Source: Brumimicrobium mesophilum (GTDB lineage: Bacteria; Bacteroidota; Bacteroidia; Flavobacteriales_D; Crocinitomicaceae). Taken from it: a DNA stretch of 64,000 nucleotides. The translations under genes were made by a program, and so were the position numbers. Below are positions 1 to 64,000 of this stretch, one piece after another (positions within the stretch are counted from its first letter, which is position 1; each line of letters begins with the position of its first letter). Under the pieces are notes generated by a model. That model worked only from the letters and a program-made list of their open reading frames with translations. It was not told the DNA's origin and did no database searches. Where the stretch lies: the NCBI RefSeq assembly GCF_003025005.1, contig NZ_PVSS01000007.1, positions 62,001 to 126,000 on the forward strand, in the 5' to 3' direction.

Positions 1-1820
1 CGTCCAATTCTTACAATCACTTTTTCTCCTGTTTTTGGGTGTTCACCTAAATGACGTTCTCCAGAAGCACGGTCTGAATGTTCTAAAGTATGTTCTACGG
101 TTTTATGGAAAGGATCATAGAAACGTTTTATCATCTCAGTCCATTCTTTTAGTCCGTTTGCGATTTCATCAAACTCTTGCTCTACTTCTGCCGTAAAGTT
201 ATAATTTAAGATTTCACCAAAATGTTCAACTAAGAAATCTGTAACAACCATTCCGATATCAGAAGGAGAAAGTTTATTTCTATCTCGTCCTGTTATTTCT
301 GTTGCTTCTTCTTTATTCGTTCCTGAATCATCGAGTGTATATATAAGGTACTTTCTCTCTGTTCCTTCGCGCTCCATTTTTTCTACATATCCTCTTTTTT
401 GAATAGTTGAAATTGTTGGGGCGTAAGTAGATGGTCTACCAATCCCTAATTCTTCTAATTTTTTAACCAGCGAAGCTTCTACATAACGAGGTGCAGCTTT
501 TGAGAACCTTTCTCTCGCTACTATAGATAGTGTTGAAAGTTCTGTTCCTTCTTTTAAATCTGGAAGTAATCCTTCTAATGCTTTATCATCTTCCTCGTCA
601 TCGTCCATTTGCGACTCTAAGTATACCTTAAGGAAGCCGTCAAATTTGATAACTTCACCCTTAGCAACGAACAGGTCTTGTACTTCTGGAGCTCCAATTT
701 TAATTGTAGTTCTTTCAAGTTTTGCAGGACTCATCTGTGAGGCAATTGATCTTTTCCAAATCAAGTCATACAATCGGTCTTCATCATTGCCTTTGTTTAC
801 CGAAGATACTCCAAAATCCGAAGGACGTATAGCCTCGTGAGCTTCCTGTGCGCCTGCACTTTTACTTTTGTATTTCTTTGGGTTACTATATTCTTTACCG
901 TAATCCTGAATAATGGTGCTTTTTGCGGCTTCCATTGCAGTTTCAGATAAGTTTACACTGTCTGTTCTCATATAAGTAATAAGACCAGCTTCATATAAAC
1001 TTTGTGCAACTCTCATTGTACGAGAAACACTAAATCCTAACTTTAAACTAGCTTCTTGTTGAAGAGTAGAAGTTATAAAAGGAGCACTTGGGTTTTTCGT
1101 TCCAGGTTTTTTAGTTACATCAGTTACTTTAAAGGTTGCTTTGTCACAATCTTTAAGGAATGATTCCACTTCCTTATCTGTACCAATATTATGAGCTAAC
1201 GTTGCGGCAACTTTGTCTTTACCTTCAGCAAAATCTCCAACTACTCTAAAATAGCTTTCTGGAGTAAAATTCATGATTTCTCTTTCACGTTCAACGATTA
1301 ATCGAACGGCAACAGATTGAACTCTACCTGCAGATAAGCTTGGCTTCACTTTTTTCCATAAAACTGGTGAAAGTTCGAAACCAACAAGCCTGTCCAGTAC
1401 ACGTCTTGCTTGCTGAGCGTTAACTAACTCTTGATTGATTTCACGAGGTTCTGCAATTGCTTTTTGAACAGCAACCTTGGTAATTTCGTTGAAAGTAATT
1501 CGCTTAGTATTTTTATCTTTTAACTTCAAAGTTTCGTAAAGGTGCCAAGAAATAGCCTCACCCTCACGGTCCTCATCAGTTGCTAGCCAAACAACGTCTG
1601 CCGCTTTAACTTGTTTTTTTAAATCCGAAACGATAGTTTTTTTATCTGGGCTAACTTCATAATTTGGTTTGAAATTATTTTCGATGTCTATCGCAACTCC
1701 TTTTTTTGCCAAATCTCTAACGTGACCATAACTAGAAAGAACGATGAAATCTTTACCAAGATAGCCTTCAATTGTTTTTGCTTTTGCGGGTGACTCTACG
1801 ATTACTAAATTCTTTGCCAT
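1..1820 (-). CDS. topA: DNA topoisomerase I, partial (C-terminal end outside window)
   Basis: Type IA topoisomerase that relaxes negative supercoils. Reading the minus strand from the ATG at 1820 gives a Toprim start (MAKNLVIVESPAKAKTIEGYL), the acidic Toprim motif LATDEDREGEAISWHL, and SAGRVQSVAVRLIVEREREI. The active-site tyrosine motif is GLITYMRTDS, followed by AQEAHEAIRP and GIGRPSTYAPTISTIQKRGYVE. The frame stays open to base 1, so the C-terminal part and stop lie beyond the window. It diverges from miaB with a 257-bp gap holding promoters for both. Family assignment is secure from the motifs and their order. Confidence 0.97.
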   Translation of the reverse strand, partial: MAKNLVIVESPAKAKTIEGYLGKDFIVLSSYGHVRDLAKKGVAIDIENNFKPNYEVSPDKKTIVSDLKKQVKAADVVWLATDEDREGEAISWHLYETLKLKDKNTKRITFNEITKVAVQKAIAEPREINQELVNAQQARRVLDRLVGFELSPVLWKKVKPSLSAGRVQSVAVRLIVEREREIMNFTPESYFRVVGDFAEGKDKVAATLAHNIGTDKEVESFLKDCDKATFKVTDVTKKPGTKNPSAPFITSTLQQEASLKLGFSVSRTMRVAQSLYEAGLITYMRTDSVNLSETAMEAAKSTIIQDYGKEYSNPKKYKSKSAGAQEAHEAIRPSDFGVSSVNKGNDEDRLYDLIWKRSIASQMSPAKLERTTIKIGAPEVQDLFVAKGEVIKFDGFLKVYLESQMDDDEEDDKALEGLLPDLKEGTELSTLSIVARERFSKAAPRYVEASLVKKLEELGIGRPSTYAPTISTIQKRGYVEKMEREGTERKYLIYTLDDSGTNKEEATEITGRDRNKLSPSDIGMVVTDFLVEHFGEILNYNFTAEVEQEFDEIANGLKEWTEMIKRFYDPFHKTVEHTLEHSDRASGERHLGEHPKTGEKVIVRIG

Positions 1821-1856
1821 ATTGATTACGTTAAATGCTTATTCTGAAATTGAGTG

Positions 1857-1888
1857 CAAAATAACTCCAAATTAATACGAAATACAAA
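1857..1888 (-). promoter_or_regulatory. Candidate promoter of topA
   Basis: On the minus strand TTTG (1885-1888) lies 20 nt before TTATTTTG (1857-1864), close to the Bacteroidota TTTG-N19-TAnnTTTG consensus, about 40 bp before the topA ATG. The -7 element is an imperfect match. Confidence 0.4.
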
Positions 1889-2022
1889 CTTTATTGAGGA
1901 TTTACTTGTTTTGTTTTTTAAAATGAATGCAAATATGCTTTGAGATTGGCTTTAGTTTTAGTGTTGATTTATGACTTTTTATCAAGTTGAGATATATTTA
2001 TTAAAAATTAGCTACTGACATT

Positions 2023-2052
2023 TTGACACCATGAGAAGAAAATATATATTTG
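2023..2052 (+). promoter_or_regulatory. Promoter of the miaB operon
   Basis: TTG at 2023-2025 and TATATTTG at 2045-2052, separated by 19 nt, match the Bacteroidota -33/-7 consensus. The element ends 25 bp before the miaB ATG. It would drive miaB and probably the downstream run to secG. Confidence 0.7.
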
Positions 2053-2077
2053 CCATTCATAAAATTGAAATTCACCT

Positions 2078-3508
2078 ATGGGAATTGTTTTAGATAAAGA
2101 TATGGATGAGGCTCGTCAAGGCGAAGCAATCACAATGAATGAAGTTGAAGGAGGTAGGAAATTATACCTGGAGAGTTACGGATGTGCTATGAATTTTTCG
2201 GATAGTGAAGTTGTTGCATCAATTTTAACAAATGATGGTTTCTCAACTACACAAGATTCTGAAGAAGCAGATTTGATTTTGATCAATACTTGCAGTATTC
2301 GGGAGAATGCAGAGCAAAGGATAAGAAATCGATTAAGACAATTTAATAAAGCTAAAAAGAATAGACCAGGTTTGATAATCGGGATTTTAGGCTGTATGGC
2401 AGAGCGTTTAAAGACTAATTTACTTGAAGAAGAAAAACTAGTTGACATTGTTGCTGGACCAGATTCATACAGAGACTTGCCAGGTTTAATTCAGGAAGTA
2501 GAGGGCGGACAAAAAGCTGTAAATGTTTTACTTTCTCGTGATGAAACCTATGCCGATATTAGTCCGGTGCGTTTAGATAAAAATGGGGTAACAGGATTTG
2601 TGAGTATTACACGAGGGTGTGATAATATGTGTTCTTTCTGTGTTGTTCCATTTACTAGGGGTAGAGAAAGAAGTAGAGATCCTCAAACAATTGTTCAAGA
2701 ATGTGGAGCTTTATTCAATGCTGGATATAGAGAAGTAACTTTATTAGGGCAAAATGTTGATTCTTACCGTTGGAATATGACGAGTAAAGGAGAGATTAAG
2801 GATGAAACGAATCCAACAACTAATTTTGCAGAATTACTGGTAATGGTGGCCCAAGTTCATCCAGATCTTAGAATTCGTTTCTCTACCTCACATCCTAAGG
2901 ATATGACGGATGATGTTTTGTATGCAATTGCAAATCACAAGAATATTTGTAATTACATTCATTTGCCTGTTCAATCAGGGAATAGCGATATTTTGAAAAA
3001 AATGAACAGGGGCTATACTCGTGAGTGGTATATGAATAGGATTGAAGCTATTAATCGCATCATTCCGAATTGTGGAATCACCACAGATATTATTACTGGG
3101 TTTTGTGATGAAACTTTAGAGCAGCATGAAGAAACGCTTTCAATAATGAGGGAGGTGAAATATGATACTGCTTATATGTATAAATATTCTGAACGTCCAA
3201 AAACTTTAGCAGAAAGAAAGTATGAGGACAATATTCCTGAGGATGAGAAACAAAGACGTTTGGAGGAAATTATTACGCTTCAACATGAGCATAGTTTAGC
3301 TATGAACAAAGCCCAGGTAGGTAAAATCGAAGAAGTTTTGGTTGAAACACCTTCAAAGAGGTCGGAGGAGCAAATGATGGGAAGAACAGACCGAAATTTA
3401 AAAGTGATTTTTGATCGCAAGGATTCTAAACCAGGAGATTATGTGATGGTTCGCATTACTGATTGTAATAAAGCTTCGTTAAAGGGAGAAATTGTTGAAT
3501 CAGAATAA
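2078..3508 (+). CDS. miaB: tRNA-2-methylthio-N6-dimethylallyladenosine synthase MiaB
   Basis: Radical-SAM methylthiotransferase that converts i6A37 to ms2i6A37 in tRNAs reading UNN codons. The N-terminal UPF0004 domain supplies three cluster cysteines (Cys36 in ESYGCAMN, Cys72 in NTCSIRENA, Cys106 in GCMAER). The radical SAM CxxxCxxC is GCDNMCSFC (181, 185, 188), followed by [10 protein letters not shown]. The MiaB signatures LLGQNVDSY and HLPVQSG are present, with a TRAM domain at the C terminus. The 476-aa length is normal. The first ATG is used; ATGs at 2102 and 2135 are also possible because the first 25 residues are not conserved. It is the first gene of a same-strand run, 12 bp before the sigma-54 activator. 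Confidence 0.97.
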
Positions 3509-3520
3509 TCGAAGAAAACT

Positions 3521-4786
3521 ATGAATATTCAACAAATCAAACAGAGGTTTGGAATAATAGGTAATGCACCTGGTTTAAATCGAGCTTTGGAAGTAGCAGC
3601 GCAAGTTGCTCCTACCGATATTTCAGTTTTGGTAACAGGAGAAAGCGGAACAGGAAAGGAAATAATCCCTCAAGTTGTTCATCATTTGAGTACTCGAAAA
3701 CATGGTAGTTATATTGCTGTAAATTGTGGTGCTATTCCTGAAGGTACTATTGATTCAGAGTTATTCGGTCACGAAAAAGGAGCTTTTACTGGAGCCAGTG
3801 GAAGTAGAAAAGGATATTTTGAGGAAGCCGATGGGGGAACAATCTTTTTGGATGAAGTAGCGGAATTACCTCAGCAGACTCAAGTTAGACTTTTACGAGT
3901 TCTTGAAACAGGTGAATTTATTCGCGTAGGTTCTTCAAAAGTAATCAAGACGAACGTTCGTGTTGTGGCAGCAACAAACGAAAATATGGCTGAGGCAATT
4001 CGAAAGAATAAATTTAGAGAAGATTTATTATATCGTTTAAGCACAGTTCCAATTAAACTTCCGCCTCTTAAGGAGCGTAAAGAAGACATTCATTTATTGT
4101 TTAGGAAATTCGCAGCGGATTTCGCAGAGAAATATAGAATGCCTACAATAAAATTGACTGATTCTGCGGTTATTGCATTAACAAATTATCCTTGGCCTGG
4201 AAATATTCGACAATTGAAAAATATTGTAGAACAAATTTCCGTTATAGAAAATGAACGTGAAATTTCTTTAGAAAAGATGAAGTTTTACCTTCCAGAGGAT
4301 GTAGTTTCTGGTGTTCCTGCAATTGTTGGCGGTAAATCTCAAGAAAGTGACTCTTTTTCAGACAGAGAATTGATTTACAAATTCTTATTCGACATGAAGA
4401 GAGATATGAACGAATTGAAGAAATTGGTCATAGAGATGTTGAACGGAAATAAAGATGTAGATTTAACTGGGACTCAGCGTGATGTTTTAAATCGTGTTTA
4501 TTCGGATATTTCAAATGAGGATAGTAAGAAATTATTGGAGACAGGAACTAGAGATGAAGTGCGAGAAGAAAGAGATTATTCTGCGCCCGATGAAGTGACA
4601 ATTGTGGATAGTGATTACCAAGACCATACTGAAGTGGAGGAATCTTTGTCTTTGGAAGAGCGGGAAATGGAATTTGTCAAAAAGGCTTTAGAAAAGCATC
4701 ATGGCAAAAGAAAAGATGCCGCAAAAGAATTAGGTATTTCTGAGCGAACTTTATATAGAAAGATTAAAGAATACGATTTAAATTAA
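3521..4786 (+). CDS. Sigma-54-interacting AAA+ transcriptional activator
   Basis: Bacterial enhancer-binding protein that remodels RNA polymerase-sigma-54. The AAA+ domain starts almost at the N terminus: Walker A GESGTGKE (about 40-47), the sigma-54 contact loop GAFTGA (87-92), Walker B GGTIFLDEV (105-113), and the NYPWPGNIRQLKN sensor/arginine region. A linker of about 100 residues (roughly 275-375), rich in Asp, Glu and Ser, leads to a C-terminal Fis-type helix-turn-helix (KRKDAAKELGISERTLYRKIKEY). No receiver, GAF or PAS domain precedes the ATPase, so signal input is not visible. It sits between miaB and lptE. By family it acts at -24/-12 promoters; the targets are unknown. Confidence 0.93.
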   Translation: MNIQQIKQRFGIIGNAPGLNRALEVAAQVAPTDISVLVTGESGTGKEIIPQVVHHLSTRKHGSYIAVNCGAIPEGTIDSELFGHEKGAFTGASGSRKGYFEEADGGTIFLDEVAELPQQTQVRLLRVLETGEFIRVGSSKVIKTNVRVVAATNENMAEAIRKNKFREDLLYRLSTVPIKLPPLKERKEDIHLLFRKFAADFAEKYRMPTIKLTDSAVIALTNYPWPGNIRQLKNIVEQISVIENEREISLEKMKFYLPEDVVSGVPAIVGGKSQESDSFSDRELIYKFLFDMKRDMNELKKLVIEMLNGNKDVDLTGTQRDVLNRVYSDISNEDSKKLLETGTRDEVREERDYSAPDEVTIVDSDYQDHTEVEESLSLEEREMEFVKKALEKHHGKRKDAAKELGISERTLYRKIKEYDLN

Positions 4787-4800
4787 GGGAAAAACCCATT

Positions 4801-5310
4801 ATGAAAATAATTTATTTAGCAATTTTCGCCTTTTTATTTGCTTCTTGTTGGCCAACAAGTTTGTCTTTTCGTGATGGAAGTGTTCCACCTGAATGGAAAC
4901 GTTTTATGGTGTCGAATTTAGATAATAAAGCAGCGAATGCACCGATTAGTTATTCTTCTCAACTATCTGAATTGATTAAGGATGGAATACAAAATAGAGT
5001 AGGATTAACGCTCGTTTCTGATGAATCTGATGATCCGCAAATATCAATTACAGGTTCTGTTGATTCATATAACGTTACGCCATTATCTTTGCAAGAAAAT
5101 GCTTCTGAGGTAAAAAATAGGTTAACTATTCGTGCAAGTTTTCAAATTTTTATTTCCGCTCCCGAAGAAGATGTTATGGAATTGAGTAGCTCTCGATTTG
5201 CAGATTTTGATGCTTCACAAGATGTGGGAGCAATTCAGCAACAGTTATTAGGAGAAATTAATGATCAGATAGTGCAGGATGTTTTAAATAAATTACTTTC
5301 GAATTGGTAA
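4801..5310 (+). CDS. lptE: LptE-like LPS-assembly outer-membrane lipoprotein
   Basis: Predicted lipoprotein of 169 aa. The signal peptide ends in the lipobox FASC (Cys16). The body (PPEWKRFMVSNLDNKA, then SSQLSELIKDGIQNRVGLTLVSD) matches the LptE-like family seen in Bacteroidota next to a sigma-54 regulator and secG. LptE plugs and helps fold the LptD porin that inserts LPS in the outer membrane. The stop codon overlaps the ATG of the next gene by one base (TAATG), pointing to translational coupling. The family is recognised from the N-terminal half and gene order; sequence conservation in this family is low. Confidence 0.8.
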   Translation: MKIIYLAIFAFLFASCWPTSLSFRDGSVPPEWKRFMVSNLDNKAANAPISYSSQLSELIKDGIQNRVGLTLVSDESDDPQISITGSVDSYNVTPLSLQENASEVKNRLTIRASFQIFISAPEEDVMELSSSRFADFDASQDVGAIQQQLLGEINDQIVQDVLNKLLSNW

Positions 5311-6821
5311 TGCTAAACTTCATCGAAATATCAGCTAGAATTGAGAATCCTTCAATGATTAAATTGGAAGATTTAGAAGCTTTGCGCCATTTATCGGAGC
5401 GTTATCCTTTTACTTCGGTATTTTCTCAATTGTATCTAAAAGGCTTGGCACTTCATAATACTATTCTTTTTGAATCTGAATTAAAGAACCATGCCTATAA
5501 AATTCCAGATCGTGCTCAATTGTTCTATTTAATTCATTCAGTTGAAGAAAAACAGATTGAATTTACTGGGATAGCTGAGGATATTTCGACTAGCGATGAT
5601 TCAAATGAAGATGAATTGCCACAAGTTACTGAATCCAGTGATATTGAACCAGAGGGTCAAGTTTCTGGTGAATTGGAGTCAGAAGAGTGCTTCATAGAAA
5701 CGGAAAAAATACCTGAAGAAGCAGGACCTGAACTCGAAGAGGCTAATTCTGCATCAATTATTAAAGAGGAGGATACGAGGCCTGATGAAGAAATTCTGGA
5801 GGGAATTATGAATCAGGGGCCTGAGGAAATCCCTGAAGCAACCGAAATTGAGAAAGTAGAAAGTATTTTTGAGGCGCTGGATGCAGAGGAAGCTAAATCA
5901 CTTTCGACTAGTCAAGAAGAGGAGGTAAGTTCTTTTGATGAGCCTGAAGATGAAATATTAATGCAGGAGTTGGAAAGAATATATTTCCCCAAAGAAAATA
6001 CTAAAGAAATTGATTTACCGTCTCATTCTAACGATGATTCGCTAAAAGGAGAAGGGTCAATTGATGAAGCGGAGGCAGAATCTGAATCTACTATTGGTTC
6101 TTCAGAGAATGATGGAGATGATATTTCTGAAGAAGAGGCTAAAAAAACAGCTGATGTTTCAGATAAGATTAAGAATGTTGGAGATTTAGAACGCGATATT
6201 CTAGCGCATGCTGTTAGTTCATCAATATTTATTGAGGTCGATGAATTAGAAGCTGATACTTATCATTTCGAAAGGTTAAAGAAGTTGGATCAAACAGTTC
6301 CAAATGAAGATTATGTAACGTCAGATTTAAAATTTGATTTACCTTTATTAGATGATGAAATTGAACTTGATAATGATTTAGGCGAGTCAGCCAGTGATGA
6401 TACCATAAATAGAAGTGGAACAGAAGATACTTCTTCAAAACCTAATGAAGAGCGAAAAAGCTTTACTTCTTGGATGAATACATCTATAGACAAGGTTGAA
6501 CCGATTAAGTCAACAAAAAAAACTTTTGATGTTAGTTCAAAAGAAGAGAAAACAGTTGAAAAAGAGGTTGAAAAAGAAAAAAATAAAGAAATTTCACTTC
6601 CTGAAAAAAGAAAATCTGAGTTCTTTTCACCAATCAAAAAAGCACGTGAAAGCCTTGATGAATCAAGGCTTCCGGTGAGTGAGACCTTAGCTAAAATATA
6701 CAGTGCACAGGGCAATTATCCGAAGGCAATTGAAGCTTATGAAAAATTATTGTTGAAATTTCCAGAAAAAAAGAGTTTCTTTGCACTTCAAATTGAAACT
6801 TTGAACAGAAAATTAAATTAA
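5310..6821 (+). CDS. Highly acidic protein with C-terminal tetratricopeptide motif
   Basis: 503 aa from the ATG at 5310, which overlaps the lptE stop; an in-frame TTG at 5304 is less likely. Three parts are visible: a conserved-looking N-terminal 80 residues (LEDLEALRHLSERYPFTSVF), a central stretch of about 300 residues dominated by Glu, Asp and Ser that is probably disordered, and a C-terminal basic coiled-coil-like patch leading to a TPR-like helix pair (LAKIYSAQGNYPKAIEAYEKLLLKFP). No signal peptide or membrane segment is evident. It lies between lptE and secG, 3 bp before secG. The function is unknown; a scaffold role in envelope biogenesis is inference from context only. Confidence 0.8.
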   Translation: MLNFIEISARIENPSMIKLEDLEALRHLSERYPFTSVFSQLYLKGLALHNTILFESELKNHAYKIPDRAQLFYLIHSVEEKQIEFTGIAEDISTSDDSNEDELPQVTESSDIEPEGQVSGELESEECFIETEKIPEEAGPELEEANSASIIKEEDTRPDEEILEGIMNQGPEEIPEATEIEKVESIFEALDAEEAKSLSTSQEEEVSSFDEPEDEILMQELERIYFPKENTKEIDLPSHSNDDSLKGEGSIDEAEAESESTIGSSENDGDDISEEEAKKTADVSDKIKNVGDLERDILAHAVSSSIFIEVDELEADTYHFERLKKLDQTVPNEDYVTSDLKFDLPLLDDEIELDNDLGESASDDTINRSGTEDTSSKPNEERKSFTSWMNTSIDKVEPIKSTKKTFDVSSKEEKTVEKEVEKEKNKEISLPEKRKSEFFSPIKKARESLDESRLPVSETLAKIYSAQGNYPKAIEAYEKLLLKFPEKKSFFALQIETLNRKLN

Positions 6822-6824
6822 AAT

Positions 6825-7148
6825 ATGGGAACTTTATTAACTATACTTATTATTATCGCAAGTGTTTTACTTGTGTTACTTGTTTTAATGCAAAATCCTA
6901 AAGGAGGAGGATTATCTACTGATTTTGGATCAGCACAACAATTAGGGGGAGTAAAACAAACAAATGATTTCGTTGAGAAAGCAACTTGGAGTTTAGCAGG
7001 AATTATTGGTATATTGAGTATAGTAATGACTTTGATGTATCATGAGCCAACTGGCGTTCCAACAAACGATGCGACGCAAGAAACTGAGCAGCCAACAAGC
7101 AATGCTCCAGCTTCAAGCACTGCACCAGATGGTAATGTTGAAGAGTAA
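6825..7148 (+). CDS. secG: Preprotein translocase subunit SecG
   Basis: Small membrane subunit of SecYEG. An N-terminal transmembrane helix (residues about 3-22) is followed by the conserved VLLMQNPKGGGLSTDFG loop and a second helix (about 50-68, SLAGIIGILSIVMTLMY). A Ser/Thr/Glu-rich tail is typical of Bacteroidota SecG. 107 aa. It is the last gene of the miaB-lptE run; a strong intrinsic terminator begins about 60 bp downstream. Confidence 0.93.
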   Translation: MGTLLTILIIIASVLLVLLVLMQNPKGGGLSTDFGSAQQLGGVKQTNDFVEKATWSLAGIIGILSIVMTLMYHEPTGVPTNDATQETEQPTSNAPASSTAPDGNVEE

Positions 7149-7205
7149 TTAAGAGATTTTAAATAGAATGATTTAATTGTCGGACTATTTATAAAATGAG
7201 TTTTT

Positions 7206-7242
7206 AAAATGTCAGTGTGTCATATACGCTGACATTTTTTTT
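7206..7242 (+). terminator. Intrinsic terminator after secG
   Basis: AAAATGTCAG pairs with CTGACATTTT around a partly paired inner loop, and the 3' side runs into eight or more Ts. It separates the secG operon from groES. Confidence 0.85.
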
Positions 7243-7276
7243 GTGCTTTATTGTAGCAGTCTGACAAATGTAGTCT

Positions 7277-7306
7277 GATTGTCAATTGGCATAGAATTGG
7301 TCAATC
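7277..7306 (+). promoter_or_regulatory. Imperfect inverted repeat upstream of groES
   Basis: GATTG-n-CAATT on the left mirrors AATTG-nn-CAATC on the right, ending about 35 bp before the groES ATG. A weak -7-like TAGAATTG (7292-7299) lies inside it. No CIRCE element (TTAGCACTC-N9-GAGTGCTAA) is present. It could be an operator, or chance in AT-rich DNA. Confidence 0.3.
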
Positions 7307-7341
7307 ACATGGAATAAAAATTAAACTAAAAAATAATAAAT

Positions 7342-7620
7342 ATGTCAGCATTAAAACCATTGGCGGATCGTGTATTGATCGAGCCTATTCCAGCAGAAGA
7401 AAAAACGGCTAGCGGAATTATCATTCCAGATGCAGCTAAAGAAAAACCTTTAAAAGGTACAGTAGTAGCCGCAGGAAATGGTAAAAAAGACGAACCAATG
7501 ACGGTAAAAGAAGGAGATACTGTATTGTTTGGTCAATACTCGGGAACAGAAATCAAAATTGAAGGAAAGACTTATTTGATTATGAAAGAAGCCGATATTT
7601 ATGGTGTATTTCAAGGGTAG
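7342..7620 (+). CDS. groES: Co-chaperonin GroES
   Basis: Ten-kilodalton lid of the GroEL chamber. The 92 aa carry the full family pattern: [20 protein letters not shown] at the start, the mobile loop [21 protein letters not shown], and the terminal [16 protein letters not shown]. The next gene is groEL 43 bp downstream, so the two are co-transcribed. Length and motifs are normal. Confidence 0.98.
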
Positions 7621-7633
7621 ACTTCTTATTTAA

Positions 7634-9304
<1,671 letters not shown>

Positions 9305-9328
9305 TCAAAGAAAGAATATGTTTTGAAG

Positions 9329-9362
9329 GGCGGTCTCAATTTGTTGGGGTCGCCTTTTTTTT
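9329..9362 (+). terminator. Intrinsic terminator after groEL
   Basis: GGCGGTCTC pairs with GGGGTCGCC (nine pairs including G-T wobbles) and is followed by eight Ts. A second small palindrome, CGGTTT-C-AAACCG, lies at 9376-9388. Its 5' flank repeats the GGGCGGTnTCAA found at the terminator start. Confidence 0.85.
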
Positions 9363-9480
9363 ATGGTTTTATGGGCGGTTTCAAACCGTCTGTGAATTGA
9401 GCTGTTAGTGGCAAAATGCATTAGTCCTCATCCATGGCTTTAATTGTTTAAAAGCGAAAAAAAAGAAAAATAAATTATTT

Positions 9481-10482
9481 TTAAGACAATCGATCCGTTA
9501 AGATTTTCATTTCGATGACAGGGGAGATACGTTCATAAATAATGTTGTTGACCGCTTCAACGATTGGCATTTCAACATTGAACTTTTTATTGATTTCCAT
9601 TACAGATTTCACAGCGTAGTAACCTTCAGCAATCATGTCCATTTCCATTTGGGCAATTTTCACTGAATAACCTTTCCCAATCATAAAACCAAAAGTTCTG
9701 TTTCTTGAGAATTTGGAATAAGCAGTTACAAGTAAATCACCTAGGTATGCGCTACTTTTTACATCTCTATGAATTGGGCTTACTTCGTCAATAAAGTTTT
9801 CAATTTCTTGAATTGCGTTTGAGATGAGAACTGCTTGGAAATTATCTCCGTAGCCTAAGCCTGCACAAATTCCCGAAGCAATTGCATAAACATTCTTAAG
9901 AATTGCCGAAAGTTCTGTTCCAAATAAATCATCCGAAGTGGTTGTTTTGATGTATCTAGTTCTCAGTCTTTCAGCCATATTATCCGCGATATCTTCGTCT
10001 TGACATACAATGGTGAGATAAGATAGTCTTTCAAGTGCCACTTCTTCAGCGTGACAAGGACCACATATTATACCTATTTGATCATAAGCTGTACCGAATG
10101 TTTTATGAATAAAACGTGCCGGAATTGCATGATATTCTGGAATAATTCCTTTGACTGCAGAAAAAACTGTTTTCCCTTCAAACAAGTCAATTGGAAAATC
10201 ATTAAAAATAGAAGAGAGAAAAGCAGATGGAGTAGCGATAATAATGATGTCAGAAGCAGCAATGACCTCTTGCAAGTCAGTGCTTACAATGATTTTATCG
10301 GTTTTTAATTCAACTGATTGTAGGTATTTAAGATTACGTCGGTATTTTAGAATGTTCTCGACAGCGTCTTCATTTCTCATCCACCAATTTACTTTCGATA
10401 CATTCTCAGTAAGTATTTTTATCAATGCAGTTGCCCAGCTTCCGCCACCAATAACACCTATTATTTGTTCTGATTTATCCAT
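9481..10482 (-). CDS. gpsA: NAD(P)-dependent glycerol-3-phosphate dehydrogenase
   Basis: Reduces dihydroxyacetone phosphate to sn-glycerol-3-phosphate, the backbone of phospholipids. The N-terminal Rossmann motif is VIGGGSWATAL (Gly12-Ala17). VFSAVKGIIPE, GPCHAEEVA (usually GPSHAEE) and the catalytic-lysine region LKNVYAIASGICAGLGYGDN follow, then DLLVTAYSKFSRNRTFG. 333 aa, full length, cytosolic. It is transcribed leftward, convergent with groEL and divergent from the small acidic gene. Confidence 0.96.
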   Translation of the reverse strand: MDKSEQIIGVIGGGSWATALIKILTENVSKVNWWMRNEDAVENILKYRRNLKYLQSVELKTDKIIVSTDLQEVIAASDIIIIATPSAFLSSIFNDFPIDLFEGKTVFSAVKGIIPEYHAIPARFIHKTFGTAYDQIGIICGPCHAEEVALERLSYLTIVCQDEDIADNMAERLRTRYIKTTTSDDLFGTELSAILKNVYAIASGICAGLGYGDNFQAVLISNAIQEIENFIDEVSPIHRDVKSSAYLGDLLVTAYSKFSRNRTFGFMIGKGYSVKIAQMEMDMIAEGYYAVKSVMEINKKFNVEMPIVEAVNNIIYERISPVIEMKILTDRLS

Positions 10483-10638
10483 AGTACTTCTTACAAAAAT
10501 ACATATTCTTCTTAATTGCTAATGTTTTTAAGGATTAATCTTCATAAATTAATTTAGATGAGGCTGGATTTTAAAATTATTTTCCATTTAACCCAATTTT
10601 TTTTTAGATTTATTTTTGTAAAAATTTCCTTTTAAAGT

Positions 10639-10667
10639 TTGGTGGTTGTACTATTTTAATACTTTTA
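10639..10667 (+). promoter_or_regulatory. Candidate promoter of the acidic-protein gene
   Basis: TTG at 10639-10641 and TACTTTTA at 10660-10667, 18 nt apart, one mismatch from the TAnnTTTG consensus. It ends about 33 bp before the ATG at 10701. Confidence 0.4.
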
Positions 10668-10700
10668 CATCGTTATTTTAAAACTGTCAAATTGAAGATT

Positions 10701-11006
10701 ATGAGTAGTAATAAGCCAAGAGTTGTTAAAGATTATGCTAAGTTAGATAAGTTGGTAAAACAGCAAATCAAATTAAATTATCCGGAGGGTTTTGAGGATA
10801 ATCTTATAAAGTTTAAAAATAAAGATGGGCACACTGTAAGTGCACTTCCATTTGAAACGGAAGATTATTACTATTTAATTAGGATGACGATAAGCCAAGC
10901 TCAAGAAATTATTGAGGATGATGACGATTACGATGATGAAGGTTTCTTGAAAGAGGAAGTTAAAGAGGAGTACGAGGAGGATGATATCGATGAAGAGTTT
11001 GAATAA
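10701..11006 (+). CDS. Small acidic protein of unknown function
   Basis: 101 aa from the ATG at 10701 (MSSNKPRVVKDYAKLDKL); an in-frame TTG at 10692 is less likely. The N-terminal two thirds look folded (VKQQIKLNYPEGFEDNLIKFKNKDGHTVSALPFETEDYYYLIRM), while the last 35 residues are almost entirely Asp and Glu. There is no signal peptide, membrane segment or cysteine. It has its own candidate promoter and is followed by a terminator, so it is monocistronic. I do not recognise a named family; the coding pattern and RBS-proximal start make it a likely real gene. Confidence 0.8.
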   Translation: MSSNKPRVVKDYAKLDKLVKQQIKLNYPEGFEDNLIKFKNKDGHTVSALPFETEDYYYLIRMTISQAQEIIEDDDDYDDEGFLKEEVKEEYEEDDIDEEFE

Positions 11007-11092
11007 GAACTTTATATCGAAATATTAAAATAATAATTGGTTGATGAATATTGCGAATAGCATAGATTGACCAAAAAATATAATTTAATTTT

Positions 11093-11117
11093 AAAAGACG
11101 ACTTTATGTCGTCTTTT
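11093..11117. terminator. Bidirectional terminator between convergent genes
   Basis: Perfect ten-base stem AAAAGACGAC / GTCGTCTTTT with a five-base loop, A-rich before and T-rich after. It lies between the rightward acidic gene and the leftward MFS gene and can serve both. Confidence 0.85.
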
Positions 11118-11157
11118 CTCGTTTTGTTTAGAAATTGAGAATTGATTTATCAAATTT

Positions 11158-12342
11158 TCAAATCTCTTTAACGGTTTTTTTATAATTCACATTTGTTCTG
11201 CTGAATAATAAATGAAGTATAAGGTATATTAATGCTAATCCTGCAACGTATGCCCCAAAAGTAAATGCAAAGTTTAAACTTTCAGGGGTGTTATTATAGA
11301 TGGATAATGTGCTGGCTGCCCCAAATAAAATTCCAAATTCCAGCGCTATAAATAAGGTTCCCGATCCAACACCTCTTCTATGAGTCGGAGACAAATCAGC
11401 CATCCAAGCAAATAGTGTAGGTGAGCTAATTCCAGTAGCTATTCCGAAAATGAATGATGCTGAGGTATACCAAAATGCTGTTTCAGCAAAACCTGTCATT
11501 AACATGGCAATAATTAAGATCGAAACTCCCATTATTAATGCCTGACGTCTTCCTATAATATCAGAAAGTTTTCCTGCGAATAGCCGCACAGCGATAGTTG
11601 AAACGACATAGAAAACATAATACCAGCCCTTATTTTCGATTCCTAAATATACTGATTTGTCAGGAGTGAGTACTAAAATTAAACCTGTACATATTGTTGT
11701 AAGGAACATAACCATTGCTGCTGGTAGCACATTTTTTTCGAAAACATCTCCAATATTAATTTTAAAAATACTGAATTTAATTGGTTGGGGGGTGGGTAAA
11801 GTTTCTTTAACTGAATGGATTAAAAGTAAGGAGATGACTGCTGTTAAACTAGAAATTATAAATAAACCATTGAGCGAAAAGGTATTGGCAATTGGAGTTC
11901 CGAGGCCTTGACCTACAACTAAACCTAAGGCTATTCCTGTTCCAAAAACACCCATCCCTTGACCGCGTTTTTCAGGAGGTAGAATATCAGTTACTAGAGC
12001 AGTTGCACCGGTCGGAAGAAATCCTGTTGAGAATCCATGAAAAAACCTTAATGTTAGAAAAAATGTAATTGTACCACTTAAAGGATAAATTAGGGTAATA
12101 ATGATACTCACGACTGTACCCACATACATCGTGCTTTTTCTTCCTACAATGTCTGCCATTTTTCCAGAAAAAGGTCTTGAAATCGCTGCTGTTAGCGTGA
12201 AAAGTCCTATAATCAAACCTTTGAAGGCTTCACCACCTAATAAAGTTATGAATTCATTGAGTTCGGGGATAATAAGGTTGAATGAAACCATAAAGAAAAA
12301 CATTCCCAAAGACAAGGCCCAAAAATTCCTGCTGTAAGTCAT
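11158..12342 (-). CDS. MFS transporter
   Basis: Major facilitator superfamily carrier, 394 aa from the ATG at 12342; the reading frame extends to an upstream TTG that adds three residues. About twelve hydrophobic segments are visible. Motif A appears after helix 2 ([12 protein letters not shown]) and again in the second half ([13 protein letters not shown]), showing the two six-helix halves. The sequence resembles drug/multidrug-type MFS proteins (MFS_1). The substrate cannot be told from the sequence. It is divergent from msrB with a gap of about 70 bp. Confidence 0.9.
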
Positions 12343-12415
12343 AAAGTTCAAAAATGTAAAATTAGTTAAACCAATCTTACTTGAACATTTTGTACTTCAA
12401 AATTGTTACATTAAC

Positions 12416-12973
12416 ATGAAAAACTCAATGAATTATATTTTGCAAAATATCACAATACTATTTTTAGCTTTTTCGTTGTTGTCTTGTACGCATTTAAAGG
12501 ACGAAGGTAATAACGAGGTTCAGCTATCAGAAATTTCCAACTCTTCTATAGAGAATTCTGACCTTGATTTGGAAGATACGATAAAGAAAATAACGAAGAC
12601 AGATGCGGAATGGAAGCGTCAGTTATCAGATGAGCAGTACTATGTAAGCAGACAGGCTGGAACTGAACGTGCTTTTACCGGGAAGTATTGGGACAATAAA
12701 CAAGAAGGAATTTACCACTGCATAGGTTGTAACTTACCATTGTTTAGTTCATCAACAAAGTTTAAATCAGGAACAGGTTGGCCAAGTTTTTATATTCCAT
12801 TGAATGATAAAGTAGTGACAGAAGTTGCTGATAATTCGAATGGATGGAACAGGGTAGAAGTTGTTTGTACAAGATGTGACGGTCATTTGGGACATGTGTT
12901 TGAAGATGGACCTCAACCTACTGGCTTAAGATATTGTTTAAACTCTGCAGCACTCAATTTCGAGAAAAAGTAG
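12416..12973 (+). CDS. msrB: Peptide-methionine (R)-S-oxide reductase, lipoprotein form
   Basis: Repairs methionine-R-sulfoxide in proteins. An N-terminal signal with lipobox LLSC (Cys24) predicts a lipoprotein exported from the cytosol. The MsrB domain spans about residues 60-183. The structural zinc is held by two CxxC pairs (Cys102/105, Cys151/154), and the catalytic cysteine is Cys174 in [16 protein letters not shown] and [10 protein letters not shown] are family signatures. It probably protects envelope proteins. Its stop codon abuts the stop of the convergent apaG with no base between. Confidence 0.95.
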
Positions 12974-13372
12974 TTAGTTTAATTTTCCGTTATATTCTAA
13001 GATAAAGCGAGGAACATTTACTTTAAAAGTACTTGTTTGCTCACCTTGATCGTTAATGGTAACAAAATTGTAATATCCTTCCATGAATCCAATTCCGGAT
13101 GATAAATCGCAACCCGATGTGTAAATATGAGTTTCACCAGGTTCTAATGTTGGTTGTTCTCCAATCACTCCTTGACCTTCTACAATTCTAGTTGGGGCAA
13201 GTGAGTCCATAATTTTCCAATGTCTTGAAATTAATTGAACTCTATTGTGACTCAAATTTTCAATTTTTATGGAGTAATTAAAAAAGTATAGATTTTTATC
13301 TAATTGTGTTAAATCTGATCGGAATAGTGCATTTACCGTAATTTTGATTCCTTTTGTGATGGCAACATTCAT
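12974..13372 (-). CDS. apaG: ApaG family protein
   Basis: Single-domain fibronectin-III-like protein, 132 aa, the typical ApaG length. Signatures are YFFNYSIKIENLSHNRVQLISRHW, VEGQGVIGEQPTLEPGE and SGIGFMEGYY. In enterobacteria apaG is linked to Co2+/Mg2+ resistance, but the biochemical role is not settled. It converges on msrB with abutting stop codons and no visible terminator, so the 3' ends of the two transcripts must overlap. The upstream gap to nqrA (226 bp) is AT-rich. Confidence 0.93.
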   Translation of the reverse strand: MNVAITKGIKITVNALFRSDLTQLDKNLYFFNYSIKIENLSHNRVQLISRHWKIMDSLAPTRIVEGQGVIGEQPTLEPGETHIYTSGCDLSSGIGFMEGYYNFVTINDQGEQTSTFKVNVPRFILEYNGKLN

Positions 13373-13563
13373 GATTTTGATATATATTAAAAAGTCAGAA
13401 TATTCTTAAATATTTTTTATAAATATAATTCTACATTAGAAAAGTACTAAAAATATTATAGTATATAACGGATATCAATGGAAATTATTATTTAGATTCA
13501 TTCTAAATTGTTAGTAGATCATCGTAAAGCAACTTTTACTACCCCTAAATTCGAACAAATTCA

Positions 13564-13571
13564 TATTTTTG
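13564..13571 (+). promoter_or_regulatory. Candidate -7 element of the nqr operon
   Basis: TATTTTTG matches TAnnTTTG exactly, 27 bp before the nqrA ATG. No clear TTG is found about 19 bp upstream, so the -33 half is weak. Confidence 0.4.
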
Positions 13572-13598
13572 TGCTCTAAATAAAATGTCTGTATAAAC

Positions 13599-14966
13599 AT
13601 GTCAAAGACGGTTAGACTTAAGAAAGGACTTGATATCAAGTTGCTCGGTGAAGCCGACCAAGTTACGGTGACGGCTAAAATGCCAACCATGGTCGCATTA
13701 AAGCCTTCTGATTTTCATGGATTAGTTCCGAAAGTCGTATTAAAAGAAGGGGAAAAGGTAAAACGCGGGGAAGTTGTGTTTTACGATAAATATAACAAGG
13801 ATGTAAAGTTTGTGTCTCCTGTAACTGGGACTATCTCTGAAATATTGAGAGGGGAAAAAAGGCGTATTTTAGAAATACGAATTTTGGTTGCGGCAACAGA
13901 CGAAGCAATTCAGTTAAATCCAGTAGATCCTTCCTCGATTTCTCGAGAAGAGGTGAAGTCAACAATGTTGGCAAACGGATTATGGCCTTTTGTGAAACAA
14001 CGTCCATTGGATAAGATCGCTGATCCTTCAGTGACTCCGAAATCAATATTTATTTCTGCATTTGATTCATCTCCATTAGCTCCAGATTATGATTTTATTC
14101 TTCATGGTCAGGATCAATTTTTTCAGCATGGTTTAAATGCTTTAGCGAAATTGACTGATGGTAAAGTGAATATTACTTTAAATGGTAAAGGTTCACCAGA
14201 TGAGTGTTTCAAGAATGCGAAGAACGTTGAAATCAACAAGATTGTTGGTAAACATCCAGCTGGAAATGTAGGTACACAGATTCATCACTTTGATCCAATT
14301 GATAAAGGGGAATTTGTATTTACTTTAAATCCTCAAGATGTTGTTACCATAGGTAAGTTTTTCGCTGAAGGTCAATTTGACGCTTCACGAATTGTTGCTT
14401 TGACAGGTTCAGAGGTTGAAGAAAGTGCAAGGAAATATTATAAAACAATTATTGGTGCTAGAGTAGATTCTATTATTGATAGTAGTTTAACAAATAATAA
14501 TGTTCGTGTAGTGAGCGGTAACGCTTTGACTGGTGAGGCGATTGGGCAAGAAGGTTTTTTAGGATTTTATGACGCACATATTACTGTTCTTCCAGAAGGA
14601 GATGATTATAAGTTCTTCCTGACTGAAGGATGGTTAGCACCTGGTTTCGATAAATATTCTAGCCATAGATTGTATCCAACTTGGTTAATGCCAAATAAGA
14701 AACAACGTTTAGACACCAATTTGAATGGTGAAGTACGTGGTTTTGTTGTAACTGGAGAAATGGAAAAGGTATTGCCTTTTGATATTTTACCAATGCAATT
14801 AATCAAGGCAATTATGGTAAATGATATTGATGCAATGGAACAATTAGGGATTTATGAAATCGCTCCTGAGGACTTTGCATTATGTGAATATGTATGTACA
14901 TCTAAAATAGCTATTCAGGAAAAGATCCGTGAGGGTTTAGATGTAATCGAAGAAGAATGCATGTAA
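13599..14966 (+). CDS. nqrA: Na+-translocating NADH:quinone reductase subunit A
   Basis: Peripheral subunit of the six-subunit Na+ pump. 455 aa. The start MSKTVRLKKGLDIKLLGEA matches NqrA; the biotinyl-lipoyl-like region (VVLKEGEKVKRGEVVFYDKYN, VTGTISEI) follows. The rest aligns with NqrA throughout, for example VGTQIHHFDPI, LTGSEVEESARKYYKTIIGA and HRLYPTWLMPNKKQRLDTNLNGE. It is first in the nqrABCDEF operon. The start is supported by the family N terminus. Confidence 0.97.
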   Translation: MSKTVRLKKGLDIKLLGEADQVTVTAKMPTMVALKPSDFHGLVPKVVLKEGEKVKRGEVVFYDKYNKDVKFVSPVTGTISEILRGEKRRILEIRILVAATDEAIQLNPVDPSSISREEVKSTMLANGLWPFVKQRPLDKIADPSVTPKSIFISAFDSSPLAPDYDFILHGQDQFFQHGLNALAKLTDGKVNITLNGKGSPDECFKNAKNVEINKIVGKHPAGNVGTQIHHFDPIDKGEFVFTLNPQDVVTIGKFFAEGQFDASRIVALTGSEVEESARKYYKTIIGARVDSIIDSSLTNNNVRVVSGNALTGEAIGQEGFLGFYDAHITVLPEGDDYKFFLTEGWLAPGFDKYSSHRLYPTWLMPNKKQRLDTNLNGEVRGFVVTGEMEKVLPFDILPMQLIKAIMVNDIDAMEQLGIYEIAPEDFALCEYVCTSKIAIQEKIREGLDVIEEECM

Positions 14967-14992
14967 CATGTTAAATTATAAATTTTAGGAAA

Positions 14993-16270
14993 TTGAAAGC
15001 ATTAAAAAAAATCATTCAAAATCTTGACCCAAAGTTTGAGAAGGGTGGAAAGTGGGAGAAAATGTACCCGCTTTATGAAACACTCTCAACTTTTTTGTTT
15101 ACGCCAAAGCACGTTACAAAGAGAGGGGCACATATCCGTGACGGAGTTGATTTAAAACGTACCATGTTTATGGTTGTTTTAGCTATGATTCCAGCATTAT
15201 TGTTTGGTATTTATAATACCGGGCACTGGCACTATGAATTACAATCTTACCTTAATCCTGAACAATATGGAGCGTATAGCGACTATTTAACAGGTTTTGG
15301 AGATAAAGTACTGTATGGAGTATTGCAAGTTCTACCATTAGTAATCGTTTCATATGGGGTCGGTTTAGCCATAGAATTTATCTTTGGATTTGTTCGAGGG
15401 CACGGTCTTCATGAAGGATTCTTGGTTTCAGGAATGTTAATTCCATTAATTATGCCAGCTGACGTTCCATTGTGGATGGTTGGTGTTGCAACAGCATTTG
15501 CAGTTGTAATTGGTAAAGAAGTTTTTGGAGGAACAGGAATGAACATCGTAAATATCGCTCTTACAGCACGTGCATTTTTATTCTTTGCTTATCCTACAGC
15601 GATGTCAGGAGATAAAGTATGGAAATCAGGTACAACTGATGTAATTGCAGAAAATGGCGGGACACTTCCTGATGGAGCTTCTGGAGCGACAGCTTTAGGA
15701 GATATTGCATCCTTTGTTGGAGATTCTCCTGTGGTTGCTGGAGAAACATTATCTGCTAGTGCATCAAGTGCAGAATTACTACAAAAATTTGAAGGTGCTT
15801 ATGATCCATTGCACGCTATTATTGGAATGATTCCTGGTTCGGTTGGTGAAACTTCTATGATTGCTATTGGATTGGGAGCTCTTTTACTATTGTATACAGG
15901 AGTTGCTTCATGGAGAATTATCCTTTCTTTCTTTGCAGGAGGATTTGTATTTGGTTTATTGATGAACTTAATGGGAGCAAATGCTTATATGGATATGCCA
16001 GCATACTATCATCTAATTATAGGAGGGTTTGCTTTTGGTGCGGTCTTTATGGCGACAGATCCGGTTACAGCTTCTCAAACTCAATACGGTAAATTATGGT
16101 ATGGATTCTTAGGGGGTGGATTAGCAGTTTTAATCCGTGTTCTAAACCCTGCTTATCCTGAGGGAGTAATGCTAGCTATTTTGTTTATGAATATTATGGC
16201 TCCATTAATTGACCATTATGTGGTTCAAGCAAATATTTCTAGACGTAAAAAACGATTTAAAACAGCTTAG
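14993..16270 (+). CDS. nqrB: Na+-translocating NADH:quinone reductase subunit B
   Basis: Integral membrane subunit with covalent FMN and riboflavin, forming the main Na+ channel. The start is TTG at 14993: an in-frame stop lies at 14972-14974 and no ATG intervenes, while the encoded MKALKKIIQNLDPKFEKGGK is the conserved NqrB N terminus. AGGA at 14987-14990 is an unusually close RBS. The FMN-carrying threonine is in DGASGAT (Thr233). About ten membrane helices. 425 aa. A hydrophilic insert of about 60 residues lies around the flavin site. Confidence 0.97.
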   Translation: MKALKKIIQNLDPKFEKGGKWEKMYPLYETLSTFLFTPKHVTKRGAHIRDGVDLKRTMFMVVLAMIPALLFGIYNTGHWHYELQSYLNPEQYGAYSDYLTGFGDKVLYGVLQVLPLVIVSYGVGLAIEFIFGFVRGHGLHEGFLVSGMLIPLIMPADVPLWMVGVATAFAVVIGKEVFGGTGMNIVNIALTARAFLFFAYPTAMSGDKVWKSGTTDVIAENGGTLPDGASGATALGDIASFVGDSPVVAGETLSASASSAELLQKFEGAYDPLHAIIGMIPGSVGETSMIAIGLGALLLLYTGVASWRIILSFFAGGFVFGLLMNLMGANAYMDMPAYYHLIIGGFAFGAVFMATDPVTASQTQYGKLWYGFLGGGLAVLIRVLNPAYPEGVMLAILFMNIMAPLIDHYVVQANISRRKKRFKTA

Positions 16271-16272
16271 AT

Positions 16273-16992
16273 ATGAAAGTTAATAAAGATGCAAACGGTT
16301 ATACATTTGCCTTCTCAATTATATTAGTAATAGTTGTAGGAGTCATTCTTTCTTCCCTTTCAATAGGGTTAGGTCCATTGAAGAAAGCAAATGTAGAAGT
16401 AAAGAAAAAAATGAATATTCTTTCTGCTTTAGGTGTTGAATCAACACGTAAGGATGGAAGTGATAAGTACGAACAATTCGTAAACGATAGCTATGTTATT
16501 TCTCACAATGGAGTTTTACAAGAAAACTTACCAGAAGAGAAACAAGCTTTTAGCTTAGATGTTCAAAAGCAATTTAGAGATAAAACAATTAAGTTAGAGG
16601 ATAGACTTTATCCAATTTTTGAAGCCGAAAAGGAAGGTGAAATACTTTATGTTTTACCGGTGGTTGGAAAAGGACTTTGGGGACCAATTTGGGGATTCAT
16701 TGCTTTGGCTGATGATTTTGAAACTATTGTAGGAACTTCATTTGACCACAAAGGAGAAACTCCTGGATTAGGAGCTGAAATTTCTCAAAGTTTCTTTGAG
16801 AACCGTTACAATGGTGAGAAAATAGCTAACAATGGTAGTTTCACCGAAATTAAAGTTGTTCAAAACGGTTCAGGTTTCGAAGATCAAAAGGTTGACGGTA
16901 TCACGGGAGGGACAATAACCTCGAAAGGTGTTGAGAAAATGGTAAATGAGACCATGGAAGTTTATTATAAATATTTCAGTAAAAATAAATAG
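16273..16992 (+). CDS. nqrC: Na+-translocating NADH:quinone reductase subunit C
   Basis: Single N-terminal transmembrane helix (about 11-32) with a periplasmic flavin domain. 239 aa. The covalent FMN motif is DGITGGTITS, where Thr214 should carry FMN attached by ApbE; the usual SGAT is TGGT here, which fits the relaxed consensus. The GETPGLGAEI loop is typical. It starts 2 bp after nqrB. Confidence 0.96.
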   Translation: MKVNKDANGYTFAFSIILVIVVGVILSSLSIGLGPLKKANVEVKKKMNILSALGVESTRKDGSDKYEQFVNDSYVISHNGVLQENLPEEKQAFSLDVQKQFRDKTIKLEDRLYPIFEAEKEGEILYVLPVVGKGLWGPIWGFIALADDFETIVGTSFDHKGETPGLGAEISQSFFENRYNGEKIANNGSFTEIKVVQNGSGFEDQKVDGITGGTITSKGVEKMVNETMEVYYKYFSKNK

Positions 16993-16996
16993 TGTT

Positions 16997-17686
16997 ATGA
17001 GTAAGACTGAAGAAAAATTAAAAGCGCCAAGCGAGCCATTGTTCTCAAAAAAGAACAAACGTTTGATTACAGATCCTTTGGCGGATAACAATCCAATTAC
17101 AATTCAGGTACTAGGTATTTGTTCTGCTCTAGCAATTACAGTTCAGGTTGAACAAGCATTCTGGATGTCTATTTCTGTAATCTTTGTAATGGTATTTGGA
17201 AACTTAATTGTTTCATTACTAAGAAACTTAATTCCATCACGTGTAAGAATTATCGTTCAATTGGTAATTGTTGCCTCTTTGGTAATTATTGTAAATGAGT
17301 CGCTTCAAGCTTTCGTTCCTGATGTTTCAGAAAAACTATCAGTATTCGTTGGTTTGATTATAACCAACTGTATTATTATGGGGCGTTTTGAGGCATTCGC
17401 AATGGCAAATAAACCTTTCCCTTCTATTTTGGATGCGATTGGAAATGCAATTGGATATGCTTGGATTCTTGTACTTGTTGCATTAGTTCGTGAAGTTTTA
17501 GGTTCAGGTAAAATTTGGGGAGCTTCCATTTTTGGAAACAACTTACCAGGTGAAGAAAGTGGATTGTATGCTTTAGGGTATGTGAACAATAACATGATGA
17601 TTTTACCTCCAATGGCATTGATAGTTGTGGGAATAATTATTTGGGTTCAGCGTTCGATGAACAAAGAATTAGTTGAAGAAAATTAA
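16997..17686 (+). CDS. nqrD: Na+-translocating NADH:quinone reductase subunit D
   Basis: Six-helix membrane subunit homologous to NqrE and RnfE. 229 aa from the ATG at 16997; the open frame extends 17 codons upstream into nqrC but that part is not NqrD-like. Signatures are NPITIQVLGICSALAIT, LIITNCIIMGRFEAFAM and ALVREVLGSGKI. The Cys of ITNC is expected to help bind the intramembrane iron centre. A hydrophilic N-terminal extension of about 30 residues precedes the core. Confidence 0.96.
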   Translation: MSKTEEKLKAPSEPLFSKKNKRLITDPLADNNPITIQVLGICSALAITVQVEQAFWMSISVIFVMVFGNLIVSLLRNLIPSRVRIIVQLVIVASLVIIVNESLQAFVPDVSEKLSVFVGLIITNCIIMGRFEAFAMANKPFPSILDAIGNAIGYAWILVLVALVREVLGSGKIWGASIFGNNLPGEESGLYALGYVNNNMMILPPMALIVVGIIIWVQRSMNKELVEEN

Positions 17687-17707
17687 TAAGAAGTTTAGAT
17701 TATAATT

Positions 17708-18427
17708 ATGGAAAGTACATTAGATATATTCGTAAAGGCGATTTTTACCGAAAATATGATTTTCGCCTATTTCTTAGGGATGTGCTCTTATTTGGCTGTT
17801 TCTAAAACAGTGAAAACAGGAGTAGGACTTGGATTGGCAGTTGTTTTCGTTTTAGTGGTTACAGTACCAATGAACTATTTATTAGAAAATTACGTTTTAA
17901 AAGAAGGAGCTTTATCTTGGTTAAATCCTGAGTATGGAGTAAGTGGCTCTAAAACAATTGATTTAAGTTTCTTATCTTTTATCATGTTTATCGCCGTTGT
18001 AGCTTCAATTGTTCAATTAGTTGAAATGTTGGTAGAGAAATTTGCACCTGCTCTTTATGGAGCTTTGGGTATTTTCTTACCGCTTATCGCTGTAAATTGT
18101 TCAATTTTAGGTGGAGCATTATTTATGCAAGATCGTCAATACTCAACAATTCTTGATGCAACTTCTTTTGCTTTTGGTTCGGGTATAGGATGGTTTATAG
18201 CAATTGTTTCTTTAGCTGCAATACGTGAGAAAATTCGTTATTCAAACGTTCCTCCAGCTTTAAGAGGTTTAGGTATTACTTTTATCGTGACCGGATTAAT
18301 GGGTATTGCTTTTATGAGTTTCATGGGAGTTGAATACGGAAAAAAGAAAGAAGCGGAAAATACAAACACGATCAGTGGAGGTGCAGTTGAAACCTCTCAA
18401 ATTATTAACGTAAAACAAGAAAACTAA
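17708..18427 (+). CDS. nqrE: Na+-translocating NADH:quinone reductase subunit E
   Basis: Six-helix membrane subunit, paralogue of NqrD. 239 aa. Signatures are [21 protein letters not shown] near the N terminus and [17 protein letters not shown], whose cysteine (with those of NqrD) coordinates the intramembrane iron centre in characterised pumps. A C-terminal hydrophilic tail of about 30 residues ([14 protein letters not shown]) extends past the family core. The stop overlaps the nqrF ATG by one base. Confidence 0.96.
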
Positions 18428-19725
18428 TGGGTTTATCAATTTTAATAACAGTAGTATTCTTCTTAGCAGTAATTTTATTGTTGGTTTCGATGTTGCTTTT
18501 TGTTAAAGCAAAACTGTCTCCAGCTGGAAAAATAACAATTACTATAAACGGAGATAAAGAGTTAGAAGTTAATGGTGGTGATACATTATTAAGTACATTA
18601 GGAAACAATCAAATTTTCTTGCCATCTGCTTGTGGTGGTGGTGGAACATGTATTCAATGTATTTGTCAAGTTCATGAAGGTGGAGGAAGTATTTTACCTA
18701 CAGAAGAGCCGCATTTTTCAAGAAAAGAGATTAAGGAGAATTATCGTTTAAGCTGCCAGGTTAAGGTAAAAGAAAACATGCAGATTGAAGTTCATGATGA
18801 AATTCTTGGGATTAAGGAATGGGAAGCAAAAGTAGTTTCTAACTACAACGTTGCAACATTCATTAAAGAGTTTATTGTTGAGATTCCGGAAGACATGAAT
18901 TATAAAGCGGGAGGGTATATCCAAATCCGTATTCCTAATTGTGTTGTTGATTTCAAAACAATGGATATTACAGCTCACCCTGAAGATCATCCTGGACAGC
19001 CAGATAAGTTTAAAGCAGATTGGGACAAGTTTAAACTTTGGCCTCTTCAAATGAAGAATACAGAGGATACAGTTCGTGCTTATTCTATGGCTTCATATCC
19101 AGCTGAGGGTAGAAAGATCATGTTGAACGTACGTATTGCAACGCCACCATTTGACCGTAAAGCGGGAGGATGGATGAAGGTTAATCCTGGTATTGCTTCA
19201 TCTTATATTTTCAACCTTAAGCAAGGTGATCCAGCGATTATTTCAGGGCCTTATGGTGAATTCTTTATCAATGAAGAATCTGATGCTGAAATGCTTTACA
19301 TCGGTGGTGGAGCTGGAATGGCACCAATGCGTTCTCACTTATATGAGTTATTCAAAACGATGAGAACAGACCGTAAAGTTACATATTGGTATGGAGGTCG
19401 TTCTAAAGCGGAGTTATTCTATATTGAACACTTCCGTGAATTGGAAAGAGAATTCCCTAACTTTAAATTCTATATGGTCTTATCAGAACCTTTAGAAGAA
19501 GATAACTGGAAGGTGAAGAAAGATATTCATGATGAAGAGGGTGATGGTTTTGTAGGATTCGTTCACCAAGTAGTTATTGATCAATATCTAACGAAGCATG
19601 ATGAACCAGAAGATATTGAATTTTATTTCTGTGGACCACCAATGATGAACCAAGCGGTTTTATCAATGTGTGATTCTTGGGGTGTCCCACCAGAGAATGT
19701 ATCGTTTGATGATTTTGGAGGATAA
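18427..19725 (+). CDS. nqrF: Na+-translocating NADH:quinone reductase subunit F
   Basis: NADH-oxidising entry subunit. An N-terminal helix (about 5-26) anchors it. A [2Fe-2S] ferredoxin domain follows with Cys69, Cys75, Cys78 and Cys110 (SACGGGGTCIQC ... LSC). The FAD site is RAYSMASYPAEG and the NADH-binding region is IGGGAGMAPMRSHL. It ends in the family tail PPENVSFDDFGG. 432 aa. Last gene of the operon. Confidence 0.97.
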   Translation: MGLSILITVVFFLAVILLLVSMLLFVKAKLSPAGKITITINGDKELEVNGGDTLLSTLGNNQIFLPSACGGGGTCIQCICQVHEGGGSILPTEEPHFSRKEIKENYRLSCQVKVKENMQIEVHDEILGIKEWEAKVVSNYNVATFIKEFIVEIPEDMNYKAGGYIQIRIPNCVVDFKTMDITAHPEDHPGQPDKFKADWDKFKLWPLQMKNTEDTVRAYSMASYPAEGRKIMLNVRIATPPFDRKAGGWMKVNPGIASSYIFNLKQGDPAIISGPYGEFFINEESDAEMLYIGGGAGMAPMRSHLYELFKTMRTDRKVTYWYGGRSKAELFYIEHFRELEREFPNFKFYMVLSEPLEEDNWKVKKDIHDEEGDGFVGFVHQVVIDQYLTKHDEPEDIEFYFCGPPMMNQAVLSMCDSWGVPPENVSFDDFGG

Positions 19726-19750
19726 AATTTCAATTTGTAATATAGCTTTT

Positions 19751-19781
19751 AAAAGCGTTTCGAGAGAAACGCTTTTTTTTT
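19751..19781 (+). terminator. Intrinsic terminator of the nqr operon
   Basis: AAAAGCGTTTC / GAAACGCTTTT stem with a four-base loop and nine Ts, 25 bp after the nqrF stop. Confidence 0.93.
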
Positions 19782-19800
19782 GACATATATTTATGTAAGC

Positions 19801-19827
19801 AAAAAAAGAGACACCATTCGGTATCTC
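19801..19827 (-). terminator. Intrinsic terminator after purE (minus strand)
   Basis: On the minus strand GAGATACC pairs with GGTGTCTC (one G-T wobble), loop GAAT, followed by seven Ts. It sits 28 bp past the purE stop, back to back with the nqr terminator. Confidence 0.85.
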
Positions 19828-19854
19828 CTTTCATAAATAATCTATGGTATTTTA

Positions 19855-20337
19855 TTATTTTAACTCTTCGGCAGTCTTTAAAACTGCTTGTTTGAGCTCA
19901 TCAATATATTCTACTAATCTTTCCATCAACTCAGGTTCACCAACAGCTACTATTTTGGCAGCTAGTATACCCGCATTTTTGGCTCCATCCAGCGCTACAG
20001 TAGCCACTGGAATACCTCCAGGCATTTGTAGAATAGATAACACAGAATCCCATCCATCAATAGAGTTTCGAGACTTTATAGGAACTCCAATTACTGGTAA
20101 AGGAGTTAATGAAGCCGTCATTCCAGGTAAATGAGCGGCACCTCCGGCACCCGCTATAATTGTTTTAATTCCTTTTGTATGAGCATTTCTACCATATTCA
20201 AACATCTTTTCAGGTGTTCTATGTGCAGATACTATATCCATTTCATAAGAAACACCTAAATAGTCAAGGATATCAGCAGCCTCTTGCATAATAGGTAAGT
20301 CCGATTTGCTTCCCATTATTATTCCAACTTTTGCCAT
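19855..20337 (-). CDS. purE: N5-carboxyaminoimidazole ribonucleotide mutase (class I PurE)
   Basis: De novo purine synthesis: rearranges N5-CAIR to CAIR. 160 aa. The family signatures are intact: VGIIMGSKSDLPIM at the N terminus, SAHRTPEKMFEY with the catalytic histidine, AGAGGAAHLPGM, and SILQMPGGIPVATVALDG. No purK lies next to it here. Transcribed leftward, about 60 bp from the pterin dehydratase gene. Confidence 0.97.
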   Translation of the reverse strand: MAKVGIIMGSKSDLPIMQEAADILDYLGVSYEMDIVSAHRTPEKMFEYGRNAHTKGIKTIIAGAGGAAHLPGMTASLTPLPVIGVPIKSRNSIDGWDSVLSILQMPGGIPVATVALDGAKNAGILAAKIVAVGEPELMERLVEYIDELKQAVLKTAEELK

Positions 20338-20400
20338 ATTTTGTTTTTCGGTAAAGATAAGTATTTTGAGAATGTTAACCCTATGTATTTTAAGTGGGTT

Positions 20401-20646
20401 CTAGTTGGGCTTTAAACTTTCATCAATTTTTTTCGCCATTTTATGGTCAAGTTCAGTAACGGTGTTGCCTTCTTCGCTTGTGGTCAATTTGATATTCACC
20501 TTTTTATAGCTGTGGAGTAATATTGTTGGGTGGTGGTCCATTTCTTCAGCTATATGTCCAACTAAGTTTACGAATTCTAAGGCTTCCTTGAAATCCTCAA
20601 ACATAAAATCCCTTTCTAATTTATTATTTTCAATGCTCCAATTCAT
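20401..20646 (-). CDS. 4a-hydroxytetrahydrobiopterin dehydratase
   Basis: Pterin-4a-carbinolamine dehydratase (PCD/DCoH) family, 81 aa. It dehydrates the 4a-hydroxy pterin made by aromatic amino acid hydroxylases. The motif EEMDHHPTI (His38, His39, Pro40) and the later TVTELDHKMAKKID are the family active-site pattern. The protein is shorter at the N terminus than many PCDs (about 95-110 aa). No hydroxylase gene is adjacent. It is upstream of purE on the same strand. Confidence 0.88.
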   Translation of the reverse strand: MNWSIENNKLERDFMFEDFKEALEFVNLVGHIAEEMDHHPTILLHSYKKVNIKLTTSEEGNTVTELDHKMAKKIDESLKPN

Positions 20647-20871
20647 AATGTAAGTTTAAGTTATAACAATCCTCTTTTAGATTGGTATTAATGTAGGGAA
20701 TGATAATTGATTTTCAAAGTAAATTTTAGCTGAGTTTATTATTTTATACTTTTTTGGTTTAATGAATATTTTTAAATTCAATAAAATTGATTCGTTTGAT
20801 TTTTAATTTTATTTTTAAGGAATATCACTTTGATTTCATAAAATATCAAAAGAACATTTAACTTTACATAC

Positions 20872-21441
20872 ATGAAATGGATTGGCGAACGCATTAGTTT
20901 TTTAGACAAAAAGGAGAGTATAAGTTTTGTTATATATCCACCAAAATTAGGTCGTAAAAAGGGACTATTGATAACTTGGTTTTTATTATGGTTATTAATT
21001 GGTGGATATGTAGGTGCACAAATGCTAAAGGAAAATGGTGATCAAGAGTATTTGATGTTATTTATTTTTATGACATTTTGGTTGTATTTCGCTATAAGAG
21101 TATTTAGATCTATGATGTATTTATTTTTTGGTCGAGAATATATAAAACTTGATAAAACTACGCTTAGAATCAAACGTTCGATAGGAGCGTATGGTCAAAC
21201 AAAGCAATATTTCATTGAGAATATTTCGAAATTTGAAATGATTACTTTAAAAGAAAATTCTTTTCAAAAAGTCTATGATGACTCGGTTTGGGTTAGAGGC
21301 TCAAACAGAATTCAATTTGAATTTTTCACTAAACGTATATCTTTTGGTCGAAAATTGGAGGACCAAGACGCTAAAATGATGTTTCAAATTTTGACGAAGC
21401 GTATTGAAAAATATTTAAAGTCTAAAAAGAAAGGGGAGTAG
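20872..21441 (+). CDS. Membrane protein with possible bacterial PH-like domain
   Basis: 189 aa. Two hydrophobic helices (about residues 32-50 and 60-82: ITWFLLWLLIGGYVGA, LMLFIFMTFWLYFAIRVF) are followed by a soluble C-terminal half. Beta-strand patterning (YIKLDKTTLRIKRSIGAYGQTKQYFIENISKFEMI) recalls bacterial PH-like domains of small Bacteroidota membrane proteins. No catalytic motif. A TAACTTTA box lies just before the ATG. The family call is tentative; the gene itself is likely real. Confidence 0.75.
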   Translation: MKWIGERISFLDKKESISFVIYPPKLGRKKGLLITWFLLWLLIGGYVGAQMLKENGDQEYLMLFIFMTFWLYFAIRVFRSMMYLFFGREYIKLDKTTLRIKRSIGAYGQTKQYFIENISKFEMITLKENSFQKVYDDSVWVRGSNRIQFEFFTKRISFGRKLEDQDAKMMFQILTKRIEKYLKSKKKGE

Positions 21442-21508
21442 AGCTTATAATATTCTTATTGCCTACAAATTTTCTGCTTTAATAAAATCATGTAGGTTTC
21501 ATTTTATT

Positions 21509-21535
21509 CGTTACTTAACCGTTATAAACGGCTAT
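21509..21535 (+). repeat. Palindromic direct repeat, copy 1
   Basis: First of three 27-bp copies in the 490-bp gap 21442-21929, which otherwise holds AT-rich DNA with no gene I can support. Copies 1 and 2 are identical over all 27 bases. The 3' half forms CCGTT-ATA-AACGG. The start-to-start distance to copy 2 is 117 bp. Confidence 0.85.
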
Positions 21536-21625
21536 CTTGTTGCTATGACTGTTATCTAGAGGATTCAAGACTAGAACGCATCTAAATTTGGATCATCCTT
21601 CTGTAGTTTTTTGTTCATAATTAGA

Positions 21626-21652
21626 CGTTACTTAACCGTTATAAACGGCTAT
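21626..21652 (+). repeat. Palindromic direct repeat, copy 2
   Basis: Identical to copy 1 over 27 bases. Similarity with copy 3 extends about 18 bases further 3' (nCTCTTTGATATnAAGG). The start-to-start distance to copy 3 is 105 bp. Confidence 0.85.
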
Positions 21653-21730
21653 GCTCTTTGATATCAAGGGTTTTGGCTTGTATCTTGTTTACTAATTTAA
21701 TATTTTCTTTCAAAAATGTTTAAAACTAGT

Positions 21731-21757
21731 CGTTACTTAACCGTTACAAACGACTAT
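21731..21757 (+). repeat. Palindromic direct repeat, copy 3
   Basis: Two substitutions from copies 1 and 2 (T to C and G to A, both in or beside the hairpin). Its flanks make a perfect outer stem, TAGTCGTT / AACGACTA, enclosing the shared core. Confidence 0.85.
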
Positions 21758-21929
21758 TCTCTTTGATATTAAGGTTTATTGCTGTTTTCAAATGATTTTA
21801 TCAACTATGAATAATTTCGATATCTCAATTTTTTCTCTTTGATTTATTTTGATTGAAGGAATATTTTTCATTATCTTAATATAGGATTGTGAAATCTAAA
21901 TTAATTTATTCACCTAAAATCAACTAAAT

Positions 21930-22277
21930 ATGAGAATTTGTAAAGTATGTAATAAAAGAGTAGTCGGAAGAACCGATAAAATATTTTGTAGTATAAAATG
22001 TAAGAATAATTACCACGTCCAATTAAGGTCAATGACAGCTCATGCGGCCTTAGATATTGATAAGATTCTACATCGAAATCGTTCAATTATTCTAGAATTA
22101 CTTGGAAATGATAGAGATCAATTACATATTGATAGGATCGAAATGGATAAGAAGAATTTTCATTTTAATTATTATACGCATCAATATATGAGTAGGGAGG
22201 GAGATACTTTTAAATGGTTATATGATTTAGGCTGGATTGAATTAAGCAATCGTGAAATGATTATTCTAAGAGAATAA
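21930..22277 (+). CDS. Small zinc-ribbon-like protein of unknown function
   Basis: 115 aa. The N terminus has a treble-clef-like cysteine set, CKVC then FCSIKCKNNYH (C-x2-C ... C-x3-C), typical of small Bacteroidota proteins that begin with CxxCxKxxxGRxDKxFCS. The remainder is alpha/beta (NRSIILELLGNDRDQLHIDRIEMDKKNFHFNYYTH) and without motifs I recognise. No signal peptide. It may bind zinc and nucleic acid, but that is inference. It is the only gene beside the tripled repeat in the rightward direction. Confidence 0.75.
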   Translation: MRICKVCNKRVVGRTDKIFCSIKCKNNYHVQLRSMTAHAALDIDKILHRNRSIILELLGNDRDQLHIDRIEMDKKNFHFNYYTHQYMSREGDTFKWLYDLGWIELSNREMIILRE

Positions 22278-22333
22278 GCTTGTGGCTTTGTTAAAAGTCA
22301 ATACCAGTTCAGTTCAGACAAAACTGATAATTT

Positions 22334-23242
22334 TTACTTTCTTCTTGTTTGATAATAAAATGATAAATAGCTCAATCTATAGATATCAAACATTCGAATT
22401 GATGGATCGGGTCTAAATAGTCTTTCTTTAATTCGATTACCAAATTTTTGATAGATATAACTTAAAACTCCAATCAAACGATAAGTTTTTACTTTTTCGA
22501 ACACTCTGAAAATTTTAATCTGTGCAACTACCTCTCTTTTTTGAAATTGAGGGTTGTATACATACTTTTCAACCGCTGTTAAGCTATTCTTTAGAAAACC
22601 CTCATTGCTTTCGTGATAATCATGAACGAGTTGATTATCTAAGTGAATCACACTGATATTATTTTTCTTTAGTTCCAATCCTAATAATGTGTCTTCATGA
22701 CCATAACCACCTTTTTCAATATCAATTGAATCTTCGTTAAATGGATATTCAAGGAAAACTGATTCTTTCAACATAATGTTAAAGCTAATAAGAGAACTAT
22801 AAGGGGTTTTGTTTCTTGTTACAGCAGGAATAAACTCACGTTGTGAACCATAATGCCATCGTAGTGCATTTTCTTTTGGTGGTTTGTCACTGTATTTCAT
22901 TCCCCCAATGATAACATTTGCTTTATCTTTATTTTCAATATAATTCCTTATAAAACTAGGATTGTCAACGAATGCATCTGAATCAATAAATAACAGATTT
23001 TCAAATTTAGCTCTTTTGCCCAATTCATTTCTGATTTTTGCCCTACCAAAATGTATTGTAGACTCTATATAATAACAATGTTTTAATTCATTAATTATTC
23101 TATTCTCTGGTTTGAATTGAGTAGAGGTATCGTCTAAAACTAGAATTTCAAAATTTATTTTTGCTTCCATACATTGGTAATGGAGCTCTTTTACAAGAAC
23201 AACACAGTCGAAATTATATACGGGAATAAGTATGGAAAGCAT
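22334..23242 (-). CDS. Family 2 glycosyltransferase
   Basis: GT-A fold glycosyltransferase, 302 aa. It starts with MLSILIPVYNFD, has the donor-site VLDDTS, the metal-binding FIDSDAF and the acceptor/base region GGYGHEDTLLGLEL, the usual GT2 order. No membrane helix precedes it, so it acts at the cytosolic face. The substrate is unknown; family members add sugars to LPS or capsule. It lies 35 bp downstream of the transaldolase gene on the same strand. Confidence 0.92.
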   Translation of the reverse strand: MLSILIPVYNFDCVVLVKELHYQCMEAKINFEILVLDDTSTQFKPENRIINELKHCYYIESTIHFGRAKIRNELGKRAKFENLLFIDSDAFVDNPSFIRNYIENKDKANVIIGGMKYSDKPPKENALRWHYGSQREFIPAVTRNKTPYSSLISFNIMLKESVFLEYPFNEDSIDIEKGGYGHEDTLLGLELKKNNISVIHLDNQLVHDYHESNEGFLKNSLTAVEKYVYNPQFQKREVVAQIKIFRVFEKVKTYRLIGVLSYIYQKFGNRIKERLFRPDPSIRMFDIYRLSYLSFYYQTRRK

Positions 23243-23277
23243 TATTTATCTTGTACTATCTATAATTATGACAAAAA

Positions 23278-23934
23278 TTACTTGTTTCCTTTTTCATAAT
23301 CGGCTAAGAATTTAGCTAATCCACTATCTGTTAAAGGATGGTGGGCTAATTGCATTATAGCTTTTAAAGGTCCAGTCATTACGTCTGCACCAATTTCAGC
23401 ACAATCAATGATATGCATTGGATGGCGAACAGAAGCGGCTAAAATTTGAGTTTCGAAGTCATAATTACTGTAAATTCTTTTAATTTGAGCAATCAATCCG
23501 ATTCCATCAGCAGAAATATCATCTAATCTTCCAACGAATGGAGAAACATAGGTTGCTCCAGCTTTTGCAGCTAAAAGTGCTTGACCTGCTGAAAATATTA
23601 AGGTGCAATTCGTTCTTATTTTATTATTAGAAAAATATTTAATCGCCTTGATACCCTCTGGTGTCATTGGAACTTTTACAACAATATTATGATGTAAATC
23701 TGCCAATCTCTCACCTTCTTGAATCATTCCCTTGAAGTCCGTAGCAATGACTTCAGCGCTCACAGGTCCATTTACGATTTGACAAATGTCTCGGTAGTGT
23801 TTAAGAATTGCTTCTTTTCCTGTGATATTTTCCTTTGCCATTAATGATGGATTTGTGGTTACTCCATCTAAAATTCCTAAATCGTTGGCTTCCTTAATTT
23901 CAGCTAAATTTGCTGTATCTATAAAAAATTTCAT
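23278..23934 (-). CDS. Transaldolase, small FSA/TalC-type
   Basis: Class I aldolase of the short transaldolase group, 218 aa (the full-length type is over 300). It starts [20 protein letters not shown] and has GVTTNPSL, the Schiff-base lysine in NIVVKVPMT (Lys87), [28 protein letters not shown], and ILAASVRHP. By family it transfers dihydroxyacetone units in the pentose phosphate pathway or acts as fructose-6-phosphate aldolase; most Bacteroidota members are annotated as transaldolase. Confidence 0.95.
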
Positions 23935-24101
23935 AATCTTTCTTTTTACTAAAATACTCAGATTTTATTAACACGATTAAAAACAAGGATTAGTTTTGAG
24001 TTAATAAATAATATTTTTTTACAAACTCATATTTATGTTGAATTTATTTTTACGAATTAAAAATCCAAGCCCATTCAATCTGTTTCTATTTTTCTAGCTT
24101 T

Positions 24102-25808
24102 TTAAAAAGTGAGAGTATACTCATTTACAGTTTTATTTCCACATGCATCTATTGCTCTAATGGTTACAGTTTTTGATCCTTTAAAATCAGTCGGTGGGTT
24201 AAAGTAGAACTTACCTTGTTTAGGTTCATATTCTAATAAGAACCATTCCTTATTTATGTAAATATCATAATCCTTCAATCCTGATTCTTTATCTGAAATG
24301 CGCCAAGACAATTGTTTATTTCCAACATTGGCGTGATTAGTGAAGTTCCTTTCACTTATTGAAGGAGGTATAGTATCGATTTCTACAGAAAAGACACCAA
24401 AAGTTTTAATTCGAGCAGTAATCCAACCATCCTTTACCGTTCCACCTTCGCTGTATTTGGAGCCATATCTTGAAACTCTCTGAATGTATTGTTTTTCGCT
24501 TTTTACGTTAGGAAAACTTGGAAGCATCAATTTGAAAGTTTCCTGAAGTGGAATCAAATCATCTCCAAATTCAATTGAATTTTTTGTAGCTTTCAATTTT
24601 AAAGGAGTGGGCTCATATAGTATCCCTGGTGGAAAAAGAATATAATGAGTCTTATCATAACTCAAGAAAGCACTATCTGGATAAAGTAATTTCTGATTTG
24701 GATAAAGTTTGTGTTCTTTGCGCTGAGTTCCTTCTTCGACTTCTAAGTTAAATGACAGTGTACTTTTATTGCCATTAGCATCTTTAGCCACATAGTCTAT
24801 AGGATAGATCCTTCCTGGCTTGGCATTAATCATTCCATTATTATTCATTGTACGGTAAATCGGCAAAGGATTGTGAGTTGTTTTATATGCTTTTTGATAG
24901 TGGCGTCTTCGATTATGGTATTCTTCGTAATCTTTATGAGTGTTGATTTGACGATTTGAATAAAACGAAATTCGCTCCATATTTTGAGTAAATGCAGTGT
25001 CTTTATTAACCAATAAGAATGCTTCGTGAATACCACACACATTTGGTGCAGCATCAAGTTTGTCAATTACATCAAACGAAAACCCTATTCCTCCTTTTTG
25101 AGAAGTATACGAAGCATCTACATTTACTGTATTTCCTGAAATGCTATAATTTCCATTACTTCCAGAAACAGAATAACTCTTAGATTTATTTGGAACTCTA
25201 TAACCTTCCTCCGTCAAAGCATAAACTTTTAATCCGCGAATTATAGGCTCTTGTGTATCTGCAATGTCAAACCCAAATAACAAAGGATTTAATGCATGTT
25301 CTGTAATTGTTTCTCGAATTTCAAAATGCAAATGCGGAGCTGTACTTCCTCCAGTATTTCCAGATTTAGCAATAATTTGCCCTTTGTTTACTTTTAAAGA
25401 GTCTTTCGCCGGATAATAATCAACTTCGAAGCCTTCTTGATCTTCTTGTTGCTGATAAGCTAAATTTGCTAATTCACCAACAAACGCTTCGCAATGTGCA
25501 TACACCGAAGTCAATCCGTTGTAATGATCGATGTATACAACGTGACCATATCCCCAAGGTGAAACTTTGATTCTAGAAACATATCCATCTTCAACGCTTA
25601 GAATATTATATCCTGTTCTGCGGTTGGTTTTAATATCAATTCCTGTATGAAAATGATTGGTTCTTAATTCTCCGAAATTTGCAGCTAAAACCATTGGAAT
25701 GTCCATTGGAGGATGTAAATCATATTTAGGGTAATCGATTTCTTGGGCATTCAAGTGCACAGTAAATGCGATAAAAAAAGTCAGAATAAAATGTCTAAAT
25801 GTTGTCAT
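24102..25808 (-). CDS. Secreted M23-family metallopeptidase
   Basis: LytM-type peptidoglycan endopeptidase, 568 aa from the ATG at 25808. That start gives a clean signal peptide (MTTFRHFILTFFIAFTVHLNAQ); the open frame has ten more codons upstream, which would spoil it. Zinc ligands are His54 and Asp58 (HFHTGID) and His161 (APHLHFE), with catalytic His105 (VYAHCE) and His159. The catalytic domain (about 35-185) is at the N terminus. The next 380 residues are beta-rich and include a C-terminal IgSF-like segment (SWRISDKESGLKDYDIYINKEW). All catalytic residues are present. Confidence 0.93.
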   Translation of the reverse strand: MTTFRHFILTFFIAFTVHLNAQEIDYPKYDLHPPMDIPMVLAANFGELRTNHFHTGIDIKTNRRTGYNILSVEDGYVSRIKVSPWGYGHVVYIDHYNGLTSVYAHCEAFVGELANLAYQQQEDQEGFEVDYYPAKDSLKVNKGQIIAKSGNTGGSTAPHLHFEIRETITEHALNPLLFGFDIADTQEPIIRGLKVYALTEEGYRVPNKSKSYSVSGSNGNYSISGNTVNVDASYTSQKGGIGFSFDVIDKLDAAPNVCGIHEAFLLVNKDTAFTQNMERISFYSNRQINTHKDYEEYHNRRRHYQKAYKTTHNPLPIYRTMNNNGMINAKPGRIYPIDYVAKDANGNKSTLSFNLEVEEGTQRKEHKLYPNQKLLYPDSAFLSYDKTHYILFPPGILYEPTPLKLKATKNSIEFGDDLIPLQETFKLMLPSFPNVKSEKQYIQRVSRYGSKYSEGGTVKDGWITARIKTFGVFSVEIDTIPPSISERNFTNHANVGNKQLSWRISDKESGLKDYDIYINKEWFLLEYEPKQGKFYFNPPTDFKGSKTVTIRAIDACGNKTVNEYTLTF

Positions 25809-26152
25809 AGTACAAAAATAACAATTAAGTAATTTCACAAAGGTTAACTGACTTTAAAGGGTTGGAAAGTATCGAACATTGTGATGTTGAATTCTATGTT
25901 TTAGAAATATTACATTGATAGGATAAACTTTTTATTTATTCAAAAAAATGAAACTAAAATCTCATCATTCAAAATAAATATCCAAATCGAAGCCAGACTA
26001 GCGCTCTCTTCTCTTTCCGAAAAAAAAATGCCTAATTAGAATCCCATTAACCAGTCTTTAAAACTTAAATGAAGAAAGAAATGAGGGGTATATGGAGAAT
26101 GATAGGAAAAGGAGTGGAGGTGAATAATGAGAAACAAAAAGTGAATGAATTA
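25809..26152. other. Intergenic region with no supported gene
   Basis: About 340 bp between the M23 peptidase start and the tRNA terminator. It is AT-rich, and the last 90 bp of the plus strand are strongly purine-rich. A 34-codon ATG frame (26069-26173) crosses that stretch but runs into the terminator stem, so I do not call it. The peptidase promoter should lie near 25840-25900. Confidence 0.5.
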
Positions 26153-26191
26153 AAAAGCGGAATGAATTCTTAGATTCCATTCCGCTTTTTT
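26153..26191. terminator. Bidirectional terminator beside tRNA-Leu
   Basis: AAAAGCGGAATG / CATTCCGCTTTT stem, A-rich before and T-rich after, starting 2 bp past the tRNA 3' end on the minus strand. Confidence 0.85.
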
Positions 26192-26193
26192 TG

Positions 26194-26277
26194 TGCCCAG
26201 AGAGGGACTCGAACCCTCACGTCCTAATGGACACATGGCCCTCAACCATGCCTGTCTACCAATTTCAGCACCTGGGC
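26194..26277 (-). tRNA. tRNA-Leu(GAG)
   Basis: 84 nt class II tRNA. Acceptor stem GCCCAGG/TCTGGGC with A73, D-loop GGTAGACA, anticodon loop TTGAGGG giving GAG, a long variable arm, and T-loop GGGTTCGAGTCCC. CCA is not encoded. A terminator follows immediately. Confidence 0.95.
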
Positions 26278-26345
26278 ATTATTTGGTGGCACAAAGATAT
26301 AAAATTGATTGTATTCTTTTGGTGTTAAACTAAAAAATAAAGCAC

Positions 26346-26380
26346 AAAAAAACCGAGCTTATCAAAAGACAAGCTCGGTT
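26346..26380 (-). terminator. Terminator of the thrS-infC-rpmI-rplT operon
   Basis: On the minus strand AACCGAGCTT / AAGCTCGGTT with a ten-base loop, followed by seven Ts, about 20 bp after the rplT stop. Confidence 0.9.
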
Positions 26381-26402
26381 CTACTAGTGAGTGATGAATA
26401 AT

Positions 26403-26750
26403 TTATTTTTTTACAGAATCTACAACAGCTTTGAATGCATCTGGATGATTCATTGCTAAGTCTGCAAGAACTTTTCTGTTCAATTCAAGCGTACTTTTGT
26501 TGTATAGTCCCATAAATTGAGAATAGCTCATTCCATTTTGTCTAGCTGCTGCGTTAATACGCATAATCCAAAGTGAACGGAATTTTCTTTTCTTTTGTTT
26601 ACGATCTCTATAAGCGTAAACTAATCCTTTTTCAACAGCATTTTTCGCTACTGTCCAAACGTTTTTTCTTCTACCGAAGTAACCTTTCGCAAGTTTCATT
26701 ACTTTTTTTCTTCTTGCTCTAGCCGCTACGTGATTTACTGATCTTGGCAT
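26403..26750 (-). CDS. rplT: 50S ribosomal protein L20
   Basis: Assembly-initiating 23S rRNA-binding protein, 115 aa, standard length. It starts [20 protein letters not shown], followed by [15 protein letters not shown] and [21 protein letters not shown]. It is last in the thrS-infC-rpmI-rplT order common to bacteria. The 102-bp spacer to rpmI is longer than the others and holds two small hairpins on the minus strand (CTGTC/GACAG at 26831-26845 and CTTCT/AGAAG near 26777-26793). Confidence 0.98.
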
Positions 26751-26852
26751 ATTCTAATGTTTTTTGATAATAGAGTGCTTCTATATTTCAGAAGTCTTAG
26801 TTACTCACTACCGGGTTTAAATACTAACCTCTGTCACCATGACAGAAAAATT

Positions 26853-27050
26853 TTACTTCATGCAAAGCATTTGCTTAACGTTTGGCTGATCCGCTTTAGT
26901 TACGTATGCAGTTTTCGTTAAGTTACGCTTTTGTTTTTTACCTTTTTTAGTAAGGATGTGACTTTTGAAAGCGTGCTTTCTTTTAATCAATCCACTACCA
27001 GTAACTTTGAATCTCTTCTTTGCACTGGATTTTGTTTTCATTTTTGGCAT
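26853..27050 (-). CDS. rpmI: 50S ribosomal protein L35
   Basis: 65 aa, highly basic. [20 protein letters not shown] and [22 protein letters not shown] are the L35 pattern. 39 bp after infC in the same operon. Confidence 0.97.
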
Positions 27051-27089
27051 AATCTCAATATTAAAATTTACTCACTAGTATTGTATAGA

Positions 27090-27632
27090 TTAATCCTTCT
27101 TCGGGTTAATCATAATTGTCATTCTTTTACCTTCTAATTTCGGCATCAATTCAAGAGTACCATATTCAGAAAGTTCTTGAGCAAAACGCAACAATAAAAT
27201 CTCACCACGGTCTTTAAATACAATAGCACGACCTCTAAAGAATACAAATGCCTTCACTTTTGATCCTTCTTGTAAGAATTTTCTTGCATGATCTAATTTG
27301 AAATTGAAATCGTGTTCCTCCGTATTTGGACCGAAACGAATTTCTTTAATTACAACTTTAGATTGTTTAGCTTTAAGTTCTTTTTCTTTCTTCTTTTGGT
27401 TATACAAGAATTTTTTGTAATCCATGATTTTACAAACCGGTGGATTAGCTTTTGGTGAAATCTCAACTAAATCAAGGTCTTGTTCGTCCGCTAATTTAAT
27501 TGCGTCCTTAGTATCCATGATTTGAGGTTCTTGCCCATCGCCAACTAAACGAATCTGTGGAACGCGAATACGATCATTGATTCTATTAGGATCTTCTTGC
27601 CTCGGTTTAAATGTTCTTCTTGGTTTTCTCAT
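27090..27632 (-). CDS. infC: Translation initiation factor IF-3
   Basis: 180 aa. The N-terminal domain ([43 protein letters not shown]) is joined by a lysine-rich linker to the C-terminal domain ([25 protein letters not shown]). IF-3 checks the initiator codon-anticodon pair on the 30S subunit. The start here is an ordinary ATG, unlike the AUU of enterobacteria. 31 bp after thrS. Confidence 0.98.
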
Positions 27633-27663
27633 TTATTCTTTTTATAAGTTAAGTCTTTATTGT

Positions 27664-29604
27664 TTAATGACTTAGCTCTTCTTCGACTAATTTATTAATA
27701 ATTTTAATGAAGTCTTCAATTGGCATTGAACCCAAATCTTCTGCACCTCTTTGACGCACTGAAATAGTGTTCGTTTCCATTTCTTTTTCACCAACGATAA
27801 GCATAAATGGAGTTTTCCCCATCTCTGCTTCACGAATTTTCTTACCTACCTTTTCGTTTCTATCATCTATGAAGCCGCGAATATCGGAATTTTTTAAAAC
27901 TTTAGAAACTTTTTCTGCGTATTCATTAAAATTTTCACTAATTGGCAATATTGCGTATTGCTCTGAAGATAACCATAATGGGAAATCACCAGCACAATGC
28001 TCTAGTAAAACCGCAACAAATCTTTCCATAGAACCAAATGGTGCTCTGTGAATCATCACGGGTCTATGCTTTTGATTATCAGCGCCAATATATTCTAATT
28101 CAAATCTTTCAGGTAAGTTGTAATCTACTTGAATTGTACCTAATTGCCATTCTCTTCCCAAAGCATCCTCAACCATAAAGTCAAGTTTTGGTCCGTAAAA
28201 GGCAGCTTCACCATATTCAATTACAGTGTTTAAATCTTTTTCATTAACAGCCTCAATGATTGCATTTTCTGCTTTTTCCCAATTTTCATCACTTCCAATA
28301 TATTTAGAATGATCATTTTGATCACGTAATGAAATCTGAGCTGTAAATTTCTTGAAATCCAGTGTTTTGAAAATGTAAAGTACAATGTCTATTACATTTT
28401 GGAATTCTTTTTTTACCTGCTCTGGCATACAGAAAATATGCGCATCATCTTGCGTGAATCCACGTACTCTTGTTAATCCGTGAAGTTCACCACTTTGCTC
28501 ATAACGGTAAACTGTTCCAAACTCTGCATAACGAATAGGAAGCTCGCGATACGAGTGTGGTTTTGCCTTGTAAATTTCACAATGATGAGGACAATTCATT
28601 GGTTTCAATAGAAATTCCTCATTTTCATCTGGCGTGTGAATTGGTTGGAATGAATCCGCTCCGTATTTCGCATAATGACCAGAAATTTCATACAATTTTT
28701 TACTTCCAATGTGTGGAGTAATAACTTGTTGGTAGCCACTGTTTTCTTGTACTTTCTTTAAGAAGTTCTCCAGGCGTTCACGTAATTCTGCACCTTTTGG
28801 CAACCAAAGTGGTAAACCTTGTCCAACTGCTTGTGAAAAAGTAAACAACTCCAATTCCTTACCTAACTTTCTGTGGTCACGTTGACGTGCTAATTCAAGT
28901 TTTTCCAAGTATTCATTCAACTCGGCATTTTTAAGGAATGTAATTCCGTAAATTCGAGTTAACTGTTTATTTTTCTCATCTCCACGCCAGTACGCACCGG
29001 CAATAGATGTTAATTTAATCGATTTTATAATTCCAGTGTGTGGAATGTGTGGACCTCTACATAAATCCGTGAATTCTCCTTGTGTATAGAATGTAATCGT
29101 CCCATCTTCAAGGTCTTCTAATAATTCTAGCTTATAGGGATCTTGCTTTTCTTTAAAATAAGCAACGGCATCTTCTTTAGACATTTCCTCTCGAACGAAT
29201 TCACTCTTTTTCTTAGCTAGTTCCTTCATTTTTTGCTCAACTTTCTCTAGATCCTTCTCAGTGAAAGTGTAGTCCAAAAAGTCAACATCGTAATAAAAAC
29301 CACTTTTTATGGATGGTCCAATTGCTAACTTTACACCAGGGTATAAAGCTTCTAAAGCCTCTGCCATCAAGTGTGCAGATGAATGCCACATTGTAGATTT
29401 ACCATCTTTATCATTCCAGGTGAGTAACTTTAGCGTACTATCGGTTTCAATCGGACGCATCGCGTCGATTACTTCATTATTTACTTCAGCTGCAAGAACG
29501 TTTCTTGCAAGACCTTCGCTTATACCTTTGGCAATGTCTAAAGAAGTTGTTCCTTTCTCAACCTCTTTAACAGTTCCATCTGGAAGTGTAACTTTAATAC
29601 TCAT
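27664..29604 (-). CDS. thrS: Threonyl-tRNA synthetase
   Basis: Class II aminoacyl-tRNA synthetase, 646 aa. Order: TGS domain (1-60, [14 protein letters not shown]), editing domain with [12 protein letters not shown], and a catalytic core with the zinc-site [12 protein letters not shown], motif 2 [20 protein letters not shown] and motif 3 [11 protein letters not shown]. The anticodon-binding domain is at the C terminus. It is first in the operon with infC, rpmI and rplT. Confidence 0.98.
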
Positions 29605-29629
29605 AGTTTGTCTCTACCTTTTTGAGGTG

Positions 29630-29637
29630 CAAAAATA
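29630..29637 (-). promoter_or_regulatory. Candidate -7 element of the thrS operon
   Basis: TATTTTTG on the minus strand, exact TAnnTTTG, 25 bp before the thrS ATG. There is no obvious TTG at the -33 position. Confidence 0.45.
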
Positions 29638-29698
29638 CGAGAATCATTTGATTTTTGTCTCTCGTAGGCTTTAAAATATCTTATGCTTTGTTAAAAAC

Positions 29699-29913
29699 AA
29701 TTACGAATGATTGTCGGTGTATTCGGCAGGCTTATATCACTGAAAGGTAATCTCGTTGAATTTCGGTGCTTTCGACAAGCTTAATCACCGAAGAATAACA
29801 TTGTTGGCTGAGCCCGTCGAAGGCAACACTTATAGCTTGCCGAAGGCGGCTATCATCCGAAGGTAACAGTCTATTGGTCTATCGAATGCAATGGTCCAAA
29901 GCAATTCGTAATT
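29699..29913. repeat. REP/MITE-like hairpin element with 10-bp terminal inverted repeats
   Basis: AATTACGAAT (29699-29708) is exactly mirrored by ATTCGTAATT (29904-29913), whose end overlaps the stop codon of the flavin monooxygenase gene. Between them are four copies of a unit close to TTCGRCRRGCTNA: two on the plus strand (29722 and 29771) and two on the minus strand (29806-29821 and 29827-29844). TTCGGTG/CACCGAA (29762-29792) and GTTG/CAAC (29803-29827) hairpins are inside. No coding potential. The pattern resembles REP-type repeats of Bacteroidota. Confidence 0.7.
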
Positions 29914-30916
29914 ATTCATTTACCATTTCCTCCATCACTTCCGAAAATATCCTAATCGATTCTAATCTATCTTTTTGGTGATACAAATAAGAAGTTGAAA
30001 TAATTTCATCCACATCTGTTTCTTTGAGAAATTTTTTGGTCTTTTCTTTCACTTCTTGCTTGTTTCCAATAAAAGTGTAATTCAACATGTTTTGTAGCGC
30101 TGGATGCTGACTCAACTCTCTAATTCCATCGTTCATGTCAACGGGTGGTTGCATATAGTCTAATTCGCGGGTCAAAACTCCCAACATCATTCTGTACATA
30201 CTCGTTGAGCGGCGTTCAGCTTCTTCGGAAGTTTCAGCAGCAATAACGTTAACAGCCGCAATTGTATAAGGTTTGTCCAAGTATTTTGAAGCTTTGAATT
30301 GATTGTGATAAATAGACAAAGCTTGGTGTAGTTGAGCAGGAGCGAAGTGGCTCGCAAATACATAAGGTAAACCTTGTTCTGCTGCTAACTTTGCACTGTC
30401 TGTGCTTGATCCTAAAATGAAAATTGGAACATTCACACCTTCTGCAGTGGTTGCCCTGATGCTCTTTTTTGAAGAAGTGTTTTCAAAATAGCTTTGAATT
30501 TCACGCACTTCATTTGGGAATTGATACACCGATTGCATTCTGTCACTGCGAATGGCTTGTGCAGTTTCTTGATCTGTTCCTGGAGCCCTTCCAAGACCTA
30601 AATCAATACGAGTTGGAAATAAATTACCGAGTGTTCCAAATTGTTCAGCAACCAGTAGAGGAGAATGATTCGGTAGCATTATTCCACCCGAACCTACATG
30701 GATTTTTTTTGTTTGAGAAGCAATATGCCCTATTAATACAGATGTAGCCGAGCTAGCAATACTCACCATATTGTGGTGTTCTGCCAACCAAAATCTGTGA
30801 TAACCCAGCTCTTCTGCTTTCTGAGCAACTTCAACGCTGTTTTTAAAGACCTCTTCGTGAGAAAGATTTTCATTCACCATTGCGAGTTCTAGAATAGAAT
30901 ATTTTGTGTTTTTCAT
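29912..30916 (-). CDS. LLM-class flavin-dependent oxidoreductase
   Basis: Bacterial luciferase-like monooxygenase, 334 aa, of the YhbW/MsnO8-like group. It starts with YSILELAMVNENLSHEEVF, then ELGYHRFWLAEHHNM, and GSGGIMLPNHSPLLVAEQFGTL followed by PTRIDLGLGRAPGTD, which are the family core strands and FMN phosphate region. The substrate is unknown. It is monocistronic in this window. Its stop codon lies inside the terminal inverted repeat of the hairpin element to its left. Confidence 0.92.
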   Translation of the reverse strand: MKNTKYSILELAMVNENLSHEEVFKNSVEVAQKAEELGYHRFWLAEHHNMVSIASSATSVLIGHIASQTKKIHVGSGGIMLPNHSPLLVAEQFGTLGNLFPTRIDLGLGRAPGTDQETAQAIRSDRMQSVYQFPNEVREIQSYFENTSSKKSIRATTAEGVNVPIFILGSSTDSAKLAAEQGLPYVFASHFAPAQLHQALSIYHNQFKASKYLDKPYTIAAVNVIAAETSEEAERRSTSMYRMMLGVLTRELDYMQPPVDMNDGIRELSQHPALQNMLNYTFIGNKQEVKEKTKKFLKETDVDEIISTSYLYHQKDRLESIRIFSEVMEEMVNE

Positions 30917-31141
30917 TGTTTGAAATTCTTGTGTTTACATAATACAAATTATATGCGAATTTGTTATTTCTATAAATGATTTTAACGAATAATTATTGAT
31001 TTATTATCAAAAATAAATTCCTAGAACGAGACAGAAACTCACAGTACCTAGAATAACTGATTAATAAAAAAAAAACTACCACGAAATTGAAATTTTGCTG
31101 TAAATATGGATGTTAGTTATTAATTTAAGACCATTTAAAAA

Positions 31142-32113
31142 ATGGAGTTTATGTTTAAAACAACTATTAATAGGTTGGTAGAAGAAATACGAAATGATGA
31201 AAAAACAGCAATTAAAATTTATGGGAATGTTGTTGAAAGTAAAGAGTTCGTTAGTTATTTAGACCTGCATACTCAAGTGATCTCTGATCAGAATAAATAT
31301 GATGCTAATGTAATTATCAATTCAATTGATGATAAAATTAATCCTAAATATGTTGAACAATTAGGGATTTACTTTCGATTAATTCAACCTGAAAGGGTAG
31401 CTCTTCCAATGTCTCCGGGAACTTTTTTGTGGGTTAAAAAAACTTTAATAACAAGTTATGATAAAATTGTGTACACGGATTGTGATCAAGAATTTCTAAC
31501 AACTATAATTGACAAACATTTTAATTTTAATGCTTTTGACAAAGTCATTAACGATGAAAAAACTAGGGGAAAAGAGGATGAAATTTGGAGTAAGTATAAT
31601 TCTAAAAACTGGATAGTTTTTTTTGATGGTATAATGAGTTCATTATTTAATGGTTACAGAATTAAGAGAAAAGGAAAGTATGTTGTGATGCTCTATAAAA
31701 CAGTAAATCAAAGTTTTAATATAGGAATAGAATATGATAAAAAGGATTGTTTGAAATCATTAGAAAAAGGTTTTTTGAAACTACCAGAAATCAGCATTAA
31801 TTTATATTCTTTAGAAAAAATTGATAAAGTTAAAATATCAAACGCTACTTTTAATTATGCACCTGCTTTTATACCAATACACAATGTAATAAGTTCGAAA
31901 AAAACTGAAATAGATTTATTAAATGATAATGCTTTTCGTATGGATTTCTTCAGGGTTCTTGCTTCAAGTGGTAAAATAGTTTATTGTTTTGATGATGAGG
32001 ATGCAAATTATCAAAAGAGATATTTATTTCATTACTATCATTACCACTCTCTGTTTGCAAAAGCTTGGATTAATTATATTAGTAAAATAGTAGAAGAAGA
32101 AACTAAATTATAA
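31142..32113 (+). CDS. Protein of unknown function, AT-rich gene
   Basis: 323 aa. I do not recognise it. There is no signal peptide or membrane helix. The body is rich in Lys, Ile, Asn and Tyr, and the gene is visibly more AT-rich than its neighbours, which suggests recent acquisition or weak selection. Visible patches are ITSYDKIVYTDCDQEF, NWIVFFDGIMSSLFNGYRIKR and YCFDDEDANYQKRYLFHYYHYHS near the C terminus. An ATG at 31142 and another at 31151 are possible starts. A 225-bp AT-rich gap precedes it and a strong hairpin follows. Confidence 0.7.
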   Translation: MEFMFKTTINRLVEEIRNDEKTAIKIYGNVVESKEFVSYLDLHTQVISDQNKYDANVIINSIDDKINPKYVEQLGIYFRLIQPERVALPMSPGTFLWVKKTLITSYDKIVYTDCDQEFLTTIIDKHFNFNAFDKVINDEKTRGKEDEIWSKYNSKNWIVFFDGIMSSLFNGYRIKRKGKYVVMLYKTVNQSFNIGIEYDKKDCLKSLEKGFLKLPEISINLYSLEKIDKVKISNATFNYAPAFIPIHNVISSKKTEIDLLNDNAFRMDFFRVLASSGKIVYCFDDEDANYQKRYLFHYYHYHSLFAKAWINYISKIVEEETKL

Positions 32114-32138
32114 CATAGTTGGTACTGAGCAATATTAA

Positions 32139-32171
32139 AAATCCCTTCATGATTTTTCATGAAGGGATTAT
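32139..32171. terminator. Perfect hairpin after the orphan gene
   Basis: AATCCCTTCATGA pairs perfectly with TCATGAAGGGATT around a short T loop. The T-run is better on the minus strand (TTTTT), so it may end leftward transcripts from the DUF3127 gene as well. Confidence 0.6.
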
Positions 32172-32359
32172 TAATATCTAAAAGTTTGTCGAAACGCTTA
32201 CCGTAAGGAGAAACTGTTTTTTAAGTACTTAAAGAAATCTCAATTTTTGAATTAGAAAATTCAAGAGCAAGGCACATTAATTTTATAAATACAAGGAGTT
32301 GACAAATGTCAATGACTGCTTTCAAAAATTAATTTAACGACGCTATTGGGTTTTATAAT

Positions 32360-32734
32360 CTAAAATGGTAGATCGTCGTCTCCTTCGTCGACTAACGTCT
32401 CCGCTTTATCAGCACTTGCTGGAGCAATATCCATTGGAGTAGGAGCTCCACCACCTTGGCTTTTTTCTAATCTCCAAACATCTAATGAGTTGAAGTATTT
32501 TACTTCACCTTGTGGGTTTGTCCACTCACGACCTCTTAAGTTGAAAGTTACATTAACAGCGTCATTTACGTTGATGCTATCAAGTAAATCAACACGTTCT
32601 TGTGTCAATTGAAATAGGATATCTTGAGGGTAGTTTCCAGAACCATCTGTAACTACAAATTCTCTTTTCTTAAATTTCTCAGTTATTTGTTCTGTGTCTT
32701 TCTTTACTTTTACTATTCCTGAAATGCTTAACAT
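32360..32734 (-). CDS. DUF3127 OB-fold protein with SSB-like C-terminal tip
   Basis: 124 aa. Residues 1-92 match DUF3127, a Bacteroidota OB-fold family related to single-strand-binding proteins (SISGIVKVKKDTEQITEKFKKREFVVTD, VNDAVNVTFNLRGREWTNPQG, YFNSLDVWRLEK). The last 32 residues are a Gly/Ala/Pro linker ending in an acidic tip, DEGDDDLPF, close to the DDDIPF tip of SSB that recruits repair and replication proteins. Nucleic-acid binding is inferred. The flavin reductase gene lies 17 bp upstream on the same strand, so the two are probably co-transcribed. Confidence 0.88.
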   Translation of the reverse strand: MLSISGIVKVKKDTEQITEKFKKREFVVTDGSGNYPQDILFQLTQERVDLLDSINVNDAVNVTFNLRGREWTNPQGEVKYFNSLDVWRLEKSQGGGAPTPMDIAPASADKAETLVDEGDDDLPF

Positions 32735-32751
32735 AATGTTGTTATTTTATA

Positions 32752-33648
32752 TTATTGGTTATTAAATGCTAATAATGTCATCCAAGCGGCTTCAATTTCA
32801 TTTTTCTCCAAATATGTTTTGGCTAATTTATGAAGTTCAAGCTCTAATTTGACTGGTTCATCTTCTGAAGTTACAAAAAGTTCTGATAATTCAATTAACT
32901 TGTGTTCGTTAACATCAGTTTCATTTGGAAGCTCTTCTACGCTCCCTAATTTACCAAAATCGTTCCCTGTCAAAACTGAGCTTGTACGAATATCTTCTGG
33001 TATATTATCGTATCCAATTCCGATTGTTGTTACAGGTTTTTCAACCTCAAACATCGATTCTTTGTTGGCACGACAATACCAATTTCCTCCCATTCTTGAA
33101 ACCAAATCAATTTTGTGTTGATCAATCATTTGATTTTCGTCTAAAACGGCTTCGTTCACGTGAATTTTCACAACCTCGCAAATCACAAGGTTTCCAGCTC
33201 CTCCATTTGATCCTAATTCTTTTACCTCAATAACTTTACATTCGAATTGTACTGGAGATTCTTTCACACGGAAAGGTTTTACTTTCTCAGAAGCAACAGG
33301 AGTTAATCCACTTTTTACGAATTCATCTACGTCAGTGTCATACGGTGAAGAACACAAACTCATTTGCTCAACTATTTCATAGTTTACAACGTTTATTACA
33401 CATTCAGCAACTTTTTTTACATTTTCATAAGTGTCTTTAGTTGTGTTTGTTCTTCCACTTCTCGCTGGAGAAAATATTAAAATTGGAGGATTCGCACTAA
33501 ACACATTAAAGAAACTAAAAGGTGCTAAATTTGGAATTCCATTTTCATCAATTGTCGATGCAAAAGCAATTGGACGTGGTCCGATAGCTCCTAATAAATA
33601 TCGGTGTAAAACTGGAATTGGTAAATCTTTTGGCTCTAATGTTAACAT
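32752..33648 (-). CDS. Flavin reductase family protein (FMN-binding split barrel)
   Basis: 298 aa. The N-terminal 200 residues are a flavin reductase-like FMN-binding domain: GAIGPRPIAFASTIDENGIPNLAPFSFFNVFS, PARSGRTNTTKDTYENV, then CSSPYDTDVDEFVKSGL and FECKVIEVKELG. The C-terminal 90 residues form a helical extension (ELSELFVTSEDEPVKLELELHKLAKTYLEKNEIEAAW). It probably reduces or binds FMN; the partner is unknown. It is about 15 bp upstream of the DUF3127 gene. Confidence 0.9.
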   Translation of the reverse strand: MLTLEPKDLPIPVLHRYLLGAIGPRPIAFASTIDENGIPNLAPFSFFNVFSANPPILIFSPARSGRTNTTKDTYENVKKVAECVINVVNYEIVEQMSLCSSPYDTDVDEFVKSGLTPVASEKVKPFRVKESPVQFECKVIEVKELGSNGGAGNLVICEVVKIHVNEAVLDENQMIDQHKIDLVSRMGGNWYCRANKESMFEVEKPVTTIGIGYDNIPEDIRTSSVLTGNDFGKLGSVEELPNETDVNEHKLIELSELFVTSEDEPVKLELELHKLAKTYLEKNEIEAAWMTLLAFNNQ

Positions 33649-33750
33649 ATCAGTCTGTTATTTTTTGCAAGTCGACAAAGGTAATGCTTATCTTCTTCAA
33701 TAAAAATGAAAGAGTGATTTTGTTGAAAAGTTCTTGAATATACTGAAAAC

Positions 33751-33966
33751 TTATTCCGAATTTTCTTCCACAAATTCCAGAATATCTCCTGGTTGACAAT
33801 CTAGTGCAGAACAGATGGCTTCTAAAGTAGAAAACCGAATTGCTTTTACTTTTCCCTGTTTTAAAATTGATAAATTAACGGTTGAAACTCCAACCTCTTC
33901 CGAAAGCTCTTTGAGCATCATCTTTCTCTTGGCTAACATTACGTCTAGATTTACAATGATTGGCAT
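33751..33966 (-). CDS. XRE-type helix-turn-helix regulator (YozG-like)
   Basis: 71 aa, little more than a Cro/C1-type HTH. LAKRKMMLKELSEEVGVSTVNLSILKQGKVKAIRFSTLEAICSALDCQPGDILEF contains the two-helix motif and the PGDILE end typical of the YozG-like XRE group. These small regulators are usually encoded beside a membrane protein, and here one starts 12 bp upstream. It is likely a repressor of its own operon, by analogy only. Confidence 0.9.
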   Translation of the reverse strand: MPIIVNLDVMLAKRKMMLKELSEEVGVSTVNLSILKQGKVKAIRFSTLEAICSALDCQPGDILEFVEENSE

Positions 33967-33978
33967 AATGTGAAGTTT

Positions 33979-34479
33979 TTAAACGGTTAATGAATCATCA
34001 ATTTGTTTGAGCAAATTATTAAAATTAATTTTATTTTTTCCCCATGAAATTCTTTGAAATAATGTCGTTGAATAAATTGTTAAAATAGTATTTTCTTCTA
34101 TACTCTCAAATGAAAGGTATATGTTTTCTCCCCATGAATATGGATTTATGCTTGTTGTAGCTAAAATTTCTAATCTTTCTTCATCTGTTTGAACCAGTTT
34201 AAAGTTAGAATCATTAATTACTTCTTTCAACTTTTCGAAAAGTAATTCTTTTGGTATGTCTATTTCCTTTTTAATGCAATTTTTAGCTGTTGTAATATTG
34301 TAAGGGCTTGTAAAATAGTTTTTAAAAGAAAGCGAATTTCTTAAAGCTCGATTAAGGAAAAAGAATCCAATTATGAATAGCACAATCCACATCATGCCAT
34401 TGCTACTTAGATAGATTGTTGACAGTTGGATAATCGTCACAAATACAATAAAGACCAGTATGTTTTTTATAAATTTCAT
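33979..34479 (-). CDS. Small membrane protein of unknown function
   Basis: 166 aa. Two N-terminal transmembrane helices (about 5-25 and 28-48: KNILVFIVFVTIIQLSTIYL, MMWIVLFIIGFFFL) are followed by a 115-residue soluble domain with regular strand patterning (KLVQTDEERLEILATTSINPYSWGENIYLSFE). No named family recognised; it is not the DUF2975 protein that often accompanies this kind of XRE regulator. Co-transcribed with the XRE gene. Confidence 0.75.
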   Translation of the reverse strand: MKFIKNILVFIVFVTIIQLSTIYLSSNGMMWIVLFIIGFFFLNRALRNSLSFKNYFTSPYNITTAKNCIKKEIDIPKELLFEKLKEVINDSNFKLVQTDEERLEILATTSINPYSWGENIYLSFESIEENTILTIYSTTLFQRISWGKNKINFNNLLKQIDDSLTV

Positions 34480-34722
34480 TTTAATTAGTTTTAATTTTTA
34501 CCAAATTAAAGCATAATATTTATGATAAGCAAACATTAATTAACGATAAACATTAATTATTGACTCGGTTTTGAATTTGTATTGCTATTTCAGACCTATT
34601 GCAGCTTCGATAAAAAATGTCTAATCAAATGAAATTATTTTAACTTTTTGAAATCTATGTTTTTGATATATTTTCATTTGATATTATTTTAAACATTTCC
34701 CAATAACTTATTAGCATTATGC

Positions 34723-34730
34723 TATATTTG
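34723..34730 (+). promoter_or_regulatory. Candidate -7 element of the DUF389 gene
   Basis: TATATTTG, exact match, 19 bp before the ATG. The -33 TTG is not evident. The rest of the 270-bp gap is AT-rich with nothing else supported. Confidence 0.45.
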
Positions 34731-34749
34731 GCAGAAATAAGCTAGTAAA

Positions 34750-36075
34750 ATGACTCCATCGCAAGCCTTTAGAAAACTCACAGAGTACTTTAGTTTAGAT
34801 TCTGAGGTTGAATCACATGATTTTATTCATGCTGAAATTCTCAAAGGATTAAGATTTAAAGGTACAAACCTTTGGATTTTAGTTTTCGCCATTGTTGTGG
34901 CATCAGTAGGATTGAATGTGAATTCTACTGCCGTTATAATTGGAGCCATGCTAATCTCTCCATTAATGGGACCTATAAATGTTATGGGATATAGCATTGC
35001 AACTTATGATTTAGATTTATTTAGAAGAGCCATTAAAAACTTTTCTTTTGCAGTTGGTGCCAGTTTGATAGCATCGTTTTTGTATTTTTCTCTAAGTCCT
35101 CTATCTACTGCTCAGTCTGAATTATTAGCACGAACGAGTCCCACCATTTATGATGTGATGATTGCTTTTTTTGGAGGTGTGGCTGGAATTATAGCGATTA
35201 CGAGTAAAAATAAAGGTAATGTTATTCCTGGTGTTGCAATTGCAACCGCCTTGATGCCGCCCTTGTGTACAGCAGGTTATGGATTAGCAACAGGTCAATT
35301 TCATTTCTTTTTTGGAGCTTTATACTTGTTTACTATCAACACTGTTTTTATTGCTATTGCTTCGGTAATTGTAACGCAATTATTGAAACTTCCTATTCGA
35401 ACAATTGTAGATGACAAGCAAAAGAAGAGAATTCACAGGGTGATTACCATCGTAATAATAGCGGTTATTCTGCCAAGTATTTACTTTGGGTATGGATTGG
35501 TCCAAAATGAGAAATTTTCAGAAAAAGCAAATAATTATATAGCGAATGTGAGCCTTTTTGAAGGCAATTACCTTTTAAAGAGTGATATAAATCAGAATAA
35601 ACGAGAAATTACACTTGTTTATGGAGGAACTGATTTAAATGAAACTCAAAAGAAAGCAATAATGAGTAAGGTGAATGATTTTGGAATAAAAAATGCTAAT
35701 ATTATCATTCAACAAGGATTGTCATTTTCAAATAATTCTAACGACAATAATGCGGAAACGATGCGTTTAAGAGAGGAACTCAATCACCTTACAAATGAGG
35801 TTAGATTGCGTGAAACTAAATTAGATAGTATCCAAAAAAATCAATATATGGGTAGGGTTTTATTGAATGAAATTAGAACTATTTATCCTCAACTGAAATC
35901 TTGTACTTTTGCAAGTTCTTATAAATTTAAAGACTCTTTGGATACTCCATATGAAACAGCAATAGTTCTTTTTACACTTGACTCTTTAGGAGTTAAAAAG
36001 GAGGAAAGAAGTAAGATTAATACATGGGTTCGAAAACGTGTTAATGCCGAAGAAGTAAAAGTGTTTTTTGATTAA
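34750..36075 (+). CDS. DUF389 multi-pass membrane protein
   Basis: 441 aa. The DUF389 core is clear: VASVGLNVNSTAVIIGAMLISPLMGPINVMGYSIA, then IAITSKNKGNVIPGVAIATALMPPLCTAGYGLA. Six or seven transmembrane helices span about residues 38-235. The C-terminal 190 residues are soluble with a predicted coiled coil (MRLREELNHLTNEVRLRETKLDSIQK). The biochemical role of DUF389 is not established. It has its own -7 box and a 40-bp gap to the pseudouridine synthase gene, so the two may be co-transcribed. Confidence 0.92.
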   Translation: MTPSQAFRKLTEYFSLDSEVESHDFIHAEILKGLRFKGTNLWILVFAIVVASVGLNVNSTAVIIGAMLISPLMGPINVMGYSIATYDLDLFRRAIKNFSFAVGASLIASFLYFSLSPLSTAQSELLARTSPTIYDVMIAFFGGVAGIIAITSKNKGNVIPGVAIATALMPPLCTAGYGLATGQFHFFFGALYLFTINTVFIAIASVIVTQLLKLPIRTIVDDKQKKRIHRVITIVIIAVILPSIYFGYGLVQNEKFSEKANNYIANVSLFEGNYLLKSDINQNKREITLVYGGTDLNETQKKAIMSKVNDFGIKNANIIIQQGLSFSNNSNDNNAETMRLREELNHLTNEVRLRETKLDSIQKNQYMGRVLLNEIRTIYPQLKSCTFASSYKFKDSLDTPYETAIVLFTLDSLGVKKEERSKINTWVRKRVNAEEVKVFFD

Positions 36076-36115
36076 TAAATAATTAGAAATTCACTTCACA
36101 TAAATAATTCTAAAA

Positions 36116-37033
36116 ATGCCTGATTTACCTCAATCTCAAAAAACTGAAATAGAAAAACTAACAGTTGAAAGTTGTGAGGAGTCAACAAGAATTTATGATT
36201 ACTTGGTTGGAAAACTAGCAACTATTTCTTCTCGAAAAGGAATAAAAAAAGCATTATCACGCAATCAGATTTATTTAAACAATAAGCCATCCAAGTCGGG
36301 TGATTATGTTGCTCAAGGAGATTCCATTATTGTATATGAAAATAGTGTAGTTGAACATAAAGAATTTGAAATTGATTTAAATATTGTTTATGAAGATGAT
36401 GAATTAGCAATAGTTGAAAAACCAGCTGGAATACCAGTTTCAGGTAATACATTTAAAACACTGCAGAATGCTTTACCTCATCATTTGAAAAGAAGTCAGG
36501 CTTTAGATTATTTGCCTATTCCTTTGCCAGTTCATCGATTGGATGCACTCACCCACGGAATTGTGGTGATCGCAAAAACGCATAGTTCTCGCGTAGCACT
36601 AGGTCGATTGTTTGAGAAAAGAGTGGTTCATAAATTTTATAAAGCGATTGTTCAAGGCAAGTTGGAAGGGAGAGGAACGCTAAACACACCAATTGACCAG
36701 AAGATTGCTTTAACCCATTTTGAATCTGTGGGAGTGTTTCCCTCAATAAAAAATGAATGGATTTCACTAATTAAACTTTCTCCAGTAACTGGCAGGAAGC
36801 ATCAATTGAGAATACATTTGTCTCGTTTAGGATTTCCAATCGTGGGAGATAAGCAGTATGGTGTGAAGGGCAATACACTCAAGCATAAAGGAATGTTTTT
36901 AGCAGCGTTTAGTATTTCATTCGTTCATCCAAAATCTAAGGAGCAACTTGATTTTGAAATAGAGTTGCCTAATAAATTCGATAGATTTCTAAAAAGAGAA
37001 GAAAACTGGGTTAAAAGACTAGCGCATAAGTAG
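36116..37033 (+). CDS. RluA-family pseudouridine synthase with S4 domain
   Basis: 305 aa. An S4-type RNA-binding segment (about 38-75, RKGIKKALSRNQIYLNNKPSKSGDYVAQGD) precedes the catalytic domain. The catalytic aspartate is Asp143 in VHRLDALTHG; the usual motif is HRLDxxTSG, so His147 replaces the serine. GRKHQLRIHLSRLGFPIVGDKQYG is the second signature. It isomerises uridine in rRNA or tRNA; the target site cannot be told. Its 3' end faces the OMP gene 10 bp away. Confidence 0.93.
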   Translation: MPDLPQSQKTEIEKLTVESCEESTRIYDYLVGKLATISSRKGIKKALSRNQIYLNNKPSKSGDYVAQGDSIIVYENSVVEHKEFEIDLNIVYEDDELAIVEKPAGIPVSGNTFKTLQNALPHHLKRSQALDYLPIPLPVHRLDALTHGIVVIAKTHSSRVALGRLFEKRVVHKFYKAIVQGKLEGRGTLNTPIDQKIALTHFESVGVFPSIKNEWISLIKLSPVTGRKHQLRIHLSRLGFPIVGDKQYGVKGNTLKHKGMFLAAFSISFVHPKSKEQLDFEIELPNKFDRFLKREENWVKRLAHK

Positions 37034-37043
37034 AAATAGTCAA

Positions 37044-37682
37044 CTACTTCACTCCGAAATAGTAAGAATACCCAAATCCAATTGTAAAGTAACTCGTTCT
37101 TTTGTTTAAATCATTTATGTCATAAGCACTAAATTGTTCTATTCCAACTTGGTCAGCAGAAAAAACAAAATCATTCACAGCAAATCCTAAAGCGAGTCTA
37201 AAAGATGTTCTTTCAGTAGCCATTAGTGAAATACCAAAAGTGGGTTCAATAAAAATACTTTCATTACTAAAAGGTTTTCCAGACAAAGAATCATTATAGT
37301 TGGTGTTGAAAAAATTTGCTGAATATCCAATTCTAACGCCATAATCTATTCCAATATCACCGTAAAATTTTTCTCGACCGATTTTTACAAATGCCCCAGC
37401 GATGTGCATTCCTCCACTTAGGTCAACATTGTTTTTGAACTCATTCACATTGAAAAATCCATATCGTAAGCCAGCACCTATAGAAAATGAATTGTTAAAG
37501 GTATGTTGGTAGGATGGAGTAAGAATTACCAAACCTTGCATTAAGTCACGAAAAGCTTGGTTGCTAGAGTTGTTTGGTAAGCCTACTTCAACTTTGAAAG
37601 ATGAATTCGGTACAAAATCCACTTGGGAATAAGATGTGAAAACTGTGCTTAGTAGTACTAGTGATAAGATAAATTGCTTCAT
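37044..37682 (-). CDS. Outer-membrane beta-barrel protein of unknown function
   Basis: 212 aa. A signal peptide (MKQFILSLVLLSTVFTSYSQ) precedes alternating amphipathic strands (SFSIGAGLRYGFFNVNEF, FYGDIGIDYGVRIGYSANFF) and the C terminus TSYFTIGFGYSYYFGVK, ending in aromatic strand residues. This fits a small eight- or ten-strand outer-membrane barrel of the kind common in Bacteroidota. No specific function is visible. Confidence 0.8.
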   Translation of the reverse strand: MKQFILSLVLLSTVFTSYSQVDFVPNSSFKVEVGLPNNSSNQAFRDLMQGLVILTPSYQHTFNNSFSIGAGLRYGFFNVNEFKNNVDLSGGMHIAGAFVKIGREKFYGDIGIDYGVRIGYSANFFNTNYNDSLSGKPFSNESIFIEPTFGISLMATERTSFRLALGFAVNDFVFSADQVGIEQFSAYDINDLNKRTSYFTIGFGYSYYFGVK

Positions 37683-37741
37683 ATTTAATGTTTTGTTTAA
37701 GCCATAACGAAATCATGTAATTAAGATTACATATTTAAGTG

Positions 37742-38134
37742 TTAATTTCTTATTTCAATACGTTTTTTTGTTTTTTGATTGTTGGATTTAGCTTGGTAAA
37801 AATAAAATCCATTTTCAAATTTCCTTGTATCCAATTGAATAATGTTTCCTCCTTTTTTATAAGTTTTATTTTCAATTATTTCGTTTATTGAATGGTCAAC
37901 AGAAAAAATACTTATTTCAACTTCTAGCGGATTATTCATTTCCATAAAAATGGGTACAACTCCGCTCGCAGGTTCCTTCTCAATTGGATGTAAAGTCAAA
38001 TAAAGTTTCTTTTCAATTTGACCACGTTTCATTCTTCTTACAACAATTCTATACCCTATTAAGAACAATAAAATAAATAAGGTTATCCATGCTATATTCG
38101 CTATGGATTGTTGGATATCGATTGCTAACAACAT
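37742..38134 (-). CDS. Single-pass membrane protein with T9SS-tail-like fold
   Basis: 130 aa. One N-terminal transmembrane helix (about 12-33, IANIAWITLFILLFLIGYRIVV) and a basic patch RRMKRGQ are followed by a 90-residue domain. This domain reads like a type IX sorting domain without its PNP start: NNPLEVEISIFSVD, then LDTRKFENGFYFYQAKSNNQKTKKRIEIRN. It has no cleavable signal peptide, so it is probably membrane anchored, not secreted. It overlaps nothing and sits 1 bp after the DUF493 gene. Resemblance judged by eye only. Confidence 0.7.
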   Translation of the reverse strand: MLLAIDIQQSIANIAWITLFILLFLIGYRIVVRRMKRGQIEKKLYLTLHPIEKEPASGVVPIFMEMNNPLEVEISIFSVDHSINEIIENKTYKKGGNIIQLDTRKFENGFYFYQAKSNNQKTKKRIEIRN

Positions 38135-38135
38135 A

Positions 38136-38402
38136 CTATAAAATTATTACACCTTCAATTTTTGCAGCTTCCTCATAAAGCTCAATCACACGATCTGCAT
38201 TCATCATTACTTCCTTTACACTAATACTCGTGTAAGTACCTTTGCTTGATGGACGAATAGTAATATCCGAAACTTTATCAAACATATTAGTGATCAAAGC
38301 AATTTTATGATTGTCGCTTGGAGAAATAAATTTAAACAAGTATAACCTTGGCCATTCTTGTAAATCTAACTGTATTTTTAATTTGTCAAATTGTCCTTCC
38401 AT
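38136..38402 (-). CDS. DUF493 (YbeD-like) protein
   Basis: 88 aa, one small alpha/beta ACT-like domain. DLQEWPRLYLFKFISPSDNHKIALITNMF and KGTYTSISVKEVMMNADRVIELYEEAAKIEGVIIL match the DUF493 pattern (FKFI, then Y.S.t v). In proteobacteria ybeD lies by lipB; no lipoate gene is near. It sits 2 bp from the helical gene upstream, in a tight three-gene leftward run. Confidence 0.88.
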   Translation of the reverse strand: MEGQFDKLKIQLDLQEWPRLYLFKFISPSDNHKIALITNMFDKVSDITIRPSSKGTYTSISVKEVMMNADRVIELYEEAAKIEGVIIL

Positions 38403-38404
38403 AT

Positions 38405-38992
38405 CTATAATTTCGCTAACAAAGTTAACCTTTTTACTTCTTTCTTTACGTTTTCAGGGAGAATATTATAGTTCTCCTTTAGATCTTTGATTAATGGAGA
38501 AGTAATCAAAATTTCAGTTGCTTTTAGTTCCTTTAAAAATTCCATTGGGTCAAGTTCTTTACTAATAAGTGCCTCAATTTCGTTCACTTTACTTTCGGGA
38601 TGCGACCAGTACTGAGCATAAGATAGTTCTGTTTTTAACCAATTTTCAATAACCTGAACAAGTTCTGAATAGTATTGAGCTTTCAAAAGGGCTGATTTAA
38701 ACAAATTTCTCTGTTTATGAAATTGATGAAATGCAACTATGAATTCATCGGAAAAAGCTGAATCCTCATTTGAAATTTTATGAGTTTTTCCCTTAGGTTT
38801 TTCTTGTTCTGTTAATACCAGGAATGCATTAAACTGCTGCTCAAGCTTCTTTATTCTTGATTTCCATACTTGATGAATAGGAGGTCGGGTCAGGAAAAAC
38901 TGTTTTTGTTCGAAAAATCGCTGTTCCCATAAATCTTCTAAATCTTCATTAGAAGGGTTAGGGAAAAATATTTGAGCTTGTTCAATAGTCAT
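38405..38992 (-). CDS. Helical protein of unknown function
   Basis: 195 aa from the ATG at 38992 (MTIEQAQIFFPNPSNEDLEDLWEQRFFEQKQFFL); nine more codons lie upstream. Nearly all alpha-helix (QVWKSRIKKLEQQFNAFLVLTEQEK, FHQFHKQRNLFKSALLKAQYYSEL), with no signal peptide and no membrane segment. Not a family I recognise. It is the first gene of the run with DUF493 and the small membrane protein. Confidence 0.75.
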   Translation of the reverse strand: MTIEQAQIFFPNPSNEDLEDLWEQRFFEQKQFFLTRPPIHQVWKSRIKKLEQQFNAFLVLTEQEKPKGKTHKISNEDSAFSDEFIVAFHQFHKQRNLFKSALLKAQYYSELVQVIENWLKTELSYAQYWSHPESKVNEIEALISKELDPMEFLKELKATEILITSPLIKDLKENYNILPENVKKEVKRLTLLAKL

Positions 38993-39165
38993 GGAAACAA
39001 AATTAATGACTTCTATCAATTATGGTTTTAAATGTTGAATAAATACTTTTTGATCTTATATCAATATTTGGGAGTGTTATTTTATGGGCTTAACTTTCGT
39101 TATTATTTGATTTAACACTAAATTCGTCAAACAATTATCATTTTTTGCACTTTTAAACCTTAATA

Positions 39166-41562
39166 ATGAGAAAATTCGAAATCCACTTTTTAATTGTTGC
39201 CTTGATTTTTACTACAGTAAATTTGAGTTTTAGTCAAACAAATGGGGAGATAGATAATATGCGCAGTGACACCATTGATGTGCTGGATTATCAAATTAAA
39301 ATGGATTTAACACAAATGTCGGCTCAAGTGCTTTCCGCTTCTTGTAAAGTTAGCTTTGAAAGTAAAATGAATGCAATCGATGGAATTTCACTGGATTTGC
39401 TTCAATTGACAGTTGATTCTGTAAAATCGGGAGCGAATGATTTAACCTATTCATATAACGACACACTTTTACGTATTGATTTTCTAACTCCAATGAATGC
39501 TGGAGATCAGAATTCAGTAACTGTTTTTTATCGTGGAACACCCCAAACTGATCCTTCAGGCTTCGGAGGTTTTTATTTCTCAGGAAATTATGCCTATAAT
39601 TTAGGAGTTGCTTTTCAATCAGAACCGCATAATTATGGTAGAACATGGCATCCGTGTTTTGATAATTTCGTTGAAAGAGCAACGTATGATATTGAATTGA
39701 CCACTCCACAATCCATAACAGCTTATAGTAATGGTTATATTGAAAATGAAAGTGTTGGAGCAAACAATGAAAATATTCGCCGATGGATTTTAGAAGATGA
39801 TATTCCAACTTACTTAGCCTGTGTTGGAGCAGCTCCTTACACCCATGTAGCGCAAACATATACGAGTAGTTTAACAAATTCACAAACGCCAGTAATGCTG
39901 ATTGCAACACCACAAGACACCACTGATTTAAAGAATTCATTTGCGAATTTATTTGGAGCAATGGATGCTTATGAATCTAATTTTGGTCCTTATGTTTGGA
40001 ATAAGATAGGATTCGCCCTTGTTCCTTTCAACGGAGGTGCGATGGAACATTCTACATGTGTGATGTATCCAAAATTTGCGGTCGATGGAAGTTTGAATTA
40101 TGAAACTTTAATGGCTCACGAACTTTCTCATCATTGGTGGGGAAATTTGGTGACATGCAGAACAGCGGAGGATATGTGGATCAATGAAGGCTTGGCTTCT
40201 TTTAGCGAATCTTTATTCTTGGAACATGTATACGATTATGAAAGGTACATCAGTGAATTAAAGGATATTCATAGAAATGTGATTCAATCTGCGCATACAA
40301 TTGATGGAGGATTTTTATCGATTTCGGGTGTTCCACATGATGCCACTTATGGAACTCATACCTATAGCAAAGGAGCTACATTAATGCATAATTTGCGCTC
40401 ACACATGGGTGATGCGAATTTCTTTAACGGACTAAAATCAATTCAAACAAATTATGCTTTTAAAAGTATAAATGCCGAAGAATTTAGAGATGAATTGACA
40501 AACTCTACGGGTTACAACACAGATAAATTCTTTGAAAACTATGTTTTTAATCCTGGTTTTAATGGTTTTGAGATCGATTCGTTTATAATAGATACACAAG
40601 GAAGTCAATTAGAGGCAAAGGTTTTTATTCAACAAAAACTTTTTGAAACACCTGAATACTTTGAAGATGTCCCTGTTCAAATTACTTTTGTAGATTCTGA
40701 TTGGAATACCTTTTCCGTAACAAGAAATATTTCTGGGGCTACTCAAAATGTTGATGTTTTGATACCATTTGATCCAGTAATGGTTTACTTAAATAAAGAT
40801 AGCGGATTGTTGAATGCAGTGACCGGTGAAGATGTAACCGTTTCAAGCGCTTCAATCAAACAAATGAATTATGCTTATTTCTATATGAACGTTCAAGAAG
40901 AGAATGATTCATCACTTTTAAGAGTTGAACATTACAGAGTTTCACCAGATGGATTTGGTAATTCAAATGGCGGATTTGAATATGTAATTTCACCAGATCG
41001 GTATTGGAGGGTAGATGGAATTATTTCTAATAGCTTTCAAGCCAAAGGAAGATTACTTTATGATGCAAGAGACAATGTAGCCGGGAATTTAGATAATGGA
41101 CTGATGAAAGATCATAATGGAGTTGTATTTCATGAAGATAGTTTGGTACTATTGTGGAGGCCTAATCAAAAAACAGCTTGGGAAGAATACAGTTTTTACG
41201 AAGCCTTTGACTTAGGTAGTTCAACGGATGGTTATGGAAGAATGGAATTAACAGACGTTCTGAAAGGAGAGTACACTTTTGGTTTTCGAAAAAGTTCATT
41301 AAAAACAACAGGTGAAAATCTTCCTGATAAAATTAAAATCTATCCAAATCCAACAAAAGACAAATTGCACATTAAATGGGACTTAGCTAAAAAATCAAGT
41401 CAATTCAAAATTTTCAACACCAATGGGAAAACTATGGACGAAGAGTTTATGGTTGAAAATAATATGGTAATCTCTACAAAGAAATATCCAAGTGGAATTT
41501 ATTATGTTGCAATTTATGATCAAAACAATCTAATAGGAAAGCAAAAATTTATAAAAGAATAA
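39166..41562 (+). CDS. Secreted M1-family aminopeptidase with T9SS sorting domain
   Basis: 798 aa. Signal peptide (about 1-23, ending SFS). The M1 catalytic core has GAMEH (291-295), zinc motif HELSHHWWGN (318-327) and the third ligand Glu341 in NEGLASFSE. The C-terminal 80 residues are a type A T9SS sorting domain (KIYPNPTKDKLHIKWDL ... GIYYVAIYDQNNLIGKQKFI). Expected to be exported to the cell surface or medium to cleave peptides for nutrition. The stop abuts the ruvX start with no base between. Confidence 0.95.
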   Translation: MRKFEIHFLIVALIFTTVNLSFSQTNGEIDNMRSDTIDVLDYQIKMDLTQMSAQVLSASCKVSFESKMNAIDGISLDLLQLTVDSVKSGANDLTYSYNDTLLRIDFLTPMNAGDQNSVTVFYRGTPQTDPSGFGGFYFSGNYAYNLGVAFQSEPHNYGRTWHPCFDNFVERATYDIELTTPQSITAYSNGYIENESVGANNENIRRWILEDDIPTYLACVGAAPYTHVAQTYTSSLTNSQTPVMLIATPQDTTDLKNSFANLFGAMDAYESNFGPYVWNKIGFALVPFNGGAMEHSTCVMYPKFAVDGSLNYETLMAHELSHHWWGNLVTCRTAEDMWINEGLASFSESLFLEHVYDYERYISELKDIHRNVIQSAHTIDGGFLSISGVPHDATYGTHTYSKGATLMHNLRSHMGDANFFNGLKSIQTNYAFKSINAEEFRDELTNSTGYNTDKFFENYVFNPGFNGFEIDSFIIDTQGSQLEAKVFIQQKLFETPEYFEDVPVQITFVDSDWNTFSVTRNISGATQNVDVLIPFDPVMVYLNKDSGLLNAVTGEDVTVSSASIKQMNYAYFYMNVQEENDSSLLRVEHYRVSPDGFGNSNGGFEYVISPDRYWRVDGIISNSFQAKGRLLYDARDNVAGNLDNGLMKDHNGVVFHEDSLVLLWRPNQKTAWEEYSFYEAFDLGSSTDGYGRMELTDVLKGEYTFGFRKSSLKTTGENLPDKIKIYPNPTKDKLHIKWDLAKKSSQFKIFNTNGKTMDEEFMVENNMVISTKKYPSGIYYVAIYDQNNLIGKQKFIKE

Positions 41563-41973
41563 ATGAAGAGAATTTTAGGAATAGATTTCGGAATGAAACG
41601 AACTGGAATCGCAATTACGGATGAAAACAACATTATCGCTTCGGGACTCACCACAGTATTGACGAAAGAAGTAATGACTTTTTTGACTAAAACTGTCAAA
41701 GAAAAAAATGTGGGAACACTTGTTCTTGGAGAACCCAAACGTTTAAATATGGAAGATTCTCACAGTTCCCAAAATGTTCGATTGTTCAAAGAAGCTTTGG
41801 ATAAACAGTTTCCAGATTTAAACATCGTTATGATGGACGAAAGATTTACATCTAAAATGGCAATGCAATCTCTTATTGCAGGAGGTGTCTCGAAAAAGAA
41901 AAGACAACAGAAAGAATTAATTGATGAGGTGAGTGCTACGATAATATTGCAGTCATATATGTCGTCAATTTAA
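41563..41973 (+). CDS. ruvX: Holliday-junction-resolvase-like RuvX (YqgF)
   Basis: RNase H-like nuclease, 136 aa. It starts MKRILGIDFGMKRTGIAITD, with the catalytic Asp8 in GIDFG, VLGEPK in the middle, MDERFTS, and the C-terminal LIDEVSATIILQSYM acidic helix. In other bacteria YqgF processes pre-16S rRNA. The ATG follows the peptidase stop directly, so translation may be coupled. Confidence 0.93.
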   Translation: MKRILGIDFGMKRTGIAITDENNIIASGLTTVLTKEVMTFLTKTVKEKNVGTLVLGEPKRLNMEDSHSSQNVRLFKEALDKQFPDLNIVMMDERFTSKMAMQSLIAGGVSKKKRQQKELIDEVSATIILQSYMSSI

Positions 41974-42097
41974 TCATTGTACCTAATTGTGAATATTCTG
42001 TTGAAGAAGAATTGCTAATTTCAATTGCTCACCGGTTTCCATTTAGAGTAGTGGTTAATAATTTTTTTTAGTAGTTTTATATGAAATTCAACACATT

Positions 42098-43864
42098 ATG
42101 AAATACTTTCTCTTAGTTGCACTTTTTTGTTCTTTTATTGGCTTACACGCCCAGGAAGAACCTTTACCTCGCTGGCTGACAGATGATGAGAAAGAACAAA
42201 TGACAACTTATCAATTTAGTGATTATGCTCCACAACGTGGTTCTACAACTCCTCCTAATGGAAATTTGAGAACAATGGCAGAGTGGGAAGAAATCGAGTA
42301 TTTGACGATAACTTGGGTTCCAAATTACTCTAATACTTTGACAGGAATTGTAGCTGCGGCAGTTAACGAATGTAAAGTTTTAATCATCACACCTAACGAA
42401 GCTAATGTAGAATTAACTTTACAAAATGCAGGTGTGTCTACCACAAACGTAGAATATCTTGATAGAAACTATAATTCCATTTGGATGAGGGATTATGCGG
42501 CTAACACTGTTTACCAGGATTGGAATGACTCAAGAATTTTAGTCGATTGGATTTATAATAGACCAAGACCACTGGATAACGGGGCGCCTGAAGCGTATGC
42601 TAACTTTTTAAATATTCCGATTTATCAAATGACGAGTTCTCCAACTGATGTGATAGCAACTGGTGGGAATTATATGTCGGACGGATTTGGAACGAGTATT
42701 TCATCCAAATTAATTATTGATGAAAACGCAATTGGAAATAATTTTGGTGTGACCCCAAAAACAGATCAAGAGCTCAATTCTATTTTTAATTCCTTTATGG
42801 GAATTGATAATTACATAAAAGTTGAACGTTTACCATATGATGATATTGATCACATCGATATGCAAATAAAATTCTTGGATGAAGAAACTCTTTTAGTTAC
42901 TGAATATCCAATGGGAACAGCTGATGGACCTCAAATTGAAGCTAATTTACAATACTTATTATCTAATTTCACTTCAGTTTATGGAACACCTTACCGTGTG
43001 ATTAGAATTGTAGTTCCACCTTCAACAAGTGGATATTATCCAGACAATAATGGATATTACAGAACTTATGCAAATCAGGTTTTCGTGAATAACACCGTGA
43101 TTGTTCCTTTTTATAGAGAAGAATATGATACCATTGCACAACGTGTTTTGGAGGAAGCAATGCCAGGATATAATATTGTTGGAGTTAACGTGGATGGCGA
43201 AAATGGAGAAACCTTAATTGCTTCTGGAGGAGCGATTCATTGTATCACTCACTCTGTGGGAGTTGAAGATCCATTAATGATTTCACATCAACGTTTAAGA
43301 GACACCTATGATAATACAAATCCTTATGAGGTAACGGCGTATATTTCGCATCGATCAGGAATTCAATCGGCAACTTTATATTATAAAATTGGTCAAAACG
43401 GAACTTATCAATCGATTTCAATGACGGATATTGGAGGTGAAGATTGGCAAGCGAATATTCCGGCACAAACTGGAGAGTTAGAAGTTTTCTATTATATTGA
43501 AGCTGAGTCTAATTCTGGTAAGTCCATTACTCGACCTATGCCTGCACCAACTGGATATTGGAAATTTACAGTTTTTGATGCTGGTGATGTTGGTTTGGAT
43601 AACGAAGAAATTGAATCTCTTAAAGTTTATCCAAACCCTGCAACTTCTATAACGGTAATTCCTGTTAAAGCAAATGCAGGAGAGTCAGGAGTAATTGAGC
43701 TGGTTGATGCAACGGGTAGAAGGGTAGAGTTAATTTACGAAGGTAAATTTCCTCAAGGAGAAAAGAATCACTTTATTGATGCCGATAAATTTGCTCAAGG
43801 AACATATTCAGTTCGCATTGCTTCAAATAAAAGAGTAGAAGTTCAGTCATTGGTAATCATGTAA
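42098..43864 (+). CDS. Secreted agmatine/peptidylarginine deiminase-like protein with T9SS domain
   Basis: 588 aa. Signal peptide (1-18, GLHAQ), guanidino-group-modifying catalytic domain (about 40-395), an Ig-like segment (about 400-500), and a T9SS sorting domain (about 510-588, SLKVYPNPATSITVIPV). Candidate catalytic residues are Asp132 (WMRDY), His252 and Asp254 (DHIDM), Asn331/332 (FVNNTVIVPFY) and Cys382 (AIHCITHS). Arg155 and Arg157 (YNRPRP) resemble the substrate-carboxylate arginines of the Porphyromonas enzyme PPAD. The signal/catalytic/Ig/sorting order is the same as PPAD. Whether it acts on peptides or on agmatine is not decided. Confidence 0.88.
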   Translation: MKYFLLVALFCSFIGLHAQEEPLPRWLTDDEKEQMTTYQFSDYAPQRGSTTPPNGNLRTMAEWEEIEYLTITWVPNYSNTLTGIVAAAVNECKVLIITPNEANVELTLQNAGVSTTNVEYLDRNYNSIWMRDYAANTVYQDWNDSRILVDWIYNRPRPLDNGAPEAYANFLNIPIYQMTSSPTDVIATGGNYMSDGFGTSISSKLIIDENAIGNNFGVTPKTDQELNSIFNSFMGIDNYIKVERLPYDDIDHIDMQIKFLDEETLLVTEYPMGTADGPQIEANLQYLLSNFTSVYGTPYRVIRIVVPPSTSGYYPDNNGYYRTYANQVFVNNTVIVPFYREEYDTIAQRVLEEAMPGYNIVGVNVDGENGETLIASGGAIHCITHSVGVEDPLMISHQRLRDTYDNTNPYEVTAYISHRSGIQSATLYYKIGQNGTYQSISMTDIGGEDWQANIPAQTGELEVFYYIEAESNSGKSITRPMPAPTGYWKFTVFDAGDVGLDNEEIESLKVYPNPATSITVIPVKANAGESGVIELVDATGRRVELIYEGKFPQGEKNHFIDADKFAQGTYSVRIASNKRVEVQSLVIM

Positions 43865-43917
43865 ATAGGTGATTTGGTTAAAAAATATACAACTTTAAAA
43901 CTTGTATTTTATTTGTT

Positions 43918-43934
43918 AACACTACTTTAGTGTT
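43918..43934 (+). terminator. Small hairpin after the deiminase gene
   Basis: AACACTA / TAGTGTT with a three-base loop, then TTGGATTTTTT. A weak terminator candidate in the 249-bp gap before the SusCD locus; the rest of that gap is AT-rich with no clear -33/-7 pair. Confidence 0.45.
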
Positions 43935-44113
43935 TGGATTTTTTAGTTGATTTTATGGCTTAGCGAACAAAAACGAAATACTAATGTTTAGTAGAATTAA
44001 AAGTAATAATATTGACATTACGCTATTATTCAGATGAATGGAGAGAAAATCGATTCCGTGAACCTTGATTAATACTAACTTAGTCGAAAAATCAGTTTAA
44101 ACCTATTAAGTAA

Positions 44114-44818
44114 TTGAAGGATATTAGTAAAATAGCGGTCTTACTCTTTGTACGTAGTGCGTACGAAGAATCCAAGCATAAACAGCTTATAAAAGGAGAG
44201 AGTAGTAAGAACGTTCAATTATTTCAGTACCTCAATAAACGGATTGTAAATACTGTAAAACAGACACAGTACGATTACTTTGTAATTGATTCTACTAATC
44301 AACACGGTGAAACCTTTGCTGAACGATTCAAAAATGCGTTCAAATCAATTTTTGAAAAAGGATATGATGCTGTAATCAGTTTAGGAAATGATACACCTCA
44401 AGTTACAAATCAAACGCTTTATGATGTTGTTCATCAATTTGAAAAACATGATGTTGTTGTTGGAAAAACAAATCAAGGCGGAGCTTATACCATTGGTTTA
44501 ACAAAATATGCGTTTTCAAAATGTTCTTTCGAAGCAGTTGATTGGAGTACAAACCATGTAGTTGAGTCTATAGAAGAACGTGCTATTTTCCAAGGAAGTA
44601 GTTATATTCAACTAAAGACAGTGTACACTGAATTGAGTACTCATTCAGATCTAAAATTATTTATTCAACAATTGATTCAAAAGGAAATCTACCTTGTTGA
44701 AGATTTTTTCTTTTTAGCTTTAATACCAGCCGTAAATCACCACTATAATTATCGACAGTTAAAAATGAACGCCCTCCAAATTGGCGTTACAGAAATTAGA
44801 GGTTCACCTGCAGCCTAG
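44114..44818 (+). CDS. DUF2064-related glycosyltransferase-like protein
   Basis: 234 aa. The start is TTG at 44114: the preceding codon is TAA and no ATG exists until near the C terminus. The DUF2064 core is visible as HGETFAERFKNAFKSIFEKGYDAVISLGNDTPQVT (usually GSDCP or GTDCP) and VVVGKTNQGGAYTIGL (usually DGGYYLIG). DUF2064 proteins have a GT-A-like fold and some occur near arsenosugar or radical-SAM genes, which are absent here. It lies 62 bp before SusC on the same strand, so it is probably the first gene of that operon. Confidence 0.82.
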   Translation: MKDISKIAVLLFVRSAYEESKHKQLIKGESSKNVQLFQYLNKRIVNTVKQTQYDYFVIDSTNQHGETFAERFKNAFKSIFEKGYDAVISLGNDTPQVTNQTLYDVVHQFEKHDVVVGKTNQGGAYTIGLTKYAFSKCSFEAVDWSTNHVVESIEERAIFQGSSYIQLKTVYTELSTHSDLKLFIQQLIQKEIYLVEDFFFLALIPAVNHHYNYRQLKMNALQIGVTEIRGSPAA

Positions 44819-44880
44819 AAGCAATTCTCCGATATTTTTCGGATATTAATTCAATAATTTTTAACTAAAACTAATTCGAT

Positions 44881-47800
44881 ATGAAATTTTTCATAACGAC
44901 CATCTTGTTGATGGTTGGGTTAAATGTGTTGTCTCAAAAGACAATTCAAGGTAAGGTATTCAATGAAAATAATGAAGCCATTCCATACGCAAGCGTAAAA
45001 ATCATAGGTGAAAACAAGGGGACTCAAACAAATGAAAATGGTGATTTCCAATTAATGGTCAGGGAAACTGATTCAGTTCAATTTTCTGCAATTGGATATG
45101 AGACGCAGAGTTTTGCTGTTCTAAACAAATTAGATTGGTCAATTTCAATGGTCTCTTCTGTGAATGAATTAGATGAGGTTGTAATTACAGCCCTTGGTCT
45201 AAAACGCAGTAAAAGAGATTTAGGATATGCCATTCAAACTTTGAAAGGAGATGAAATCACAGAAGTTAGACATCCCAACTTGGTTAATGCCTTAGCGGGT
45301 CGAGTTGCAGGTGTTCAAACAACAAACGGTTCTTCAGGAGTGGGTTCTTCTTCTCGTATTATTATTCGTGGTGAAACTTCACTTTCGGGAAACAATCAAC
45401 CACTTTTTGTTGTTGATGGAGTTCCTGTAAGTAACGAGTTCATTGCCAATAACACCGAAAACCTTGAATCAGGTTTCCATGAAGTAGATTATGGAAATGG
45501 AATTGGGGATTTCAGTGCTGATGATATTGAATCAATCAATGTTTTGAAAGGTCCTAGTGCCGCAGCTTTATATGGAGCACGTGCTGCAGGAGGAGTAATA
45601 ATTATTGAAACTAAAGAAGGTAAACGCAGTGAGGGAATTGGTGTAAGTATCAATTCGAGTGTGACTTTTGAACAAATTGCTTTTCTTCCAGAATTTCAAA
45701 ATACATATGGTCAAGGTTCTGGTGGTGTATTCGCTTATGAAGACGGTCTTGGTAGTGGAGTCGGTGATGGTGGATTGGTAAGTTTTGGTCCTAAAATGGA
45801 CGGTCAGCTCATTACACAATACGACGGAAGTTCATTCGATGATAATGGGAATCCATTGAGAGGTGGTGATGTAATTGCAAGAAATGGAAATCCAATTACT
45901 GCAACGCCATGGACGGAAAGTCCTGATAATGTTAGGAATTTCTTTCAAACTGGAGTTACGAGTCAGCAAAATGTAGCTTTGGCAGGTGCCAATGATAATG
46001 GAAGTTTTCGATTGTCATATACACGTATGGATAACGAGGGAACATTACCAAACTCAGATTTTAAGAGAAATAATATTGCTTTGACAAGTACTTATAATTT
46101 ATCTCCAAGGTTGAGTATTCGAACGCATGCTACTTTTATTAACTCATCTTCAACTCACCGACCAGGTTTAGGTTATGGAAGTGAAAATGTAATGTATTCT
46201 TTTCTTTGGATGGGAAGACAAGTCGATTTAACCGCTGCTGAAGATTATTGGCAAGCTGGTCAAGAAGGATTCCGTCAATTCAATTATAATACACAGTGGT
46301 TGGACAATCCATTTTTCAATGTTTATGAAAATCGGAATGGGTTCGAGAAAAACCGTTTATTGGGAAATGCGAGTTTAAAATATGAAATTTCAAAGCATTT
46401 AAATATTCGTTTTCGTTCAGGTATTGATACTTACAATGATTTGAGAACTTCTCAAAGAGCTTTTAGTACACAACGTTTCAAGAATGGAGCTTATAGAGAA
46501 GACGATATTTCTTTTACTGAATTAAACACTGATTTAATGTTGTCTTATGATAATAGTTTTGGTGAAAAATGGGATTTTAACGCAGCAGTTGGAGCAAATA
46601 ACTTCACGCAGGAAACAAGATATAAAAGTTTGTTGGCTGGGCAATTATCTGTACCAGGAGTCTATAACTTTGAAAATTCTAAAATTGCTCTGGAGGCTTC
46701 TCAATTTAATGCACAAAAACAAATTAATTCAGTTTATGGATTGACCGGAATTGGATTTGATAGATTCTTATTCTTGGACTTAACGGTAAGAAATGATTGG
46801 TCCACGACTTTGCCGGTTGACAACAATTCATTTGCTTATTATTCTGTAAATGGTGCATTTGTTTTTTCTGAGAAATTAAATTCGCCAGATTGGTTTTCTT
46901 ACGGGAAATTAAGAGCAAGTACTTCAAGTGTGGGAGCTGATACGGGGCCTTTTCAATTACGAAATACATATTCATTCAACCAAAATTACGGGAGCTATCC
47001 ACTGTTAACGAATGGCTCAACTTTATTGAATGAAAACTTGAAGCCAGAAAGAATCAATGCTTTAGAAGCAGGAGTGGAGTTATATTTTTTCAATGAACGT
47101 TTAGGTGTTGATGTCACGGTTTATCAAAACACGGCCAAAGATCAAATTATCACTTTGCCAACGTCATCTGCAAGCGGTTATTCTGGACAAGTAATTAACG
47201 GGGGAGAAATTCAAAGCAAAGGAATTGAAATCATGTTGACAGGAACTATTGTTAAAACAGAAAACTTTAAATGGACTTCATTTGCTAATTTCAGTAAAGG
47301 AGCGAGTTATGTAACTGAATTACCAGAAGGAATTGACCAATACACAACAGGATTTGCTCGTTTATACACAACTGCAGAAAACACGATTTTCTATATTGCC
47401 AATTCCGAAAACGGTGGAAGAATTGGTGACATGTACGGAACTGGATTTATGAAAACGGATGAAGGTCGAATTATTTATGGTGCAAATGGATTGCCTATTC
47501 GTGACAATGAATTGCGTTATTTAGGAAATTACAATCCAGACTTTATTGTTGGTTTTGGAAACAGGTTTGAGTACAAAGGATTTACTTTGAATGTATTACT
47601 AGATTGGCGTTATGGTGGGGAGATCATTTCTAGAACAAAAGCAGTTGGATCAACTTCTGGAGTTTTAGCTGAAACCATAGATGGACGAGAAGAAGGAATT
47701 ATAGGTGATGGAGTTGTGAATGTAGGAACAGAAAGTAATCCAATTTATGAGGAGAATACAACTTCAGTTTCAGCAGCAGAATATTACAATCAATTCTTTA

Positions 47801-48078
47801 ATCGTGCGAATGAAGAGAGTTCAGTTTACGATGCTTCTTATTTGAAAATTAGAGAAATTGGACTTTCTTATACTTTCCCAAATCAATGGGTTTCCAAATT
47901 CAATATTGAGGAATTTCAAATTGGTTTAGTTGCACGTAATTTATTCACATGGACAGAAAATCCACATTTTGATCCAGAATTGAGCGCAATGCAAGGAACT
48001 TCTCAAATTTATGGAGTAGAAGATTTATCCTATCCTTCTTCAAGAAGTTATGGAATTCAAGTAAAATTTAAATTTTAA
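44881..48078 (+). CDS. SusC/RagA-family TonB-linked outer-membrane receptor
   Basis: 1065 aa, full length. Signal peptide (1-18), carboxypeptidase-D-like regulatory domain (about 20-100, IQGKVFNENNEAIPYASVKI), SusC plug signature (VITALGLKRSKRDLGYAIQ, then GRVAGVQTTN), and a 22-strand barrel ending in SYPSSRSYGIQVKFKF with a terminal aromatic. SusC forms the transport barrel that SusD closes. The four genes downstream follow with almost no gap. The substrate is unknown; no glycoside hydrolase lies nearby. Confidence 0.97.
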   Translation: MKFFITTILLMVGLNVLSQKTIQGKVFNENNEAIPYASVKIIGENKGTQTNENGDFQLMVRETDSVQFSAIGYETQSFAVLNKLDWSISMVSSVNELDEVVITALGLKRSKRDLGYAIQTLKGDEITEVRHPNLVNALAGRVAGVQTTNGSSGVGSSSRIIIRGETSLSGNNQPLFVVDGVPVSNEFIANNTENLESGFHEVDYGNGIGDFSADDIESINVLKGPSAAALYGARAAGGVIIIETKEGKRSEGIGVSINSSVTFEQIAFLPEFQNTYGQGSGGVFAYEDGLGSGVGDGGLVSFGPKMDGQLITQYDGSSFDDNGNPLRGGDVIARNGNPITATPWTESPDNVRNFFQTGVTSQQNVALAGANDNGSFRLSYTRMDNEGTLPNSDFKRNNIALTSTYNLSPRLSIRTHATFINSSSTHRPGLGYGSENVMYSFLWMGRQVDLTAAEDYWQAGQEGFRQFNYNTQWLDNPFFNVYENRNGFEKNRLLGNASLKYEISKHLNIRFRSGIDTYNDLRTSQRAFSTQRFKNGAYREDDISFTELNTDLMLSYDNSFGEKWDFNAAVGANNFTQETRYKSLLAGQLSVPGVYNFENSKIALEASQFNAQKQINSVYGLTGIGFDRFLFLDLTVRNDWSTTLPVDNNSFAYYSVNGAFVFSEKLNSPDWFSYGKLRASTSSVGADTGPFQLRNTYSFNQNYGSYPLLTNGSTLLNENLKPERINALEAGVELYFFNERLGVDVTVYQNTAKDQIITLPTSSASGYSGQVINGGEIQSKGIEIMLTGTIVKTENFKWTSFANFSKGASYVTELPEGIDQYTTGFARLYTTAENTIFYIANSENGGRIGDMYGTGFMKTDEGRIIYGANGLPIRDNELRYLGNYNPDFIVGFGNRFEYKGFTLNVLLDWRYGGEIISRTKAVGSTSGVLAETIDGREEGIIGDGVVNVGTESNPIYEENTTSVSAAEYYNQFFNRANEESSVYDASYLKIREIGLSYTFPNQWVSKFNIEEFQIGLVARNLFTWTENPHFDPELSAMQGTSQIYGVEDLSYPSSRSYGIQVKFKF

Positions 48079-48082
48079 AATC

Positions 48083-49501
48083 ATGAAAAAGATACTTATA
48101 TATACACTCATTTCCTTCCTATTTATAGGGTGTAAGAAATTTGATCAATCCAATATTAATCAGAATGCACCAGAAAATGTAAATCCACAATTTTTATTAT
48201 CGAATGTACTTTCGGAAGGTTCAAATAATCAAGCTTATTGGGGTTGGCACGCAGGTAGTTTATTGGCACAACATACCTCTAATTTGGAATTCCTACCAGT
48301 AGACCGTTACAATTTAGGTTCTAATGAAGGATTATGGACAGCAACTTATCGTTTGATGAAAGATTTAACTGATATCAAAAATAGCGAGCAAGGAAATGAT
48401 GCTTATTCTGCTGTTGCTGATATACTTATCGCTCATCAGGCCAGCTTGTTGACAGATTTATGGACGAATGTGCCTTATTTTGAAGCCTTAAAAGGTCAGA
48501 GCGAAGGAAACTTTACTCCGGCTTTTGACACGCAAGAATCTATTTACACAGGAGAAGGAGGAATTCTTGATTTACTTGAAAAATCAGTGAATACCCTTCA
48601 ATCTACAACTGATAATATTGATGGAGATATCATGTATCAAGGAAACCTGACAAAATGGATAGCTTTTGCAAATGGATTGAGAATACGTTATTTATTGAGA
48701 ATTAGCAATCAAGTAAATGTCTCAACGGAAATGCAAGCAATCGTTGATGAGGGTTTGTTATTCCAAAGTTTGTTTGATGAAGCGGTTGTTCCATATTTGT
48801 CAGCTTCTCCAAATCAATGGGTGATTTTCACAGAGCGTGAAGGGCGTTATGTCGATGTGCGGATGAGTAAAACAGCAGAGGATATTATTACTCCTTTCAA
48901 TGACCCAAGGATAGCACATTATTATAAGCCAACGGCAAATTCAACACCTGGAAGTGAGGAGTATAATGGAATTCCAAACGGGTTGAGCAGACAAAGTCAA
49001 TTAAGCTTTAATTTAAGCGACGTTTCTTTGTTGGGAAGTTATTTGCGTGATGAACCAGATGCTGTAAAAGCAGCTTTTATGACTTTTTCAGAATTACAGT
49101 TTTGTTTAGCAGAAGCTGCACACAAAGGATTAATTAGTGGAAGTTCAACCATCTATTATGAAAATGGAATTCGGGCTTCTTTTAACCATTTAGGAGTGGA
49201 TATCCCAAGTGGATATTTATCACAAATGAATGTTTTACTTAGCTCTGGAGATGAATTAGAGAAAATCATGACCCAAAAATGGATTTCTTCTTTTATGAAT
49301 GGTTATGAAGCTTGGTTTGATTACCGCAGAACTGGATTTCCAACGCTAACAATTCCTCAAGACAATTTAAATAATGATGTTTACCCTGTGAGATATGCCT
49401 ATCCTTCAACCGAACAAGCAGTGAATGGTTCAAACTACTCCCAAGCTGTAGGTGCAATCGGAGGTGACACATACAACAGTAAAGGATGGTGGGAGCAATA
49501 G
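48083..49501 (+). CDS. SusD/RagB-family nutrient-binding lipoprotein
   Basis: 472 aa. Lipobox LFIGC (Cys17). N-terminal helices NAPENVNPQFLLSNVL, then WTNVPYFEALKG, FTPAFDTQESIYTG, LLEKSVNTLQ, and the C-terminal FSELQFCLAEAAHKG with WFDYRRTGFPTLTIP, the typical SusD-like (RagB/SusD superfamily 2) layout. It binds the nutrient over the SusC barrel. Starts 4 bp after SusC; its 3' end overlaps the symporter start by 16 bp. Confidence 0.96.
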   Translation: MKKILIYTLISFLFIGCKKFDQSNINQNAPENVNPQFLLSNVLSEGSNNQAYWGWHAGSLLAQHTSNLEFLPVDRYNLGSNEGLWTATYRLMKDLTDIKNSEQGNDAYSAVADILIAHQASLLTDLWTNVPYFEALKGQSEGNFTPAFDTQESIYTGEGGILDLLEKSVNTLQSTTDNIDGDIMYQGNLTKWIAFANGLRIRYLLRISNQVNVSTEMQAIVDEGLLFQSLFDEAVVPYLSASPNQWVIFTEREGRYVDVRMSKTAEDIITPFNDPRIAHYYKPTANSTPGSEEYNGIPNGLSRQSQLSFNLSDVSLLGSYLRDEPDAVKAAFMTFSELQFCLAEAAHKGLISGSSTIYYENGIRASFNHLGVDIPSGYLSQMNVLLSSGDELEKIMTQKWISSFMNGYEAWFDYRRTGFPTLTIPQDNLNNDVYPVRYAYPSTEQAVNGSNYSQAVGAIGGDTYNSKGWWEQ

Positions 49502-50841
49502 AAGATAATTTTAAATTTTGGCAATGGACGTTGGTTATCGCAACCAGCGTCTTGCTGATCTTATTGTCACCATGGGCAAAGAATGCTAAACAATTTTTCG
49601 CGGCTAGTTCAAAAGGAAAGTCACCCAATTTTGGAATGCTCACCGGAAGTTTAGTTATTTCTTGGGTCTTTGCAAAATCAATTGCAGTGGCTTCGGATTT
49701 AGGGTTTGAACACGGATTTACCGGAGGGTTGGCTTATGCTTCTTATTACGCTTCTTTTTTAGTAGCAGGAGTTATCATTTACCGCATGAGAACAAAAGGA
49801 GGAATCACAAGTATTCATTCTTTCCTCAATGAAAAATTTGGTCGACAAGCGCTACAGCTTTTTTCAGTTGTAATTGCCATTCGATTATTCAATGAAGTAT
49901 GGTCAAATACTATGGTTATTGGCTATTTCTTTGGAGAATATGGGACTGTACCATTTTATTCTTCCGTCATTGTGTTCACAGTTTTGACCTTGGTGTATTC
50001 CTTAAAAGGAGGCTTGAGCAGTTCTATTTTTTCTGATTTAATTCAAATTGGATTATTTGGAATCTTAATGATTTCGATTTTGGTGATTTTTAATGGTCAA
50101 AGTGAATCAACTATAGGTGAAGTTATCACAGAAGGAGATTTTTCATTTGACAATGGAATCAATCTTATTTTGGTTGGACTTTTACACAGTTTTTCTTATC
50201 CTTTTCATGACCCGGTAATGACAGACCGTGGATTTATCAGTAAACCTAAAACTACTTTGTGGAGTTTTATTTTCGCTGGAATACTTGGCGGACTATTAAT
50301 TTTTGCTTTTAGTTTAGTTGGAATTTTTGGCAGATTAAATGGAGCAGAGTCAAGTGATTTAACCACGTTTGGAACCTTGTTTGGTCCACTTATGCTGTTG
50401 ATGATTAATTTTATTATGATAGTTTCGGCTTCTTCAACTTTGGATTCTTCGTTTTCTTCTGCTTCAAAATTAATTGCCGTAGATTTAAAAAGAGGGGCTA
50501 CTTTGAAAGTAGGGCGTTGGTCGATGCTAATTTTCGCAATTGCCGGTTCAATCCCTTTGTTTTTCGATCCCAAAATTCTTTCAGCAACCACAATTAGTGG
50601 AGTTATGGTAATTGGATTAACACCTATATTTCTTTTTTGGAAAACTCCTGCACCTAAAATCAGTTATTTCTTAAGTGTTATTGTAGGAATAGTGTTCGGA
50701 ATAATGACAGCTTTAGATTTATTTCCTGAGCAAATGTTTTTTACAAGTGGTCCATACAACGACTTACTTTGGATAACTTTATTTGCTTTAATAATGTGTT
50801 TTATTGTTTACTTTGTTCCGAAATGGCTAAAATTCAAATAA
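49486..50841 (+). CDS. Sodium:solute symporter family protein
   Basis: 451 aa, shorter than the 500-550 usual in this family. About twelve hydrophobic helices. The family is recognised from ASYYASFLVAGVIIYRMRTKGGITSIHSFLNEKFG, YSLKGGLSSSIFSDLIQIG (the SSS signature near helix 5) and IVSASSTLDSSFSSASKLIAVDL. It takes up an organic solute with Na+ across the inner membrane. The first ATG (49486) overlaps SusD by 16 bp; a GTG at 49489 is possible. It is the inner-membrane step for whatever SusCD imports. Confidence 0.9.
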   Translation: MVGAIEDNFKFWQWTLVIATSVLLILLSPWAKNAKQFFAASSKGKSPNFGMLTGSLVISWVFAKSIAVASDLGFEHGFTGGLAYASYYASFLVAGVIIYRMRTKGGITSIHSFLNEKFGRQALQLFSVVIAIRLFNEVWSNTMVIGYFFGEYGTVPFYSSVIVFTVLTLVYSLKGGLSSSIFSDLIQIGLFGILMISILVIFNGQSESTIGEVITEGDFSFDNGINLILVGLLHSFSYPFHDPVMTDRGFISKPKTTLWSFIFAGILGGLLIFAFSLVGIFGRLNGAESSDLTTFGTLFGPLMLLMINFIMIVSASSTLDSSFSSASKLIAVDLKRGATLKVGRWSMLIFAIAGSIPLFFDPKILSATTISGVMVIGLTPIFLFWKTPAPKISYFLSVIVGIVFGIMTALDLFPEQMFFTSGPYNDLLWITLFALIMCFIVYFVPKWLKFK

Positions 50842-50847
50842 AATAAA

Positions 50848-51681
50848 ATGGAGTCTTCTCACCTGCACCTCTTTTTTGGAGGATCTTACAGTAATATTCA
50901 TGCATTAAAAGCATTGAAATACGAGGCTGGAAAACTTCAAATTCCTGCAAAGAATATCTACCATACTGGAGATGTGGTTGGATATTGTGCTTCTCCAAAC
51001 GAAACAGTTAATGCTGTTCGAGAATGGGGAATCAATGTTATCGCGGGAAATGTAGAAGTTCAATTAAGTGATGGGGAAGAAGATTGTGGTTGTAATTTTG
51101 AAGAAGGATCCCGTTGTTCGAATTTTTCAAATTTGTGGTACCCATTTGCTAAAATTCAAGTGAGTCAAGCAAACATAGATTGGATGAAAACGCTTAATAA
51201 CCATCAAATTATTGTAATTGATGGTTTAAGATTAGGGATTATTCATGGAGGAATTGAGAACATTTCTGAATTTATATTTAAAAGCACACCTTCTTCTATC
51301 AAGGAAAAGATTATAAAAAAATTAAACGTTGATGTAATTGTAGCTGGACATTGTGGAATTCCATTTATGCAACAACTTGGCAACGCACATTGGATTAACC
51401 CTGGAGTAATTGGAATGCCAGCCAATGATGGAACTACAAAAGTTTGGTATACAATTTACAATTCTGAAACAAAAACATTTTCTTCACATGCGTTGAAATA
51501 TGATTTCAATAAAACGAGTGAGGAAATGGTTCAAAAACAACTTCCAATGGAATACGCAAAAACAATAGTTGATGGAATTTGGGATAATTGTGAGATTTTA
51601 CCAAGTGAAGAAACTAAGATGCAAGGGGTGGAGCTGAAGGAGGAGAGCATATCCATTCAATTGGAAAAGTCTAGGGTTTAA
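50848..51681 (+). CDS. Variant calcineurin-like metallophosphoesterase
   Basis: 277 aa, 6 bp after the symporter gene. The fold motifs are in order but changed: motif I, normally SDxHGN, is GGSYSN (11-16); GDVVGYCASPNE (41-52) keeps the bridging Asp42; GNVE (67-70) keeps Asn68; IHGG (132-135) keeps His133; GHTH is GHCG (167-170), keeping only the first histidine. So the D, H and second H that normally hold metal site 1 are missing, while site-2 ligands remain. A cysteine-rich insert (Cys80, Cys82, Cys90) and Cys47 and Cys169 are unusual. Function not established. Confidence 0.85.
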   Translation: MESSHLHLFFGGSYSNIHALKALKYEAGKLQIPAKNIYHTGDVVGYCASPNETVNAVREWGINVIAGNVEVQLSDGEEDCGCNFEEGSRCSNFSNLWYPFAKIQVSQANIDWMKTLNNHQIIVIDGLRLGIIHGGIENISEFIFKSTPSSIKEKIIKKLNVDVIVAGHCGIPFMQQLGNAHWINPGVIGMPANDGTTKVWYTIYNSETKTFSSHALKYDFNKTSEEMVQKQLPMEYAKTIVDGIWDNCEILPSEETKMQGVELKEESISIQLEKSRV

Positions 51682-51724
51682 TTTGAATAGTTAAAACTAT
51701 TTCTTTATATATTGAGAATTCTAT

Positions 51725-52804
51725 CTATTGGGCAATCACTATTTTATGGATTTCATTTTTTAGTTCGTTTTTGTTTATTCTTAAATAATAGACCGCTGGG
51801 GCTAGAAAAGATAAATCCAACACGGTTTTATTTAGTCCTTTATTTTGGATTGATTCATTTTCAAAAACTAATTTTCCAATTTCGTCATAAAGGTGCAATT
51901 GCAAATTTTCACTCGTTGAAGAATAACTGTCAATTGTTATTTTAGAGCCTGTTGGATTGGGATAGATGCTAATACTTATTGGATCGATTCTAATATCTTC
52001 TTTGGCTATTGTAAAACATCCATTTTCATTGTAAAAAGTCGCTTTGTAGGTTCCACTTCCCAGAAATGGCATATTCATGGAATGTTCTCCTTCAATATTT
52101 TCTCCATTAAAGTACCAGTTTATTCCCGTAGCAAATATAGGAATGGTAACCTCACCATCATTTTGTTCGAACGTTATTGGAGTAATTTTGAATCTCAAAT
52201 TATCTATTAGAAGCGCGCTGCTTTTGATATTCGTTGCTGGAGCAAAAAATGGTCTTATGGCAATATACTCATAAGTGTCCAATTCAGGCATGAAGCTGAT
52301 ATCAAAGGTTTGCCATTCAAAATTTGTAATTACATCGGACTCCCATAACACTTCTTCCCCTTTTCTTGAAGGACAGTAGCCATTATATCCGATTAATTGA
52401 AAGACACAAGGGTTGTTGAAGTAATGATCAATCCATCCAAATCCTCCATAGAAACTATTCGTTAAGGTTAAATCAATTTGCAAGTTGTAGCATGTGTCTT
52501 TTCTAAAGGGATTAATTGGTTTTGTCCAAACAGTCTCTGCAGTTCCTGGGGAACTAACTTCCCTTGTAACTAATGATAGGTAAGTGTTACCTTGCGATGC
52601 AGGAAGGTGATTGTTAAACATTCCAGGCTGTGTGTCACCAGTGGAGTTTCCATCAAGACAATTTGTCCAATTTGGGGGTGGAACGCTAAACTGAGGTGTT
52701 CCTTCAAAACCGTCGTTTAAAGTTACTGATTGAGAAAATGCAAAGTTGCCATATAAAATGGAAATTAATAGCGTTAAAAATGAGATAGTTTTTGTTAGTA
52801 GCAT
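51725..52804 (-). CDS. Secreted T9SS protein of unknown function
   Basis: 359 aa from the ATG at 52804, which gives a clean signal peptide (MLLTKTISFLTLLISILYG ... FSQS); twelve upstream codons would spoil it. The N-terminal half reads as a jelly-roll-like domain (NDGFEGTPQFSVPPPNW, then PGTAETVWTKPINPFRKDTCYNLQIDL). The C-terminal 80 residues are a T9SS sorting domain (SIYPNPTGSKITIDS, then VYYLRINKNELKNEIHKIVIAQ). Ligand unknown. Convergent with the phosphoesterase gene, 43 bp between stops. Confidence 0.85.
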   Translation of the reverse strand: MLLTKTISFLTLLISILYGNFAFSQSVTLNDGFEGTPQFSVPPPNWTNCLDGNSTGDTQPGMFNNHLPASQGNTYLSLVTREVSSPGTAETVWTKPINPFRKDTCYNLQIDLTLTNSFYGGFGWIDHYFNNPCVFQLIGYNGYCPSRKGEEVLWESDVITNFEWQTFDISFMPELDTYEYIAIRPFFAPATNIKSSALLIDNLRFKITPITFEQNDGEVTIPIFATGINWYFNGENIEGEHSMNMPFLGSGTYKATFYNENGCFTIAKEDIRIDPISISIYPNPTGSKITIDSYSSTSENLQLHLYDEIGKLVFENESIQNKGLNKTVLDLSFLAPAVYYLRINKNELKNEIHKIVIAQ

Positions 52805-52840
52805 ATGTTTTGATGTATTCAATTCATAAATACAACTCAT

Positions 52841-53072
52841 CTATTCGTTGAGTTGAATATGAAATTTACTATTTTAATTTGTAATTAAAAAATTGTGATA
52901 TAATTAAATTGAGAAACCCTTACCCCAATTATGAACTGATAAGATTATGGTATAATCAGCAATTCAATTAAAATAATTAATTTTTTTAAAATTATTATAA
53001 TTCACAATCTTCTAGTTTTTATGTAGTTGAAAGTATTAATAATATTTTTTTAAAATAAATTAAATTTATTCC
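52841..53072. other. AT-rich intergenic region
   Basis: About 230 bp of more than 80% A+T between the T9SS gene and the tRNA promoter. No frame or RNA fold that I can support; it should contain the promoter of the leftward T9SS gene. Confidence 0.5.
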
Positions 53073-53102
53073 TTGCTAAGAAGTAAAATACACGTATATT
53101 TG
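53073..53102 (+). promoter_or_regulatory. Promoter of the tRNA-Gly/tRNA-Leu unit
   Basis: TTG (53073-53075) and TATATTTG (53095-53102) spaced by 19 nt, an exact Bacteroidota consensus, about 100 bp before tRNA-Gly. Confidence 0.8.
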
Positions 53103-53205
53103 TCCCCGCAAAAGGAATACGATTCTTTGCTGAAAATTGACAAGATTACAACAACATAAACGATGCTAACTTATCTAATTTAAATTAGAGAGTTACCTCG
53201 AATAA

Positions 53206-53278
53206 GCGAGAGTAGCTCAGCTGGTAGAGCACAACCTTGCCAAGGTTGGGGTCGCGGGTTCGAATCCCGTCTCCCGCT
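53206..53278 (+). tRNA. tRNA-Gly(GCC)
   Basis: 73 nt. Acceptor GCGAGAG/CTCCCGC, D-arm GCTCAGCTGGTAGAGC, anticodon loop TTGCCAA giving GCC, T-arm GCGGGTTCGAATCCCGT, discriminator T. The acceptor pair at position 4:69 is A-C instead of the usual G-C. A perfect hairpin CTCGAAA/TTTCGAG begins at its 3' end (53277-53294). Confidence 0.93.
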
Positions 53279-53376
53279 CGAAATACTTTTCGAGAGGAAG
53301 GGGATATGAAATACTCCCTGAGTCGTTCGATTTACTCTTAGTAAGCCGTTTTGTTGCAAAATAAAATAACTGTCCT

Positions 53377-53460
53377 GCCCGGATGGTGGAATTGGTAGAC
53401 ACGCCGGACTTAAAATCCTGTGCTCTTTGGGGCGTGCGGGTTCAAGTCCCGCTCCGGGTA
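53377..53460 (+). tRNA. tRNA-Leu(TAA)
   Basis: 84 nt class II tRNA. Acceptor GCCCGGA/TCCGGGT, anticodon loop CTTAAAA giving TAA, long variable arm, T-loop GGGTTCAAGTCCC, A73. 98 nt after tRNA-Gly, same transcript. Confidence 0.95.
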
Positions 53461-53461
53461 C

Positions 53462-53498
53462 AAAAAATCCCTGTAGTTTTTAACTGCAGGGATTTTTT
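53462..53498 (+). terminator. Terminator after tRNA-Leu
   Basis: AAAAAATCCCTG / CAGGGATTTTTT stem with further pairing (AG/CT) before the loop and a six-T run, directly after the tRNA. Confidence 0.9.
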
Positions 53499-53527
53499 CG
53501 TTTAAGGACTTTTATATTAAATTCCAT

Positions 53528-53555
53528 AAAAAAAAGGAAGCCGTAACTTCCTTTT
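53528..53555 (-). terminator. Terminator of the RCC1-type gene (minus strand)
   Basis: On the minus strand AAAAGGAAG / CTTCCTTTT, loop TTACGG, then eight Ts, about 45 bp past the stop. Confidence 0.85.
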
Positions 53556-53599
53556 AAATATTATCCTTGAGAGAATTGTTTTGTTGATTTTGAATTTAA

Positions 53600-55000
53600 T
53601 TATTTAAGAATTAACTTTCCTTTTTCCAATTCTCCATTTTCTTTCATTATTTCATAAAAGTAAATACCTAATTCTAGTGATTTAAATTCTACTTTTTGTC
53701 CTGAATTTATTTCTTGACTGAAAACTTGCGCTCCAGAAGTGGAGTATAAGGTAAATTGAGCTGGAGTTTTGCCATCAAATTCAATGGTTGCAAAATCACT
53801 CGCTGGATTAGGGTAAACTTTGAAATTTACACCTTTTTGTTCAGCCGTCAATCCAACATTGTCTAAATCTCCAACATTACAAGTGAAAGTCAGAATGTCT
53901 GCAGAACCACCATCTCCAATTTGCGAAATGTAATTTGAACCAGCAGCACAAATAACAGTTTTGTCAGAATTTCTCAATAGGAATGTATGATGTCCGAAAA
54001 TCCCACCTTGTCCAGCACCACCTTCACTCACATAAACCATATCGACATCATCCGTGATTAATGTAAATGATGACTTGTTTACACCTGATCCATCACCCAA
54101 TGTTCCAAATTGATTAAATCCTGTTCCGAATAATTCACTTGAAGAATTAATTGCAAAATTTGAAGCTGCGCCACTTCGAATTGTTTCCCAATCACTGCTT
54201 GTTCCAACTTGTGTTGGTTCATCGGCTTGTGGAATTGTTCCCAATCCTAATTGTGAATTACCATTAAAACCCCATGACCATAAAGTTCCATCGGCTTTTA
54301 TCCCAGATGAATATTCATAACCACAAGAAATGTCATTCCATAATGAAGTTCCTATTTGAGTTGGTTCTTTAATTTCAGTTGATGAAATTATTCCAAGTTG
54401 GCCATTTGCATTAAATCCCCATCCCCATAATGTTCCGTCAGTTTTTAAGGCTAAGGTATGACCAGCTCCAGAATCAATAAATTCCCAGTTTGTAGCGGTT
54501 CCAATTTGAGTTGGTATAGCCAAATCAATATTCGAGTTGTCTCCTATTTGACCATAAAGATTCCAGCCCCAAGCCCATAGAGTTCCATCGGTTTTTATGG
54601 CGTGATTGTGAGCATATCCAGCATTTATAGACGCCCAATCATTATCCGTTCCAACCTGTGTAGGCGTGCTCAGTTGAGTGGTATTTCCATTTCCAAGTTG
54701 AAATAGAGAGTTTTCACCCCAAGCCCAAAGTGTGCCATCATTTTTGATTGCTAAACTGTGGAATGCACCACAAGAAATTGAACTCCAATTTGTATCTGTT
54801 CCAACTTGTGTAGGAATTGCTCTGGTAATAGCATCACCCAAGCCTAATTGTTCATTCATGTTTGAACCCCATGTCCATAAAGTACCATCAGATTGAATTC
54901 CCGCAGAAAACTCAGTTCCTGCACTGAGTTCAACCCATGTGTTTTGAGCAAATACATTCAATCCTAGAAAAGTAAAGGCAAGTAATATAAGTTTTTTCAT
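53600..55000 (-). CDS. Secreted RCC1-repeat protein with T9SS sorting domain
   Basis: 466 aa from the ATG at 55000 (signal MKKLILLAFTFLGLNVFAQ); thirteen upstream codons are unlikely to be used. Seven RCC1-like blades are visible, each ending WxWGxNxxGQLG-like: WTWGSNMNEQLG, WAWGENSLFQLG, WAWGWNLYGQIG, WGWGFNANGQLG, WSWGFNGNSQLG, then two divergent ones. The repeats are close copies of each other. A T9SS tail (VYPNPASDFATIEFDG ... KGKLILK) ends the protein. A seven-blade propeller displayed outside the cell is the likely form; the ligand is unknown. Confidence 0.92.
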   Translation of the reverse strand: MKKLILLAFTFLGLNVFAQNTWVELSAGTEFSAGIQSDGTLWTWGSNMNEQLGLGDAITRAIPTQVGTDTNWSSISCGAFHSLAIKNDGTLWAWGENSLFQLGNGNTTQLSTPTQVGTDNDWASINAGYAHNHAIKTDGTLWAWGWNLYGQIGDNSNIDLAIPTQIGTATNWEFIDSGAGHTLALKTDGTLWGWGFNANGQLGIISSTEIKEPTQIGTSLWNDISCGYEYSSGIKADGTLWSWGFNGNSQLGLGTIPQADEPTQVGTSSDWETIRSGAASNFAINSSSELFGTGFNQFGTLGDGSGVNKSSFTLITDDVDMVYVSEGGAGQGGIFGHHTFLLRNSDKTVICAAGSNYISQIGDGGSADILTFTCNVGDLDNVGLTAEQKGVNFKVYPNPASDFATIEFDGKTPAQFTLYSTSGAQVFSQEINSGQKVEFKSLELGIYFYEIMKENGELEKGKLILK

Positions 55001-55061
55001 AATTCTTTGAGTTATTATTAATGAGTTAAATATATACAATTCCGTATATGATTACATTATC

Positions 55062-55745
55062 CTAATTATTTAATATAAAGTCAACAGCCAATTCTACATG
55101 CAGGCTTGTTGTATCAATGAGTTTGAAATCTGTTTCTTCTTGTTTTATCAAAATGGGTAATTCTGTACAGCCCATAATTATAGCATCGGCGCCCTTCGAT
55201 GTTAAAATTTTCATTTGATCTAAAAAGTATGCCTTGGCTTCTTCAGAGAATATTCCTTGGGTTAATTCTTCAGCAATATAGTGGTGTATGATTCCTATGT
55301 TCTCTTCGTTTGGGAGTGTAATTTCTAAAGGATAATTTTCTTTGATATAGTTTTCTAAAAATCCAATTTTGATTGTTGGTCTAGTTCCAAATAAACCTAA
55401 ATTGTAAAAATTATTCTTTATAGCATAATCTCCAATGGCTTTTCCAATATGTAAAATAGGAACTTCAATTTTTGGTTGAACATACTCGTAAACCATGTGT
55501 GGAGTATTCGCACAAATTAAAATACCTTCTGCACCTATTGAGATCAAATCTTTCGATATTCTTAAGTATTCGGTCTTAATTCTCTCTTGATCTTCGGAAC
55601 GCATCAACTCAACATTCAAACTATATAAAAGTAACTCAGGGTTTTTGTCATGTCCAATTATGGCTCCAACTTTTTCGTTAATCATTCTATAATAATTAAT
55701 CGTAGAATGATAAGATGTCCCTCCAATTAAACCCAGTTTTTTCAT
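55062..55745 (-). CDS. Aspartate/glutamate racemase family protein
   Basis: 227 aa, two-domain fold. MKKLGLIGGTSYHSTINYYRMIN opens it. The two catalytic cysteines are in LICANTPHMVYEY and IIMGCTELPILI. The RacX/YgeA-like group racemises aspartate or other amino acids without a cofactor; substrate not resolved. It starts divergently from the transglutaminase-like gene, with a 288-bp gap (55746-56033) in which I see only AT-rich DNA and a TAAATTTG box near 56022. Confidence 0.93.
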   Translation of the reverse strand: MKKLGLIGGTSYHSTINYYRMINEKVGAIIGHDKNPELLLYSLNVELMRSEDQERIKTEYLRISKDLISIGAEGILICANTPHMVYEYVQPKIEVPILHIGKAIGDYAIKNNFYNLGLFGTRPTIKIGFLENYIKENYPLEITLPNEENIGIIHHYIAEELTQGIFSEEAKAYFLDQMKILTSKGADAIIMGCTELPILIKQEETDFKLIDTTSLHVELAVDFILNN

Positions 55746-56033
55746 TTTCTTTCTATTTCTTTATCTTTAACGTTCAGCGATTTTTTAAGTTGCTACCGAG
55801 AGTGATTTGCATTAATCATTCACGCTTGATGAATAACCATAACTTCTCAATTATAATACTCCAAATTCCTCTTACTTCCTTGTCCCATAACCTCTTGCTT
55901 TATCTTCGGGGTTAAATTATGAAAGAATGGATAAAGCTGCTCGAAACCTTAATTTTGAAGCAGGTATATTTTTCTCGGATGGTAGTGAACTATGAACTGC
56001 GATTTAATTGTAGTTAATTTGTAAATTTGAAAT

Positions 56034-56696
56034 ATGACTGAAAAGGAACAACAGAAATTTTTAAAAGCAACTCCAATTCTTGAAGTGAATCATAAGAGTA
56101 CATTTGAATTAATTTCAACAATTGATACTTCATTGACTACAAAGCAACAGGCCATTGCTTTGTATAATAAAGTTAGAGATGGATTTGTTTATAATCCTTA
56201 TCATCTTGATTTACGTTCAGAAAAGTTGAAGTCAAGTGTAGTTTTGCAGAAAAGTAAAGCTTGGTGTGTTGAAAAATCAATTGTTTTAGCGACAGGGTTA
56301 AGAGCGTTAGGTATTCCTTCGAAATTAGGTTATGGAATTGTGGTTAATCACATTGGAGTAGAAAAATTGACAGCTGCTTTACGACGAGAAGAAATTGTTT
56401 TTCATGGATATGTTTCCGCTTTTTTGGAAGGGAAATGGGTTAAATGTACACCTGCTTTCGATCCTTTAATTTGTAAACTTTCTGGAGTAGAAGCTTTGGC
56501 TTGGGATGGAGAAAATGATTCATTATTCCAGGCGTATCAAGGCAATCAAAAATTCATGGAGTATAAACATTTCTATGGGGAATTTGATGATGTTCCTGTA
56601 GAGTTAATGAACGCTGAAATGCAAAAATATTATCCCCATTTATTCGAAGAAGAACATAATTCACGTTCATTTTCATTTTTCCACATAAATAGTTAA
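56034..56696 (+). CDS. Transglutaminase-like cysteine protein
   Basis: 220 aa. The papain-like transglutaminase core is present: VLQKSKAWCVEKSIVLATGLRALGIPSKLGYG with the catalytic Cys, then EIVFHGYVSAFLEGKWVKCTPAFD with His and Asp. No signal peptide, so probably cytosolic. Such domains act as proteases or amidases in bacteria. Ends 2 bp before the HMCES-type gene, so the two are co-transcribed. Confidence 0.9.
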   Translation: MTEKEQQKFLKATPILEVNHKSTFELISTIDTSLTTKQQAIALYNKVRDGFVYNPYHLDLRSEKLKSSVVLQKSKAWCVEKSIVLATGLRALGIPSKLGYGIVVNHIGVEKLTAALRREEIVFHGYVSAFLEGKWVKCTPAFDPLICKLSGVEALAWDGENDSLFQAYQGNQKFMEYKHFYGEFDDVPVELMNAEMQKYYPHLFEEEHNSRSFSFFHINS

Positions 56697-56698
56697 TC

Positions 56699-57328
56699 AT
56701 GTGTTACAACGTTCAACAAAAAGCTACAATTAAAGAATTAACTGAAAAGTTTAATGCACAATTTGAGATGCCAGCTTTGTACAATCCTAAAGATGTAATT
56801 AGCGGATTTGATTTCCCATTGTTGCCCGTTTTGAAAAGTGATTCTCCCGAGACATTTAATTTCTTGAAATGGGGATTAATTCCTCATTGGGCAAAAGACG
56901 AAGACATTCGTAAGCATACTTTGAACGCCAAGCTTGAAACAATAGGTGAAGTGGCTTCTTTTAAAGATGTAAATAATCAAAGATGTGTGTTACCTGTTTC
57001 TGGTTTTTACGAGTGGAAATGGCTTGATAGCAAGGGTAAACGAAAAGAAAAATACCTAATTGGTGTAGAAAATCAACCGGTTTTTGGGTTGGCAGGATTG
57101 CATAGTACATGGACAAACCCCAAATCTGGAGAAGTAGTTAATTCGTTTTCATTGTTAACAACCGAAGCGAATGAAATTATGGCTGAAATTCACAATATCA
57201 AAAAAAGAATGCCATTGATTATGGACCCAAATCAAGCTAGAGCATGGCTAGCAAAGGGAGACATTAATTTAAACCATAGTTTAAATACACATTGCATTGA
57301 AAGTGATGGACAATTAGGTTTGTTTTAG
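56699..57328 (+). CDS. SOS-response-associated peptidase (HMCES/YedK family)
   Basis: 209 aa. The catalytic Cys2 follows the initiator Met (MCYNVQQK), as the thiazolidine DNA-crosslink chemistry requires. Further conserved residues are LKWGLIPHWAKD, the Asn of LNAKLET, the Glu of SGFYEWKW and the His of IHNIKKRMPLIM. It covalently shields abasic sites in single-stranded DNA. The ATG at 56699 must be the start because Cys2 is needed. Confidence 0.96.
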   Translation: MCYNVQQKATIKELTEKFNAQFEMPALYNPKDVISGFDFPLLPVLKSDSPETFNFLKWGLIPHWAKDEDIRKHTLNAKLETIGEVASFKDVNNQRCVLPVSGFYEWKWLDSKGKRKEKYLIGVENQPVFGLAGLHSTWTNPKSGEVVNSFSLLTTEANEIMAEIHNIKKRMPLIMDPNQARAWLAKGDINLNHSLNTHCIESDGQLGLF

Positions 57329-57460
57329 CTTTTTTGTGAAAAGGTGTTAAAGATTAGGTAGTATTCATTTTTCTTAAGTTGAGTATTTGGATTAGAAAAT
57401 ATTAATTTCTAAATTAAGGGAGGTGTAAAAAGACATTTGCTATTAATTAAGTCAGAAACT

Positions 57461-57892
57461 ATGTTACAACGATCAAATGCTATTCGAAATGGAGTTATTT
57501 TATTTATTATTCTTGGAGTTTACTTTGCTATTTTAGATGCTCTAGGCTTGGCGGATAATATTTTTTTAAGGTTAGGAAATTATATTTTTATTTTTCTTAT
57601 CATCAATAATTCTTTAAAATCAGCAGTTAAAAATGGCGAAAGTTATCTGAATAAACTCGCAATTGGAGTTGTTACCGTTTTCACAGCTATGACTTTGGGA
57701 ACGATTTCTCTTTATATCTATTTTCAAATTTTCGAACCAGATTTGGATAGATATATTAGTTCTGTGGTTAAAGCAAATAGTTATGGAGGATTATGTGTTG
57801 CCTTGTACATTCAGAGCTTGGCCTCTTCATTTATTTTGGTATTTATTATGTGCCAATTGTATAAAAATAAGAAGCCCAACGAGGTTCAATAG
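57461..57892 (+). CDS. DUF4199-like small membrane protein
   Basis: 143 aa from the ATG at 57461; an in-frame TTG at 57437 adds eight residues. Four hydrophobic helices are visible (VILFIILGVYFAILDALG, NYIFIFLIINN, TVFTAMTLGTISLYIYFQI, LYIQSLASSFILVFIMCQLY), in the layout of DUF4199 proteins, which are widespread in Bacteroidota and of unknown function. Monocistronic as far as can be seen. Confidence 0.75.
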   Translation: MLQRSNAIRNGVILFIILGVYFAILDALGLADNIFLRLGNYIFIFLIINNSLKSAVKNGESYLNKLAIGVVTVFTAMTLGTISLYIYFQIFEPDLDRYISSVVKANSYGGLCVALYIQSLASSFILVFIMCQLYKNKKPNEVQ

Positions 57893-57955
57893 TAGGATGT
57901 TAAAAAAGCATAGTTAGCTTCAAACCTTAGAGGAGTTCTAAGTGGAAACTAAATT

Positions 57956-58348
57956 TTAGTCTTCAGCCTCTGGTTGTTCTTCTTCTTCATCTTCAAGACC
58001 ACTCATCAAATCATGAGTTTTTGTATTGTACATCCCTTTAAGATCGTCAATTTTGGTTTTTTTCCACATAGGTACTCCTACAAAATATGCTGCTCGTCCA
58101 ATAACATGCGCGCTTATTGGAGCTGTAAGTAGCAGGAAGACAATGATGGCAATTACACGTGTTGTAATGGAAGTTTCCATATAATAAAGAGCCAAACCTA
58201 TTAAAATTAGTCCAACACCAAGAGTCGCAGCTTTAGTTGTTACTGACATTCTAAGGTATAAATCGGGCATTCGTAATAATCCAATCGCCGCTAGAAGAAT
58301 AAATAGTGTTCCAAGCGAGATGATGACCATAATTATAATATCATTCAT
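57956..58348 (-). CDS. mnhG: Na+/H+ antiporter subunit G
   Basis: 130 aa from the ATG at 58348 (MNDIIIMVIISLGTLFILLAAIGLLRMPDLYLRM), overlapping the F gene by 8 bp; twelve upstream codons are not MnhG-like. Three helices, the family GLLRMPDLYLRMSVTTKAATLGVGLILIG, and a Glu-rich C-terminal tail. Last gene of the Mrp operon. Confidence 0.94.
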   Translation of the reverse strand: MNDIIIMVIISLGTLFILLAAIGLLRMPDLYLRMSVTTKAATLGVGLILIGLALYYMETSITTRVIAIIVFLLLTAPISAHVIGRAAYFVGVPMWKKTKIDDLKGMYNTKTHDLMSGLEDEEEEQPEAED

Positions 58349-58616
58349 TTCTTTTTCTTTTTTCAAGGTAAAACGAAAATGCAACGGTACTTAAAAAAGC
58401 GATTAATGCAAATATCATAGCGATATCCAAAAATGAAGGACGATGCGTAATAATACTGTAAACTGCAATTATCGAAATACCAATTGTGATCAATAAATCT
58501 AAGGCAACAACTCTATCTGGTAGAGTAGGACCAATTAAAAACCGAATGAAAACCATTAAAGAGGAGGTACTCAAAATCGGTAAAATTATATATGTTAAAA
58601 AATCATCTATATTCAT
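58341..58616 (-). CDS. mnhF: Na+/H+ antiporter subunit F
   Basis: 91 aa, three helices. FLIGPTLPDRVVALDLLITIGISIIAVYS is the MnhF signature. Overlaps MnhE by 4 bp and MnhG by 8 bp, so translation is coupled. Confidence 0.95.
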   Translation of the reverse strand: MNIDDFLTYIILPILSTSSLMVFIRFLIGPTLPDRVVALDLLITIGISIIAVYSIITHRPSFLDIAMIFALIAFLSTVAFSFYLEKRKRNE

Positions 58617-59089
58617 CGTAATATATTCAAAATTCGTTTTTCGAAACCATTTTTAATTCCGTCGATAAATTCTTCTTTGTCATGAACATACATTGCATGA
58701 ATGTATAAAACTTTTCTGTCATCTGATATGTCTAAACTTAGTGTCCCAGGAGTTAAAGTGATAACATTGGCCAATAATGTAATTTCTAAATCTGACTCCG
58801 CAGTTAATGGATATTTGATGATTCCAGGTTCCATGTAAAATTTTGGAGTCACCACATCGGCTGCAACTTGTATATTGGCTTTTACTAATTCATATAAAAA
58901 GTAGAATGTAAAACTAAATAAGCTTGGAACAATTGAAAAATATTTTCTCTTTCCGTGGTTAGAACTAATTAACCAAAGTACTAAGAAGCTCAATATAAAT
59001 CCAAACGCAAAATTTGTTGCATTGACTGTTCCTGTAAGGAAAACCCAAACAACAGACAGTAATATATTTAATAGAAATTGTATTTTCAT
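58613..59089 (-). CDS. mnhE: Na+/H+ antiporter subunit E
   Basis: 158 aa. Two helices at the N terminus, then a cytosolic domain with LVKANIQVAADVV and LLANVITLTPGTLSLDISDDRKVLYIHAMYV, the MnhE pattern. Overlaps MnhD and MnhF by 4 bp on each side. Confidence 0.95.
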   Translation of the reverse strand: MKIQFLLNILLSVVWVFLTGTVNATNFAFGFILSFLVLWLISSNHGKRKYFSIVPSLFSFTFYFLYELVKANIQVAADVVTPKFYMEPGIIKYPLTAESDLEITLLANVITLTPGTLSLDISDDRKVLYIHAMYVHDKEEFIDGIKNGFEKRILNILR

Positions 59090-60612
59090 AGCTCTGAAAC
59101 TTCTTTAATTCCGTAAACAGCATTATAGTAGTGCTCTGTATTCATTAATTCCTCACCAATTCTTTCGGCAACCATTTGAAAGTGTTCTGCGAAAAAACTA
59201 TAATATAAAGTTACGCCAACAAGTAAAATAATTGGAGCAACATATGCCGCTTTTTCGGCAAAACTGAAATCATTAAAATACTTAAAAGACAATTTCCGCT
59301 CTCTTTTAGGGTCGCTTGTTGAAAAGGATTTGTTCCATATTTTTGCAATAATCACCAAAGTAATCAAACTCGCAAAAATGAACATTACCAACATGGCTAT
59401 TTCCCCAGCTGTATAACTTGCGCTAAACAATGAGATTTTTGGCCAAAAGCCTGAAAGTGGTGGAATCCCTACCAGTGCAAATAATGGAATAGCAAATAAG
59501 AATGAAAGCTTAGGGTAATCGTCCATCATTCCTCCCATATTATATAATCTAGTTGATCCAAATATCCTAAACATTACTCCGCCAAGCATAAACAATGTGG
59601 CTTTGACAATTATGTCATGGAACATATACATAATAGCTCCTACAATAGCAACTTCAGTGAATAAGCTTAATCCTCCAACCATAAATCCAATATGACAAAT
59701 GATCAAATAAGAGAAAACTCTCATCATATCTTTTTGAACCAACGCTCCAATTCCTCCAAAGAACATTGTGAGTCCAGCGATAATCATTAATATAATTTGG
59801 TTGGTTTCTCCCAAGGGGAAAATGAGTGTGAAGACCCGCAACATTGCATAAATTCCAACTTTGGTTAGCAATCCTGCGAATAATGCAGAAACTGCAGCTG
59901 GAGGAGTGTGATAGGAGGCAGGAAGCCAAAAATACAATGGGAAAACTCCTGACTTCACTCCAAATCCAATAAAGAAAATCAAAGAAATTGTTTGCATCAA
60001 TCCTTTGTTTTCAATTTCAGGAATAATGCGCGACAATTCTGCCATGTTCAAAGATCCTGTAGCTCCATAAACCATCGCAATTCCTGTTAGGAAAATGATT
60101 GAAGAAATCATATTCAAAGTGAAGTATTTTACTGCACCTTCGATTTGAATTTTTCTTCCTCCAATGGTTAATAAAACGAATGAAGAGATAATAATTACCT
60201 CAAACCAGACATAAAGATTGAATAAATCTCCTGTTAAGAATGCTCCAGATAATCCCATGATTAAGAAGTGGAAAATGGCATAATAACCAAATTTCACCCT
60301 TGATGAAACCATGTTTTCAGTGGAGTAGATGGATAAGGCGAAAGCCACAATGTTGGTTAGAAGAATCAGTGAAACAGCTAGGGTGTCAGCGACCATACTA
60401 ATTCCGAACGGAGCTTCCCAATTTCCTAATTGAATACTTTGTATTCCGTTTTCCCAAACTCTACTAAATAGAAGTCCTCCAATAACTATTCCTGCGGCAC
60501 TTCCTACAATACTGATGTAACGCTGAATTTTTGGATTCATCCAAAAGAACAACAAAAGAATTGCAGTAATTAAATGAACAAGAATCGGATATATTGTTAA
60601 ATGTTCGCTCAT
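59086..60612 (-). CDS. mnhD: Na+/H+ antiporter subunit D
   Basis: 508 aa, about fourteen helices, homologous to NuoL/M/N proton-channel subunits. [29 protein letters not shown], then [38 protein letters not shown] with the conserved lysines and [26 protein letters not shown]. It acts with MnhA in ion translocation. Overlaps MnhC by 4 bp. Confidence 0.96.
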
Positions 60613-60962
60613 GTTATATCGTCAGTTTTATTCATAGTATCAATATCGTCAGTTTTCAAGACTTTATAGGCTCTTTTAATTAATACAATAGCAAAAGATT
60701 GCAGTCCAAAACTGATTACAATTGCTGTTAAAATTAAGGCCTGTGGTACAGGATCGGCATATAAACCTTCCAATGCTTTTCCTTCTGATAAAATCAATGG
60801 TGGATTACCTTTTACAAGTCCTCCCATTAAAAATATTAAAAGATTTACTCCATTTCCAAGGATTACAATTCCAATGATTAGTTTAACTAGACTGCGGCGA
60901 AGAATCAAATAGATCCCCGCGGCATAAAGTATTCCAGTCATTATCGCTAATAGTATTTCCAT
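60609..60962 (-). CDS. mnhC: Na+/H+ antiporter subunit C
   Basis: 117 aa from the ATG at 60962 ([24 protein letters not shown]), which is NuoK-like; fifteen upstream codons overlapping mnhB do not fit. Three helices; [24 protein letters not shown] and [20 protein letters not shown] carry the family glutamine/glycine patches. Starts 5 bp after MnhB. Confidence 0.95.
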
Positions 60963-60967
60963 AATAA

Positions 60968-61381
60968 TTAAACGCTTTCTGAGATGGTGAAGATAATAGT
61001 TAAACACACCCCTACTACTACCAAATAAACTCCTGTATCGAAGAAAAGAGCACTTCCTATTTTCCCTAGGATTGCAATGTCTTTGTCATACCAAAGACCG
61101 GTCATTAGTGGATCTCCAGTCATTAAAATAGGTGCTAAAGCACTTAAAACTGCTATTGATAATCCAACAGGAATTAAAAATCCAGGATGTATTCTTAGTA
61201 CTTTTCTCGTTTCTTTTAATCCATTCGCGAAAGCATGAAGAATAAATGCAATTGCTGCAATTAATCCTCCAATAAATCCACCTCCAGGAAGGTAATGCCC
61301 ACGCAGTAAAACGAATACTGAAAACAATATCAGTAAAGGCAAAAGGGTTATTGAAATGGTATGTAATATTAAACTCTTCAT
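60968..61381 (-). CDS. mnhB: Na+/H+ antiporter subunit B
   Basis: 137 aa, four helices. [30 protein letters not shown] and the later [19 protein letters not shown] are MnhB hallmarks. It is a separate protein here, not fused to MnhA. One base separates it from the mnhA stop. Confidence 0.95.
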
Positions 61382-61382
61382 T

Positions 61383-63692
61383 TTATTTTTCGTTTTTCTT
61401 TAAGTGTAACTTAAGTAAGGCAAATACTCCAATTGCTGAAATAGCTAGAACGACAATTTCAATCATGGTGTCAAATCCACGGAAATCAACCAAAATCACA
61501 TTTACAACATTTTTTCCTTTTGCTAAAACATAAGCATTTTCGGCATAATATTCACTGGTCTTTTTTAAAGGTGTTTCATTCATAATTTCAATAATCGTGA
61601 ATGCCAAAAATGTTCCAAATGACATTGCTACAATGGCATCTCGAACCCTATTGGTGCGATTAGAGAGTTTAAGGTATTTTGGTAATCGATAAAGTACCAA
61701 CACAAATAAAATTACAGTTAAAGTATCAATGGAGAATTGTGTCATTGCTAAATCGGGTGCACCGTAGAAAACAAAGATCAAACACATTGTGTAACCTAAA
61801 ACTCCCATCCCGGCAATGGCTGTAAGTCTAGATTTTGTGAATACAGTAAACAAAATTGAAACTAACATCATGGCCAGAATTACAATTTCATTCCAATTTA
61901 ATGCCTTGATTTCTTTTACAGAAAGGAATATCCTAGGATTAATGAAAACGTGAATTCCAAATACTAAAGTCAATAACACTAGGATTACCATAACATATCG
62001 GCGTAAATAACCATTTTGGAATGTTCTTGTTAAAATATATGATAACTTTTGAAATAAATCAGAAAACTTCAAGGCTAAACTTTTTGGAGAAATAGCTTCA
62101 AATTTCATCATTGAACCTTCCTTCTTATGACTTGGTTTCCAAATGAAGTAAATGATAATTCCTGAGATAATTGTTATTGCACTTAATAAAAGAATTAAGT
62201 TGAAACCGTGCCAAATCGCCAAGTGTGGACTCTCTTCTCCCGTTAAAAGTGGTGTGATATTATGTGTAAACAAGGCTTCTACCATTGAAGGGAATAGTCC
62301 AAATAATAAACTAAGCACTGCTAATATCATCGGCATAAACCAAAGAAAGAAATGTGGTTTCTTAATTTCACCAAGGTCCTCGTTTTGTTTTCCAGCGAAT
62401 GGTTTTACACCGACTAATAATCCAGCAAAAACCATTAAAATATTGGTTAAAACGGCCATTGTAGTTAATAGAACTGGATTTAGTCCACCATGTAATGTGG
62501 CTTCATAAATTAAATCTTTACCAATAAAACCAACTGTAGGAGGGAATCCACCACTGGATAAAGCAGCAATTAATCCTGCAATTGCTAAAGGCATTAATAC
62601 TTTTCTGAGCCCACTTAATTTTGTAATGTCACGTGTTTTCGCTTGATGATCAATTGTTCCGGTAACCAAGAATAAACTGGCTTTATATAAAGCGTGAACA
62701 ACAATAAAAACAATGGCTGCAGTGATAGAAGCAGATGTTCCAATTCCTATCAAAAAAACCATAATTCCCAATGCTCCAATTGTGGAATAGGCCAAAATCC
62801 CTTTTAAATCTGTTTTAAATAACGTCTGGAATGCAGCGTAAAGCATCGTGATTGCTCCAACGATTAATAAGGTTGTAAAGAAATAGGAGTTGTTTTGAAA
62901 GTGCGGAGTAAAACGCAATAACAAGTAAATACCCGCTTTTACCATGGTTGCAGAGTGCAAATAAGTTGAAACTGGAGTTGGGGCTTTCATGGCTCCTGGT
63001 AACCAAAAATGGAAAGGAAATTGAGCTGATTTAGTAAATGCCGCTAAAAATATAAAGACCATTAAAATGACAGAATACTGATGATTTGCGAATACTTCAG
63101 GTGATTGAAGCATTTCTGCTATCGATAAAGTTCCTGTAATTTGTCCGGCTAAAACCGCAAAAGCCAATAATGCTAATCCTCCTAATCCAGTGATTGTTAA
63201 TGCGATAATTGCCGATTTCCGAGAAGGAGCTTCTGTATTATTGAAACTAATTAAGAAGAAAGAACTGATACTTGTTAATTCCCAGAAAATAAAGAGTGTA
63301 ATGATGTTGTTTGAAGTAACTAACCCCAACATCGCTCCCATAAAAATGGAAAGAAATACATAAAAACGCAGTAATTTTGGATGACCTTTTAGGTATTGCG
63401 TAGTGTACAGAAACACTATACTCCCAACTCCTGTGATTAATAAGGTAAAGAGTAGTGCAAGGTTGTCGAGTCGAAAATCTAGGTTGATGCCCAGAGAAGG
63501 AACCCAAGAAGTGAATGAATTATACACTTCACCATTCATTATGGATTTCGCAAAACTAGAGAAATAGATAAATAATGAAATAGGCAAAAGTGCTGCGAAC
63601 CATGTCATTCGTTGGAATGTCTTTTGCCCGATGCCAAAAAGCAACAAAGAAAACACGAATGATGAGAGTATAACGATTAAAAATACGGTCAT
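61383..63692 (-). CDS. mnhA: Na+/H+ antiporter subunit A
   Basis: 769 aa, the usual full length. The N-terminal 500 residues are NuoL-like ([91 protein letters not shown]). The C-terminal part carries the MrpA-specific DUF4040/MbhD-E-like region ([52 protein letters not shown]). First gene of the A-G operon. The gap to the right-edge gene (63693-63962) is AT-rich and should hold its promoter. Confidence 0.97.
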
Positions 63693-63962
63693 AATTATTA
63701 AATATTCACTTAGTTTTTAAATCAAAATCCCTTCTTTGAGATAATAATTCTTTACCAATTTTTCAGCTTTTTGGTTTAGCGGGTCAATATACGAATTTCC
63801 TTGATTTCATATATGACTTTAGGGAAATTTCGAATTATTTTTAAGTTAAATTGTGTAGTATACTTGGAGTAATGATTGAATAAATGAAGTTTGTGAATTG
63901 AGTTTTTATTTTAATTTTGATCAGAAGGTAATTTAAAATATATAGAAAATAAATATTGGACT

Positions 63963-64000
63963 ATGAATTGGATTTTAGGAATTTTATTGATTTTCATTGT
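63963..64000 (+). CDS. Start of a gene running off the window, N terminus only
   Basis: ATG at 63963 opens MNWILGILLIFIV, a membrane-helix-like or signal-like start, and the window ends in frame. Only 12 complete codons are visible, so it may be a real gene or chance. Confidence 0.35.
   Translation, partial: MNWILGILLIFI

Follow-up and report, generated by a model that had tools for sequence, protein, structure and literature searches.

The five genes listed in Table 1, from Brumimicrobium mesophilum, appear to form one operon, and their preferred explanation, held with moderate confidence, is that they constitute an uptake module of the ArsS pathway, for an organoarsenical or a related phosphodiester, run by a nascent-chain sensor. 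ArsS is the radical-SAM enzyme of arsenosugar synthesis. Four of the genes, encoding SusC, SusD, a symporter of the SSS family and a phosphoesterase-like protein (MPE), make up a conserved unit met almost solely in genomes with ArsS, and a fifth gene, encoding a DUF2064 protein with an arrest-like C-terminal tail, stands at the head of most of these units.

Organisation and conservation of the locus

Table 1. Features of the locus. Positions are those of the window, the whole stretch of 64,000 nucleotides that was analysed.
Feature	Position	Strand	Remarks
DUF2064 / TIGR04282-like protein	44114..44818	+	234 aa, TTG start; candidate nascent-chain sensor
C-terminal linker of the DUF2064 protein	44651..44797	+	residues 180-228, with partial disorder in the model
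RGSP codons (AGA GGT TCA CCT)	44798..44809	+	putative ribosome-arrest motif, 2 residues ahead of the stop
SusC/RagA-type TonB-dependent outer-membrane transporter	44881..48078	+	1065 aa; TIGR04056, TIGR04057
SusD-like_2 surface lipoprotein	48083..49501	+	472 aa; PF12771
Diverged SSS-family inner-membrane symporter	49486..50841	+	451 aa; TIGR00813 weak
MPE (calcineurin-superfamily phosphoesterase-like protein)	50848..51681	+	277 aa, cytosolic; PF12850

A preliminary description of the locus had placed five successive open reading frames with gaps of 62, 4, -16 and 6 bp, and these places and gaps were reproduced exactly. It had also pointed to the lack of a hydrolase, which is borne out: the unit contains neither a CAZyme nor a peptidase, and across the 25 unit loci no family of glycoside hydrolases or peptidases turns up in three or more. 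The SusC/RagA TonB receptor adjoins the SusD lipoprotein, with TIGR04056 and PF12771 both above cut-off, as in a polysaccharide utilisation locus, but for want of a CAZyme or peptidase this classification was rejected. SusCD loci devoid of CAZymes have a precedent in the published PusCD phosphate-utilisation loci of Flavobacterium (PMC8115612).

The gene order is real: about 20 more loci of Bacteroidota bring SusC, SusD, SSS and MPE together, the order being counted as kept where the contig is intact. In these loci SusCD is neither separated from the symporter and phosphoesterase nor placed beside a CAZyme, the two arrangements which had been named beforehand as speaking against a functional unit. 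The hosts belong to Crocinitomicaceae (two other Brumimicrobium species), Saprospiraceae, Marinoscillum, Cyclobacteriaceae, Nitritalea and other Bacteroidia and Cytophagales. The DUF2064 gene is absent in at least 4 units, and one locus has its MPE gene inverted, though still adjacent. Pairwise distances among the SusC, SusD, SSS and MPE proteins correlate with r = 0.71-0.97 (species phylogeny not removed). The unit is rare, being present in 9 of 395 sampled Bacteroidota genomes when presence is defined as an MPE orthologue scoring above 360 bits (the next match scores 128).

SusC scores 619 bits against TIGR04056 (cut-off 368) and 58.6 bits against the TIGR04057 signature. SusD scores 300 bits against PF12771, begins with a lipobox-like segment whose Cys17 is invariant across 18 orthologues, and is the sole PF12771 protein of a genome in which PF07980 has no matches. 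The closest SusC relatives in the plasmid collection, at 36% identity, lie on two near-identical Hymenobacter plasmids, where the genes after SusC encode SusD, a calcineurin-like phosphoesterase and a GDPD; after a Parabacteroides relative come SusD and a metallophosphoesterase, and two other close relatives have no phosphoesterase neighbour. The symporter taken alone matches TIGR00813 weakly (35 bits) and no Pfam family, and a PDB sequence search with it returned no homologue. PF00474 is matched by 16 of 20 orthologues, which contain invariant segments such as SYPFHDPVxTDRxF, and the orthologue profile matches SLC5 structures in the PDB, namely SLC5A7 (choline) and SGLT1/2. SSS relatives on plasmids amount to one isolated Marinobacter gene with uninformative neighbours. 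The conservation of SusC/SusD together with SSS supports the earlier proposal of an uptake path through the outer and inner membranes, transport being presumably inward. Nqr genes are also present in the window, consistent with sodium-coupled symport.

Association with ArsS and arsenosugar genes

ArsS above the cut-off is found in 9/9 unit genomes against a base rate of 156/395 (one draw; Fisher p = 2e-4, phylogeny uncorrected). Overall it is present in 25 of the 26 unit-bearing genomes, the sole exception being an 89%-complete assembly of 840 contigs. Since ArsS is common and the unit rare, the unit is best regarded as an accessory. In 6/26 genomes no more than about 2 kb separates arsS from the unit. 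At least three arrangements occur, with arsS 5' of DUF2064, 3' of MPE, or next to MPE on the opposite strand, and in two of these genomes the unit is contained within the series arsS-DUF2064-SusC-SusD-SSS-MPE-TIGR04282-PNP-(aquaporin)-ArsM-DUF547-TIGR04283. In the other 20 arsS is distant, B. mesophilum included, where ArsS (442.7 bits, C12:123961-124863) is followed by a canonical TIGR04282-like gene on another contig than the unit.

A plasmid of Roseomonas encodes a protein of the same MPE subfamily (41% identity, with GGxYSN and CGC..C retained) adjoining TIGR04282, TIGR04283-like, DUF547 and radical-SAM genes, and here a PhnD/E/C-type ABC transporter replaces SusCD-SSS. The unit is associated both physically and phylogenetically with the arsenosugar biosynthesis clusters (ArsM, ArsS, PNP, TIGR04282, TIGR04283), to which it brings additional uptake genes. 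Judged from these genomic associations, a functional link of the unit to the ArsS pathway is very probable. The substrate had been described as unknown; the context is not blank, the unit being tied to the ArsS (arsenosugar) pathway, while the substrate itself can only be deduced.

The arsenosugar-type ArsM shows a different distribution. The NF038099 profile has no match in the B. mesophilum genome and is matched in only 4 of the 26 unit-bearing genomes (absent from 22), and any ArsM above a cut-off is absent from 15 of them. Because ArsM is missing there, arsenosugar synthesis is not established in those genomes. Beyond ArsS, the unit has no significant association with arsenosugar-type ArsM (3/9 vs 22/147, p = 0.16), and among the 395 Bacteroidota genomes ArsS is far commoner than the matching ArsM (156 vs 25).

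The phosphoesterase-like protein

MPE matches Metallophos_2 (PF12850) with 43.5 bits, and its model (pLDDT 90) has a SapH-like fold with 3rqz, 1nnw and 3qfm (SapH) as the best PDB matches. It is similar in fold (TM about 0.7-0.8) to 3rqz and to the SapH-type asymmetric Ap4A hydrolases/phosphodiesterases (3qfm), and shares with them D, N, H and H at equivalent motifs; D42, N68, H133 and H168 are retained in 28/28 homologues. Unlike the SapH type, it appears to have lost metal site 1, D-x-H being replaced by G-x-Y and GHxH by GHxG in all 28, and to have gained an equally invariant C-x-C-x7-C motif (C80, C82, C90). The loss of the site-1 residues rules out a full two-metal catalytic calcineurin-like phosphoesterase (D-x-H, D, N, H, GHxH) and agrees with the earlier view of this protein as a variant, but with D-x-H missing, the ordinary phosphate handling suggested for it is doubtful. 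No signal peptide or membrane segment was found in MPE.

The DUF2064 protein and its arrest-like tail

The DUF2064 protein scores 63.9 bits against PF09837 and 73.6 bits against TIGR04282, and a canonical TIGR04282 arsenosugar glycosyltransferase was ruled out by the curated cut-off of 134. The start codon is also TTG in two other Brumimicrobium species. The model has a GT-A nucleotidyltransferase-like fold (pLDDT 79), with 3cgx as the best PDB match followed by CofC/FbiD-type guanylyltransferases. KTRL, found in canonical TIGR04282, is lost here and the GT-A Asp (D93) is retained. The gene is paralogous to that of the arsenosugar enzyme TIGR04282, from which it has diverged.

From about residue 190 the pLDDT of the model is below 60 and from 206 below 50, and in 16 orthologues 44-53 residues separate the last core residue from the end of a C-terminal R/K-[GAP]-[PS]-P motif, which is present in all 16 (RGPP in 6, RAPP, RGSP and KGSP in 3 each, RPPP in 1). 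Residues beyond the motif vary freely and codons vary synonymously; given the latter, a DNA-level origin of the RGPP tail was dropped. Among 801 ORFs, [RK][GA][PS]P occurs in the last 12 residues of 15, all of them the DUF2064 gene, and the arrest-type tail is absent from canonical TIGR04282. The start of susC lies 48-136 nt 3' of the tail motif in the orthologues.

No known arrest motif is stronger than RAPP and RGPP, which also rank with the tetrapeptides most avoided (PMC12992588, PMC10987492); for Mannheimia SecM, RGSP has been demonstrated as the motif (PMC10987492). Such a motif (RGPP, RAPP or RGSP), near the C-terminus of a protein shorter than 300 aa and upstream of a putative target, is found in 12/16 orthologues. 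Three orthologues, members of a single family, have KGSP in spite of the Arg of the arrest motif having been reported as irreplaceable. A signal sequence or membrane segment is a feature of nearly every RAPP leader published for TonB genes (PMC12992588); a hydropathy scan found neither in any DUF2064 orthologue. We consider it likely that the RGSP tail acts as a ribosome-arrest motif and that the uptake genes are regulated through arrest. Modification of the solute by the DUF2064 protein, as suggested before, seems less likely than operon regulation, given its diverged TIGR04282 type and the arrest-like tail.

In the stretch from the arrest-like motif to susC no RNA structure common to the orthologues was detected (hairpin z-scores +1.4 to -4.7), and a hairpin at 44828-44843 was discarded as being at chance level for such patterns. 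In the three Brumimicrobium genomes no 8-mer promoter word is common to the locus and arsS. An Rfam scan of the window returned only two tRNAs at cut-off.

Alternative explanations and proposed function

The unit could be a phosphate-utilisation locus of the PusCD type, in which a phosphodiester (e.g. a glycerophosphodiester) is imported by SusCD and the symporter and MPE frees phosphate or alcohol from it, with the tie to ArsS being indirect, for example through phosphate stress raising arsenate uptake. Published PusCD loci also combine SusCD without CAZymes with phosphoesterases and inner-membrane transporters (PMC8115612), the Hymenobacter and Parabacteroides SusC relatives adjoin phosphoesterase genes, and the Roseomonas version has a phosphonate-type binding protein. 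However, PusCD is characterised by a periplasmic or secreted phosphoesterase beside SusCD, whereas MPE is cytosolic, lacks a signal peptide and is without D-x-H and the second GHxH His throughout its 28 homologues. The transporter, moreover, is of the SSS type, two of the close SusC relatives lack the phosphoesterase neighbour, and the genomic link is to ArsS instead of phosphate genes, a co-occurrence and adjacency unexpected for a general phosphate locus; we regard this explanation as unlikely. Ordinary uptake of a small nutrient (a nucleoside, choline-like compound or vitamin), with common ecology alone behind the ArsS association, is quite improbable in view of the several independent arrangements in which arsS is adjacent, the two genomes with the unit embedded in a full arsenosugar cluster, the paralogy of the DUF2064 gene to a pathway enzyme and the recurrence of the MPE subfamily in an arsenosugar-like gene set of Alphaproteobacteria. 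To its credit are the symporter profile, closest to the choline transporter SLC5A7 and the SGLTs, and the distance of arsS from the unit in 20/26 genomes; the absence of a vitamin or other riboswitch from the window is listed here as well.

For the tail, the alternative is a docking motif (e.g. for MPE) on a DUF2064 protein that remains an active pathway enzyme and undergoes no translational arrest. A docking peptide would look the same, namely a C-terminal linear motif borne by a flexible linker, and KGSP in three orthologues and the retained D93 would fit. This is nevertheless a rather unlikely reading, as proteomes show strong avoidance of RGPP and RAPP other than close to leader-ORF ends (PMC12992588), the positions beyond the motif are freely variable, KTRL is lost and a TonB-class transporter gene follows directly.

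In the preferred explanation, an uptake module of the ArsS pathway, SusC and SusD would pass the solute through the outer membrane, and the SSS protein would carry it on across the inner membrane to the cytosolic MPE, which, with one metal site and a three-Cys cluster, may bind or cleave it. The DUF2064 protein would most likely sense a compound of the pathway during its own translation, and stalling at the RAPP-type tail would determine how far susC and the following genes are expressed, in the manner of CruR with copper. The solute would most likely be an organoarsenical, such as a (glycerophospho)arsenosugar or a methylated arsenical, or else a phosphodiester precursor. We give an organoarsenical substrate an even chance. 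Against the explanation it may be said that importing arsenosugars brings no obvious benefit to a cell producing its own. The complete scheme, in which an enzyme-derived, metabolite-sensing nascent chain governs TonB/SSS import of an organoarsenical that the three-Cys MPE binds or hydrolyses, is put forward only tentatively. To our knowledge, the acquisition and recycling of algal arsenosugars and arsenolipids by heterotrophic bacteria is largely unexplained, and a dedicated import module would explain the methylated-arsenic supply of ArsS-bearing cells without ArsM. Under the complete scheme the locus would provide both the first organoarsenical SusCD system and the first arrest leader derived from one of the pathway's own metabolic enzymes.

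A working arrest leader at the head of a TonB-receptor operon is known in CruR of the bfrG operon of Bordetella pertussis (PMC9426467). The DUF2064 gene resembles it as the apparent first gene of a TonB-transporter operon with a product ending in a RAPP-type motif. CruR, a small protein of the DUF2946 family, senses copper by way of CXXC (PMC9426467), whereas here the putative motif is borne by a 234-aa nucleotidyltransferase-like domain, the paralogue of a pathway enzyme. Control of SusC by such an enzyme-like arrest leader would add metabolite uptake to secretion and copper as fields of nascent-chain regulation, in the phylum which uses SusCD most.

Conservation of the gene unit

The preliminary description had reported five consecutive genes, encoding a DUF2064 protein, SusC, SusD, a Na+ symporter-family protein (SSS) and a calcineurin-like phosphoesterase relative (MPE). 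An ORF check returned the same five frames in the same order and with the same gaps (62, 4, -16 and 6 bp). Profile matches upheld the family assignments, with cautions on two of them: the symporter is highly diverged and alone lacks a Pfam match (PF00474 matches 16 of 20 orthologues), and the TIGR04282 score of the DUF2064 protein, 73.6 bits, is under the family cut-off of 134. At this locus the genome is closest, among named organisms, to Brumimicrobium glaciale and B. aurantiacum.

Loci with MPE relatives were compared from named genomes (10 loci) and sampled Bacteroidota genomes (15 loci). SusC, SusD, SSS and MPE occur together in every locus on a long enough contig, while L003, L005 and L051 are interrupted by contig ends. 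The MPE gene is flipped in L052, and the frames of SusC, SusD and SSS are broken in L009. DUF2064 heads the unit in 15 fetched loci and in the window; it is absent from at least four full-length loci (L023, L027, L028 and L029) and present only as a truncated remnant in L004. Pairwise distances of the four core proteins correlate (0.71-0.97), and MPE orthologues are rare and sharply set off (9 of 395 genomes at >360 bits; next match 128). The only notable recurrences among all flanking genes are the unit itself, arsS, DUF2064/TIGR04282 and one fatty-acid-hydroxylase family. No CAZyme or peptidase family recurs there, in agreement with the earlier remark that the locus contains no hydrolase. 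In the B. mesophilum genome (3.88 Mb, 99.8% complete) the SusD of the unit is the sole PF12771 protein and PF07980 has zero matches; the locus is therefore not one of many glycan loci.

The unit of L006, a MAG labelled Rickettsiales bacterium NP5, is near-identical to the Marinoscillum unit; probably the label is wrong or the bin mixed.

Coordinates of the unit and of other features in the window and the comparison loci
Feature	Sequence	Coordinates	Remark
DUF2064-SusC-SusD-SSS-MPE	window, + strand	44114-51681	
T9SS-tailed peptidyl-arginine/agmatine deiminase family protein (PF04371)	window	42098-43864	directly upstream of unit; among compared loci, common only to B. glaciale (L001)
Two tRNA genes	window	53206-53460	~1.5 kb downstream of unit
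Na+-NQR operon	window	13599-19725	points to sodium energetics
Mrp/MBH-type antiporter subunits	window	59086-63692	points to sodium energetics
arsS of B. mesophilum	contig C12	123961-124863	
arsS followed by TIGR04282-like gene, B. mesophilum	L069	9309-11075	
Fatty-acid hydroxylase (PF04116)	L009	2799-3677	adjoins unit
Fatty-acid hydroxylase (PF04116)	L023	16306-17589	adjoins unit
Fatty-acid hydroxylase (PF04116)	L024/L025		adjoins unit
Related SusCD pair, calcineurin-like phosphoesterase, glycerophosphodiester phosphodiesterase (GDPD)	L079, Hymenobacter radiodurans plasmid	5959-13259	

Association with the ArsS pathway

In the synthesis of oxo-arsenosugars, ArsS transfers an adenosyl group to arsenic (cited in PMC12159101 and PMC8552651). 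In two genomes (L024 and L025) the unit lies between arsS and a series of genes: TIGR04282, purine-nucleoside phosphorylase, (aquaporin), arsenosugar-type ArsM, an outer-membrane protein, fatty-acid hydroxylase, DUF547 and TIGR04283. In L026, L029 and L048 arsS immediately follows MPE, and in L023 it lies ~1.4 kb away on the opposite strand. ArsS is present in 9/9 unit-bearing genomes versus 156/395 overall (Fisher p = 2e-4, phylogeny ignored) and, once later genomes are added, in 25 of 26 (phylogeny again ignored). The repeated adjacency in differing arrangements is a stronger argument than these co-occurrence tests. In B. mesophilum, arsS lies on a different contig, far from the unit, and is followed by a TIGR04282-like gene of its own.

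Arsenosugar-type ArsM was found in 25 of 395 Bacteroidota genomes, every one ArsS-positive, and in just 4 of the 26 unit-bearing genomes, 11 of which have any ArsM over the cut-off; a profile search of the B. mesophilum genome found no arsenosugar-type ArsM. Most ArsS-bearing genomes thus have no matching arsenosugar-type ArsM (156 vs 25 of 395). The fatty-acid hydroxylases adjoining the unit in three lineages possibly reflect an arsenolipid or lipid link.

The phosphoesterase-like protein and its Roseomonas variant

The MPE model (pLDDT 90) matches SapH-type phosphodiesterases. D-x-H is replaced by G-x-Y and GHxH by GHxG in all 28 homologues, which removes metal site 1 and bears out the earlier naming of a variant phosphoesterase; D42, N68, H133 and H168 are kept in all 28. 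C80, C82 and C90 are invariant, and C248 is almost so. Clusters of three thiols commonly hold As(III), but a zinc or structural role of the cysteines is equally possible. MPE shows no visible signal peptide and hence acts in the cytosol.

A Roseomonas haemaphysalidis plasmid encodes an MPE of 41% identity, retaining GGxYSN, D, N, H, H and C-x-C...C. It is the last gene in the order TIGR04282-DUF547-rSAM-rSAM-PhnD/PhnE/ATPase-MPE, with a TIGR04283-like gene nearby. Here a phosphonate-binding-type ABC importer occupies the place of the Bacteroidota SusCD-SSS. This single case (n = 1) supports a putative functional pair of MPE plus importer, and a solute that may be an anion resembling a phosph(on)ate or arsen(on)ate.

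A putative arrest-type tail on the DUF2064 protein

The predicted structure of the DUF2064 core has a GT-A/CofC-type nucleotidyltransferase fold. The canonical TIGR04282 KTRL motif is replaced, and therefore catalysis may be lost or changed. A linker growing disordered near its end follows, and then R/K-[GAP]-[PS]-P, which is present in 16/16 orthologues, 44-53 residues past the last core residue and 2-10 before the stop, and absent from the canonical TIGR04282 proteins compared. Among 801 ORFs (all fetched loci and the window), 15 carry [RK][GA][PS]P in their last 12 residues, all of them the DUF2064 gene; R[GA]PP occurs in no SusC, SusD, SSS or MPE protein of the loci examined. The three Brumimicrobium sequences keep RGSP, with synonymous change in three of the four codons and different residues following the motif.

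Ribosome arrest has been demonstrated for the motifs RAPP and RGPP, of which RGPP is the strongest and one of the tetrapeptides avoided most. They sit close to the ends of small proteins whose genes lie upstream of the regulated ones, including those for TonB-dependent receptors (PMC12992588). The demonstrated arrest motif of Mannheimia SecM is RGSP (PMC10987492). CruR is a RAPP leader that carries a copper-sensing motif and heads a TonB-receptor operon; there copper relieves arrest and leads to Rho-dependent termination ahead of the receptor gene (PMC9426467). The DUF2064-SusC arrangement is alike in outline. However, two features speak against simple transfer: three orthologues, all of one family, have KGSP although the arginine of the arrest motif has been reported irreplaceable, and the DUF2064 protein lacks both a signal sequence and a membrane segment. 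The leader between the motif and susC showed no conserved RNA structure; this would be compatible with a mechanism of Rho type, as opposed to a hairpin-type one, or with no arrest.

Proposed mechanism and substrate

In the proposed mechanism, the nascent DUF2064 domain would sense a pathway compound, or its lack, and arrest or release at RGSP would then decide expression of susC and the downstream genes. SusCD and SSS would bring the solute in, MPE would bind or cleave it, and ArsS-pathway enzymes would use or neutralise it. The complete uptake path had been proposed in the preliminary description; its gene observation stands and the path itself is plausible, as is sodium energetics for uptake because Nqr is encoded in the same window. 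New here are the link to ArsS and the arrest-type tail, neither having been within that description's view. The unit is not categorically new, since each part has relatives in the published phosphate-utilisation SusCD loci (PusCD), CruR and arsenosugar clusters.

Two kinds of natural phosphodiester that occur with algae, arsenosugar-phosphate and arsenosugar phospholipids (PMC7345539), would as solutes fit SusCD, the phosphodiesterase fold and ArsS jointly. For the many unit-bearing genomes that lack ArsM, methylated arsenicals would be a fitting solute. Relatives of the unit's SusC adjoin phosphoesterases and a GDPD, which supports a phosphodiester theme and, as well, a rival reading in which the unit serves phosphate scavenging.

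The Hymenobacter radiodurans plasmid locus is a possible phosphodiester-uptake locus.
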